NCBI GenBank assembly: GCA_017453065.1
Contig: JAFTKW010000008.1
Coordinates: forward strand, 1-42,805
Reading direction: 5' to 3'
DNA: 42,805 nucleotides
Origin: Lachnospiraceae bacterium
GTDB lineage: Bacteria > Bacillota > Clostridia > Lachnospirales > Lachnospiraceae
The notes below the pieces were generated by a model. The model did no database searches. It saw only the letters and a list, made by a program, of their open reading frames with translations, and had not been told where the DNA came from. Positions 1 through 42,805 of this stretch are shown here, one piece after another (position 1 is the first letter of the stretch; every line of letters begins with the position of its first letter). The position numbers and the translations under genes were made by a program.

Positions 1-132
1 GAAACACCTGCAACAGCAGAACCAGCTGAAGGCGGAGTTAACCCAATCGTTATCGTTGTTGTAGTTGTAGCAGTAGTTGCAGTTGCAGCAGTAGCTGGCG
101 TAATGGTAGCTAAAAAGAAAAAAGCTAACTAA
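1..132 (+). CDS. C-terminal end of a membrane-anchored surface protein (5' partial)
   Basis: An open frame enters from the left edge and stops at TAA 130-132, leaving 43 residues. They begin with a Pro/Ala/Glu linker (ETPATAEPAEGG), continue with an almost pure Val/Ala/Ile membrane helix of about 22 residues, and end in a basic tail (KKKKAN). This is the C-terminal anchor pattern of an exported protein held in the cytoplasmic membrane. The GH5 enzyme at 5476-8370 ends the same way, so this may be another surface carbohydrate-active or binding protein, but the functional domain lies outside the window and no function can be assigned. A strong terminator follows at once, so it is the last gene of its transcript. 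Confidence 0.8.
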   Translation, partial: ETPATAEPAEGGVNPIVIVVVVVAVVAVAAVAGVMVAKKKKAN

Positions 133-146
133 TCCTTAGCATTATA

Positions 147-177
147 GGACAGAGGCAGTCGCCTCTGTCCTTTTTTT
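147..177 (+). terminator. Rho-independent terminator of the surface protein gene
   Basis: A perfect 10-bp stem (GGACAGAGGC 147-156 with GCCTCTGTCC 161-170), a 4-nt loop AGTC, then seven T. It lies 14 bp after the stop codon. Confidence 0.95.
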
Positions 178-191
178 CTAAATTTCAATGT

Positions 192-360
192 TTGCACACT
201 TCTTGAAACTAAGGAAGGAAAAACCTAGTGAGTGGGAGGGAAGCAAACAAAACTAAGTGAGCGATTTGTTCCGAAGGAACACCCAGAGCGAACGGGTTTT
301 AGTTTCTTCTCGAACCGCGTTAAGATGTTTTTCTCCTTGTATTGTAAATAAGTGTGCAAA
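192..360. repeat. Nested inverted-repeat element, gene-free
   Basis: The interval 178-482 holds no convincing gene. It contains an 11-bp exact inverted repeat at its ends (TTTGCACACTT 192-202 and AAGTGTGCAAA 350-360), a second nested inverted pair (GAAACTAA 206-213 and TTAGTTTC 299-306), a small internal hairpin (TGTTCC 267-272 / GGAACA 276-281), and an imperfect direct repeat (AAAACCTAGTGAG 221-233, AAAACTAAGTGAG 249-261). The nesting suggests either one folded RNA or a small non-autonomous repeat of roughly 170 bp. No target-site duplication is obvious. Identity unknown. Confidence 0.5.
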
Positions 361-415
361 AAATGACTGCAATTTCTATCAAGTTATTACGGTATCTTTT
401 GCCCCACCCCTTTTG

Positions 416-421
416 TATAAT
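416..421 (+). promoter_or_regulatory. Candidate -10 for the sugar transporter operon
   Basis: A consensus TATAAT at 416-421 lies 61 bp before the first permease start. The matching -35 position (393-398) reads only TATCTT, so the promoter is weak by sequence and may need an activator such as an AraC-type regulator. Confidence 0.35.
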
Positions 422-482
422 TCAATTAAGTTCTTAAAGTATGCAAAAAGAGCCTTCGTAAAGACTCTCAGGGAGGTAAGAA

Positions 483-1937
483 ATGAAAAATAGTATGACA
501 GGAAAGGAAAGAATTGCAGGGTATATGTACTATGTAACCCGTGTGCTGACTTTATTGTCTGTAGTTATGGTATTCTTTCCTGGCTTTAATCCAGCCAAGA
601 TTTGTGGATATGTAAACAAGAACATGTCCCTTTTTACAACTGCTATTGACTATTCTGGATTGACAGAGGATTGTGTGAGAGCATTCAAGATGGGATGGGT
701 ACAGGAGTATTCCTTCGTAATCTTGTTTATCTCCAGCATGGTTTCCATCATCGGTCTTATTGCAGTGGCTACCATGGCATGCATGTCCATCGGCAACAAT
801 AAATTCAAGAGATTAGGTAACAAGGTTGGTATCGTAGGTGGCATTCTTCAGGTTGTAGGATATGTTGGAATTCTGGTGGCATATTTCCAGGTTGCAGCAA
901 CTACAAGACCTGAAAAGGTTGAGCCAAGTATGCCTTGGGGCAACTGGTTAGTAAGCGTTGCTTTTGCTGCAGTAATCTTGGTGTTTACCATTGTGATTTC
1001 CACTCTTTTACCAAAGGAGCAGGAAGGCGAGAAGTTTGAGATGCAGTCCAAATACAAACTGTTCCTCATGTTCATGCCTTTTGCAGCACTTTGCTTTGTA
1101 TTCTCTTATCTGCCACTTTGGGGGTGGAGATACGCATTCTTTGACTATCGTTCTGGAGATACACTCTCCATGGACAATTTTGTAGGCCTGAAATGGTTTA
1201 CCATGCTCTTTGAAAGTGAAGCGACTAGAAACGATATCGTTCGTGTGCTTCGCAACACACTGGCAATGAGTGGTCTTGGTATTGCAACTAGTTGGTGCGC
1301 AATGGCATTTGCAATCTTTCTTTCTGAAATCAAGAGCGCAAGAGTAAAGAGATTTGTACAGACTTTCTCCACAGTACCAAACTTCATCAGCTGGGTTTTG
1401 GTTTATGCGATTGCTTTTTCCATCTTCTCCAAAGAAGGCTTTATCAGTTCCCTTTTTGTAAACATGGGAATCTGGGAAGAAGGCGTAAACATGCTGATGA
1501 GCGCAGACCACAGCTGGCTTAAGATGCTTGCATGGGGTATGTGGAAGGGCATCGGTTGGAGCGCAATTATTTACATAGCAGGTATTTCCGGCATCGACCA
1601 GCAGCTCTACGAAGCGGCTACAGTAGACGGCGCAGGCCGTTTCCAGAAGATGTGGCACATCACAGTTCCTGGTCTGATTCCTACATATATGGTAATGCTT
1701 CTGATGTCTATCGCTGGTATTCTTTCCAACGGTATGGATCAGTACCTTGTATTCGAAAATCCTATGAACGTTCAATACTTAGAGGTTCTCGACCTTTATG
1801 TATACAAACTTGGTATCGTAGGTGGATCTATCCCATTGTCAACCATGGTTGGTATGGTGAAATCCCTTGTCAGCGTAGTTTTGTTGTTTGGTGCCAACAC
1901 CATTTCCAAGTGGCTTCGTGGCGACAGTATTATTTAA
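483..1937 (+). CDS. Sugar ABC transporter permease (LplB/CUT1 type) with extra N-terminal membrane domain
   Basis: Inner-membrane permease of a CUT1-family carbohydrate importer; with the next two genes it forms permease, permease and binding protein. No ATPase is encoded here, as is usual for CUT1 systems sharing an MsmX-type ATPase. The signature EAA loop is clear at residues 377-396 (YEAATVDGAGRFQKM). Ordinary LplB proteins are about 300 residues; this one is 484. The extra roughly 185 N-terminal residues contain about four more hydrophobic segments (near 16-35, 76-101, 116-136, 155-176) before the normal permease start near residue 189. The start ATG follows GGGAGG at 471-476. The next gene starts 13 bp after its stop. 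Family assignment is firm; substrate is not readable, but the GH5 gene downstream suggests beta-glucan or related oligosaccharides. Confidence 0.92.
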   Translation: MKNSMTGKERIAGYMYYVTRVLTLLSVVMVFFPGFNPAKICGYVNKNMSLFTTAIDYSGLTEDCVRAFKMGWVQEYSFVILFISSMVSIIGLIAVATMACMSIGNNKFKRLGNKVGIVGGILQVVGYVGILVAYFQVAATTRPEKVEPSMPWGNWLVSVAFAAVILVFTIVISTLLPKEQEGEKFEMQSKYKLFLMFMPFAALCFVFSYLPLWGWRYAFFDYRSGDTLSMDNFVGLKWFTMLFESEATRNDIVRVLRNTLAMSGLGIATSWCAMAFAIFLSEIKSARVKRFVQTFSTVPNFISWVLVYAIAFSIFSKEGFISSLFVNMGIWEEGVNMLMSADHSWLKMLAWGMWKGIGWSAIIYIAGISGIDQQLYEAATVDGAGRFQKMWHITVPGLIPTYMVMLLMSIAGILSNGMDQYLVFENPMNVQYLEVLDLYVYKLGIVGGSIPLSTMVGMVKSLVSVVLLFGANTISKWLRGDSII

Positions 1938-1950
1938 GGGGGTGTAGAGC

Positions 1951-2922
1951 ATGGCTAAGACAGAACAAGAAAAACTGGACTTAAAGGCAGAAAAACTGTA
2001 CTATAAGAAGCATAAGAGACAGTTTAAACTGACTCCTGGTGATATTCTTTTCAATATCATCAACTACACATTCTTTATCGTGTTTACACTGTGTTGTATC
2101 TTCCCATTCTACTACCTGTTTATCAACACAATTTCTGATAACAGCTTAGTTCAGAAGGGTATGATCAACTTTATCCCAAGAGGAATTAACTTTGACAACT
2201 ATATCGGAATCATGAACGCAGGCGAAGTTGGTCAGGCGTTCCTGGTATCCTTTGGAAGAACTTTACTGGGAACCATTTTGATGGTTTTGGCTTCTGCATT
2301 TGTAGGCTACTTGGTAACTAAGCAGCAGATGTGGCATAGAAAGTTCTGGTATCGTTTCCTAGTAATTACCATGTACTTCAACGCAGGTACTATTCCATGG
2401 TATTTGAATATGTCCATGCTTGGTTTGACCAATAGTTTCTGGGCATACATCATTCCAGGTATCGTAGCACCTTACAATATCATTCTGGTAAAGACTTACA
2501 TTGAGTCTATTCCTGGTGAATTGGAAGAAAGTGCGTTTATGGATGGAGCTGGTTATTGGACTATCTTCAAGACCATTATTTTCCCACTGTGTAAGCCAAT
2601 CTTGGCGACCATCGCTATCTTTGGTGCAGTAGGACATTGGAACTCCTTTACAGATTCCCTGATTTTGATGCAGAATGCGCCAGAGTTGTTCACACTGCAG
2701 CACAGACTGTATCTGTACCTGAATACGACCTCTAACCTTGGTGGTTTGATCAACGGTGGTATCACTGGTACGGCAGCGGAAGTAATGATGACCAGTGCTC
2801 TAAATGCAAAGGTTATCAAGTATACCATTTCCATGGTATCCATTATTCCAATCTTGATGGTTTATCCATTCTTAACCAGATATTTTGAAAAAGGTATTAT
2901 GTTGGGTGCGGTGAAAGGTTAA
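1951..2922 (+). CDS. Sugar ABC transporter permease (YtcP/CUT1 type)
   Basis: Second permease of the importer, 323 residues, normal length for the YtcP branch of CUT1 permeases. A charged cytoplasmic N-terminus (residues 1-30) precedes about six hydrophobic segments. The EAA loop, which contacts the ATPase, is at residues 192-211 (EESAFMDGAGYWTIFK). RBS GGGGGTG lies just before the ATG. It is translationally close to the preceding permease (13 bp) and followed after 32 bp by the binding-protein gene, so the three are one operon. It should pair with the 484-residue permease to form the transport channel. Confidence 0.93.
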   Translation: MAKTEQEKLDLKAEKLYYKKHKRQFKLTPGDILFNIINYTFFIVFTLCCIFPFYYLFINTISDNSLVQKGMINFIPRGINFDNYIGIMNAGEVGQAFLVSFGRTLLGTILMVLASAFVGYLVTKQQMWHRKFWYRFLVITMYFNAGTIPWYLNMSMLGLTNSFWAYIIPGIVAPYNIILVKTYIESIPGELEESAFMDGAGYWTIFKTIIFPLCKPILATIAIFGAVGHWNSFTDSLILMQNAPELFTLQHRLYLYLNTTSNLGGLINGGITGTAAEVMMTSALNAKVIKYTISMVSIIPILMVYPFLTRYFEKGIMLGAVKG

Positions 2923-2954
2923 TGCCCCACATCATATAAAAGGAGGAAAGAAAC

Positions 2955-4661
2955 ATGAAAAAGATGAAGAGACTGGTAGCATTGTTGCTCTCCGTAGTAA
3001 TGGTTTGCAGTATGCTCACAGGCTGTGGCTCCAAGAAAGAGGATTACATCACTCTGACAGTTTACAGCCAGCTGGCTAACTACTCTGGTGAAATGCAGGG
3101 TTGGTTCGCACAGATTTTGAAAGACAAATTTGGTGTTGTTGTTAACTTGATTCCAGACAGCGAAGGTGTTTATGACACTCGTATGGAAGATGGTGACTTG
3201 GGCGACATCGTTGTATTTGGTTCTGATGATGCGAAATATCAGCAGGCAATTCAGGCAGGCATGCTTCTTGACTGGGAAGAAGACAACTTGGTTCAGGAAT
3301 ACGGCCCATATATCTGGGAGCATATGCAGGACGCTCTCAACAAGAACAAACAGGTTTCTGCAGCAAAAGATGCAGATGGCAATATCATCGGCGAAGCTGA
3401 CACAATCTACGGTTTCGGTCACGGCGTAGCATCCAGCTCTGACAGCCATGATGCTTTCTTCTATACATGGGATATCCGATGGGATCTTTATCAGCAGCTT
3501 GGACATCCAGAAGTAAAAGACTTAGACGACCTTATGTCTGTTTTGAAACAGATGAAAGAAATCTGCCCAACAGATGACAACGGCAAACCTACTTATGCTA
3601 TGTCACTTTGGCCAGACTGGGACGGAAACTATGTAATGTACGTTAAGGCTATGGCAACAGCTTACTATGGCTATGATGAATTCGGTTTCGGTCACTACAA
3701 TGTAACAAACGGTGAATATTACGATGCACTTGCAGCAGACAGCCCATATTTGGAGATGCTTGCATGGTTCAACGAACTTTATAGAGAAGGACTTCTTGAT
3801 CCAGACTCTATGACTCAGACTTATACAGATATGATTGAAAAGGTTCAGAATGGTGGCGTATTCTTCTCCATCTTCAACTACGCTGGATCTTTGGCATACA
3901 ACAAATCTGAGCACTATTCTCAGAATAAGATTATGGAAACATTGGTTCCAGAAGAGGCTTGCCCTATCGTAGGCGGTCTTAGCACACTTGGTGGTAACAG
4001 AGTATGGACTATCGGTTCCAAGACTCAGTATCCAGAACTTTGTATGGAAATCATCAACTGGCTCTGCACACCAGAAGGAAGACTTACTATGGACTACGGC
4101 CCTAAGGGTCTTTGCTGGGACTATGATGAAAACGGCAAAACTTACTTCACAGAGTTTGGTAAGCAGTGTGATGAAGATAGAAACACTATGATGCCTGAAG
4201 AATGGGGCGGAGCATCCTTCAACGATGGTGCGTTCCAGGTGAACAACCAGACTTGGGCAGCTATGGATATCAACCCTGAATCTGGCGAACCTTACGACAA
4301 ACAGTTCTGGGCAAGCACACAGGTTCCTGGTGGACGCTGTGACGCAGAAGCTGACTGGAGAGCTTTCACAGGATGTGAAACAGTAAACGAGTGCCTTGAA
4401 AAAGGAAACTATTCTGTAGACGTTCCTACTACATATGCTGAAAGAGAAAAAACAGACGCTCTTAAGACTAAATGGGAGCAGGTTGCTACCTGTCTTAAGG
4501 ATTACAGCTGGAGAGCTATCTATGCTGAGACAGAAGAAGAATTCCAGAAGATTGTAAACGAGATGCGTGGTAAAGCAATGTCTTACGGCTACAATGAATG
4601 CGTAGCATGGAGCAGAGAAGAAGCAGCAATCAAGAATGCGCTTCAGGCTCCACTTAGATAA
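2955..4661 (+). CDS. Extracellular sugar-binding lipoprotein (LplA-like)
   Basis: Substrate-binding protein of the importer encoded by the two preceding genes, 568 residues. The N-terminus has a lysine-rich start, a hydrophobic core and a lipobox ending LTGC, with the lipidated Cys at residue 24, so it is anchored to the outer face of the membrane. The rest is rich in aromatic residues and has the long two-lobed fold expected of LplA-type proteins; the length is typical of that family (about 500-570). RBS AGGAGG precedes the ATG. A stem-loop without a good T tract follows, which could allow higher expression of this gene than of the genes after it. Substrate inferred only from context: oligosaccharide, plausibly released by the GH5 enzyme. 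Confidence 0.9.
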   Translation: MKKMKRLVALLLSVVMVCSMLTGCGSKKEDYITLTVYSQLANYSGEMQGWFAQILKDKFGVVVNLIPDSEGVYDTRMEDGDLGDIVVFGSDDAKYQQAIQAGMLLDWEEDNLVQEYGPYIWEHMQDALNKNKQVSAAKDADGNIIGEADTIYGFGHGVASSSDSHDAFFYTWDIRWDLYQQLGHPEVKDLDDLMSVLKQMKEICPTDDNGKPTYAMSLWPDWDGNYVMYVKAMATAYYGYDEFGFGHYNVTNGEYYDALAADSPYLEMLAWFNELYREGLLDPDSMTQTYTDMIEKVQNGGVFFSIFNYAGSLAYNKSEHYSQNKIMETLVPEEACPIVGGLSTLGGNRVWTIGSKTQYPELCMEIINWLCTPEGRLTMDYGPKGLCWDYDENGKTYFTEFGKQCDEDRNTMMPEEWGGASFNDGAFQVNNQTWAAMDINPESGEPYDKQFWASTQVPGGRCDAEADWRAFTGCETVNECLEKGNYSVDVPTTYAEREKTDALKTKWEQVATCLKDYSWRAIYAETEEEFQKIVNEMRGKAMSYGYNECVAWSREEAAIKNALQAPLR

Positions 4662-4700
4662 GCTATTTAATGCCTTAATTAGATAGAAAAGTTACACGGA

Positions 4701-4726
4701 AGGGGCTGCCACTTTGGGCGGCCCTT
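4701..4726 (+). promoter_or_regulatory. Intercistronic stem-loop after the binding-protein gene
   Basis: A ten-position stem (AGGGGCTGCC 4701-4710 against GGCGGCCCTT 4717-4726, two G-T pairs) with a 6-nt loop. The T tract is short and broken, so it is better read as an mRNA 3'-end stabiliser or leaky attenuator than a full terminator. A similar structure follows the second binding-protein gene (42140-42165). Confidence 0.6.
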
Positions 4727-4746
4727 TCTGGAAGGAGCATATATCG

Positions 4747-5397
4747 ATGAAGTTATTTAGTGTTGATGGACCTTTGTATAAGTTTTTGTCCAGACTGTGG
4801 GATATGATCAAATTGAATTTCCTGTGGCTGCTTTTTAGCCTGCCTATTGTTACCATGGGAGCAGCTACGGTAGCGGCTTACACAGTTACCCTGAAAATGG
4901 TGGACGAGACTGAGGGGTATGTGGGGAGACAGTTCATCAAGGGATTTAAAGAAAACTGGAAGCAGGGTATTCCAATGGGATTACTGGCCATGTTTTGTGC
5001 TTATGTGGTTTATCTGGATTTCCAGCTCTTCGAGGCAGTGGAAGGCAATCCAATCTTCTTTTTGATTTTTGGAATGGTTGCAGCTTTTGTGTTTGGCTGT
5101 GCCTTCATTTATGCATTTCCTCTGTCGGCAAGATACGAAAACACCTTGTTTGCGACCTTGAAAAACTCTGCCAATATCGCTGCTAGATACTTTGTCAGAA
5201 CCATTGCACTGGTAGTGGTTCTTGCAGTAGAGATTCTCTTGATTCTTTACAACTATACAACTTTATTCTTTGGTTTTTTGATTGGACCAGCCTGCATCAT
5301 GCTGACCGTCAGTGGCTTTGCACTTCATTTCTTTAGAGAGATTGAAAAAGAGCCAGGTGCAGTGAAGGAAACGGAGAAAGCTGAGGAAGAGGACTAA
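4747..5397 (+). CDS. DUF624 / YesL-family membrane protein
   Basis: Integral membrane protein of 216 residues with about five hydrophobic segments. The N-terminal pattern (MKLFSVDGPLYKFLSRLWD) and strong W/L-rich first helix are typical of the DUF624 (YesL) family, which is regularly encoded beside LplABC-type sugar transporters and YesMN two-component systems. Its biochemical role is not established. The start was placed at ATG 4747 because AAGGAG lies at 4732-4737, 9 bp upstream; an in-frame TTG at 4714 would extend the protein by 11 residues but lies inside the preceding stem-loop. The C-terminus is a charged Glu/Lys tail in the cytoplasm. Confidence 0.85.
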   Translation: MKLFSVDGPLYKFLSRLWDMIKLNFLWLLFSLPIVTMGAATVAAYTVTLKMVDETEGYVGRQFIKGFKENWKQGIPMGLLAMFCAYVVYLDFQLFEAVEGNPIFFLIFGMVAAFVFGCAFIYAFPLSARYENTLFATLKNSANIAARYFVRTIALVVVLAVEILLILYNYTTLFFGFLIGPACIMLTVSGFALHFFREIEKEPGAVKETEKAEEED

Positions 5398-5406
5398 AAA
5401 GCTAGA

Positions 5407-5460
5407 CTGCGCGGAGCGAAGACGCAGCCTTAAAATGCAATATATAGCGCATAGATGCGC
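5407..5460 (+). other. Two short inverted repeats ahead of the GH5 gene
   Basis: CTGCG 5407-5411 pairs with CGCAG 5423-5427, and GCGCAT 5447-5452 mirrors ATGCGC 5455-5460. The second lies directly before the ribosome-binding site (AGGAAGG, near 5465). Possible leader structure for the GH5 mRNA; no T tract, so not a terminator. Confidence 0.35.
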
Positions 5461-5475
5461 GGATAGGAAGGTAAG

Positions 5476-8370
5476 ATGAAACTTAGAAAATTGTGGGGAA
5501 AGGTACTGGCTGGTGTGCTTGGACTTAGCATGTTAGTACCTATGGCAGCTGTGTTGCCAGCAGCAGAAGTGGCAGCTGCAAACAATACACAGACAGTAAG
5601 TGCGCAAATGCCTTACAGAGAGCTTAGCGCAACTGAGATTGTAAACGAGATGGGTTCTGGATGGAACCTTGGTAACACCATGGATGGCCATACGGGCTTC
5701 ACACCAAATGAAACACTTTGGCAGAACGTAGAGACCACGCAAGAATTGATTAAAGCAGTACATGATTTGGGCTTTAATACCATTCGTATTCCAGTAACCT
5801 GGGGTACCATGATTGACGATGACAACAACTATGCCATCGATGAGAAGTGGATGAGCCGTGTTCAGGATATCGTAGACTATGCGGTTAACATGAACATGTA
5901 TGCTATCGTCAACATTCATCACGATGGTGCAGAACAGTCCGGCTGGCTTAGAATTGCAGCAGAGGACTTAGATCCAGTTAAAGAGAAATACGAAGCTGTT
6001 TGGAGACAGATTGCAGAGCGCTTCAAAGATTATGACGAACATGTCATTTTTGAATCTATGAATGAAGTGTGTGGACCTGGTCAGAACCTGGCAGAAGATA
6101 CTGCACTTATCATGCAGTTCAACCAGATTTTTGTAGATACTGTTCGTAGCACAGGCTCCAACAATGCAGTGAGATGGCTTTCTGTCCCAGGAAGATATAC
6201 GAATATCACCAATACAACAAATCCTGACAATGGATTTGCGCTTCCAAACGACAGCGTAGCAAATAGACTTTTTGTGGCAGTGCACTATTATCACTGGAAC
6301 TTCGGTATGCTGGAAAATGCAAGTCTCAATGTATTTGATTATGCATCTGTTCCGGTTCTTTTGGAAGAGTTTAACCAGTTGAAAGTATTTAAAGAGCAGG
6401 GCATTCCTGTGATCCTTGGCGAGTACGGTGCAATCAACAAGATGAACGATGACGACAGAGCATATCATCTCGGTATCATCAATAGAATGTGTCAGCACCT
6501 TGGTGTAGTTCCAGTGTACTGGGATCAGGGCTGGTATGACCTTACCATGACTCCAGACTTTAGTTATACTTTGGTTGACCGTGCAACAGGTGAGGCAGTT
6601 TATCCAACCGTTATTGCGGGCATGCACAGAGGCTTGTTCCTCAAAGGTAACGATGATTTGAAAGATTTCCCAGAAGATCCTGTTATTACTCCTATCACAG
6701 ATTTGGGAACTGCATCTGGAACATGGACCTTACAGGTAGGAGATGTTGGAAACATTTCTCTTGCAGATGTGGTAGACAAAAATGCGTACAACGACATCGT
6801 ACTTTGGAAGAGTGCTGATGAATCTGTAGCAACTGTAAACCATGACAATTCCAACATCGATGTATGGGCTGGATTTGTACATGCAACTGGTATCGGTCAG
6901 ACTGTAATCACTGCATTTAGCAGCGAAGGCGGTGCAGTACTTGAGATTCCAGTTGAGGTTAGAGCGAAAGAGGCTGCTATTCCTGTGACAGATATCACAG
7001 TAGAGCAGGAATCCTATGTTGTGACAAATGGCGACTCCTTCTTCCTGAATGCACAGAAGGCGCCAGCAGATAGCGATGCATTCCTTACCTATCGTTCAAC
7101 TGACACAGATGTCATTACTGTATCCAAGATTGGTAAAGTGGTGGCTACAGGTGTAGGTAGTGCTTATGTGGTAATCACTTCCTCCGATGGATATTCCAAG
7201 GTTGTACCTGTAACAGTAGAAAAAGCAGCAGATGTATTTGAAATCCAGCTTGCTTTGAACGTATATTTCAACGATTCTGACCACAGTTATTTTACAAACG
7301 AATATGCAGATTCCATCACTGTAAATGGTGAGGGAACCTATACTTTATCCTTCGACTGTGCGAAGCATCTTTCTGATGATGCGAAGGCAGCCGGCGTAAC
7401 GGGCTTGAACAACCTGACAGCTATTTATATCAAAGACCATGCAGTAACCTTGGGCGAGGCGAAGAAGAGCCCACTGGTTTCTTGCGATATCATCTATGAC
7501 AAAGTGGTAGTAGATGGAAAGTCTTATACCGTAAATATGGATGCTCCTAAGTCTGCTCTGAAGGCATCTGGTATCTTCGATACCAACGATCCTATCAACT
7601 CCTGGGACGGTTCTGTGATTTCAGAAGTAACTGTGAACAACCATGTGCTGAACTTCTCTGAAATCGAGAATCCTCAGAAAGTGGAAGTAACCTTTACACT
7701 TAGCAACATGGTATTTGATGAGACTGCAGAAGGCCCTGCAGTAGTATATGCAGAAAGCCTGACCAACAAAGGTGTAGCAAAGGCTACTGCAAGTGCAGGC
7801 CAGCCAGCAGAAGTGGTGGCATACGCAGCACCAGCAGGTTGCGGAAAGATTTCCTTTGTGTCCAGCGACAGCAGTGTGGCATGGGTAGATCCTACAGCTG
7901 TGGAAATGGCAGCAGACAATTCTGCAAAAGCCCTTGTCTATGCAATGGGCACAGGTGAAGCGACTATCACAGCAATGACCAACAACGGCATCACAACTAC
8001 CTTTACTGTTACTGCCACGGCAGATGCTGAAGGCACTATCGTACAGCTTAAGGGGACAGCAGTGGAAGAACCAGAAGTACCTGTAGAGCCAGAGGCTCCT
8101 GTAGAACCAGAAGCTCCAGAAGCACCATCTGCAGGAGATGCAGATGATACACAGGCATCCGATGCAGACAAAGAAGTGGCTGCAGAGCCTGAAACTCCAG
8201 CACAGCCAGAGAAGTCCTCAGGCATCCTGAGTACAATTTTGCTTGTAGTTGGAATCATCGTACTTGGCGTAGGTGTATTCCTTGTAACTATGAAGATTGC
8301 ACTTGGTGGCGGCAAGAAGGCTGAGACTTCAGCCCCAGATACAACAAAAGAAGAAACAGAAGGCAAATAA
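5476..8370 (+). CDS. Membrane-anchored GH5 endoglucanase with Ig-like domains
   Basis: Exported glycoside hydrolase, 964 residues. A signal peptide spans about residues 1-34 (cleavage near AAEVAAA). The GH5 domain occupies about 50-390: GSGWNLGNTMD at 60-70, IHHDG at 147-151, the acid/base in FESMNEV (Glu197), the HYYHW block near 270 and the nucleophile in ILGEYGA (Glu316), followed by YWDQGW at 348-353. All catalytic motifs of the family are intact. The middle holds Ig-like BIG2-type repeats, clearest about 505-585, then beta-rich sequence. A Pro/Glu linker (near 868-917) leads to a single membrane helix (about 917-940) and a basic/charged tail, so the enzyme is displayed on the cell surface rather than released. 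It likely cuts beta-1,4-glucan or mixed-linkage glucan for the upstream importer; exact substrate within GH5 is not decided. Confidence 0.93.
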   Translation: MKLRKLWGKVLAGVLGLSMLVPMAAVLPAAEVAAANNTQTVSAQMPYRELSATEIVNEMGSGWNLGNTMDGHTGFTPNETLWQNVETTQELIKAVHDLGFNTIRIPVTWGTMIDDDNNYAIDEKWMSRVQDIVDYAVNMNMYAIVNIHHDGAEQSGWLRIAAEDLDPVKEKYEAVWRQIAERFKDYDEHVIFESMNEVCGPGQNLAEDTALIMQFNQIFVDTVRSTGSNNAVRWLSVPGRYTNITNTTNPDNGFALPNDSVANRLFVAVHYYHWNFGMLENASLNVFDYASVPVLLEEFNQLKVFKEQGIPVILGEYGAINKMNDDDRAYHLGIINRMCQHLGVVPVYWDQGWYDLTMTPDFSYTLVDRATGEAVYPTVIAGMHRGLFLKGNDDLKDFPEDPVITPITDLGTASGTWTLQVGDVGNISLADVVDKNAYNDIVLWKSADESVATVNHDNSNIDVWAGFVHATGIGQTVITAFSSEGGAVLEIPVEVRAKEAAIPVTDITVEQESYVVTNGDSFFLNAQKAPADSDAFLTYRSTDTDVITVSKIGKVVATGVGSAYVVITSSDGYSKVVPVTVEKAADVFEIQLALNVYFNDSDHSYFTNEYADSITVNGEGTYTLSFDCAKHLSDDAKAAGVTGLNNLTAIYIKDHAVTLGEAKKSPLVSCDIIYDKVVVDGKSYTVNMDAPKSALKASGIFDTNDPINSWDGSVISEVTVNNHVLNFSEIENPQKVEVTFTLSNMVFDETAEGPAVVYAESLTNKGVAKATASAGQPAEVVAYAAPAGCGKISFVSSDSSVAWVDPTAVEMAADNSAKALVYAMGTGEATITAMTNNGITTTFTVTATADAEGTIVQLKGTAVEEPEVPVEPEAPVEPEAPEAPSAGDADDTQASDADKEVAAEPETPAQPEKSSGILSTILLVVGIIVLGVGVFLVTMKIALGGGKKAETSAPDTTKEETEGK

Positions 8371-8373
8371 ATA

Positions 8374-8412
8374 AAAAATAGTCCGTGAAACAACTTCACG
8401 GACTATTTTTTT
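8374..8412. terminator. Bidirectional terminator between GH5 and the agr block
   Basis: Stem TAGTCCGTGAA (8379-8389) with TTCACGGACTA (8395-8405), loop ACAAC, flanked by A6 before and T7 after, so it works on both strands between convergent genes. The stop codon of the agrB remnant lies inside it. Confidence 0.93.
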
Positions 8413-8750
8413 GCACTATTTTTGCTATCCAAACAAGAAGAGCGGTGCAAACAAAAGCATAGGTAATAGATGTGCCAACCCTAGTAGGCAAAAAGGGAGT
8501 TGCGAGGAAACAGACCCCCAAAATGGTGAGAGAGATAAGTTTGTAGCGAGTTCGCAACTTATGCGTCAAAGGTTTCTTTGCTGCTTCAACAGGAGCAAAC
8601 AAAAGACATGTGATAACGCAGAATAGGTAGGAGGCTAGAAACAGTGCGGTACTCGGTTCTACTATTTTTATTACAAAATAATTGGAGCATCCCAATAAAA
8701 TACTACTTAATATGCATGTGAGCTGAGTGGGGCGTGACAAAAAGACCTCC
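8396..8750 (-). pseudogene. agrB: agrB remnant: C-terminal part of an AgrB-type peptide protease
   Basis: Downstream of agrA on the same strand the sequence encodes about 110 residues with the look of an AgrB C-terminus: PTQLTCILSSILL, several hydrophobic segments, and the FAPVEAAKKPL block, then a Lys/Arg stretch and two more helices. AgrB uses a His-Ala...Cys pair seven residues apart. Here the Cys (codon 8716-8714) is in frame, but the matching His-Ala codons (CAC GCC, 8736-8731) are one base out of frame; one extra C in the run 8732-8729 would restore HAPTQLTC with exact spacing. The N-terminal 70-odd residues are absent because agrA coding sequence abuts directly. The gene cannot make a working protease. 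The longest open frame begins at ATG 8782 inside agrA, but that start is unlikely to be meaningful. Confidence 0.75.
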
Positions 8751-9464
8751 TTTGACATCAAGGCGAGCAGAATATTTGGCAAAGGCTTCTGCCACTTGGT
8801 TCATGTAGGAACGTGCAATTTGTACAGTCGTACGATTGGACAAAGTTATGACATTTCCAGTTATCTTGTAAATATGAGCCATGTTTACAATAAAGGAGCG
8901 GTGGGTTCGGATAAACTCTTGGGGCAGGTAATCAATAATATTATTTAGTGAAGAGTATTGGCAATATGTTTCGGAGACAGTGAGTATGTCTACATAGTGG
9001 AGGCTGCTCGAGAAACAGAGAATATCTTTGTAGGGAATACAGATAGACTCTTGTTTATTTCTAAAGAAATAAGAGTTCCCTAGCAGATTTTTGGCAATCT
9101 CGTCAAGGCATAAAAATAGTTGGGCAGGTTTTACGGGCTTTAATAAGTAGTTTAATGCATGAACTTCATAGCCGTGAAAAACGTATTCTTTAAAAGCAGT
9201 TAAGAATATAATATAGCCCTGATACCCTTCTTGGCGTAATCTTTTTGCGACATCAATGCCTGTCAATTTGCTCATCTGGACGTCTAAGAAAAATACATTA
9301 GTTATGTCTGGAGGATCCTTCCGGTTTGCAAAATAGTCTTCTCCTGAGTGAAAGATATTTGCTTCGAAAGAAAAATTATTTTCATTGCACCATTCTTTTA
9401 GGTAGTTCTTTAGGCGTTCAACTTCGATTGGTTGATCTTCAAGTATCGTAACTGTTATTTTCAT
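8703..9464 (-). CDS. agrA: AgrA-like LytTR response regulator
   Basis: Transcription factor of 253 residues. The N-terminal receiver domain (about 1-125) carries the phosphoacceptor in FFLDVQMS (Asp61). A LytTR DNA-binding domain follows (about 140-238), with the typical block FIRTHRSFIVNMAHIYKI. It overlaps the AgrC kinase gene by 26 bp, so the two are translationally coupled and form the sensor pair. LytTR proteins bind paired 9-bp repeats about 12 bp apart; such a pair sits at 10887-10916 in front of agrD. The last roughly 19 residues, after AKYSAR, do not resemble an AgrA end: they read through DNA that in another frame is agrB, so this tail was probably gained by a deletion that joined the two genes. 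The DNA-binding domain itself looks complete. Confidence 0.88.
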   Translation of the reverse strand: MKITVTILEDQPIEVERLKNYLKEWCNENNFSFEANIFHSGEDYFANRKDPPDITNVFFLDVQMSKLTGIDVAKRLRQEGYQGYIIFLTAFKEYVFHGYEVHALNYLLKPVKPAQLFLCLDEIAKNLLGNSYFFRNKQESICIPYKDILCFSSSLHYVDILTVSETYCQYSSLNNIIDYLPQEFIRTHRSFIVNMAHIYKITGNVITLSNRTTVQIARSYMNQVAEAFAKYSARLDVKGGLFVTPHSAHMHIK

Positions 9465-10800
9465 CTGACAACTCCTTTAGGGGAAGTAAAATATGGACAG
9501 AAAAAACACTATTGTCTGTTTGTATTTGAATAATTCCGTCGGCTTTCTTTACTATGTCATTAATTCTCTTTAAACCGATTCCGTGTCCAGAGCCTGTTTT
9601 GACGGATAGATAAGTTTGTTCGGGAGAGATGTTTAATACACCGTCATAACTGTTATCTATGTGAATGGTAACCATGCCTTCGTATGGTTTGATGTAAAAG
9701 TTTATGAATGGATGGCAGTCAGCATGTTGTTGAATTAAGCGTACATTGGCCTCGATAGCGTTGTTCCAAAGGTTTCCAAGCAAAGAGGAAAGTGATAGTG
9801 CATCAAGGGGGAAATGCTCCGGCAACATAATGGAAAACGCAGTGTTTATATTCGCCTCTTTGGCGAGAGCAATCTTTGATGATACGATGCAATCAATGGC
9901 GGTATTTCCAGAGGAAATAAAATGATGAACTTGGTTAAGTGAGTTGTGATAACTTGCTATGTAGGAAAGCAACTCGTCTTTCTTGTTGCTAGTAGCCAAT
10001 GATTGAATGGTATCAAGATGAATGTCGATATCGTGTTTCATTTCTCGTAAGGAAGCAGTAGTCTTTAATAGATTTTTGTATTCCATTTCTTCTAAGGCGT
10101 GCAACTGCTGCTCTTCTAAAAGTTTTCTGTTTTTTGCGTTAGTAACCCCCAACTGATAGATGTAAACAAGTAGAGTTAAAAATAGAACAATGAAAACAAT
10201 GTTTATGGATACAAGTTGAAATGTAAAGGACGCATTGGTAAATAATTGCTCAGATTCAAGCGTCACACATAAAATAAAATGCCCAATTAAAATTCCAATA
10301 ATAGATATGATAAAATATGTAATCTTTTGCAGAGGAGTAAAAATGAAATCTTTGTCTGATAAGAGACCAAAAAGGAATACGAAGATAGCAATAATGGATA
10401 GGTAAAGCAGTGCGCCAGGGATACGGAGGCTACCATACGCATATAATTCGGAAAAATTTTCATTTAAGAATGCCTTTAGTACGAGGAACGGAATGTAATC
10501 TGAAACCATACAAATAACGGAGTACATACCACCCCAGAATATCTTGGTAAGAATAGTATTTTCAAAAAAGAAAAGGGCAAAGGCGACATCAAAGAAGCAT
10601 GAAAGCCCAACGGTTAACATGGAAGGTGCGCTTATGCGGTTCAATATACAGATTAAGATAAACCGAAAGAGAAGAAATAGGGATTGTTTTTCATAGTATC
10701 TTGCCATTTGTTTTTTTGCTTGAAGCCTCCTATGAATATAGTAGACGAACAATGATAATTCTATGAAATTCACCAAATATTCCCAAATGACCAATAGCAT
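9439..10800 (-). CDS. agrC: AgrC-like sensor histidine kinase (GHKL type)
   Basis: Membrane kinase of 453 residues. About six to seven hydrophobic segments fill residues 1-215, as in peptide-sensing AgrC proteins. A coiled linker follows (about 220-250). The H-box is at LREMKHDIDIH with His256, the N-box at LLGNLWNNAIEA (Asn346/347) and the G-box at GSGHGIGLKRI (403-413), so all kinase elements are present. The ATG at 10800 has GAGGGG (10807-10812) just upstream. It is divergent from the AgrD gene, which should encode its ligand, and overlaps agrA. Expected role: bind a cyclic thiolactone peptide outside the cell and phosphorylate the LytTR regulator. Confidence 0.9.
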   Translation of the reverse strand: MLLVIWEYLVNFIELSLFVYYIHRRLQAKKQMARYYEKQSLFLLFRFILICILNRISAPSMLTVGLSCFFDVAFALFFFENTILTKIFWGGMYSVICMVSDYIPFLVLKAFLNENFSELYAYGSLRIPGALLYLSIIAIFVFLFGLLSDKDFIFTPLQKITYFIISIIGILIGHFILCVTLESEQLFTNASFTFQLVSINIVFIVLFLTLLVYIYQLGVTNAKNRKLLEEQQLHALEEMEYKNLLKTTASLREMKHDIDIHLDTIQSLATSNKKDELLSYIASYHNSLNQVHHFISSGNTAIDCIVSSKIALAKEANINTAFSIMLPEHFPLDALSLSSLLGNLWNNAIEANVRLIQQHADCHPFINFYIKPYEGMVTIHIDNSYDGVLNISPEQTYLSVKTGSGHGIGLKRINDIVKKADGIIQIQTDNSVFSVHILLPLKELSDENNSYDT

Positions 10801-10829
10801 ATCTAACCCCTCTTTTTAGAACTATTTGC

Positions 10830-10859
10830 AGTATAATTCAAGCGTAAGTTTATCATCAA
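10830..10859 (-). promoter_or_regulatory. Candidate promoter of agrC-agrA
   Basis: On the minus strand TTGATG (10859-10854) and TATACT (10835-10830) are separated by 18 bp, about 30 bp before the agrC start codon. Confidence 0.5.
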
Positions 10860-10886
10860 AACAGGTGTATTACAAGGCTACTTTTT

Positions 10887-10916
10887 TCGGTTCGTGTCGG
10901 TAAAACTGCAGTTCGT
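10887..10916 (+). promoter_or_regulatory. Candidate AgrA (LytTR) binding site
   Basis: Two direct 9-mers, TCGGTTCGT (10887-10895) and GCAGTTCGT (10908-10916), separated by exactly 12 bp. Two GTT-centred repeats one double helical turn apart is the established architecture of LytTR/AgrA sites. The pair ends 11 bp before the agrD -35, a position suited to activation. Confidence 0.6.
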
Positions 10917-10927
10917 GCTAGGGTGGA

Positions 10928-10955
10928 TTGAATTTGAATTCTTTTTTGCTATATT
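10928..10955 (+). promoter_or_regulatory. Candidate agrD promoter
   Basis: TTGAAT (10928-10933), a 16-bp spacer and TATATT (10950-10955), the latter preceded by TGC to give an extended -10. It predicts a leader of about 55 nt before agrD. Confidence 0.55.
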
Positions 10956-10980
10956 GGAATTGCCATGGAAAAAACAAATT

Positions 10981-10996
10981 GTTAAATCGATTTAAC
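10981..10996. promoter_or_regulatory. Perfect 16-bp palindrome in the agrD leader
   Basis: GTTAAATCGATTTAAC is identical to its reverse complement. It lies between the predicted transcription start and the agrD ribosome-binding site, where a repressor dimer would block transcription. As RNA it has no loop, so an operator is more likely than a hairpin. Confidence 0.5.
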
Positions 10997-11016
10997 GAGA
11001 CCCAGGAGGATGAAAA

Positions 11017-11175
11017 ATGCAGAACAAAAGAAAGAATTTGGCGACAACAAGAAGGGGAACGACTGTGTTATTAGATGTAATTTCTACCATAGCAGAAAAG
11101 AATGCCACTTCTTTGTGCAGAGGAATCATGTATGAGCCTGAGATTCCCAAAAAACTAAGAAAAAAGAATCAGTAA
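11017..11175 (+). CDS. agrD: AgrD-like cyclic peptide autoinducer precursor
   Basis: A 52-residue gene, easily overlooked because of its length. GGAGG (11005-11009) lies 7 bp before ATG 11017; an ATG at 11010 is in another frame. The product has the three-part AgrD layout: a basic/amphipathic N-terminus (to about residue 27), a short signal region containing SLCRGIM, and an acidic/proline C-terminus YEPEIPKKL followed by basic residues. In known AgrD proteins a Cys five residues from the cleavage point forms a thiolactone ring, and the tail removed by AgrB reads like EVPKEL. By analogy the ring would be Cys-Arg-Gly-Ile-Met. It is divergent from agrC and sits behind the predicted LytTR site. 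No intact AgrB is encoded next to it. Ring boundaries and leader cut are inferred. Confidence 0.85.
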   Translation: MQNKRKNLATTRRGTTVLLDVISTIAEKNATSLCRGIMYEPEIPKKLRKKNQ

Positions 11176-11217
11176 CAAATTGCTTACATCTAAGAAACAA
11201 ATTGGAGGACAGAGTCT

Positions 11218-11757
11218 ATGAAAATTAGTAGAGGAAAAGAAATTATTAAAAAGTTTATAGCAACAGCAATGGGAGTAGTAGTATTGTTGACTTCCAATTT
11301 GGCTGTTAGTGCATTGACGTCAGATCAGGTAGAACTGTCTGTAACAAAACCAGGAGCAGGCTATGTTGCTACGACTAGCAGTTCATTGAGGGTTAGAGCG
11401 GAAGCAAATACATCATCTACAGTGCTGGCAGCATTGCCATCAGGAAGCATGATCATGATTGTAGAAAGATGTGGTGACTTCTACAAAGTGCAGTATGATA
11501 TCTATGGACATTACGGATATGTAGCAGACCAGTATATTAGGGAGTATGACTTGGAATGTTACCGAGTTGTAAAGACTTCAGGTAGCACATTAAATGTGCG
11601 TGCGGATAGGGATTCAACTTCTACCAAAGTAGCAACAATCCCAAATGGAAGAGCTGTACCAGTTTTGAATCGTAGTACGACATGGGATTATATATTGTAT
11701 GGAAATGTAAGCGGCTATGTGTTGAACCAGTATACCGAATTGGAATATTACGAATAA
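11218..11757 (+). CDS. Secreted protein with two SH3b domains
   Basis: Exported protein of 179 residues. A signal peptide of about 32 residues has a Lys-rich start and ends near NLAVSA. Two bacterial SH3 domains follow, about 42-105 (SLRVRAEANTSSTVLAAL) and 112-175 (TLNVRADRDSTSTKVATI); the pattern LNVR-x-STSTKV is the standard SH3b signature. Such domains usually bind cell-wall peptides; no catalytic domain is attached, so it is a wall-binding or scaffold protein rather than a hydrolase. GGAGG at 11204-11208 fits the ATG at 11218. It begins 42 bp after agrD with no terminator between, so it is likely part of the quorum-controlled transcript. Confidence 0.85.
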   Translation: MKISRGKEIIKKFIATAMGVVVLLTSNLAVSALTSDQVELSVTKPGAGYVATTSSSLRVRAEANTSSTVLAALPSGSMIMIVERCGDFYKVQYDIYGHYGYVADQYIREYDLECYRVVKTSGSTLNVRADRDSTSTKVATIPNGRAVPVLNRSTTWDYILYGNVSGYVLNQYTELEYYE

Positions 11758-11780
11758 ATCTAAGAATGCTGATGAGCTGA

Positions 11781-11814
11781 GCGCAGCCAGTCGTTTTATA
11801 GAGACAGGCTGCGC
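11781..11814 (+). other. Stem-loop between the SH3b and lipoprotein genes
   Basis: GCGCAGCC (11781-11788) pairs perfectly with GGCTGCGC (11807-11814) across an 18-nt loop. No T tract follows, so it is more likely to tune mRNA stability or partial read-through than to end transcription. Confidence 0.5.
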
Positions 11815-11847
11815 ATTGGCATTTCGCAGTGGATAACAGGAGTATGT

Positions 11848-14094
11848 ATGAAAAAAAGAAGAATTAGTACAGGGATATATCTGGCGTTGATTGTATGCGC
11901 ATTTGTGGGTTGCGAAAAAACAACTGGCATAACAGAGGAACAACTGGAATCAACAATAGAATATAAACTAGAAGAAGAGCAAAACGTGCGCTGGGGATTT
12001 TCACATACAAAGTTAACGAATAGGTATGAAACCTCGACAATACATGACGGTAAAATCTATGGTTGCTATTATTGTGCTAATGGCATGGCGATTGCTGTCC
12101 AAAACATCGAAACAGGAGAGGTACTGGAGAATTATGAACTTTCGGAAGCGATAAGCGTTCAAAACATTACCGTTGATGGAACGGATAGCGTCTGTGTATT
12201 TGGAGCAACAGGAAAGAATTATGCGTTTTGGAAAATTTCTTTAGCAGGAGATATAGAGGTAATTGAAGACGTAGAAGTAGAAAACATGGGAAGTCGTCCT
12301 ACATTGAAAGGTTTCTATGCAGACAAAGAAGGAAATTATTACTTGTGGTATGAGATGTCTGTTCCGTGTGCGGAAGTGTTTGAGGACGAGGAAGAATATG
12401 CATTTACAAGCTATGGAGAAACAATCTACATAGGTATAGATAGGATATATGTAAAAGATCAAAACATGAAAACAATTTGTTATGATCAAACCCATGATGA
12501 GGTTGGTAGTTTTGTGTTCGATGAGAACGGTTTCCCTACAATGCTGGCAAAGGATATCGATGGATATTATACCCGCAGAGTACGAACGGAAGAAGGACCA
12601 GAGTATGAACAAATCCGCATAGAGGATGAGGATCTGATTGATATTAATATTGGAAATAAGGTGGCACTAACAGACGAAGGTCTACTTTATATATATGATG
12701 GTGCATTGTATCTTTATCAGATGGCAGAAGGCATAGGGGATAAACTGCTTGATCTTGCTGGCGGTGGCATTTACGAAGAAGATATCATATATCTTGGAAT
12801 GAAGGGCGATGTCATCGAAATTATAGATAATTACAAGGGGAGTGAAAACTCCGAATATACTAGGATTGAACCAGATGAAACACAGGAGAATGTGATTACT
12901 TTAGGTCTAATCAATTTGGACCCCGATATGAGAACGGTCATAACATCCTTCAATCGCTACCAAAACGAGGTGCGAATAGAACCAATAGTATACATGAAGG
13001 GATATGATTATACAGCGGCTTGCCAAGACATGTGGATTGATATGTTGCAGGGAAAAGCTCCAGATATAATTGAAACAGACGGAATAAATTATGAGCTACT
13101 AGCAAACAAAGGCGCTTTTCTAAACCTATATGAATTTATGGAATCTGATGCTAAGCTCAAAAAGGAATCCTTTGTTCCGAGCGTATTGAAGACTTATGAG
13201 CAAAATGGGAACCTGTATAATATAGCTCCTAATTTTAGGTTATATACAGTTTGGGGAGCAAGCAGCCTGGTGCAAGGAAGATATGGGGTTGATACAAGTG
13301 AGCTGATACAGATGCTTGAAAAACAAGGGGGAGATATTAATAGTATATATGGTTTGGGAGGCGATGAAAGCGTTCTGACCACCCTCTGTACCATGGGCAT
13401 GAGTGAGTTTATTGATTGGGACACTGGGACGTGCGATTTCACAGGAGAAAGTTTTTGTCAGCTTTTGGACTTTGTAAAAGAGTATGAAGGCGCAGGAAAT
13501 GTCAGTTATTATCGAGCAGTAAATGAAGGAGATGTTTTGCTTACCCTTGGGCTTATTAATTCGGTGGAAAATTATGTGATTGAGTCGGAAATCTACGGAG
13601 AGGATATTGAATTTATAGGTTGTCCAACAGGAAAGGGTACAGGATCAGTGCTGTATTATGGCTCTAGCGAATTGGCGATAAATTCCGGGACAGAACATGC
13701 CAAAGAAGCATGGGAGTTTGTAAAATATTATCTGCTAAATGGCTACAATGGAACTGGTTTTCCAACCAGAGTAGAACTACTTGAACAGGTTTTTGAAGAG
13801 TCTATGAAGGAAGAATTTGTAGAAGAAAACGGCATTGTGACACAGTGCATAAAAGGTAGCTACCAAGAATGGAGTGTTGTGGACATTAAAATATACAAGG
13901 CAGAACAAAGTGATGTGGATGCAGTTCGGGAGCTGATTGAAAGAGCAAATGGTAAATACCAATACTATGTGGATGTATTAAACATTATTGAAGAGGAAGC
14001 GGCGGCTTACTTCAAAGATCAAAAGACCATAGAACAGGTTACAGATATTATTCAAAATAGAGTTCAGTTGTTTTTAGATGAAAAAGGAAGTTGA
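11848..14094 (+). CDS. Two-part lipoprotein: beta-rich N-half and extracellular solute-binding C-half
   Basis: Exported lipoprotein of 748 residues with lipobox FVGC (Cys22). Residues about 40-345 are beta-rich with repeating short motifs (for example DGKIYGCYY, NMGSRPTLKGFYADKEGNYYLWY, DEGLLYIYDGALYLY) suggesting a propeller-like domain. Residues about 350-690 resemble a sugar-type extracellular solute-binding protein: a strand with VITSFNRYQNEV, GKAPDIIETDG, GAFLNLYEFM, and the late EHAKEAWEFVKYYL. No ABC permease or ATPase gene lies beside it, so transport may not be its role; sensing or binding of a peptide or sugar is equally possible. AGGAG at 11838-11842 precedes the ATG. It ends the divergent agrD transcript at a strong terminator. 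Family of the C-half is fairly sure; function is not known. Confidence 0.75.
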   Translation: MKKRRISTGIYLALIVCAFVGCEKTTGITEEQLESTIEYKLEEEQNVRWGFSHTKLTNRYETSTIHDGKIYGCYYCANGMAIAVQNIETGEVLENYELSEAISVQNITVDGTDSVCVFGATGKNYAFWKISLAGDIEVIEDVEVENMGSRPTLKGFYADKEGNYYLWYEMSVPCAEVFEDEEEYAFTSYGETIYIGIDRIYVKDQNMKTICYDQTHDEVGSFVFDENGFPTMLAKDIDGYYTRRVRTEEGPEYEQIRIEDEDLIDINIGNKVALTDEGLLYIYDGALYLYQMAEGIGDKLLDLAGGGIYEEDIIYLGMKGDVIEIIDNYKGSENSEYTRIEPDETQENVITLGLINLDPDMRTVITSFNRYQNEVRIEPIVYMKGYDYTAACQDMWIDMLQGKAPDIIETDGINYELLANKGAFLNLYEFMESDAKLKKESFVPSVLKTYEQNGNLYNIAPNFRLYTVWGASSLVQGRYGVDTSELIQMLEKQGGDINSIYGLGGDESVLTTLCTMGMSEFIDWDTGTCDFTGESFCQLLDFVKEYEGAGNVSYYRAVNEGDVLLTLGLINSVENYVIESEIYGEDIEFIGCPTGKGTGSVLYYGSSELAINSGTEHAKEAWEFVKYYLLNGYNGTGFPTRVELLEQVFEESMKEEFVEENGIVTQCIKGSYQEWSVVDIKIYKAEQSDVDAVRELIERANGKYQYYVDVLNIIEEEAAAYFKDQKTIEQVTDIIQNRVQLFLDEKGS

Positions 14095-14100
14095 TATATG

Positions 14101-14133
14101 AAGAGGTCACATCATTGCTGATGTGACCTCTTT
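14101..14133. terminator. Bidirectional terminator ending the agr block
   Basis: A perfect 14-bp stem AAGAGGTCACATCA (14101-14114) / TGATGTGACCTCTT (14119-14132), loop TTGC, between convergent genes. Confidence 0.92.
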
Positions 14134-14167
14134 GCTATGAATATCAGTTGAATCATTTGTTAATAAG

Positions 14168-15748
14168 CTATTCGTCGTCATCTCCGCCAGCGCCATTCTT
14201 TTTGCGGAATTCGGCTGGACTTTCGCCCACATATTTACGGAACTTTTTGTGGAAGTAATCCACATTGCGGTAGCCCACCATTTCAGCTACTTCATATACC
14301 TTATAGGTGCCCTGAAGTAACAGTGTCTTGGAATGGTTGATACGCATATGGTCGATGTAGGAGTTAAAACTCTCGCCCACAGTTTTGTGGAAAATCTTGC
14401 CCAGATAAGCGCTGTTGTAGCCAAACAGAGGGGCAATGGTTTCCAACTTAATGTTGTTCTGGTAATTGTGGTCTATGTAATACAAAATATCATCCAAAAC
14501 GCTGTTGCGGGAAGGATTTCCGGTAGCGTTCATAATCATCTCGAACTGCTCGGACAAAAATTGTACAATCTCGTAGAGGTAATGCTTTTTGTCGATGTAC
14601 TCAATGACAGTTGAGTTGGATGAAAAAGGAATGTTGTTGTTGCTGTAGAGCAGGTTGATGCGCTCCTTGATTCGCAGATACAAATCAGTGAGGAACAATT
14701 TAACTTCGGAGATATCGCTCTTTACATTGTAAAGGTATTCTTCCAGTGTACTTAAAGTTTCAACTACATTTTTGCGGTTGAAGGTCTGGAGATACCCTAC
14801 CAAAGACTGCGTATAATCTTCCAGTTTGTCCTGCTGAAGCTCGTACACGGAGGATTTGATGTCTGGAAGTTCCTCATATCCTAAGGTGTGCTGTCCCTGA
14901 ATGCAGAAGAAACGTCTGCGAATCAGCGCCAATGCATCCTGGTAGGAAAGGTAAACTTCTGCCACATCTGTAACAGGGCGACCGTAAGCCAAAAAGAGGG
15001 AATCCATAGGACTGTCTTTCTGAGGAGGTCTGTCTCCGTTGTAGTGCTCCAAGAAGTCGTTGAATCTATGCAACGCATACTGCCCCTTGAGCAGAATGAC
15101 ATTCATCTGGTTTTCAAAGAAGTGATTGAAGGTATGATCGCTACGGTTGGTCACCTTTAAAAGGTCTGCAAAGCTATAGCTTACAGCGTTTGGAATCTGG
15201 TTAAAATTCTCGTAGATTACGATTTGGTAAATATCCGCTTCCAGTTCCAATTCTTCCACATCCTGTTTGGTCAGCTGGTGTGCTCCTTCGGAAGGATCGG
15301 TAATCAAATCGTGAAGGATGGCGTCTTTTGCCTTTTGGCGGAACAAGTCGATGTGGTCGGAGGCCTTACTTTGGGCATCCAAATCTGCCTTGATCTTGAG
15401 TACGGTTTCAGAAAGCTCATCTTCGTCGATTGGCTTGGTCAGATAGGACTCTACGCCATAGCGAATCGCTTCCTGAGCGTATTTAAAATCAGAATAACCG
15501 CTGATAATAATAAATTTGCCGCCAAAGCCTCTCTCCTGAGACATGCGAACCACATCTAGGCCGGGCAATTTTGGCATGCGAATATCCATCAGAACCAAAT
15601 CAGGAGAATTGTCCAGAATACCGGCTAAGGCATCTTCGCCATTGGCTGCCTCGCCGCAAATGGTAAAGCCAATTTCTTCCCAGTCCATGATACATTTCAA
15701 ACCATCGCGAATCAAAGATTCGTCGTCTACGATAAAGACCTTGTACAT
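14168..15748 (-). CDS. AraC-type response regulator (YesN-like)
   Basis: Cytoplasmic transcription factor of 526 residues. The receiver domain (about 1-120) begins YKVFIVDDE and has the phosphoacceptor in LVLMDIRMP (about Asp55). A long middle region (about 130-420) is typical of the YesN branch. The C-terminal AraC helix-turn-helix pair (about 425-520) includes IAPLFGYNSAYLGKIFHK and VAEMVGYRNVDYFHKKFRK. YesN-type regulators, with a YesM-type kinase, usually control LplABC/YesL sugar loci such as the one at 483-8370; here no kinase gene is adjacent, so the partner must be elsewhere. The start is ATG 15748, with AAAGG about 8 bp upstream; a TTG one codon earlier is less likely. The acidic tail DDDE is natural. 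Confidence 0.9.
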   Translation of the reverse strand: MYKVFIVDDESLIRDGLKCIMDWEEIGFTICGEAANGEDALAGILDNSPDLVLMDIRMPKLPGLDVVRMSQERGFGGKFIIISGYSDFKYAQEAIRYGVESYLTKPIDEDELSETVLKIKADLDAQSKASDHIDLFRQKAKDAILHDLITDPSEGAHQLTKQDVEELELEADIYQIVIYENFNQIPNAVSYSFADLLKVTNRSDHTFNHFFENQMNVILLKGQYALHRFNDFLEHYNGDRPPQKDSPMDSLFLAYGRPVTDVAEVYLSYQDALALIRRRFFCIQGQHTLGYEELPDIKSSVYELQQDKLEDYTQSLVGYLQTFNRKNVVETLSTLEEYLYNVKSDISEVKLFLTDLYLRIKERINLLYSNNNIPFSSNSTVIEYIDKKHYLYEIVQFLSEQFEMIMNATGNPSRNSVLDDILYYIDHNYQNNIKLETIAPLFGYNSAYLGKIFHKTVGESFNSYIDHMRINHSKTLLLQGTYKVYEVAEMVGYRNVDYFHKKFRKYVGESPAEFRKKNGAGGDDDE

Positions 15749-15809
15749 CAAATAGACCTTTTCCTTCCTAATGAATAACTGTGCTTAATTCAGCGGATAA
15801 CTAACCTTA

Positions 15810-15838
15810 AGTATAGAAGAAATGTAAGTTTCAGTCAA
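15810..15838 (-). promoter_or_regulatory. Promoter of the AraC-type response regulator
   Basis: On the minus strand TTGACT (15838-15833), a 17-bp spacer and TATACT (15815-15810): close to the sigma-A consensus. Confidence 0.75.
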
Positions 15839-15863
15839 GTTTGGAAAAAGGCTGAAAATCTGA

Positions 15864-15892
15864 AAGACAAACACCACTGTAAGTAGTATAAT
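15864..15892 (+). promoter_or_regulatory. Candidate promoter of the exonuclease-peptidase operon
   Basis: AAGACA (15864-15869), a 17-bp spacer and consensus TATAAT (15887-15892), about 80 bp before the exonuclease start. Confidence 0.6.
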
Positions 15893-15972
15893 ATAAAAGA
15901 TGAGACCTTATTTATGTAGTGCAAAATAGTAATGCAGGACTTTATTTAAGCAGTTAACAAGTAGGTAAGATT

Positions 15973-16929
15973 ATGAATTATGTAGTACTTGATCTGGAAT
16001 GGAACCAGAGCAGTAATGAAGAAAATATAAATAAAGATTTACCCTTTGAAATCATTGAGATTGGAGCCATCAAACTCAGTCAGGATAGGCTGATGGTGGG
16101 CGAGTTTTCGGAGCTGATTAAACCTCAGGTTTATCATCAGATGCATCGTATCACCAGCAAGTTGATTCATTTGCAGATGCAGGAGCTGGAAAGAGGAAGA
16201 CCTTTTCGGGAAGTGGCGGAGGATTTCCTTAAGTGGTGTGGACAGGAGTATATTTTCTGTACATGGGGTCCACTTGATTTGGCGGAACTACAAAGCAATA
16301 TGCGCTACTATGAAATGACACCGCTGTCAGATAGACCGATTGCTTATTTGGATATTCAGAAGCTTTTTAGTCTGGCCTTTGAGGATGGCAAGAGCCGTAG
16401 GTCCTTGGAGTATGCGGTAGACTTTTTGCATATCGAGAAGGATATTCCATTTCACAGAGCCTTCAGCGATGCCTATTATACAGGAAAGGTTATGGCGAAA
16501 ATACAGGATGCAAAGCTGTTTAAGAGGTTTTCTTATGATGTATTTCATCTTCCAAAGACGAGAGAAGATGAGGTAAGAGTCGTTTTTGATACTTATGCCA
16601 AATACATCACCAGAGAGTTTGCTGACAAGCTAGAAGCCCTTCATGACAAAGAAGTGGCTGCCACCAAATGTTATGTGTGCCGCCGCAATATCAAAAAGCG
16701 TATTCGCTGGTTTAGTGCCAATGGAAAGCATTATTACTGCCTGGCTTTTTGCGATCAACATGGCTTCCTCAAGGGAAAGATTCGTGTCAAGAAGTCGGAA
16801 GGGGAAAAGGTATATGTGGTAAAGACCACGAAACTAATCTCCCACAGCGAGGCAGAGAAGATTGCGGAGATGAAGGACAAGGCCAAAGAGATTCGCCGCA
16901 ACAAGAAAAGGAAGGATAAAGAGGCATGA
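15973..16929 (+). CDS. DEDDh 3'-5' exonuclease with C-terminal zinc ribbon
   Basis: Nuclease of 318 residues. The RNase T / DnaQ-type fold covers about 1-180, with the acidic motifs VVLDLEW (Asp7, Glu9), WGPLDLAEL (Asp102) and HRAFSDAYYT (His161, Asp166), so the four metal-binding acids and the general base are present. Beyond the usual domain is a small Cys pattern: C233, C236 and C256, C260 (with a nearby His263), most simply a zinc ribbon, then a very basic tail (residues about 285-318) likely to contact nucleic acid. Substrate, RNA or DNA, cannot be told. It overlaps the following peptidase gene by ATGA (16926-16929), so they are translationally coupled, although no functional link is known. 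Confidence 0.88.
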   Translation: MNYVVLDLEWNQSSNEENINKDLPFEIIEIGAIKLSQDRLMVGEFSELIKPQVYHQMHRITSKLIHLQMQELERGRPFREVAEDFLKWCGQEYIFCTWGPLDLAELQSNMRYYEMTPLSDRPIAYLDIQKLFSLAFEDGKSRRSLEYAVDFLHIEKDIPFHRAFSDAYYTGKVMAKIQDAKLFKRFSYDVFHLPKTREDEVRVVFDTYAKYITREFADKLEALHDKEVAATKCYVCRRNIKKRIRWFSANGKHYYCLAFCDQHGFLKGKIRVKKSEGEKVYVVKTTKLISHSEAEKIAEMKDKAKEIRRNKKRKDKEA

Positions 16930-18158
16930 CAACAGATAAGATGAATCAGATATTTATAGATACCGCTTATATTCGCATGGGCGGAAGTGAGGAAGAACTT
17001 CGCTGTGCGAAGTATTTGCAGAGCAAGGTAGCAGAGCTTGGCCTGGAGGCACAGATAGAAGAATTTGAAGTAGATATGGCAGACATGCAGGAAGCCCACC
17101 TTTTCATTGATGGAGAAGAGGTTACGTGCAAAGGCTATCTGTGTGCTGGCAGCAGTGAAGTGGAAGCGCCCCTTTACTATATGCCGGTTACAGACGAGTG
17201 TTCTCTGAGAGAGTGCAAGGGCAAAATTGTTATGATTGATGGCTACCTAAGATATTGGGTGTATCAGGATATGCTGGAACATGGAGCTCTGGGCTTTATC
17301 ACCTATGATGGCAACGCCAACTATGTAGACGAAGATATCGACCAGAGAGAACTTCGCACTTATGTAAGCCAAGGAAAGATTATTCCAGGCGTAAATATCA
17401 ACGCAAAAAAGGCAATAGAGATTATTAACAAAGAAGCTAAGGTCGCTAAGATTTCTTTGAAACAGAAAGAATACAAGGGCACTTCCAGAAACGTAGTTTT
17501 GGATATGCCTGGTGAAATAGAGGACTATATTGTCTTTACCGCACACTACGATTCTACATCTCTTTCTCAGGGTGCTTACGACAATATGTCTGGCAGTGTG
17601 GGCTTGCTTGGTATTGCGGAGCATTTCGCGAATCACCCACATCGCTACGGGCTTAAATTCGTTTGGTGTGGCAGTGAGGAGAGAGGCCTGCTTGGCTCCA
17701 AGGCGTTTACTGCAGCCCATGAGGAAGAACTGAAAAAGGTAGCGCTAAACATTAACTTAGATATGATTGGATGTATCATGGGCAAATTTATCGCCTGCTG
17801 TACCAGTGAGGACAAACTGGTGCATTACATTCAGTACATGAGCCAGGAGGAAGGCTTTGGAATGAGCGTTTCTCAGGGTGTTTACTCCAGTGACTCTACA
17901 CCTTTTGCAGACAAAGGAGTGCCTGCAGTTTCCTTTGCTCGCATTGCTCCTAACAATACAGCTACTATCCACAACAGCTATGACACTATGGCGGTGATGA
18001 AGATGGAGCATATGGACAAAGATATTGCTTTCATTGTGAAGTTTGCAGAGCGTATGGCCAATGCAAAGTGTTGCCCAGTAGGCAAAGAGATTCCTGAAAA
18101 TATGAAGGAAGAACTGGATGTTTATTTGGCAAGAAAACGAGATAAGAAGAAAGCTTAA
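16926..18158 (+). CDS. M28-family zinc aminopeptidase
   Basis: Metallopeptidase of 410 residues with no signal peptide, so probably cytoplasmic. A PA-like insert lies about 60-185. The M28 metal ligands are visible: TAHYDS (His207), GAYDNMSG (Asp219), GSEERG (catalytic Glu251 and ligand Glu252), NLDMIG (Asp279) and TIHNSYDT (His349). All five ligands and the catalytic Glu are intact, so it should be active; it would remove N-terminal residues from peptides. The start ATG overlaps the stop of the exonuclease. A strong terminator follows the stop. Confidence 0.9.
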   Translation: MTTDKMNQIFIDTAYIRMGGSEEELRCAKYLQSKVAELGLEAQIEEFEVDMADMQEAHLFIDGEEVTCKGYLCAGSSEVEAPLYYMPVTDECSLRECKGKIVMIDGYLRYWVYQDMLEHGALGFITYDGNANYVDEDIDQRELRTYVSQGKIIPGVNINAKKAIEIINKEAKVAKISLKQKEYKGTSRNVVLDMPGEIEDYIVFTAHYDSTSLSQGAYDNMSGSVGLLGIAEHFANHPHRYGLKFVWCGSEERGLLGSKAFTAAHEEELKKVALNINLDMIGCIMGKFIACCTSEDKLVHYIQYMSQEEGFGMSVSQGVYSSDSTPFADKGVPAVSFARIAPNNTATIHNSYDTMAVMKMEHMDKDIAFIVKFAERMANAKCCPVGKEIPENMKEELDVYLARKRDKKKA

Positions 18159-18166
18159 GACAAGAA

Positions 18167-18205
18167 AAGCCCTCAACCATTTCATTGGATGAGGGCTTGT
18201 TTTTT
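18167..18205. terminator. Terminator between the peptidase and carboxypeptidase genes
   Basis: AAGCCCTCA (18167-18175) pairs with TGAGGGCTT (18190-18198), extended by CCA/TGG, followed by GT6. Convergent genes on each side and an A-rich left flank suggest use in both directions. Confidence 0.88.
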
Positions 18206-18253
18206 AATACAATTCTTTGGGCTACAAATCTGTTTTGCCTTCTTGTAAGCCTA

Positions 18254-19762
18254 CTAGAAATCATAATCGCGAAGCCTACTTGGACGTTTCGCTTTTTTGC
18301 GACGCCTTTGGGCGTTCATGGTTTGTTGATAACGGTTGCGTTTCTTTCGTCTGCTTTTTAACCAGCCTCTTCTGGTGCGGCTGGTGGCAGGCTCAAAGTG
18401 ATAATTGCGTACGATTGAGATAAGAATAATCAGCACGATCAGACCAGCGGATATTCCCAATATCCAGAGAATCACTTTGATGACGTTGATGAAGATTACA
18501 TTTTCTTCCTTGGGCGCAGCCACGATGGTGGTGTCTGTAGGCAAAGAGGTGTCAAATGCATAGGAAACCTCTTCGGTAACTGCCAAATCGACAGAGGCTG
18601 TGCCGATAACTTGTCCATGGTAGGAATAGGTAATGACGGCAACCTCACCAGGAGCAGTATCCGTGTAGGAGATAGAAGAAGTGACGTCTTCAAAAACAGC
18701 AGTCTTAGGTATGGTGATGCAGTCCTGCGTATTTAAAGAAAGAATAGGCTTGGAACTGCCAAAAATATCATTGTTGTTGTAAAAGAAGTTGGAACCGTCA
18801 ATGTTGTACTTGGTCTCTACCTGAGAGATGTTGAGCTGTTCGAAATTGGCAAAGCCATAGTCAAACAGGGCGATTGTATCTTTGTACTGCTCTGGGGCAT
18901 AGTCGTGTAATACGACACAGATCAGCTTTAGCCCATCTTTTTCCGCACAGGAGACCAGACAGTTCTTGGCATCGTCGGTGTAACCAGTTTTGCTGGCTAC
19001 GATATGCTCATAAGGATATTTGCGTCCTTTGAAAAGTTCGTTAGTGGTGGCTGCGTAGATGTCGTCCTTTTGCTTGTCAGTCGGTGGAATATGAAGCAAG
19101 GTGCTGGAGGCGTATTTGCACAGCAGCTCATTGGCGAAAAAGGCCTTTCCTATCATAGCCAAGTCGTAGGCAGTGGTGTAATGATTGTCATCTGGTAGGC
19201 CGTTTGGATTGACAAAGTTGCTATTCAAGCAGCCGAGTTCCGTGGCCCTCTGGTTCATAATAGGGGCGAAATCCTCCCAATCACCATCTACGATATGCTC
19301 TGCAACGGCAAAAGAAACTTCGTTGGCAGAGGCTATAAGAATTGCCTGGAGGCTTTGTTCCATGGTCAATTCTTCGCCCGGGTCAATAGCGATGTGGGAA
19401 CTTCCTCGTGGCATATCGTGAACAGAGTCGTAAGAAAAAGTGACTATTTCATCCATACGACAATTCTCAGCGGCAATCAGTGCAGTGAGAATCTTGGTGG
19501 TGCTGGCTGGGTACTGCTTGGAATGGATATCCTTGGCATAGAGTATAGCGCCAGTTTCAGCATCCATCAGGATGGCAGAGTCTGCGGTCACGGTAGGACC
19601 CATAGGCCAGTTGGTTATTTGGTTGGTTTCAACTATCTTGTCCCTCTGTCTTTGGATAATTTCATCCTTGGTCTCAGCACTTACTCCCATTGGGGTGGAT
19701 GCCAGCAAAATCAAGGATAACATTCCGGACAGAAGGCATTTCAATTTCTTGTTTATATTCAT
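18254..19762 (-). CDS. dacF: D-alanyl-D-alanine carboxypeptidase (PBP5/DacF family)
   Basis: Cell-wall enzyme of 502 residues that trims the terminal D-Ala of peptidoglycan stems. A signal peptide of about 29 residues ends near MGVSA. The serine-peptidase motifs are complete: SxxK at STTK (Ser87-Lys90), SxN at SAN (145-147) and KTG at 258-260. After the catalytic and beta-rich domains come a true membrane helix (about 425-450) and a tail of some 50 residues with about 20 Lys/Arg, instead of the amphipathic anchor of classical PBP5. ATG 19762 is preferred because GAAGGG lies 8 bp upstream; the TTG two codons earlier would be too near. It is monocistronic and divergent from trmB. Confidence 0.9.
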   Translation of the reverse strand: MNINKKLKCLLSGMLSLILLASTPMGVSAETKDEIIQRQRDKIVETNQITNWPMGPTVTADSAILMDAETGAILYAKDIHSKQYPASTTKILTALIAAENCRMDEIVTFSYDSVHDMPRGSSHIAIDPGEELTMEQSLQAILIASANEVSFAVAEHIVDGDWEDFAPIMNQRATELGCLNSNFVNPNGLPDDNHYTTAYDLAMIGKAFFANELLCKYASSTLLHIPPTDKQKDDIYAATTNELFKGRKYPYEHIVASKTGYTDDAKNCLVSCAEKDGLKLICVVLHDYAPEQYKDTIALFDYGFANFEQLNISQVETKYNIDGSNFFYNNNDIFGSSKPILSLNTQDCITIPKTAVFEDVTSSISYTDTAPGEVAVITYSYHGQVIGTASVDLAVTEEVSYAFDTSLPTDTTIVAAPKEENVIFINVIKVILWILGISAGLIVLIILISIVRNYHFEPATSRTRRGWLKSRRKKRNRYQQTMNAQRRRKKAKRPSRLRDYDF

Positions 19763-19842
19763 TGGCAAATCCCTTCTAATTCACTTTCTTTATCATACAC
19801 TATTTTGGGACAAAACCATAGACCTAAAATAGTGAAATTGCT

Positions 19843-19870
19843 TTGCTTTTTGTCGCGATTTATATATAAT
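19843..19870 (+). promoter_or_regulatory. Candidate trmB promoter
   Basis: TTGCTT (19843-19848), a 16-bp spacer and TATAAT (19865-19870), about 40 bp before the start. Confidence 0.55.
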
Positions 19871-19909
19871 AAGGGCTAGAAATGAAGAGATTTAGGAGTA
19901 TGTAGCGAT

Positions 19910-20548
19910 ATGAGACTTAGAAATATCACAGGTTCCAGGGAAAACATTGCTGAGAGCCAGTATGTAGTACATGAGCCAGCCCAGATGAAAGGCAATTGGA
20001 AGGCTTTGTTTGAAAACGACCATCCAATCCACATCGAGATTGGCATGGGCAAAGGCCAGTTCATCCACGGTATGGCGAAGGCACACCCTGAGATCAATTA
20101 TGTAGGCATTGAGAAATATTCCAGTGTACTGCTTCGTGCGATTCAGAAGATGGAAGTAGAGGAACTGCCAAATCTTTGCTTTATCCGCATGGATGCGGAG
20201 GAAATCACAGATGTGTTTGCGGAAGGCGAAGTGGACCAGATTTACCTTAACTTCTCTGATCCATGGCCAAAGGATAGACATGCAAAGCGCCGACTTCCTT
20301 CCCGTCAGTTTCTGGCAAGATACGATCAGATTTTGAAAAAAGATGGGAAACTGGAGTTCAAGACCGACAATAGAGGCTTATTTGACTTTGCAGTGGAAGA
20401 GCTTGAGCCAGCGGGCTGGAGAGCAGATGTCATCACTTATGATTTGCACAGTGATGCAGAACTCATGGTTGGAAATATCATGACAGAATATGAAGAGAAA
20501 TTTTCTTCCCAGGGCAACCCTATTTACAAATACATCATCTGTAGGTAG
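19910..20548 (+). CDS. trmB: tRNA (guanine-N7)-methyltransferase
   Basis: SAM-dependent enzyme of 212 residues that makes m7G46 in the variable loop of tRNAs. The SAM-binding motif is HIEIGMGKGQF (about 41-51), followed by GIEKYSS at 66-72; the conserved catalytic block is NFSDPWPKDRHAKRRL (114-129). Length is normal. RBS TAGGAG (19893-19898) is about 11 bp from the ATG. The 130-bp gap to the thioredoxin gene contains one small hairpin (ATCTGC 20578-20583 / GCAGAT 20588-20593) and no T tract, so co-transcription with thioredoxin is possible. Confidence 0.95.
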   Translation: MRLRNITGSRENIAESQYVVHEPAQMKGNWKALFENDHPIHIEIGMGKGQFIHGMAKAHPEINYVGIEKYSSVLLRAIQKMEVEELPNLCFIRMDAEEITDVFAEGEVDQIYLNFSDPWPKDRHAKRRLPSRQFLARYDQILKKDGKLEFKTDNRGLFDFAVEELEPAGWRADVITYDLHSDAELMVGNIMTEYEEKFSSQGNPIYKYIICR

Positions 20549-20678
20549 TATATAAATAGGCGGAAGCTTAAGCGGAAATCTGCACGGGCAGATGTAAGTC
20601 TGTGGGATAGGAGATTTCATAGTAGGGCAGAAGTCTGGGCATACTAAGGAAAGGTAATTCACAGAAGGAGGTTTTAAT

Positions 20679-20999
20679 ATGGAATACAAATTTACAGCAG
20701 CAAATTTTGAGACAGAAGTTTTGGGATCTGATATCCCAGTATTGGTAGATCTTTACGCAGACTGGTGCGGCCCTTGCAAAATGATGGGCCCGGTTGTGGC
20801 TGAAATGGCTGAGAAGTACGATGGAAAGATTAAAGTCGGCAAACTCAATGTAGACGACGATGGCGCAATTGCACAGAGATACGGTGTTGCAAGCATTCCT
20901 ACCTTCCTGTTCTTCAAGGGTGGTCAGGTAGTGGAAACAGCAATCGGTGCTATGAGCACAGATGATTTGGATGCTCTGATTATGCAGGTGCTTTTGTAA
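20679..20999 (+). CDS. trxA: Thioredoxin
   Basis: Cytoplasmic disulfide reductase of 106 residues, the standard size. The redox site is WCGPC (Cys30, Cys33) inside DLYADWCGPCK, and the cis-proline is in ASIPTF (Pro74). It donates electrons to reductases and repair enzymes after reduction by thioredoxin reductase, which is not in this window. RBS AAGGAGG (20665-20671) precedes the ATG by 7 bp. A terminator follows. Confidence 0.95.
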   Translation: MEYKFTAANFETEVLGSDIPVLVDLYADWCGPCKMMGPVVAEMAEKYDGKIKVGKLNVDDDGAIAQRYGVASIPTFLFFKGGQVVETAIGAMSTDDLDALIMQVLL

Positions 21000-21025
21000 A
21001 CTTTAATTTAAGATGACTTTTTATG

Positions 21026-21057
21026 AACCCGTCCATTTGATAATGGGCGGGTTTTTT
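21026..21057 (+). terminator. Terminator of thioredoxin
   Basis: AACCCGTCCATT (21026-21037) pairs with AATGGGCGGGTT (21042-21053) with one G-T pair, loop TGAT, followed by T6. Confidence 0.92.
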
Positions 21058-21100
21058 GCTTGAGATGCAGGCCTTTGAATTTTTAGTCTTGGTGAAGATT

Positions 21101-21265
21101 ATCTGCCCTTGAGTCTCCTTTTTGGGGCTTGAGGGTAGATGACGATTTGCCGTTTTTTAGATATGTCTACCCATTTGGACTTTTCTGACCTAAAAGGGTA
21201 GACAAATATAAAAATGATGTTTTTGGTGTCTGCCCTTTAGAGTGTTTTTGAAGACTTAGGGTAGA
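21101..21265. repeat. Three tandem hairpins sharing the arm TCTRCCC / GGGTAGA
   Basis: Six copies of one short motif alternate in orientation. Hairpin 1: ATCTGCCCTT (21101-21110) with GAGGGTAGAT (21131-21140). Hairpin 2: GTCTACCC (21165-21172) with GGGTAGAC (21196-21203), perfect, and TTT/AAA inside. Hairpin 3: TCTGCCCT (21229-21236) with AGGGTAGA (21258-21265). The units start about 63-64 bp apart while loops differ. The changes G/A at the same arm position keep pairing (G-T or A-T). No reading frame of note covers the region. It could be a structured RNA, a set of protein-binding sites or a family of intergenic repeats. Confidence 0.65.
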
Positions 21266-21384
21266 TTTTAGGATGGGGCTTAGGAGTGCTTGGAACTTCT
21301 GAGTGAAAAGAAATAATGTCGGCTCGTGCTGCACATAAAGAGTGCAAGCAAACTTGCAAAAACTTCCAGTTAATATCCAAATTC

Positions 21385-21410
21385 TGCAAGTTCGAAAAAA
21401 ATAACTTGCA
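21385..21410. other. Hairpin in the gene-free region before ftsH
   Basis: TGCAAGTT (21385-21392) pairs with AACTTGCA (21403-21410), loop of 10 nt; a third copy AACTTGCAA lies at 21351-21359, allowing an alternative pairing. The rest of 21266-21619 is AT-rich and I see no gene in it. Confidence 0.45.
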
Positions 21411-21619
21411 ATTTATTGGAAAAATAGGAACAATTCACCATATTTAAACAAAACAGTTGTTATTTAAAAGGACTTTTGTCCTATTTCGCCAGGATGGAGA
21501 GTTTCAAACGGAATTTGGCGTATTTTTGCGTATTGACCAAAAAGGATTACGCTTTTGGATAGAGTTTTATGATTATGGATATTTTAGATTTAGGACATGA
21601 TTATTTCACAATTCATCTA

Positions 21620-21648
21620 TTGATTTATATTCTCTCAATCTCTATAAT
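21620..21648 (+). promoter_or_regulatory. ftsH promoter
   Basis: TTGATT (21620-21625), a 17-bp spacer and consensus TATAAT (21643-21648), giving a leader of about 27 nt. Confidence 0.75.
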
Positions 21649-21681
21649 AAAATAGACTAATTATCAGTAGAAAGGGAACTT

Positions 21682-23940
21682 ATGGAAAGAAATATTCATC
21701 GCTTTGATGGCGATAACGGATATAACGGAGGGCCAAATGGACCAGGTGGAAACGGCGGCCCAAACGGCAATGGTAATGGAGGAGGTAGCAACGGCAATGG
21801 CCAATCCCCCAAGAAGGTTAATATACTGCTTCTTTTGATTGCTGGCTTGATTACGCTTTTGATTACTTCCAGCTTTATGAAGGCAACTACTTCTGCCACC
21901 ACTGAGGAGGTAAGCTATTCACAGTTTCTTGCCTGGGTAGACAACGGAGAAGTAAAGGAAGTTACCTTCGGTGCAGACCGTATATATATTGAAAAAGTAG
22001 ACGAACCAACAGACGAGAGTGAGACTGGAAGATATCCTCTCTGGATGACACAGGCAAAAAGGGATGTGAAATACTTCACAGCTATCATGGATGACGACAC
22101 TTTGGTGGAGCGTCTCTATGGTGCAGGCGTAGATGTGCACGGATACATTCCTGACAATTCCAGCTTTATTATGGAGATTCTTCTATATTATATCTTGCCA
22201 ATGCTGATGGTATGGTTGCTGCTCAGCTTCTTGTTCCGCAAGATGTCCAAAGGCGGCGGTCCTATGGGCGTAGGCAAATCCAATGCTAAGGTATATGTGC
22301 AGAAAAAGACAGGAGTTACCTTTAAGGATGTGGCAGGTGAAGACGAAGCCAAGGAATCCTTGGTTGAAGTAGTAGATTTTCTTCACAACCCAGCGAAATA
22401 CACCAAGATTGGTGCAAAGCTGCCAAAGGGTGCACTTTTGGTGGGACCTCCAGGTACTGGTAAAACCTTGCTTGCCAAGGCAGTTGCGGGTGAGGCGGGA
22501 GTGCCTTTCTTCTCCCTTACTGGTTCTGACTTTATTGAACTTTATGTAGGTGTGGGTGCATCTCGTGTAAGAGATTTGTTTAGCGAAGCGACCAAGATGG
22601 CTCCATGTATTATCTTTATCGATGAAATCGATGCCATCGGACGTAGTCGTGATTCCAAATATGGCGGCGGCAATGAGGAAAGAGAGCAGACCTTGAACCA
22701 GCTTTTGTCTGAGATGGATGGTTTTGATTCCTCCAAGGGTATTTTGGTGCTGGGAGCAACCAACAGACCTGAGATTTTGGATAAAGCATTGCTTCGTCCA
22801 GGCCGTTTTGACAGACGTATCATCGTAGACAAACCAGACCTTAAGGGTCGTGTAGAGATATTGAAGGTGCATGCCAAGGATGTGGCTATGGACGAAACCG
22901 TAGACTTTGAGGCAATTGCCCTTGCTACCAGTGGCGCAGTGGGTTCTGATCTTGCCAATATGATCAACGAGGCAGCCATCAATGCTGTCAAGGAAGGCAG
23001 AGAGTATGTAAGCCAGAAAGACTTGTTCGATGCAGTGGAACAGGTACTTGTGGGTAAGGAAAAGAAAGACCGCATTATGAGTAAGGAAGAAAGACGTATC
23101 GTTTCTTACCATGAGGTAGGTCATGCGCTGGTAAGCGCACTTCAGAAGAACTCTGAGCCAGTTCAAAAGATTACTATCGTACCTCGTACCATGGGTGCGC
23201 TTGGATATGTTATGCATGTGCCAGAGGAGGAAAAATACCTCAACACAGAGGCGGAACTTCGCGATATGCTGGTTAGCCTGGTGGCTGGTCGTGCGGCAGA
23301 AGAAATCGTCTTTGATACCGTTACCAGCGGTGCTGCCAACGATATTGAAAAAGCAACTGACATTGCCAGAGCTATGGTTACCCAGTATGGTATGAGCAAA
23401 CGATTTGGCCTCATCGGACTTGCAACCGTTCACAGCAAGTATTTGGATGGAAGTGCTTCTTTGAATTGTAGTGAAGCGACTGCGGCAGAGATCGACCAGG
23501 AAGTAATTGCTATTTTGAAGGAAAGCTATGACAAGGCGTTGGAACTGCTTCGTGATAACAGAGAACTGATGGATAAATTGGCAGAGTTCCTGATTGAAAA
23601 AGAAACCATTACAGGTAAGGAATTCATGAAGATTTATCGCACCGAAAAAGGCATCCCTGAGCCAGAAGAAGAGCCTAAAGATGACAAGAAGGTTGAAACT
23701 GAAGCAGTAGCTGCAACGGACGGTGAAGCTAAGGCAATATCACAGGAAGCCGAACCAGTAGAAGCAACGAACGAAGAAGCTGAAGTTGCAAGCGCGGAAC
23801 CAGCGAAGGCTGACACAGCGGACGCAAATGAGGGCGTAAGTGCCGCGACAGAACCAGCGAAGGCTGAGCCAGAGCAAGAGCTGGCACAGGAGCCTGAGCA
23901 GGAAGTGGGACGTTTTAGCAACGCACCCATGAAGAAATAA
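21682..23940 (+). CDS. ftsH: ATP-dependent membrane zinc protease FtsH
   Basis: Membrane AAA+ protease of 752 residues that degrades misfolded membrane proteins and regulatory substrates. In order: an unusual Gly/Asn-rich cytoplasmic N-terminus (residues about 10-42), a first membrane helix (47-66), an external segment, a second helix (165-186), the AAA domain with Walker A GPPGTGKT (255-262), Walker B IIFIDE (310-315) and the second region of homology near 358-379, then the peptidase with HEVGH (477-481) and the third zinc ligand in ANDIEKA (Asp554). All active residues are present. The C-terminus is longer than usual by about 100 residues, a low-complexity Ala/Glu/Pro stretch. RBS AAAGGGA precedes the ATG. 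HflK and HflC, known FtsH modulators, are encoded at 35079-36963. Confidence 0.96.
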
Positions 23941-23955
23941 ATAACGTAAATAGAC

Positions 23956-23991
23956 GGAGCATGATTGTATTTCGCAGCCATGCTCCTTTTT
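23956..23991 (+). terminator. Terminator of ftsH
   Basis: GGAGCATG (23956-23963) pairs with CATGCTCC (23979-23986), 15-nt loop, then T5. It lies just before the uvrC ribosome-binding site. Confidence 0.8.
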
Positions 23992-24010
23992 ACAAAGAAG
24001 GAGAAATAAG

Positions 24011-25876
24011 GTGACTTTTAATTTTGAAGAAGAATTAAAAAAACTACCTAACAAACCTGGGGTGTATATCATGCGCGATGCTCTGGACACCATTTTGTAT
24101 GTGGGTAAGGCGGTGAATCTTCACAATCGTGTGCGTTCCTATTTTAGACCCAATATAGGTCGAGGACCATCCATTGACAAGATGGTGACACTGATTGCCA
24201 GGTTTGAGTATATTGTGACGGATACAGAGCTGGAGGCTTTGGTACTGGAGAACAATCTCATCAAGGAGCATTCGCCAAAGTACAATACCCTTCTTAAGGA
24301 TGACAAAACCTACCCTTATATCAAGGTGACAGTAGGGGAGGATTTCCCTAGAATTCTTTTTGCCAGAGAGATGAAAAAGGACAAGGCGAAATACTTTGGT
24401 CCATACACCAGTGCAGGTGCAGTTAAAGATACCATTGATTTGCTGAACAAACTGTATCAGCTTCGCACCTGTAATCGTAATTTGCCTAGGGATACGGGAC
24501 TGGAAAGACCTTGCTTAAATCATCATATTAAGCAGTGCCTGGCTCCTTGCCAGGGTTATATCAGCCAGGAGGACTATAGACAACGCATAGAAGGCGCCCT
24601 TTCCTTTTTGAATGGAAATTACAATTCTGTTCTCAAGGATTTGGAGCAGAAGATGCAGGCTGCGGCGGAGAATTTGGAGTTTGAAGAGGCGGCCAAATAT
24701 AGGGATTTATATAATAGCGTGAAGTCTGTAGCACAGAAACAGAAGATCAACGAAGGAATCGGCGAGGACAAGGATATCATTGCCATGTCCAAGGACGACA
24801 CAGACGCTGTGGTGCAGGTTTTCTTTATCCGAGATGGCAAACTGATTGGTCGCGAGCATTTCTATATGACAAAAGTGTCAGGTGTGCCAAAAGAAGAAAT
24901 CTTGGGAGAGTTTGTAAAGCAGTTTTATGCGGGTACTCCTTTTATTCCAAAGGAATTGATGCTCCAATATGAAATCGAAGATATGGAGTTGATTGAGAAG
25001 TGGCTTGGAGGCAGACGTGGTTCCAGAGTGTATCTTCGTGTGCCAAAAAAGGGAAGCAAAGAAAAGTTACTGGAACTGGCGGCCAAGAATGCTTCTTTGG
25101 TACTGACCCAAGACAGAGAAAAGATGAAACGTGAAGAGGGCAGAACCATCGGTGCAGTGAAGGAAATTGCAGATATTTTGGGCCTTTCACAGGTTAATCG
25201 CATGGAAGCCTTCGATATTTCCAATATCAGTGGCTTTGCCAACGTAGGTTCTATGGTGGTCTATGAAAAAGGAAAGCCAAAGCGAAGTGACTATCGTAAG
25301 TTCAAGATAAAGACGGTCTCAGGACCAGATGATTATGCCTGCATGAGAGAAGTGCTGACCAGACGTTTTGTGCATGGCATGGAGGAAGCCAAGGCGCTTC
25401 AGGAACAGGAAATTGATCAGGAGTTTGGAAGCTTTACCAAGTTCCCGGATTTACTGTTGATGGACGGTGGAAGAGGCCAGGTAAATATAGCACTGGAAGT
25501 GCTGGAAGAGCTGCACATAGATATTCCGGTCTGTGGCATGGTAAAGGACGACAACCATCGAACCAGAGGTCTTTATTTTAACAATGTAGAACTGCCCATT
25601 GATACTAGGTCAGAGGGTTTTAAACTGATTACTCGTATTCAGGATGAAGCTCACAGATTTGCTATTGAGTATCACAAGTCACTGCGTGGCAAGGCACAGG
25701 TGAAGTCTGTGCTGGACGAAATTCCAGGGGTAGGACCTACAAGAAGAAAAGCTTTGATGCGCCATTTCCAGTCTATAGAGGATGTAAAATTGGCCGATGT
25801 GGAGGCTCTTTGCCAAGTTCCGGAGATACCGCAGCATGTAGCAGAGGCGATTGTTTCCTATTTTCAAAACGAGTAG
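24011..25876 (+). CDS. uvrC: Excinuclease ABC subunit C
   Basis: Nucleotide-excision repair nuclease of 621 residues, which cuts on both sides of a lesion in the UvrB-DNA complex. The GIY-YIG domain is at the N-terminus (PGVYIMRD with Tyr19, ILYVGKA with Tyr30, Arg42). The UvrB-binding UVR motif follows (about 208-240, [16 protein letters not shown]). The C-terminal RNase H-like domain includes FDISNISG and [11 protein letters not shown], and a helix-hairpin-helix pair ends the protein ([16 protein letters not shown]). The start is GTG 24011, supported by AAGGAG at 23998-24003. Confidence 0.96.
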
Positions 25877-25880
25877 GGTA

Positions 25881-25951
25881 TGCTACAATGAAATAGACTA
25901 TGACCGCCTAAATTGGGCGGCAAAAAAAGCGCCTTTTTCAAAAAAAGGCGC
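25881..25951 (+). promoter_or_regulatory. Candidate hprK promoter and structured leader
   Basis: An extended -10 TGCTACAAT (25881-25889) follows the uvrC stop; the -35 region is weak. Two hairpins lie in the predicted leader: CCGCC/GGCGG (25904-25908, 25916-25920) and GCGCCTTTTT / AAAAAGGCGC (25929-25938, 25942-25951). Neither is followed by T on the plus strand, so they look like leader structure; the second could serve as a minus-strand terminator. Confidence 0.45.
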
Positions 25952-25985
25952 ACCACAATAAAACACATAGAAACGGGGTAGGGAC

Positions 25986-26930
25986 ATGGAAAGTGTAAAA
26001 CTTACGAAATTCATTGAAAAAATGAAACTGATCAATCTGACTCCAGATATCGAAGTAAAGGGTATCAAGATTACACAGTCTGATATCAACAGACCAGCGC
26101 TTCAGATGACTGGCTATTTCGAGCATTTCGATTCCACACGCGTGCAATTAATTGGTATGGTGGAATATACTTATATGGAAGGAATGAGCGAAGAGGAAAA
26201 ACGCGTAAACTACGACAAACTCATGTCCTACGATATTCCTTGTATTATTTTCAGTAGAGATCATCAGCCAGATGAACTGTTTATGGAGACAGCTCGTAAA
26301 TACAGACGCCCTATATTCTCCACCCCTAAGGCTACATCTGCGTTTATGGCAGAGGCAATTCGCTGGCTCAATGTAGAACTTGCTCCTTGCATTTCTGTGC
26401 ACGGTGTATTGGTTGATGTCTTCGGTGAAGGTGTGCTCATTACCGGTGAAAGTGGAATTGGTAAATCTGAGGCAGCACTGGAGCTGATCAAGCGTGGTCA
26501 TCGTCTGGTTACCGACGATGCTGTAGAGCTTCGTAAGGTAAGTGATGAAACTTTGGTTGGTCGAGCACCTGATATCACCAAACACTTCATCGAACTTCGC
26601 GGTATCGGCATCGTGGATGTCAAGGCACTTTTTGGTGCATCCAGCGTAAGAGACACTGCATCTATTGACTTGGTAATCCGTTTGGAAGAGTGGGACAAGG
26701 ACAAAGAGTATGACAGACTTGGTCTGGAGGAAGAATATACAGAGTATCTGGGCAACAAGATTGTGTGTCACACACTCCCAATTCGCCCAGGTCGTAACCT
26801 GGCTGTAATTTGTGAGTCTGCAGCTGTAAACCACCGTCAGAAAAAGATGGGCTACAATGCTGCTCAGGAATTGTACGCTAGAGTACAGAAGAATTTGGCT
26901 AAAAAGAGAGAGGAAGAGGAAGATGAGTAA
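25986..26930 (+). CDS. hprK: HPr kinase/phosphorylase
   Basis: Bifunctional enzyme of 314 residues that adds or removes phosphate on Ser46 of HPr-like proteins, the central carbon-catabolite signal of Firmicutes. The C-terminal catalytic domain has the P-loop GESGIGKS (154-161), the upstream conserved His140, the acidic pair VTDDAVE (near 177) and the family signature ELRGIGIVDV (203-212). The N-terminal domain (about 1-130) is of normal length. The ATG follows GGGGTAGGG. Its last codons overlap the glucokinase gene by 8 bp. A substrate protein, Crh-like and retaining Ser46, is encoded at the end of the same run of genes (30550-30810). Confidence 0.96.
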   Translation: MESVKLTKFIEKMKLINLTPDIEVKGIKITQSDINRPALQMTGYFEHFDSTRVQLIGMVEYTYMEGMSEEEKRVNYDKLMSYDIPCIIFSRDHQPDELFMETARKYRRPIFSTPKATSAFMAEAIRWLNVELAPCISVHGVLVDVFGEGVLITGESGIGKSEAALELIKRGHRLVTDDAVELRKVSDETLVGRAPDITKHFIELRGIGIVDVKALFGASSVRDTASIDLVIRLEEWDKDKEYDRLGLEEEYTEYLGNKIVCHTLPIRPGRNLAVICESAAVNHRQKKMGYNAAQELYARVQKNLAKKREEEEDE

Positions 26931-27867
26931 GTTTGTCTTTGGTGTAGATATCGGTGGAACCACCGTTAAAATGGGACTTTTTGATAAAGAAGGAGCTTTG
27001 CTGGATAAGTGGGAGATTCCTTCTGTGACTGCAAATCATGGCGAGCGTATTTTGCCAGATATCGCAGCCAGCATCAAAGCCAAGATGGAGGAAAAAGGCA
27101 TTGTACTTGAACAGGTAGTGGGTATCGGTCTCGGTGCTCCAGGACCTATCGATGCAAAGGGTGTGGTTTACAAGACCGCAAACCTTGGTTGGGATACTGT
27201 ATTTAGTGTGCCAGAAGCAATGCAGAAATTCATTGATCTTCCAGTGAAGGCAGGTAATGATGCCAATGTGGCAGCCCTTGGCGAACTTTGGATGGGCGGT
27301 GGCAAAGGCTACAAAGATATGGTAATGGTAACCCTCGGCACAGGCGTTGGCGGCGGTATCATTGTAGATGGTGCTTTGGTTAGCGGATCTATGGGTGCAG
27401 GCGGCGAAATCGGACACATTCATGTGGAGGATGACGAGGCGGATTGCTGTGGATGTGGAAACCAGGGATGTCTTGAGCAGTATGCATCAGCAACAGGTGT
27501 AGTTCGCCTTGCAAAGAAACGTCTTGCAAAAGATGACAAAGCAAGTGTGCTTAGAGATGGTGAAATTAGTGCCAAGGCAATCTGGGATGCTGCGAAGGAA
27601 GGCGATGAAATCGCAGTAGAAGTGGCACATCAGTTTGGACAGTACTTAGGAAAGGGCCTGGCTGCAATTTCTGCAGTAGTAAACCCAGAAGTATTTGTAG
27701 TAGGCGGCGGTGTATCTAGAGCAGGTGAAGTGCTTTTTGAATACACAAAGCCTCACTTTATGAAATATGCATTCCATGGATGTAGAAATGCACAGTTTAA
27801 ACTGGCTACCCTTGGAAATGATGCTGGCATTTATGGTGCAGCTAAATTAGTAATCGATGAAGAGTAG
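26923..27867 (+). CDS. glcK: ROK-family glucokinase
   Basis: Cytoplasmic sugar kinase of 314 residues, ATP plus glucose to glucose-6-phosphate. The phosphate-binding motif is DIGGTTVKMG (9-18), the sugar-binding/catalytic block is GNDANVA (Asp113), and the ROK zinc site is present with His165 and Cys176/178/183 in CGCGNQGC. The start is ATG 26923, where the family sequence begins and where AGAGGA lies upstream; it overlaps hprK by 8 bp. Its place after hprK links entry of sugar into glycolysis with carbon control. MurB follows after 9 bp. Confidence 0.92.
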   Translation: MSKFVFGVDIGGTTVKMGLFDKEGALLDKWEIPSVTANHGERILPDIAASIKAKMEEKGIVLEQVVGIGLGAPGPIDAKGVVYKTANLGWDTVFSVPEAMQKFIDLPVKAGNDANVAALGELWMGGGKGYKDMVMVTLGTGVGGGIIVDGALVSGSMGAGGEIGHIHVEDDEADCCGCGNQGCLEQYASATGVVRLAKKRLAKDDKASVLRDGEISAKAIWDAAKEGDEIAVEVAHQFGQYLGKGLAAISAVVNPEVFVVGGGVSRAGEVLFEYTKPHFMKYAFHGCRNAQFKLATLGNDAGIYGAAKLVIDEE

Positions 27868-27876
27868 GGATAATAC

Positions 27877-28791
27877 ATGATAAGTCAGGCGGTAAAAGAT
27901 TCTTTGAATCGATTTGTACCAGAAGATTATATTAAGATGCAGGAACCAATGAGCAGGCACACCACATTTAAGGTTGGTGGGCCTGCAGATTGTCTGGTCT
28001 ACCCTCAGGACACAGAGCAGCTAAAGGGTGTTTTGAATTATCTAACCAAGATAGAGATTCCTTATTTTGTAGTTGGCAATGGCAGCAATTTGCTGGTGTC
28101 TGATGCAGGCTACAGAGGCGTTATCGTCAAGGTGGGCGAGGCCATGAGCCAGGTGAGAGTGGAGGGCAACAACATCATTGCTGGAGCCGGCGCGTCCTTG
28201 GCCAAGGTGGCCAGAACTGCTTTGGAGCATGGGCTTACAGGGTTGGAGTTTGCTGCAGGTATACCAGGAACTGTAGGTGGAGCACTCATCATGAATGCGG
28301 GAGCCTACGATGGCGAAATGAAGATGGTGGTTTCCCGAGTAACTGTGGTAGATCAGCATGGTACGGAAATGTCACTGGACAATGCAACCATGGAATTTGG
28401 TTATCGTAGCAGCGCTCTTAAGAATCAAAAATTTGTGGCGACAGAGTGTGAGTTTAGTTTAGAACCCGGTGACAAAGAGCAGATCAAAGCCAAGATGGAT
28501 GATTTTGCTGCAAGACGCAGGGACAAACAGCCATTGGAATACCCAAGTGCGGGCAGTACCTTCAAGCGTCCAGAAGGACATTTTGCGGGCAAACTGATTC
28601 AGGATGCAGGTCTTGCAGGCATGCAGGTCGGTGGAGCGCAGGTTTCCACTAAGCATTGCGGTTTTGTGATTAATACAGGGGAAGCAACAGCAAAAGATAT
28701 TCATATATTGATTGGATTTATTCAGGATAAGGTGAAGGATACCTTTGGTGTGGATTTGGAACCAGAGGTAATTCGTTTAGGGGAGTTTTAA
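27877..28791 (+). CDS. murB: UDP-N-acetylenolpyruvoylglucosamine reductase
   Basis: FAD enzyme of 304 residues that reduces UDP-GlcNAc-enolpyruvate to UDP-MurNAc with NADPH, the second committed step of peptidoglycan synthesis. FAD-binding motifs are visible: HTTFKVGGPAD (28-38), VVGNGSNLLVSD (65-76) and AGIPGTVGGALIMNAGAY near 127-144. The active-site serine is in AGSTFKRP, and the C-terminal conserved Glu is in EPEVIRLG. Length and motifs fit the short (type II) MurB. Four bases... the next gene, rapZ, starts 3 bp after the stop. Confidence 0.96.
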   Translation: MISQAVKDSLNRFVPEDYIKMQEPMSRHTTFKVGGPADCLVYPQDTEQLKGVLNYLTKIEIPYFVVGNGSNLLVSDAGYRGVIVKVGEAMSQVRVEGNNIIAGAGASLAKVARTALEHGLTGLEFAAGIPGTVGGALIMNAGAYDGEMKMVVSRVTVVDQHGTEMSLDNATMEFGYRSSALKNQKFVATECEFSLEPGDKEQIKAKMDDFAARRRDKQPLEYPSAGSTFKRPEGHFAGKLIQDAGLAGMQVGGAQVSTKHCGFVINTGEATAKDIHILIGFIQDKVKDTFGVDLEPEVIRLGEF

Positions 28792-28794
28792 AGT

Positions 28795-29667
28795 ATGAGA
28801 TTTGTAATCGTTACCGGAATGAGCGGTGGAGGAAAAAGTACAGCACTGAAAATGTTGGAGGATTTAGGCTATTACTGCGCAGACAATCTTCCTGTCTCTT
28901 TAATTGACAAATTTATGGAACTGGTATCCACCCCAGGTAGCGAGATTACACAGGTGGCTTTAGGACTGGATGTGCGAACAGACCAGTCCTTTGCGCAGGC
29001 GACCAAAACTATCAAGGAATTGAAAAAGAGAGGCCAGGATTTGGAGATTCTCTTTATGGATGCTTCTGAGCAGGCTTTGATTAAGCGATACAAGGAGACT
29101 AGACGTGTGCACCCACTGGCTTTGGAAGGCCGTGTGGAGGATGGCGTTTCCAAAGAAAATCAAGTGCTTTCCGAGATTCGAGGCATGGCAGACTATGTCA
29201 TTGATACCTCTAATCTTTTGACCAGGGAGCTTAGAAATGAACTGGAACGCATTTTTGTGAAGGACGAAGAATACAATAGTCTCATGATTACCCTTTTGTC
29301 CTTTGGATTTAAGCATGGTATTCCAGCAGATGCAGATTTAGTGTTTGACGTAAGATTCCTTCCAAACCCATTTTACTTAGATGAGCTCAAAGCCAAGACT
29401 GGTTTGGATCAGGAGGTACAGGACTACGTGATGCAGTTTGAGGAGTCCAAGGTTTTTTTGGACAAGCTGGAAGATATGATTCAGTTCTTGATTCCTCATT
29501 ATATTGACGAAGGCAAAAATCGCCTTGTGATAGCCATTGGTTGCACAGGCGGACAACATAGAAGCGTAACTCTGGCAGGAGAGCTGCATAAGAGAATGAA
29601 CAGTTGCGGTGGCAGTTATGGATTGAAACTGTTCCACAGAGATGTACGCGGCAGAGGTGGAAATTAA
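28795..29667 (+). CDS. rapZ: RapZ/YvcJ nucleotide-binding protein
   Basis: P-loop protein of 290 residues. Walker A is GMSGGGKST (8-16) directly at the N-terminus, and the C-terminal domain (about 155-290) has the family blocks FGFKHGIPADADLVFDVRFLPNPF and GCTGGQHRSV. In Gram-negatives RapZ is an adaptor for decay of the small RNA GlmZ, which controls amino-sugar synthesis; in Firmicutes the YvcJ role is less defined but it binds and hydrolyses nucleotides. It is placed between murB and whiA. In Bacillus subtilis yvcK stands between rapZ and whiA; here the whiA ATG follows the rapZ stop with no gap and yvcK is missing. Confidence 0.94.
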   Translation: MRFVIVTGMSGGGKSTALKMLEDLGYYCADNLPVSLIDKFMELVSTPGSEITQVALGLDVRTDQSFAQATKTIKELKKRGQDLEILFMDASEQALIKRYKETRRVHPLALEGRVEDGVSKENQVLSEIRGMADYVIDTSNLLTRELRNELERIFVKDEEYNSLMITLLSFGFKHGIPADADLVFDVRFLPNPFYLDELKAKTGLDQEVQDYVMQFEESKVFLDKLEDMIQFLIPHYIDEGKNRLVIAIGCTGGQHRSVTLAGELHKRMNSCGGSYGLKLFHRDVRGRGGN

Positions 29668-30534
29668 ATGTCATTTTCAAGCGACGTAAGAGCGGAACTT
29701 TCAAAAAATATATCTGGGGCGCGGCATTGTCAGTTGGCAGAACTTTCTGCCCTGATGCATTTTTGTGGCCAATATGGGCAAGATAAAGAAGGCAATCTGA
29801 CCCTTGGATTTCAAACAGAAAATGAAGCTGTTGTAAGAAAAGGCTTTACATTATTGAAAAAAACATTTAATATAGACCTTGGCTCGACTTTGGACGGGGA
29901 AGAGAAAGAGCGAGTAATAGCGAAACTTGGAGACTTAAGTGCTCCGGTGAACCCACTCGTTGTCAAAAACACCTGTTGTCAAAGAGCATATCTTAGAGGC
30001 GCATTTTTGTGCGTTGGTTCCATGAGTGATCCAGAAAAAGGATATCATATGGAGTTTGTGTGTGCACAAGAACCTCAAGCTATGCAGCTACAAGAGATTA
30101 TTAAAGGTTTTGGTATTGAAGCAAAAATAGTGCTTCGTAAAAAGTATTACGTTGTTTATCTGAAAGAGGGTTCTAGTATTGTTGACTTGCTGGGTGTGAT
30201 GGAGGCCCATATCTCGCTGATGAATTTTGAAAACCTTCGTATATTGAAGGAGATGAGAAATTCCATCAACCGAAAGGTAAACTGTGAAACTGCCAATATA
30301 GCCAAGACAGTAAATGCAGCAAGTAAACAAGTGGAAGACATCATGATTTTGAGAGATCATTATGGCCTACACAACCTACAACCGAGCTTGCGAGAAATTG
30401 CAGAGGTGCGATTGGAGTATCCGGAAGCAACTCTCAAGGAATTGGGAGAGATGTTAGATCCACCTGTGGGCAAATCAGGTGTCAATCACCGCCTGCGTAA
30501 GCTTAGTGAACTCGCCTCAAAGATAAGGGCGTAG
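29668..30534 (+). CDS. whiA: WhiA DNA-binding protein
   Basis: Protein of 288 residues with an N-terminal LAGLIDADG-derived domain (about 1-190; MSFSSDVRAELSKN at the start, CCQRAYLRGAFLCVGS near 100) and a C-terminal helix-turn-helix (about 205-288; LREIAEVRLEYPEATLKELG, then VNHRLRKLSELA). It has lost endonuclease activity in this family and influences cell division and chromosome segregation in Gram-positives. It begins immediately after the rapZ stop and is followed after 15 bp by the Crh-like gene, the conserved rapZ-whiA-crh order. Confidence 0.95.
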   Translation: MSFSSDVRAELSKNISGARHCQLAELSALMHFCGQYGQDKEGNLTLGFQTENEAVVRKGFTLLKKTFNIDLGSTLDGEEKERVIAKLGDLSAPVNPLVVKNTCCQRAYLRGAFLCVGSMSDPEKGYHMEFVCAQEPQAMQLQEIIKGFGIEAKIVLRKKYYVVYLKEGSSIVDLLGVMEAHISLMNFENLRILKEMRNSINRKVNCETANIAKTVNAASKQVEDIMILRDHYGLHNLQPSLREIAEVRLEYPEATLKELGEMLDPPVGKSGVNHRLRKLSELASKIRA

Positions 30535-30549
30535 AGGAGGAAAAATATT

Positions 30550-30810
30550 ATGATGAAAGAAATCGTAACTATCAACATGGACAACGGTCTTGAAGCTAGA
30601 CCTGCAGCAATGTTAGTACAGGTAGCTAACCGTTATGACAGCAATTTGTTTATTGAAGTAGCTGAAAAAATGGTGAACTTAAAGAGCATCATGGGTGTTA
30701 TGAGCTTGGGTCTCGACAACGGCGAAACTGTAACTCTTCTTGCAGATGGTAATGATGAGAAGGTTGCTTTGGAAGGTCTTTGTGGATTCCTTACAGGCGT
30801 TGCATCATAA
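30550..30810 (+). CDS. crh: Crh-type HPr-like regulator without the catalytic histidine
   Basis: HPr-fold protein of 86 residues. Aligned from its first Met, position 15, the PTS-phosphorylated His of HPr, is Glu (GLEARPAA instead of GLHARPA), so it cannot carry phosphate from enzyme I to sugar permeases. Ser46 is kept in NLKSIMGVM, the region recognised by HprK. This is the Crh situation, where residue 15 is Gln in Bacillus. After phosphorylation at Ser46 by HprK (25986-26930) it would act as a corepressor or regulator rather than a sugar phosphocarrier. RBS GAGGAGG precedes the ATG; a second ATG follows directly. It closes the hprK-to-crh gene run. The call as HPr-family is certain; the Crh role is inferred from residue 15, Ser46 and gene order. 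Confidence 0.9.
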   Translation: MMKEIVTINMDNGLEARPAAMLVQVANRYDSNLFIEVAEKMVNLKSIMGVMSLGLDNGETVTLLADGNDEKVALEGLCGFLTGVAS

Positions 30811-30848
30811 CATTAGGCACTACTCGAAATTAAAAATTAGATACATAG

Positions 30849-30898
30849 GCGGAATCAATAAAGATTTAATATTTCTTTAATTGATTCCGCTTTTGTTT
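30849..30898 (+). terminator. Terminator of the hprK-crh operon
   Basis: GCGGAATCAAT (30849-30859) pairs with ATTGATTCCGC (30880-30890), with AAAGA/TCTTT pairs inside, then TTTTGTTTT. Confidence 0.85.
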
Positions 30899-31013
30899 TG
30901 TTCTATTGTTATGATTATAAGTTGCATATATTTGGAATAAATAAAAGAGAGGTCTGTTGAAAGAGAGACTTTTTAATAGGTAGAAATTTGCTTATATGAA
31001 GATGGGAGAAACA

Positions 31014-31940
31014 ATGAGCGAAACAAAGAAAATGTTATTTATATTTAACCCTAAGGCAGGAAAGGCCCAGATTAAGATGCATCTGTTGGGTATTGTTGAT
31101 ACATTTGTAAAGGCGGGATATCAAGTGGAAACTTATCCAACGCAGAGCCCGAAGGATGCCATTGAATATACGAAAAACAGAGCGGCAGAGTTTGATATGG
31201 TAGTATGCAGTGGCGGCGATGGAACTTTGGATGAAGTGGTTGCAGGATTGCTTCAAAGTGGGGTAAAGATACCGCTAGGATATGTGCCAGCAGGTAGTAC
31301 CAACGATTTTGCAGGCAGTTTAAAACTTCCCAAAACCATGCTCAAGGCTGCCAAAGTTGCAGTAGAAGGCGCGGAGTTTGCCTGCGATATAGGAAGCTTC
31401 AATGAGCAGACCTTTGTGTACATTGCAGCATTTGGAATTTTTACAGATGTATCCTATGGTACGCAGCAGGAATTGAAGAATTTGCTTGGACACATGGCTT
31501 ACCTGCTGGAAGGCATCAAATCTTTGTCTACAATCAAGTCTTATCCTATGAAGTTTAGCTATGATGACAAGGTGGTGGAGGGTGACTTCATCTATGGTAT
31601 GATTACCAACTCCATGTCTGTGGGTGGTTTTAAAGGTTTTACTGGCCCTGGCATTGAACTGAACGACGGATTGTTCGAGGTGACACTAGTGCGAACTCCA
31701 AGCACCGTTGCGGAGTTAAACGATTTGATTACAGCACTGCTGAATAGAGATTTTGGTGGAGATATGCTGATTCATTTTAAGACTGACAAAATGAGAGTGG
31801 AATCTGGCCAGGAAGTGGATTGGACCTTAGACGGTGAATACGGTGGAGGACATTGGCAACTGCTTATTGAGAACAAAAAAGAGGCTGTGACTCTGAAAGT
31901 TCCCGAAAAGTTTGTCAAAGAAACACAGAAAAATAGATAA
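31014..31940 (+). CDS. Diacylglycerol kinase family lipid kinase (DgkB/YegS type)
   Basis: Soluble lipid kinase of 308 residues. The catalytic domain starts with FIFNPKAGKA (9-18) and contains the nucleotide-binding GGDGT (67-71) in CSGGDGTLDEVV, then PLGYVPAGSTNDFA. The C-terminal beta domain holds the second acidic site region (near EVDWTLDGEYGG). The family phosphorylates diacylglycerol or a related lipid (sphingosine, YegS-type lipids); the exact substrate is unknown. The start ATG 31014 is chosen for GGGAG 5 bp upstream; an ATG at 30996 would add six residues with a poor RBS. The gene has its own region between a terminator and the aldolase gene. Confidence 0.88.
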   Translation: MSETKKMLFIFNPKAGKAQIKMHLLGIVDTFVKAGYQVETYPTQSPKDAIEYTKNRAAEFDMVVCSGGDGTLDEVVAGLLQSGVKIPLGYVPAGSTNDFAGSLKLPKTMLKAAKVAVEGAEFACDIGSFNEQTFVYIAAFGIFTDVSYGTQQELKNLLGHMAYLLEGIKSLSTIKSYPMKFSYDDKVVEGDFIYGMITNSMSVGGFKGFTGPGIELNDGLFEVTLVRTPSTVAELNDLITALLNRDFGGDMLIHFKTDKMRVESGQEVDWTLDGEYGGGHWQLLIENKKEAVTLKVPEKFVKETQKNR

Positions 31941-32038
31941 AAAATTAACAGAACTATTCCATTTTTGAACAAAATAAGGTATGATGAAGGCAAGCAAGTT
32001 TTTCGAACTTGAACATAATGCAAATGGAGGTACAAATA

Positions 32039-32902
32039 ATGTTAGTATCAGCAACCGAAATGCTTAAAAAAGCAGTAGCTGGCCACTATGCAGTAGGTCA
32101 GTTCAACATCAACAACTTGGAGTGGACAAAAGCTATCCTTTTGACAGCTCAGGAACTCAATTCCCCAGTTATCTTGGGTGTTTCTGAAGGCGCTGGCAAA
32201 TACATGGGTGGTTATGATGTAGTAGTAGGTATGGTAAATGGTTTGATCAAAGATCAGAACATCACTGTTCCTGTAGCTCTTCATCTTGACCATGGTAGCT
32301 ATGAACACTGCTACAAATGCATCGAAGCAGGTTTCTCATCTGTAATGTTCGATGGTTCTCACTATCCAATCGAGGAGAACGTTGCAAAGACTACTGAATT
32401 GGTAGCAGCAGCTCACGACAAGGGAATCTCTATCGAAGCTGAAGTTGGTTCTATCGGCGGCGAAGAAGACGGCGTAGTAGGTGCTGGTGAATGCGCAGAT
32501 CCTAACGAATGTAAAGCAATCGCTGATCTTGGAGTAGACTTCTTGGCAGCAGGTATTGGTAACATTCATGGCAAATATCCTGCAAACTGGCCAGGACTCA
32601 GCTTTGAGACATTGGCAGCAGTTCAGGAAAAGACAGGCGACCTTCCACTCGTTCTTCACGGTGGTACAGGTATCCCAGCTGACATGATCAAAAAAGCAAT
32701 CAGCCTTGGCGTTGCAAAGATCAATGTTAACACAGAATGCCAGTTAGCATTTGCTGCAGCTACACGTAAATATATCGAAGATGGCAAGGATTTGGAAGGA
32801 AAGGGCTTCGACCCTCGTAAACTTCTTGCTCCTGGTACAGAAGCTATCAAAGCTACAGTTAGAGAAAAAATGGAACTTTTCGGTTCTGTAGGCAAAGCTT
32901 AA
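32039..32902 (+). CDS. fba: Class II fructose-1,6-bisphosphate aldolase
   Basis: Zinc-dependent glycolytic enzyme of 287 residues that splits fructose-1,6-bisphosphate to dihydroxyacetone phosphate and glyceraldehyde-3-phosphate. Metal and catalytic motifs: LHLDHG (81-86, catalytic Asp and zinc His), MFDGSHYP, GNIHGKYP (zinc His) and LHGGTG (zinc His and phosphate binding). The start ATG 32039 has GGAGG (32026-32030) at 8 bp; in-frame upstream ATGs lack an RBS. It uses the optimal-looking codons expected of a highly expressed gene. A strong terminator follows. Confidence 0.95.
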   Translation: MLVSATEMLKKAVAGHYAVGQFNINNLEWTKAILLTAQELNSPVILGVSEGAGKYMGGYDVVVGMVNGLIKDQNITVPVALHLDHGSYEHCYKCIEAGFSSVMFDGSHYPIEENVAKTTELVAAAHDKGISIEAEVGSIGGEEDGVVGAGECADPNECKAIADLGVDFLAAGIGNIHGKYPANWPGLSFETLAAVQEKTGDLPLVLHGGTGIPADMIKKAISLGVAKINVNTECQLAFAAATRKYIEDGKDLEGKGFDPRKLLAPGTEAIKATVREKMELFGSVGKA

Positions 32903-32937
32903 TATTTAAAGAAGCAATAGGAGTTTCCTAGAACGTA

Positions 32938-32967
32938 AAAGCCCCCGGCCAATTGGCCGAGGGCTTT
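32938..32967 (+). terminator. Terminator of the aldolase gene
   Basis: AAAGCCCCCGGCC (32938-32950) pairs with GGCCGAGGGCTTT (32955-32967) with one mismatch, loop AATT, followed by AGTTTTT. Confidence 0.88.
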
Positions 32968-33013
32968 AGTTTTTAGGGGAGGATTTATATAAACAAATAT
33001 TTGATAGATTGCC

Positions 33014-33069
33014 AGGGGATTTTACCCCTATAAAGGGAGGATGCCAAGCACCGTTTGGATGCTTGGCAT
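33014..33069. other. Two adjacent hairpins in a convergent gap
   Basis: The gap 32903-33300 lies between converging genes. Besides the terminators it contains AGGGG (33014-33018) / CCCCT (33025-33029) and, 11 bp on, ATGCCAAGCA (33041-33050) / TGCTTGGCAT (33060-33069), both perfect. No T tract follows. They may be a small structured RNA or an intergenic repeat; I recognise no known family. I see nothing else in 33070-33209. Confidence 0.5.
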
Positions 33070-33209
33070 TTATTATGAAAAAGTTTTTATATGTTAAAAA
33101 AGGTCTTGTAAGCGTTTTGATGTTTTAGTTATCTCATGGTTATAGTATACGGTGCGAAAATGTCTAAAGAATGTTTTCTGAGTTAAGTTTCTTTTAACTA
33201 ATTGTGAAC

Positions 33210-33247
33210 AAAAAATGAACGAGACAGCCAAAAACAGGCAATCTCGT
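33210..33247 (-). terminator. Candidate terminator of the cyclophilin gene
   Basis: On the minus strand ACGAGA (33247-33242) pairs with TCTCGT (33224-33219), with GCC/GGC inside and A-rich loop, then CATTTTTT (T run at 33215-33210). Confidence 0.65.
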
Positions 33248-33300
33248 CCGAATATTGTCTAAGTTGTATCAAATTTGTAAGAATTTAGTAATTGTTTTGT

Positions 33301-33822
33301 CTAAATTTTTTCTGGTTCTGGATACTGAACACCGAAAGTTTCAACGGTGACTTTTTCCATAACCTGATCTTCCATTGGTTTGTCGTGCCAATCTGTTCGA
33401 GTTTCAGCAATTTTATCTACAACTTCCATGCCCTCGATAATTTTTCCGAATGCTGCGTAGCTGCCATCCAGGTGAGGAGCATCCTTGTGCATAATGAAGA
33501 ACTGAGAACCAGCAGAGTCTGGGTTCATGCTGCGCGCCATGGAAAGTACGCCAGCTGTGTGCTTTAAATTGTTCTCAATACCATTGGCAGAGAACTCACC
33601 TTTGATGCTGTAGCCAGGACCGCCGATGCCGATACCTTCTGGATCACCACCCTGAATCATGAAGCCTTTGATAACGCGGTGGAAGATGATTCCATCATAA
33701 AAGCCTTTGTTTACCAGTGAAATAAAGTTGTTAACGGAGATTGGTGCAATTTCAGGATAAAGCTCCAATTTCATCACATCTCCTGTATTCATTGTAATTG
33801 TAACGATAGGATTCTGTGCCAT
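33301..33822 (-). CDS. Cyclophilin-type peptidyl-prolyl isomerase
   Basis: Cytoplasmic (no signal peptide) protein-folding enzyme of 173 residues that speeds cis-trans isomerisation of Xaa-Pro bonds. The cyclophilin active-site residues are visible: FHRVIKGFMIQGGDP (Arg and Phe of the catalytic pocket), then GVLSMARSMNPDSAGSQFFI and LDGSYAAFGKI. The start is ATG 33822, with AAGGAAGGA just upstream; an upstream in-frame ATG at 33855 has no RBS and overlaps the promoter. It is single, between two convergent or divergent neighbours. Confidence 0.93.
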   Translation of the reverse strand: MAQNPIVTITMNTGDVMKLELYPEIAPISVNNFISLVNKGFYDGIIFHRVIKGFMIQGGDPEGIGIGGPGYSIKGEFSANGIENNLKHTAGVLSMARSMNPDSAGSQFFIMHKDAPHLDGSYAAFGKIIEGMEVVDKIAETRTDWHDKPMEDQVMEKVTVETFGVQYPEPEKI

Positions 33823-33857
33823 AATATCCTTCCTTTCTAAACTTTCAAGATGCATTT

Positions 33858-33886
33858 ATCATATCGCAAATTGGGAGCCAGTGCAA
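33858..33886 (-). promoter_or_regulatory. Promoter of the cyclophilin gene
   Basis: On the minus strand TTGCAC (33886-33881), a 17-bp spacer and TATGAT (33863-33858). Confidence 0.65.
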
Positions 33887-33979
33887 GAGTAAAGCATCCC
33901 TGAGAGGATGAGAAGTGTAGGGGCATTCTTTTTTGGCTAAGAGGGGAACGCAAGGGTAGAAAACGGTGCAGATTGAGAG

Positions 33980-33985
33980 TATAAT
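33980..33985 (+). promoter_or_regulatory. -10 box immediately before the acetyltransferase start
   Basis: TATAAT at 33980-33985 ends 6 nt before ATG 33992, which places the expected transcription start on the A of the start codon. The -35 position (33957-33962, TAGAAA) is weak. Confidence 0.5.
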
Positions 33986-33991
33986 TGATCT

Positions 33992-34912
33992 ATGAAGAAA
34001 TTACACATATATATCGAAACACAAAAAGGAATAAAGGATTTAGAGGCTGCGCTTGCTGAACTTGCAGGCATGGGAGTGGAGGTGTGTGTGCATTCGCTCT
34101 TGGCGGAACTGAAGGAGATGGAAAACTGCCTGCAGAAGACTAAGGAGACGAGGCCTGGTCAAATAGTGGACAGAACGCTTTGCCTGCCATGTTTTCAGGA
34201 CAAGGAGGATGCACTCATCGTTACGGATGTTCCGCAATTTGCATCTATGCTGGCGGCAGGTGGCTATCCAGTGCTTGCATACGTCCATGAGGGGAATAAA
34301 GGATGCAGCTTACCTCACGTGAAATATGTAATAGAAGGATTTGAGGATGTAGACGGTGGATATTTCTGGAGAGTTTGGCAGAGATTGACCGGAAAACCGT
34401 GGTACATCACGGAGACAGAAAGGTGTATTATTCGCGAGACCTGCGAGGACGATGTGGATACTTTCTATGAGATTTATAGCGAACCGTCAATCACTGCTTA
34501 TATGGAGAATTTGTTCGCTGAGAAAGACGCGGAGCTTCAATATGTCAAAGACTACCGAGAAAAGGTCTACGAGTTCTATGGGTTTGGCATGTGGACTGTA
34601 TTAGACAAAGAGAGCGGCCAAGTCATAGGCAGAGCTGGAATCAGCATGCGAGAAGGTTACGAAGAGCCTGAGCTGGGTTTTCTGATTGCCAAGCCTTTTC
34701 AAGGCAAAGGAATTGCAGCGGAAGTGTGCGATGCTGTGCTGAAATTCGCCCAAAAGGAATTTGGGTTTGTTAGATTCCAGGCACTTGTTCACAAGGATAA
34801 TCTTGCTTCCCTGCGAGTGCTTCAAAAACTAGGATTTACTTATGAGCGTACGGTTGTAGAGAGAGGAGAAACCCTGGAGCTGTATATATGCGCATTCCCG
34901 ATCTCTATCTAA
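33992..34912 (+). CDS. GNAT acetyltransferase with N-terminal Rossmann-like domain
   Basis: Two-domain protein of 306 residues. The C-terminal half (about 145-300) is a RimJ/RimL-type GNAT: IIRETCEDDVDTFYEIY at its start, the acetyl-CoA loop in AKPFQGKGIAAEVCDAVL, and NLASLRVLQKLGF near the end. The first 140 residues look like a degenerate HAD/Rossmann-like domain (LIVTDVPQFASMLAAGGYPVLAYVHEGN); this arrangement occurs in clostridial acetyltransferases but its role is unknown. The acceptor substrate is unknown. There is no good ribosome-binding site before ATG 33992, and a TATAAT box lies just 6 nt before it, so translation from a leaderless mRNA is possible. Confidence 0.8.
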   Translation: MKKLHIYIETQKGIKDLEAALAELAGMGVEVCVHSLLAELKEMENCLQKTKETRPGQIVDRTLCLPCFQDKEDALIVTDVPQFASMLAAGGYPVLAYVHEGNKGCSLPHVKYVIEGFEDVDGGYFWRVWQRLTGKPWYITETERCIIRETCEDDVDTFYEIYSEPSITAYMENLFAEKDAELQYVKDYREKVYEFYGFGMWTVLDKESGQVIGRAGISMREGYEEPELGFLIAKPFQGKGIAAEVCDAVLKFAQKEFGFVRFQALVHKDNLASLRVLQKLGFTYERTVVERGETLELYICAFPISI

Positions 34913-34999
34913 ACCCGGAAAGAGGGCGTAAAAGAAGGCTGAAGCTTAAGTAGGGCAGTTATGCGAGCCAAAAGTAAATCGAATACATAGCAGCAATAC

Positions 35000-35034
35000 A
35001 AAAAGAGTAGTTCAATTTGAACTACTCTTTTTTT
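35000..35034. terminator. Bidirectional terminator between the acetyltransferase and hflC
   Basis: A near-perfect stem AAAAAGAGTAGTTC (35000-35013) / GAACTACTCTTTTT (35019-35032), with A run before and T7 after, between convergent genes. Confidence 0.93.
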
Positions 35035-35078
35035 GGAAGTTTATGTCTATGAATCTCGATGGAATCGAGCGTCACATC

Positions 35079-35942
35079 TTAATAGAAGATCTGAGCGATA
35101 GGTGAGTCGGAAGACAAGAACAAGGTCTTGTTGCCGCCAACCATGGAAACCTTAAGAGCATCTAAACTTCTTACGAAGGTGTAGAATTCTGTGCGGGATG
35201 CATCTGCATACGCTTCAGAAAGAATGCGCATGTATTCTGCTTCGCCTTCAGCAACAAGAATTTCCGCCTGCTTGTTTGCTTCGGAAAGCATCATGGTTAC
35301 TTCCATGTCAGTGGTGTTTTTGATGATCTGAGCTTCAGAAGCACCTTCAGCTGTGTATGTAGCAGCGATGTTGTCACGCTCAGAAATCATACGCTCATAA
35401 ACAGCGGTTTTGTTGTCGCTAGGAAGATCCAAGTGCTTGGTCTCGAAACTGAGAAGTGTGATACCGTACTGGTCCAATGCATTGCCGATGTTGTCGATAA
35501 CTGCAGCTGCCAATTCGCCGTCACGTGCACTGATAACCTCTGCCTGAGTCATACTGGAAATTACGTTCTTGGTTGAGTTATAAACGATAGGGTCCATACG
35601 GCTCTCTGCATTTGAAATGGAGCAGTTAAGGGTCTGTGCGAATTTCAGTGGATCTGTAATGGTCCAAAGTACATAACTGTCTGTAATCATGGTCTTTTTG
35701 TCACTGGTGATGACATCAGAGGTAGCAAGGTCATAAAGCAAGGTCTGCTTTGGAAGTGTATCTACGCTCTGGATAAATGGAATCTTAAAGCTGATACCAG
35801 CTTCATCTACAATGTGATCAATTTTGCCGAACTGTCTAACTAAACTATATTGATTTTCGTTTGTAATAACGAAACTGGATGAACCAACGATGAGAAGTCC
35901 TACAAGGACGACTCCTGCAATTGCTTTTATAAATGTTTTCAT
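35079..35942 (-). CDS. hflC: HflC, SPFH-domain modulator of FtsH
   Basis: Membrane protein of 287 residues with one N-terminal helix (about 5-25) and a long SPFH/band-7 domain (about 25-210; ENQYSLVRQFGKIDHIV, then TITDPLKFAQTL), followed by a coiled, Glu/Ala-rich helix (about 190-255, ANKQAEILVAEGEAEYMRI). In Escherichia coli HflK and HflC form a large cage around FtsH and restrain its proteolysis. It lies 34 bp after hflK on the same strand; FtsH is encoded at 21682-23940. Confidence 0.9.
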   Translation of the reverse strand: MKTFIKAIAGVVLVGLLIVGSSSFVITNENQYSLVRQFGKIDHIVDEAGISFKIPFIQSVDTLPKQTLLYDLATSDVITSDKKTMITDSYVLWTITDPLKFAQTLNCSISNAESRMDPIVYNSTKNVISSMTQAEVISARDGELAAAVIDNIGNALDQYGITLLSFETKHLDLPSDNKTAVYERMISERDNIAATYTAEGASEAQIIKNTTDMEVTMMLSEANKQAEILVAEGEAEYMRILSEAYADASRTEFYTFVRSLDALKVSMVGGNKTLFLSSDSPIAQIFY

Positions 35943-35976
35943 ATTATTCCTCTCTATGCTAATGAATTGTTGGTGA

Positions 35977-36963
35977 TTAGTTGTTACTTGTTGTTCCAGT
36001 AAAGGATTCTACTGGGTAGATGGTCTGCACGTTGCCATTTGGACTTTCAATGATTACCTTGAGTTGAGGAAGAACTTCTTCCATTGCCTCGTAGAACATA
36101 CGCTGTTTGGTAATCTCTGGATTCTTAATGTACTCTTCGTACATAGCGTTGAAACGTGCTACCTGTGCAGTTGCCTCGTTGATACGTTTTGCTTTGTCTG
36201 CCTCTGCATCCTTGATGATAGCGTCGGCAGCAGCCTGCGCCTGAGGAATCTGCTCGTTGCGATATTTATTAGCATTGTTGAGGGATGTTTCTTTACCCTG
36301 TTTTGCAGTTTCTACTGCCTTGAAGGCTTCCATAACCTCTGCTGTAGGTGGCTCGGAGTCCTGAATTGTAATGTTTACAAGCTGGATACCCAGATCCTGC
36401 TGGTCTAACTTATCCAAAATCATGGTTTTGATAGCTGCCTGAATTTCGTTTTTGCCTGTGGTCAAAACGTCGTCTACAGGATAGCTTCCGATTACGTTGC
36501 GGATGCAACTCATGCTAATGTTTTTCAAGATGGCTACTGGTTCCTGAGAAGCGTAGATTGCTTTTACAGGATCGGAGAAACGATATTCTACGAAGAAGTC
36601 TACCATTACGAAGTTGTAGTCACTGGTAATCATCAATGCTTCGTCTTCGTAGCTTGCATCTGTCTTTGCATCATAACCGATGGTGAAGCCCTGAATGGTT
36701 GTATTTACTTTTTTAACCTGCTGAACTAGCGGAATCTTGAAGTGGAGACCTGGCTCAGTAACTGCTTTGGCCTGACCGAAGGTAATAAGTACGGCCTGCT
36801 CCTGTTCCTTAATAGTATAGAAGGAACCGGTAACCAAGATCAGTGCTACCACAACCACTGCCACGATAGCGATGAGCTTTCCTAGGGAAGGCGTTCCTCC
36901 TTTGCCTGGTTTTGGGTTTACAGTTTCAAACCCGTTCATTTTGTTTCTGAATGAATCTTTCAT
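35977..36963 (-). CDS. hflK: HflK, SPFH-domain modulator of FtsH
   Basis: Membrane protein of 328 residues. A short Gly/Pro-containing cytoplasmic start (1-28) precedes one membrane helix (about 29-50). The SPFH domain includes KEQEQAVLITFGQAKAV and EPGLHFKIPLVQQV, and the C-terminal coiled region has AQAAADAIIKDAEADKAKRI. RBS GGAGAG precedes the ATG at 36963. It forms a two-gene operon with hflC. Confidence 0.9.
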   Translation of the reverse strand: MKDSFRNKMNGFETVNPKPGKGGTPSLGKLIAIVAVVVVALILVTGSFYTIKEQEQAVLITFGQAKAVTEPGLHFKIPLVQQVKKVNTTIQGFTIGYDAKTDASYEDEALMITSDYNFVMVDFFVEYRFSDPVKAIYASQEPVAILKNISMSCIRNVIGSYPVDDVLTTGKNEIQAAIKTMILDKLDQQDLGIQLVNITIQDSEPPTAEVMEAFKAVETAKQGKETSLNNANKYRNEQIPQAQAAADAIIKDAEADKAKRINEATAQVARFNAMYEEYIKNPEITKQRMFYEAMEEVLPQLKVIIESPNGNVQTIYPVESFTGTTSNN

Positions 36964-37091
36964 AATACTCTCCTCGTTTTTGTTTAGTGTATTAACGTGT
37001 TGATAAGGTTATTCTACAATAGTTGGCAATTTCTAACAATAGATAAAAATGCACGAAAGAAAAGTATAAAGTTCAAAAAGACTGTTCTTCG

Positions 37092-37120
37092 TTGTTTTTT
37101 GCCCTAAATTGTACTATTAT
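37092..37120 (+). promoter_or_regulatory. Candidate promoter of the deacetylase operon
   Basis: TTGTTT (37092-37097), a 17-bp spacer and TATTAT (37115-37120), about 75 bp before the gene. Confidence 0.5.
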
Positions 37121-37199
37121 ATGGATATGGGTTTAGAAAAAGTTAAGAATTATAAACTGATTTTCAGAGGAAAAAACTTAAAAAAGTGGGGTAAAAAGT

Positions 37200-38021
37200 A
37201 TGAGAGCGTTTGTGACATTTCCGGAAGGAAAAGCTAAAGTATTAACTATGAGCTATGACGATGGCAAAAAGCAGGATGAGAGACTGGTTGCCATCTTTAG
37301 CAAATATGGAATCCGAGGAACCTTCAACTTAAACTATGGATTGATGGATCGTCCAGAGAGACTTGATCTTGAACAAGTGAAGGATTTGTATGAAGGACAT
37401 GAGATTGCCACACATAGCATGACACATCCAACTATGACCAGATATCCTATGGCAAGACTGGCCTGGGAAATCTTAGAGGACCGAAAGGGCTGGGAATCCG
37501 TAGTTGGCTATCCGGTGCGTGGTCATGCATACCCAAATGGTGCTTACAATCAGGAAATCAAAAACCTGCTTGCCAGTCTTGGAATCGTTTACGCCAGAGT
37601 GGTGCCTTCTACAGAAGGTTTTGAACTTCCAACGGATTTGCTGGAGTGGCAGCCTACCTGTCACCACAACAATCCTAGGCTGATGGAGCTGGGACAGAAC
37701 TTCATAGACTTTAAAAAGACACAATACTTAAAGTGCATGTATGTCTGGGGACATAGTTATGAGTTTGACAACAATGACAATTGGCATGTAATAGAAGACT
37801 TCTGTGCTCTTATGAGCGGCAAGGAAGATATCTGGTATGCCACCAATATAGAAATCGTAGATTACATGAAGGCTGCGAAAGAGTTGCAGTATAGTGCAGA
37901 TAGTAGCATCGTTTACAATCCATCAGCAATCAGCGTGTGGGTTTGCGTAGAAGATGACGAAGCAGATTTTAGTAAGACATATGTAGAGATTAAGGGAGGA
38001 AGCCTTAAGAAATTATGGTAA
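37200..38021 (+). CDS. Polysaccharide deacetylase family protein (NodB homology)
   Basis: Carbohydrate esterase 4-type protein of 273 residues. The metal-binding motif 1 is LTMSYDDG (Asp20, Asp21) and motif 2 is ATHSMTHP (His72, His76), the two histidines and Asp of the metal site. No signal peptide is evident, which argues for a cytoplasmic role on a sugar or oligosaccharide, or a related function, rather than for cell-wall deacetylation. RBS GGGG lies near the ATG. The last 7 bp overlap the aldo/keto reductase start (38015), so the two are translationally coupled and may act in one pathway. Confidence 0.87.
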   Translation: MRAFVTFPEGKAKVLTMSYDDGKKQDERLVAIFSKYGIRGTFNLNYGLMDRPERLDLEQVKDLYEGHEIATHSMTHPTMTRYPMARLAWEILEDRKGWESVVGYPVRGHAYPNGAYNQEIKNLLASLGIVYARVVPSTEGFELPTDLLEWQPTCHHNNPRLMELGQNFIDFKKTQYLKCMYVWGHSYEFDNNDNWHVIEDFCALMSGKEDIWYATNIEIVDYMKAAKELQYSADSSIVYNPSAISVWVCVEDDEADFSKTYVEIKGGSLKKLW

Positions 38022-39043
38022 GTGTTAGACTTGGGAGTACTGAGATAGTAGTAAACAAAAATGGTTTTGGAGCGCTTCCTATTCAGAGAGTAAGTGAAGA
38101 ATCTGCAGTAGAAATGCTAAGGGCGGCCTACGAGGGCGGTATCAATTTCTTTGACACAGCCAGATTTTATACAGATAGTGAAGAGAAATTGGGACAGGCT
38201 TTTGCTGGCATGAGAGACAAGGTATATATTGCCACTAAGACTGCGGCGGTTACCCCGGAAGCATTCTGGAAGGACTTAGAAACTTCTTTAAACAACCTAC
38301 AGACCACTTACATAGATTTGTATCAGTTCCACAACCCATCCTTCTGCCCTAAGCCAGGGGACGGAACAGGGGTATATGAGTGTATGCTGGAGGCGAAAGC
38401 GCAAGGAAAGATTCGCCATATCGGTATTACCAACCACAGACTGGAGGTGGCAAAGGAAGCGATTGAAAGTGGTCTATATGAGACCCTGCAGTTTCCGTTC
38501 TGTTACCTTGCCAGCGACAAAGATATCGAGCTGGTACAAATGTGCAAGGAAGCAGATATGGGATTTATTGCTATGAAGGCTTTGTCTGGAGGTTTGATTA
38601 CAAATTCCAGACTGGCATATGCTTATCTGGCGCAGTACGACAATGTACTTCCTATCTGGGGCGTGCAGCGTATGTCTGAACTTCAGGAATTTTTGGAATA
38701 TGTAAAGAATCCACCAGTGATGACAAAGGATCTGCAGGCTATTATAGATAAGGATAGAACAGAACTGGCAGGAGAGTTCTGCAGAGGCTGTGGCTACTGT
38801 ATGCCTTGCCCTGTGGGAATTGAGATCAACAACTGTGCCCGCATGTCTCTGCTGATTCGCAGATCTCCTGCGTTACTTCAGTTGACGGAGGAAGTACAGG
38901 CCAAGATGGCCAAAATAGAGGATTGCTTAAATTGTGGCAAGTGTGCATCCAAGTGTCCGTATGGATTGGACACACCAACGCTTCTTCGCCGTAATTTGGA
39001 GGACTACAAGCAGGTATTGAAGGATCGCAGTATAGTAATGTAG
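38015..39043 (+). CDS. Aldo/keto reductase with C-terminal 4Fe-4S domain
   Basis: Fusion oxidoreductase of 342 residues. The N-terminal aldo/keto reductase barrel (about 1-240) has the catalytic tetrad Asp47, Tyr52, Lys75 and His106 (FFDTARFYTD, ATKTA, YQFHN). The C-terminal part (about 250-320) holds two ferredoxin-like cysteine sets: 256, 259, 262, 265 (CRGCGYCMPCP) and 304, 307, 310, 314 (CLNCGKCASKCP). Such fusions link substrate oxidation or reduction with iron-sulfur electron transfer; the substrate is unknown. It overlaps the deacetylase by 7 bp. Confidence 0.9.
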   Translation: MVSVRLGSTEIVVNKNGFGALPIQRVSEESAVEMLRAAYEGGINFFDTARFYTDSEEKLGQAFAGMRDKVYIATKTAAVTPEAFWKDLETSLNNLQTTYIDLYQFHNPSFCPKPGDGTGVYECMLEAKAQGKIRHIGITNHRLEVAKEAIESGLYETLQFPFCYLASDKDIELVQMCKEADMGFIAMKALSGGLITNSRLAYAYLAQYDNVLPIWGVQRMSELQEFLEYVKNPPVMTKDLQAIIDKDRTELAGEFCRGCGYCMPCPVGIEINNCARMSLLIRRSPALLQLTEEVQAKMAKIEDCLNCGKCASKCPYGLDTPTLLRRNLEDYKQVLKDRSIVM

Positions 39044-39113
39044 AGATGCTGCCACATGGCAGTGCTGATATGGTTTCAAAAAGTATTATAAATATGAATC
39101 ATTGGGGGAAGCC

Positions 39114-40100
39114 GTGAAACGAGTATCCATTAAGGACGTGGCCAAGGAGGCCGGCGTATCCATTACAACCGTCTCTCACTCCCTTTCGGGACGAGGGGTA
39201 ATTAAACAGGAAACAAGAGACAGGGTGATTGAAATAGCCAAGCGCATGAATTACATTCCGGATTGGAATGGCAGGAATCTCAAGGCGGTGGCGACCAGGA
39301 CCATAGGCTTGTTTACCAAATCTATCCGTGGATATTATGGACAGCTTGCAGATGCCATGAGCGAAGAATGCAAAGTCCATGGTTATGAGTTGGATATCTT
39401 TGTGACAGATGATGAGCAGATGATGCTCAGCAGTCTCATTAGCCATCGTGTGGATGGAGCTGTGATTTTGCACAGTGGACTTACAGATCAGAGCGTAGAA
39501 ATGTTGATTCGAGCTGAGGTTCCAGTACTATTTTTGGATCGTGAGATTCAAGGCAAAACAGTGTCCAGCGTGTTGTTTGACTCTTATGCAACGGGCCAGA
39601 TGGCAGCCAAATATTTGCATCAGTTAGGGCATAGACGAATTCTTTTCGTGGAAGGCCAGGACACGTATGACGGAATCATGCGTCGCAGAGGCTTCATGGA
39701 ATACATGAAGACCATCGGGGAACCTATACCGGAAGAATATCAAATTGATGGCTGGTTCGACCGTGGGGTAGCCAACAAGGCGATGAAAGAATTTCTGAGC
39801 AAGGGTCTGCCTTTGCCGGATGCTATATTTGCGACCAATGACGACAGTGCCTTTGGCTGCATCAAGGCGTTACTGGGAGCAGGGTACAAAGTCCCGGAGG
39901 ATGTCAGTGTTATGGGAGTGGATGATATTGAACTGTCCAGGTGGTATGCCCCTTCTCTGACCACCATTCGAACTCACATTGATCAACAGGGCCAACGGGC
40001 CGCAAAGGAAGTTATTCGATTGGTAAATGGACATTCAGGAACCAGTATTCGAATACAGGGTGACATAGTGGAACGCAAATCTTGTCGCCAAAAGAGTTAA
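39114..40100 (+). CDS. LacI-family transcriptional repressor
   Basis: DNA-binding protein of 328 residues. The N-terminal LacI helix-turn-helix is exact (MKRVSIKDVAKEAGVSITTV), the hinge follows (about 45-60), and a periplasmic-binding-like sugar domain fills the remainder (ATNDDSAFGCIKALLGAGYKVPEDVSVMGVDDIE). The start is GTG 39114, preceded by GGGGGAA (39104-39110); TTG 39102 would add four residues. It is followed by a terminator and then by a promoter with three identical palindromic sites, so it most likely represses the binding-protein operon that begins at 40365; release would come from a sugar it binds. Confidence 0.93.
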   Translation: MKRVSIKDVAKEAGVSITTVSHSLSGRGVIKQETRDRVIEIAKRMNYIPDWNGRNLKAVATRTIGLFTKSIRGYYGQLADAMSEECKVHGYELDIFVTDDEQMMLSSLISHRVDGAVILHSGLTDQSVEMLIRAEVPVLFLDREIQGKTVSSVLFDSYATGQMAAKYLHQLGHRRILFVEGQDTYDGIMRRRGFMEYMKTIGEPIPEEYQIDGWFDRGVANKAMKEFLSKGLPLPDAIFATNDDSAFGCIKALLGAGYKVPEDVSVMGVDDIELSRWYAPSLTTIRTHIDQQGQRAAKEVIRLVNGHSGTSIRIQGDIVERKSCRQKS

Positions 40101-40110
40101 CAGATTGCAC

Positions 40111-40153
40111 AAAATCTCCTCGACTTAATCCATAAAGTTGAGGGGATTTTTTT
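40111..40153 (+). terminator. Terminator of the LacI-family gene
   Basis: AAAATCTCCTCGACTT (40111-40126) pairs with AAGTTGAGGGGATTTT (40135-40150) with two G-T pairs, then T7. Confidence 0.9.
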
Positions 40154-40177
40154 GCATATTTCACAAGATTTCATTTT

Positions 40178-40193
40178 ACAAAAACGTTTTTGT
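40178..40193. promoter_or_regulatory. Operator 1, perfect palindrome at the -35
   Basis: ACAAAAACGTTTTTGT is a 16-bp perfect palindrome whose last base is the first of the TTGACA -35 hexamer. Confidence 0.8.
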
Positions 40194-40221
40194 TGACAAA
40201 GAAAAAGGGCGGGAGTAGTAT
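40193..40221 (+). promoter_or_regulatory. Promoter of the second sugar-binding operon
   Basis: Consensus TTGACA (40193-40198), a 17-bp spacer and TAGTAT (40216-40221). The leader is about 140 nt. Confidence 0.75.
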
Positions 40222-40233
40222 AAAGATAGTTAG

Positions 40234-40249
40234 AGAAAAACGTTTTTGT
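40234..40249. promoter_or_regulatory. Operator 2, near the transcription start
   Basis: AGAAAAACGTTTTTGT, one mismatch from operator 1, lies just after the expected transcription start, a road-block position. Confidence 0.75.
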
Positions 40250-40302
40250 TCTGAAGTGGAAGTAGCCGCAACAGGGAGCGGGTCTCTTTTTTTTCTAAAA
40301 AA

Positions 40303-40316
40303 TAAAAACGTTTTTA
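40303..40316. promoter_or_regulatory. Operator 3, in the leader
   Basis: TAAAAACGTTTTTA, a perfect 14-bp palindrome with the same core, 68 bp after operator 2 (operators 1 and 2 are 56 bp apart). Several sites suggest looping or cooperative repression. Confidence 0.75.
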
Positions 40317-40364
40317 CGAAACTCTATACTGAAACACAAATAGTAATAAAAATGGAGGATTGTT

Positions 40365-42098
40365 ATGAAAGCAAAGAAAGTATTGGGATTATTACTTTCC
40401 GTTAGCATGTTGGTAGGCGTTCTTACCGGATGCGGCTCTAACGGAAACGACACACCAGTAAACACTGGCGACACTGAGAGCAAAGTGGAACAGTCCAGTG
40501 AAGACACAGCACAGTCTAGTGAAGAAGAAGTAAATACTACTCCTTTTTACATGACACTTGATCCAAACGTAGCTGGAGATATCGATGTAATGGTATGGTC
40601 TGGCGACAGTACATATCATGAGGACCTTGGTCACGCAGAGCTTACCGCAGAGGAAATTACTTCTCAGAACGTAGCAGCAATCTATGCTATGGCAAAAGAA
40701 TTCAATAAGATTTATCCAAATGTAAAGATTAATCTTTACGCAAAAGCAGATGACCCAAATGCAAACGACACATCTTGGGATCAGGAACTTGAAAACTTCA
40801 AAGCAGAGCACGGCAAATATCCAGATGTATATGCATCCAACAGCTTGGCAGCAGATACAGCAAAGGGTATGATTGCAGACCTTTCCGTATATGCTGATGA
40901 TCCACTTTATCAGACATTTAACCAGGGTATCATGGCTACTATGAACTACTATGGTTTCCAGGCAGGTCTTCCTCAGTTCGTACAGCCTTGGGGTATCTTC
41001 GTAAACAAGGCACTTGCTGAAGACAATAATATCGAAGTTCCAGACCCTGACTGGGATATCGATGAATATACAGACTTTATTACATCTGCAGACAACCAGA
41101 CATTCTGGGGAACAGTTTTTGCTAACCCAACTCAGATGATAGACACAGGTGTTAATACAATCTGTGCTCAGATGGCTTCCTACTCAGGCGGCGGAGATAG
41201 AGTAAATCTTGCGTCTGAAGAAGTTATGGCTCTTCTTGACTACATTCCTAAGTGGGCTGAATCTGAAATTTGGACACTTTATGGTGCAGGCGCAATCGAC
41301 CAGGCAGTTATCGATGATGGCTGGTGGTGGTCTTACAGATTCTTCTGCCGTAACTATGTACTTGTATCTCCTGGTGATCCTTGGATGGTTAACTCCGCAT
41401 CTCTTCCACAGAACGAAGATGGCTCATGGCCAGTTAACTCTGTAGAATCTTCTGATTGGGATATTTATCCAAGACCTTCTACAGATTACAAAGGAAATAC
41501 AGTAGGTCTTGTAGTAGACCCAATGGCAATTCACAACTTCGCTATGGATGATGGCGATGCAGCTTGGTCCGATGAAGAAAAAGCAAAAATGGATTTGGCT
41601 TATGCATTCGGTTCCTTCTGGTGTGGTGCTACAGAAGCTATGCAGGCTAGAGCAGACCAGCAGTATTCTAACAACGGAACACTTATGTCTTCCTTGAACG
41701 ACTCCTTCCCACTTGTAACTGGCGAAGAATTCGACAAGCAGATGGATATCTGGTATTCCACAGACATTCATGCTCGTTACGGTGATGCAGACCTTATGCC
41801 TGGTTTCCAGGAAGTTGTAAGACTTTGGGAAGATGGACAGATCTGGGATGTTTCCGACAAGACATATCCTTACTTTGTAACAGAAGATGGCACTCAGAAG
41901 GCATGTCTCTATGAGTGGCTCAATGTAACAAGCGTAGACGTAGTTGGCGTAGCAGTTACAGATGCTAGCTGGGTAGATACCGTAAAAGCAAACCTTGCAG
42001 ATTGGAACACAAAGGCTAACGAAAGATTCAGACTTGCTGAAGAATCCTTGAAGAATGGTCTTAAGACATACTATGGATTTACAGACGCTGACTTCTAA
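40365..42098 (+). CDS. Extracellular sugar-binding lipoprotein
   Basis: Substrate-binding protein of 577 residues. A Lys-rich start, hydrophobic core and lipobox VLTGC put the lipidated Cys at residue 23. A Ser/Glu/Thr-rich linker (about 24-55) separates the anchor from the binding domain, which is rich in Trp/Tyr (WWWSYRF near 320), as in oligosaccharide-binding proteins of CUT1 transporters. RBS GGAGG precedes the ATG. It is the first gene after the three-operator promoter and is followed by a stem-loop and then another exported protein; permeases presumably lie beyond the window. Substrate unknown. Confidence 0.9.
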   Translation: MKAKKVLGLLLSVSMLVGVLTGCGSNGNDTPVNTGDTESKVEQSSEDTAQSSEEEVNTTPFYMTLDPNVAGDIDVMVWSGDSTYHEDLGHAELTAEEITSQNVAAIYAMAKEFNKIYPNVKINLYAKADDPNANDTSWDQELENFKAEHGKYPDVYASNSLAADTAKGMIADLSVYADDPLYQTFNQGIMATMNYYGFQAGLPQFVQPWGIFVNKALAEDNNIEVPDPDWDIDEYTDFITSADNQTFWGTVFANPTQMIDTGVNTICAQMASYSGGGDRVNLASEEVMALLDYIPKWAESEIWTLYGAGAIDQAVIDDGWWWSYRFFCRNYVLVSPGDPWMVNSASLPQNEDGSWPVNSVESSDWDIYPRPSTDYKGNTVGLVVDPMAIHNFAMDDGDAAWSDEEKAKMDLAYAFGSFWCGATEAMQARADQQYSNNGTLMSSLNDSFPLVTGEEFDKQMDIWYSTDIHARYGDADLMPGFQEVVRLWEDGQIWDVSDKTYPYFVTEDGTQKACLYEWLNVTSVDVVGVAVTDASWVDTVKANLADWNTKANERFRLAEESLKNGLKTYYGFTDADF

Positions 42099-42139
42099 AA
42101 AGATACTGAATTAAGAAAGATCTGATATTTATGAGAAAG

Positions 42140-42165
42140 GAAGGGCTTGGCGTTACAAGCCCTTC
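42140..42165 (+). promoter_or_regulatory. Intercistronic stem-loop after the binding-protein gene
   Basis: GAAGGGCTTG (42140-42149) pairs perfectly with CAAGCCCTTC (42156-42165), loop of 6 nt, followed by TCTTTC only. A leaky terminator or 3'-end stabiliser between the binding protein and the next gene. Confidence 0.65.
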
Positions 42166-42187
42166 TCTTTCATAAAGGAGCAATTTC

Positions 42188-42805
42188 ATGAAATTAAAGA
42201 AGGTCATGAACGTGAAAAAAATCATAGGCACTGTAGCGGTAGCAGCTGCAGTAGGTGTAGGTGCATACCTACTATGGGGCATAAACGAAACAGAGTATGT
42301 GGAGAAAGTAAGCGATGCTGAAGTAAAGGCCGCTTATGAATTGTTGTCAGGGTCCTTGACTAGCAATGACTTTATGTACACCGATTATTTGAAATATTTA
42401 GAGGACGAATTCGGAGAGGGTAGCGCTGTTGCTTTGCCTAAGGAAGGCAAAGAATGGACAGACCATCAGGCAGACGGGCTTGATATGCCTACTTATGAAT
42501 CTAAGAGCGCAGTACTTAACTATCAAGAGACTGCTACATACGAAATTGAAGTGGAAAAATCTGGTCTGTATTATCTGGCAGTGGATTATGCCAGCGCAGG
42601 AGATTCCTATCTGGACTACACTGTAGCACTTGAGGTAAACGGAGAAAGTCAGTACCAGGAGCAGAAGACAGTAGAACTGGCTTTGCACTGGAAGGACTCT
42701 GTGGAGGAATATCAATTGGATCGCTACGGCGATGAAATTGCGCCTACACAGTTACGTTTGCAGGAGTGGAGAAATACATACCTTTACAATAATACATATT
42801 CATCC
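42188..42805 (+). CDS. Exported or membrane-anchored protein, transporter-associated (3' partial)
   Basis: An open frame of 206 codons runs off the right edge. RBS AAGGAG (near 42175) precedes ATG 42188. A basic start and one hydrophobic helix (about residues 11-33, KIIGTVAVAAAVGVGAYLLW) act as signal or anchor. The exported part contains a beta-rich segment (about 110-190; YEIEVEKSGLYYLAVDY, then VALEVNGE) that resembles the N-terminal carbohydrate-binding-like domain seen on very large binding proteins in Lachnospiraceae sugar operons. That match is from memory of the family pattern, and the diagnostic C-terminal part is missing. Position in the operon supports a role in sugar capture. Confidence 0.7.
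   Translation, partial: MKLKKVMNVKKIIGTVAVAAAVGVGAYLLWGINETEYVEKVSDAEVKAAYELLSGSLTSNDFMYTDYLKYLEDEFGEGSAVALPKEGKEWTDHQADGLDMPTYESKSAVLNYQETATYEIEVEKSGLYYLAVDYASAGDSYLDYTVALEVNGESQYQEQKTVELALHWKDSVEEYQLDRYGDEIAPTQLRLQEWRNTYLYNNTYSS

Follow-up and report, generated by a model that had tools for sequence, protein, structure and literature searches.

What can an agr-type quorum-sensing locus still do when the enzyme that processes its signal has been cut short? The question is raised by a locus in a Lachnospiraceae bacterium (assembly GCA_017453065.1, contig JAFTKW010000008.1, positions 1 to 42,805; this whole stretch of 42,805 nucleotides is referred to as the window).

An agr-derived locus with a truncated agrB

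Judged by its sequence, the window locus is agr-derived and incomplete (Table 1). It is flanked by the genes of a GH5 cellulase and of a response regulator, and its corrected gene order is agrC-agrA-agrB' with agrD divergent. An earlier note on this DNA had read positions 11017-11175 as an AgrD-like precursor, the AgrC/AgrA pair as complete, and AgrB as surviving only in a 3' remnant, and the profile searches agree on all of these. The agrD product, which has the cyclisable Cys and the charged, proline-bearing tail of such precursors, scored 38.8 bits with TIGR04223 (AgrD family cyclic lactone autoinducer), against a cut-off of 19, and stayed narrowly below that of Pfam AgrD (22.2 bits, cut-off 22.7). 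AgrC, a membrane GHKL kinase of AgrC type, scored 61.7 bits against PF14501 (cut-off 22) and matched no AgrC-specific profile model; it is 45% identical over its full length to the AgrC of the genome G047, and 51% to that of G448. AgrA has both the receiver (PF00072) and the LytTR domain (PF04397) of an AgrA-type regulator, each above its cut-off, and is 60% identical to the G047 protein; with the narrower staphylococcal AgrA equivalog model of NCBIfam it reached 40.3 bits, short of the cut-off of 400.

Table 1. Features of the agr block and its surroundings in the window.
Feature	Position	Strand	Description	Basis
Terminator-like hairpin	8373..8411	.	separates the cellulase gene from the agr block	
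agrB remnant	8396..8782	-	C-terminal part, Cys kept	PF04647; alignment to five intact homologues
agrA	8703..9464	-	response regulator with LytTR domain, 253 aa	Pfam; AgrA of relatives
agrC	9439..10800	-	membrane sensor kinase, 453 aa, full length	GHKL domain; clade matches
Putative AgrA box	10888..10917	+	two 9-bp direct repeats, 21-nt period	shared layout; genome pattern search
Putative agrD promoter	10928..10955	+	-35 TTGAAT, 16-nt spacer, -10 TATATT	layout in relatives; consensus scan
agrD ribosome binding site	11004..11009	+	AGGAGG	direct sequence reading
agrD	11017..11175	+	precursor, predicted ring CRGIM then YEPEIPKKL	TIGR04223 match; likeness to relatives
Secreted-type protein	11218..11757	+	carries two SH3_3 domains; probably an output gene sharing a transcript with agrD	Pfam SH3_3; relatives
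Lipoprotein-like protein	11848..14094	+	solute-binding domain; likely output gene	Pfam SBP_bac_1; relatives

The agrB remnant gave 37 bits with PF04647 (cut-off 23), covering only profile positions 73-183 of 185, while the narrower NCBIfam equivalog for AgrB-like protein gave 17.4 bits against a cut-off of 282. Five residues, R70, G74, G75, H77 and C84, are invariant in all five of the intact clade AgrBs aligned. Of these the open frame in the window keeps only the Cys; it has neither the R/GG/H block nor the N-terminal part of the protein. The window thus encodes no complete AgrB as defined by R70, G75, H77 and C84, the residues named as required in S. aureus AgrB in an excerpt of PMC10196373; S. 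aureus agrB deletion mutants produce no AIPs, according to an excerpt of PMC10482373. The TTG listed as start codon of the remnant falls within agrA and is not the native one. AgrA itself has 253 residues, compared to 240-244 in relatives with an intact agrB, because its C-terminus continues into former agrB sequence. The remnant is stop-free across about 110 codons, and its branch is no longer than those of the intact homologues L082 and L083. Such an undecayed remnant indicates a recent loss, and the integrity of the neighbouring genes is therefore uninformative. This removes the argument, made in the earlier note, that intact agrD, agrC and agrA frames speak against decay.

The signal peptide and the promoter layout are shared with relatives

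The AgrD proteins of relatives have predicted rings CRGLL, CRGLM or CRGFM, with tails of the form YEP..P. The five-residue cores in the clade are 1-2 residues away from CRGIM of the window, so that foreign peptides could be heard. Paired 9-bp repeats stand 9-10 bp upstream of the -35 element in all 13 loci examined, and the strict pattern of the AgrA box occurs once in the bacterium's own genome (reversed control, 0). The window therefore has, by sequence, the paired direct repeats expected upstream of an AgrA-activated promoter, the sites being putative. The agrD promoter was also listed by a consensus scan, which overall performs no better than shuffles. The spacer between the -35 and -10 elements is 15-16 nt across the examined loci, under 17, and this counts against our best explanation; spacers of 18 and 20, above 17, are given for S. 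aureus agr promoters in an excerpt of PMC4227749. A small secreted-type protein directly follows agrD also in G047, G448 and G519, with genes of lipoprotein type coming after it in G047 and G448.

agrB was lost by separate lesions in related loci

The earlier note had suggested comparing this locus in close relatives. We compared 14 related loci, the window included, with the usual layout agrC-agrA-agrB and a divergent agrD. In ten of them agrB is intact, and in four it has been lost, each time by a different lesion. Thirteen of the 14 carry both agrC and agrA at full length, the exception (L079) being cut by the contig start; the loci were found via AgrC or AgrA, so losses of these two genes would be under-counted. 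In L074 both agrB and agrD are lost, while agrC, agrA, the box promoter and the output genes are kept, at about 99% identity to L069. The private changes of L074 (7 synonymous and 10 non-synonymous in agrC, 1 and 1 in agrA) do not suffice to demonstrate selection; if anything, they hint at weak constraint. The agrC rows of L073 were dropped from these counts, their frames being unequal in length and misaligned.

Two pairs of records with agreeing sizes and contig coordinates, L081 (G298) with L067 and L071 with G047, were each counted once. Over 14.5 kb, L067 and L068 share 99.98% identity. L066 adjoins genes that read by eye as relaxase-, excisionase- and integrase-like. Six loci were left out as more distant (AgrA 33-39%): L078 (G175), L085 with a short AgrB (127 aa), L086 with an intact one (187 aa), and L084, L087 and L088 with none alongside. 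G035, where a short AgrB adjoins frames for a kinase and a regulator that differ in type (by eye), was left out as not belonging to the clade, although it would favour our reading. The partial AgrBs of G001 and G099 lie at contig ends (the G099 match starts at base 10) and were rejected as breaks; the AgrB match in G011 is below the cut-off, in an unrelated stretch.

For a rough background rate we took PF04647 rows judged by eye as short (covering fewer than 150 of the 185 profile positions and away from contig ends), of which there are 5 among 75 across 117 relatives, two of them from this clade. Broken agrB copies number 4/14 in the clade compared to 3/73 in the background (Fisher p 0.012), or 3/13 compared to 3/73 without the window (p 0.042); both tests are weak, with related rows, judgement by eye, and two of the five short rows below the cut-off.

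An AgrB-profile search of 397 genomes, a route that could offset the under-count of agrC and agrA losses, returned three loci only, all complete. At E <= 1e-40 the clade AgrA occurs in 3 of 138 genus genomes (G000, G047 and, as a contig-end fragment, G146), which makes the block accessory; the AgrA matches of G175 and the second one of G047 are more distant than the clade. A plasmid or viral home was considered and rejected: kinase matches were partial in plasmids (6 records, at most 46% of AgrC) and in phages (14 records, at most 45%), and viral_contigs held no relative of the locus.

Elsewhere in the assembly, no AgrB was found

The bacterium's own genome is a draft of 45 contigs, 84.7% complete (about 15% missing) and with 5.06% contamination, in which the PF04647 search finds the remnant only. 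With an AgrB profile specific to the clade, searched at E <= 1, one weak match is added (C12:298124, E 0.008); it was rejected since the enclosing frame looks by eye like an MFS-type transporter. Several AgrBs occur together in many relatives, and all 35 AgrD-bearing genomes among the 117 relatives have a PF04647 match at E <= 0.001, 34 of them above the cut-off; in G000 and G047 these matches come only from the broken copies. Another AgrB was found in none of the four genomes that lost agrB, compared to 7 of the 8 searched genomes with an intact agrB (Fisher p 0.010).

Alternative explanations

The earlier note had offered a trans-acting AgrB. If its gene lay in sequence that the assembly lacks, the enzyme would process AgrD, and the cell would still make its own signal. 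The missing 15% leaves room for such a gene, and the frequency of multiple AgrBs and of PF04647 matches in AgrD-bearing relatives speaks in its favour. However, redundancy predicts that losses would fall in AgrB-rich genomes, and the reverse was observed, with no other AgrB in any of the four agrB-less genomes; we consider a trans-acting enzyme very improbable. The deletion might also be a draft error or reflect a strain mixture, the organism's agrB being normal. The four strain-titled loci (L067-L070) are all intact, none of the four broken ones is strain-titled (L074 is titled as a MAG, and the titles of L071 and L072 give no strain or MAG status), the break in L072 could be an assembly join, and the fragmentation and contamination of the genome under study fit as well. 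Against an artefact, the four lesions are unlike in kind and place, L066, L073 and L075 are intact although their records are not strain-titled either, and the junction in the window shows by eye only very short repeats. This explanation thus seems improbable to us.

Plain decay deserves more weight. Here the block would have been little used after transfer, agrB would have been struck first by chance with the other genes to follow, and no listening would be maintained. The undecayed remnant, marking a recent event, is equally consistent with early decay and with eavesdropping, and both the additional loss of agrD in L074 and the accessory nature of the block fit decay. What argues against it are four separate lesions in agrB alongside full-length agrC and agrA, although the search route favours such loci. 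We regard plain decay as possible, if unlikely.

A probable receiver without a voice

Our best reading, which we hold to be rather probable, is that agrB was deleted recently and that what remains is a mute receiver: the cell probably hears its neighbours and cannot speak. The block, with agrC-agrA-agrB, a divergent agrD and secreted output genes, would have been acquired laterally, and a recent deletion would have taken about the first 75 codons of agrB, so that no mature cyclic peptide of the cell's own can be made by the known route. AgrC should then still sense a CRG-type thiolactone released by neighbours with intact versions of the clade locus and phosphorylate AgrA, which at the direct-repeat promoter would activate agrD together with the genes of the SH3 protein and the lipoprotein. 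The gene content, the deletion as it stands in the assembly, the lack of a further AgrB there and the conserved promoter are direct observations, whereas reception of a foreign peptide by AgrC, and maintenance of the mute state as opposed to simple decay, are what we infer from them. The suggestion of the earlier note that the cell only listens to relatives has thus gained a precedent (see below), a complete receiver and a promoter, short of proof. Of its interpretation as a whole, the agr-type locus with intact agrD, agrC and agrA and a broken agrB stands, while the trans AgrB finds no support in the 84.7% complete assembly and the intact-frames argument does not hold.

It is tempting to speculate that in Lachnospiraceae the receiver-only form of agr arises repeatedly and is selected for. 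Genomes that acquired the block laterally and possess no other AgrB would time and again discard the processing enzyme, and once the signal gene too, while keeping kinase, regulator and promoter, and would answer their neighbours' peptides without paying for or revealing a signal. We put this forward tentatively, as a doubtful generalization. If true, a clade that repeatedly loses signal making and keeps reception would offer a natural setting in which to test eavesdropping between gut bacteria, and the predicted rings CRGIM, CRGLM, CRGFM and CRGLL are short enough for synthesis. Among the literature matches listed, in a search covering few subscription papers and preprints, no title or abstract opening mentioned agrB-less agrC/agrA/agrD loci in Lachnospiraceae.

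Comparison with known systems

Among the systems nearest to it are the intact clade loci of Roseburia faecis, Fusicatenibacter saccharivorans and Petralouisia muris, named by their record titles, and of G448 and G519. They share gene set, layout and promoter layout with the window, with AgrA 57-63% and AgrC 45-51% identical, and differ in their complete agrB. S. aureus agr (agrBDCA) shares the AgrD core with its P..P tail, the GHKL kinase, the LytTR regulator, the AgrB family and paired direct repeats upstream of the target promoter. By contrast, the window has the order agrC-agrA-agrB with agrD divergent, a truncated agrB, and secreted output genes after agrD. The pattern of loss also contrasts: in S. 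aureus, agrC shows the highest number of different frameshifts (excerpt of PMC8768832), and agrB frameshifts also occur. Partial agr loci are described in C. difficile in an excerpt of PMC3901668, where agr1 consists of agrBD only and agr3 of the phage phiCDHM1 of agrCBD. As described there, agr1 is without kinase and regulator and agr3 without regulator, both keeping the signal-making half, whereas the window is without the signal-processing enzyme. The tested precedent for a mute receiver is the streptococcal sil locus, whose peptide is processed and exported by an ABC transporter and not by AgrB. According to an excerpt of PMC2766830, a truncated processor/exporter gene also accompanies non-production there, and a GAS strain with a broken start codon in its own sil peptide gene senses the peptide of other GAS and GGS strains.

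Layout of the locus and the agrB lesion

The agr-type locus of the window consists of two divergent units (see table). The earlier note had described an AgrD precursor beside AgrC and AgrA, with agrB surviving as a 3' remnant, and profile searches bore out each of these identifications. The Pfam AgrD model was narrowly missed by agrD (22.2 bits vs 22.7 required), and the window proteins did not reach the cut-offs of the narrower staphylococcal-type equivalog models.

Features of the agr-type locus and the evidence for their identity
Feature	Position	Strand	Evidence
agrB, 3' part	8396-8782	minus	PF04647 match, profile positions 73-183 of 185 only
agrA	8703-9464	minus	AgrA domains matched by family models
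agrC	9439-10800	minus	AgrC domains matched by family models
agrD	11017-11175	plus	TIGR04223, 38.8 bits (cut-off 19)
SH3-domain protein, secreted-type	11218-11757	plus	
Lipoprotein-like protein with solute-binding domain	11848-14094	plus	

In relatives with an intact agrB, AgrA has 240-244 residues and agrB starts within about 12 bases of the end of agrA. In the window, AgrA is 253 residues long and its C-terminus enters sequence matching agrB near the active site, indicating that about the first 75 agrB codons are missing. Residues R70, G74, G75, H77 and C84 are common to all five intact clade AgrBs aligned, and the window frame retains the Cys only. For S. aureus AgrB, the available text of PMC10196373 lists R70, G75, H77 and C84 as needed, and according to an excerpt of PMC10482373, S. 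aureus agrB deletion mutants do not produce AIPs. Visual inspection of relatives showed a GGAGG-type motif close to some agrB starts and again within the Gly-Gly codons, so the window deletion may possibly have occurred between short repeats.

Recurrent loss of agrB in the clade

A scan of genome_contigs with an AgrC pattern, whose reach is limited to close relatives, gave 10 loci, and AgrA profile searches of 138 genus and 397 family genomes added those of G146, G448 and G519 (G047 and G298, also found, duplicate L071 and L067, respectively). The clade, gathered via AgrC/AgrA, thus comprises 14 loci with the window. agrB is intact in ten (L066, L067, L068, L069, L070, L073, L075, L082, L083 and L079) and lost in four (the window, L071, L072 and L074). 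Full-length agrC and agrA are present in 13/14, L079 being truncated by a contig start; agrD was observed in 11; it is deleted in L074, and in L066 and L079 the contig stops short of it. A search of the 397 genomes with an AgrB profile (E <= 1e-25) found three loci, each complete.

The four agrB lesions differ from each other. The window has a 5' deletion. L071 carries an insertion with three transposase-type frames, IS66-like by eye, interrupting AgrB after about codon 125, and L072 has a junction after about codon 61 that might be an assembly join. In L074, a deletion runs from the agrB start to about 60 bases beyond its end; agrD and the small secreted gene are likewise gone, and agrC, agrA, the promoter and the lipoprotein gene are retained at about 99% identity to L069. 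agrB is intact at each of the four loci whose records bear strain titles (L067-L070), as it is at three whose records do not (L066, L073, L075); the L074 record is titled MAG, and the titles for L071 and L072 give no such indication.

Outside the clade, agr-like loci with short AgrB frames were seen in L092 (G543; 4320-4703, 127 aa) and in L101 (G035; 3188-3680, two frames beside kinase and regulator genes). More distant agrC-agrA pairs lacking an adjoining agrB, in L091 (G484), L094 (G356) and L095 (G410), are possibly further receiver-only loci; genome-wide, G410 has no AgrB match, G484 one, below cut-off, and G356 two elsewhere.

AgrB elsewhere in the genome

The earlier note had suggested that an AgrB encoded elsewhere might work in trans. 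A PF04647 search of the window's own genome (G000; 2.73 Mb, 45 contigs, 84.7% complete, 5.06% contamination) returned the remnant alone. With the clade AgrB profile (E <= 1), one extra weak match (E 0.008) was rejected, its frame being read as an MFS-type transporter. The genome has one AgrD. Among 117 relatives, AgrD is present in 35, all with some PF04647 match (E <= 0.001; over cut-off in 34), so an AgrD without a whole AgrB in the genome is unusual.

We then compared PF04647 matches (E <= 0.001) in eight intact-locus genomes (those other than L070's and G146) and the four lost-locus genomes. The intact group had, a few partial, stop-containing or sub-cut-off matches included, 9 (G579), 4 (G580), 8 (G581), 4 (G582), 1 (G583), 10 (G584), 8 (G448) and 4 (G519); the lost group had the broken copy alone (G000, G577, G578) or nothing (G576). 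An additional AgrB was thus found in 0/4 vs 7/8 genomes (Fisher p 0.010; 0.024 minus the window genome; 0.029 for records not titled as strains in the author's sorting, G000, G576, G577 and G578 vs G580, G581 and G582), the p values serving as a guide only in view of the small number of genomes and the kinship among some of them. This contrast runs opposite to the prediction of rescue in trans. The genomes of L069 (G579), L075 (G581) and L068 (G584), with 9, 8 and 10 matches, carry many parallel agr-like systems.

Mobility of the agr block

In the window, the agr block splits a cluster of polysaccharide-use type (483-8370 and 14168-15751), which comprises ABC permeases, a binding protein, a GH5 cellulase and a response regulator. 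A related response regulator occurs in 27 genus genomes, and five of these stretches were compared. Four share the window's grouping of permeases, binding protein, DUF624-position protein, cellulase and regulator, and the remaining one (G027) begins at the cellulase. About 60 bases separate cellulase and regulator gene in G057, and the other four have a GH43-type enzyme gene (by eye) between them. No AgrA or AgrC match was found in any of the five. G+C of the agr block is 0.35-0.39 vs 0.44 in the surroundings, and L066 adjoins mobility-type genes. L067 and L068 share 99.98% identity across 14.5 kb that includes the agr genes; their records are titled Fusicatenibacter saccharivorans and Roseburia faecis, a sign of very recent transfer between genera. 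Taken together, the absence from the five stretches, the lower G+C, the mobility-type genes and this identity indicate that the agr block travels. L066 is itself near-identical to L067/L068.

Decay or listening

Intact agrD, agrC and agrA had been put forward as an argument against simple decay. No stop interrupts the remnant frame over about 110 codons. The branch of the remnant in an unrooted tree of five sequences (0.72) exceeds those of the sister tips L066 (0.32) and L073 (0.27) but is no longer than those of L082 (0.74) or L083 (1.19). The deletion is thus recent, and the integrity of the neighbours proves little. Decay rather than listening is favoured by the accessory nature of the agr block and by the small numbers. 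A receiver state, in which AgrC/AgrA would be kept and a foreign peptide sensed, is favoured by the repeated disappearance of agrB, by the loss of agrD along with it in L074 and by the difference in AgrB number between the two groups of genomes. L074 substitution counts are too few to show selection. In the available text of PMC2766830, the streptococcal sil locus offers a tested precedent for such mute receivers.

Predicted peptide and promoter

The predicted ring and tail are CRGIM-YEPEIP in the window, CRGLM-YEPEIP in G448, CRGFM-YEPNVP in G519 and CRGLL-YEPKVP in G047. We infer the cut after the fifth ring residue by analogy with S. aureus AgrD, for which the available text of PMC10196373 gives a cut between M32 and D33 and C28 as ring Cys.

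In the promoter region, all 13 loci compared (L071 entered as G047; L079, without the region, left out) have two 9-bp repeats with a 21-nt period, a putative AgrA box, followed by 9-10 bp, TTGAAA/T, 15-16 nt and TATATT/TATTAT; the L066 match is a second such promoter adjoining agrC, its contig stopping before agrD. This pattern, composed after the loci had been seen, matched once in the real window vs 0 in 200 mononucleotide shuffles. GTTYGTG-N13-15-GTTYGTG, with no mismatches, occurs once in the own genome, at the agrD promoter (reversed control 0). A generic promoter scan of the region was no better than shuffles (21 vs mean 18.3, sd 4.4), so the promoter argument rests on conservation. In L067 and L068 the box promoter occurs twice, at reverse-strand positions 9409 and 10970. 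One of the two copies faces additional genes that have been inserted between agrC and agrD, and the gene set under agr control would therefore seem to differ between locus copies. In the available text of PMC4227749, AgrA is described as binding a pair of direct repeats that precede the agr promoters; the spacers of those promoters are long (18 and 20 nt), whereas those of the clade are short (15-16 nt).
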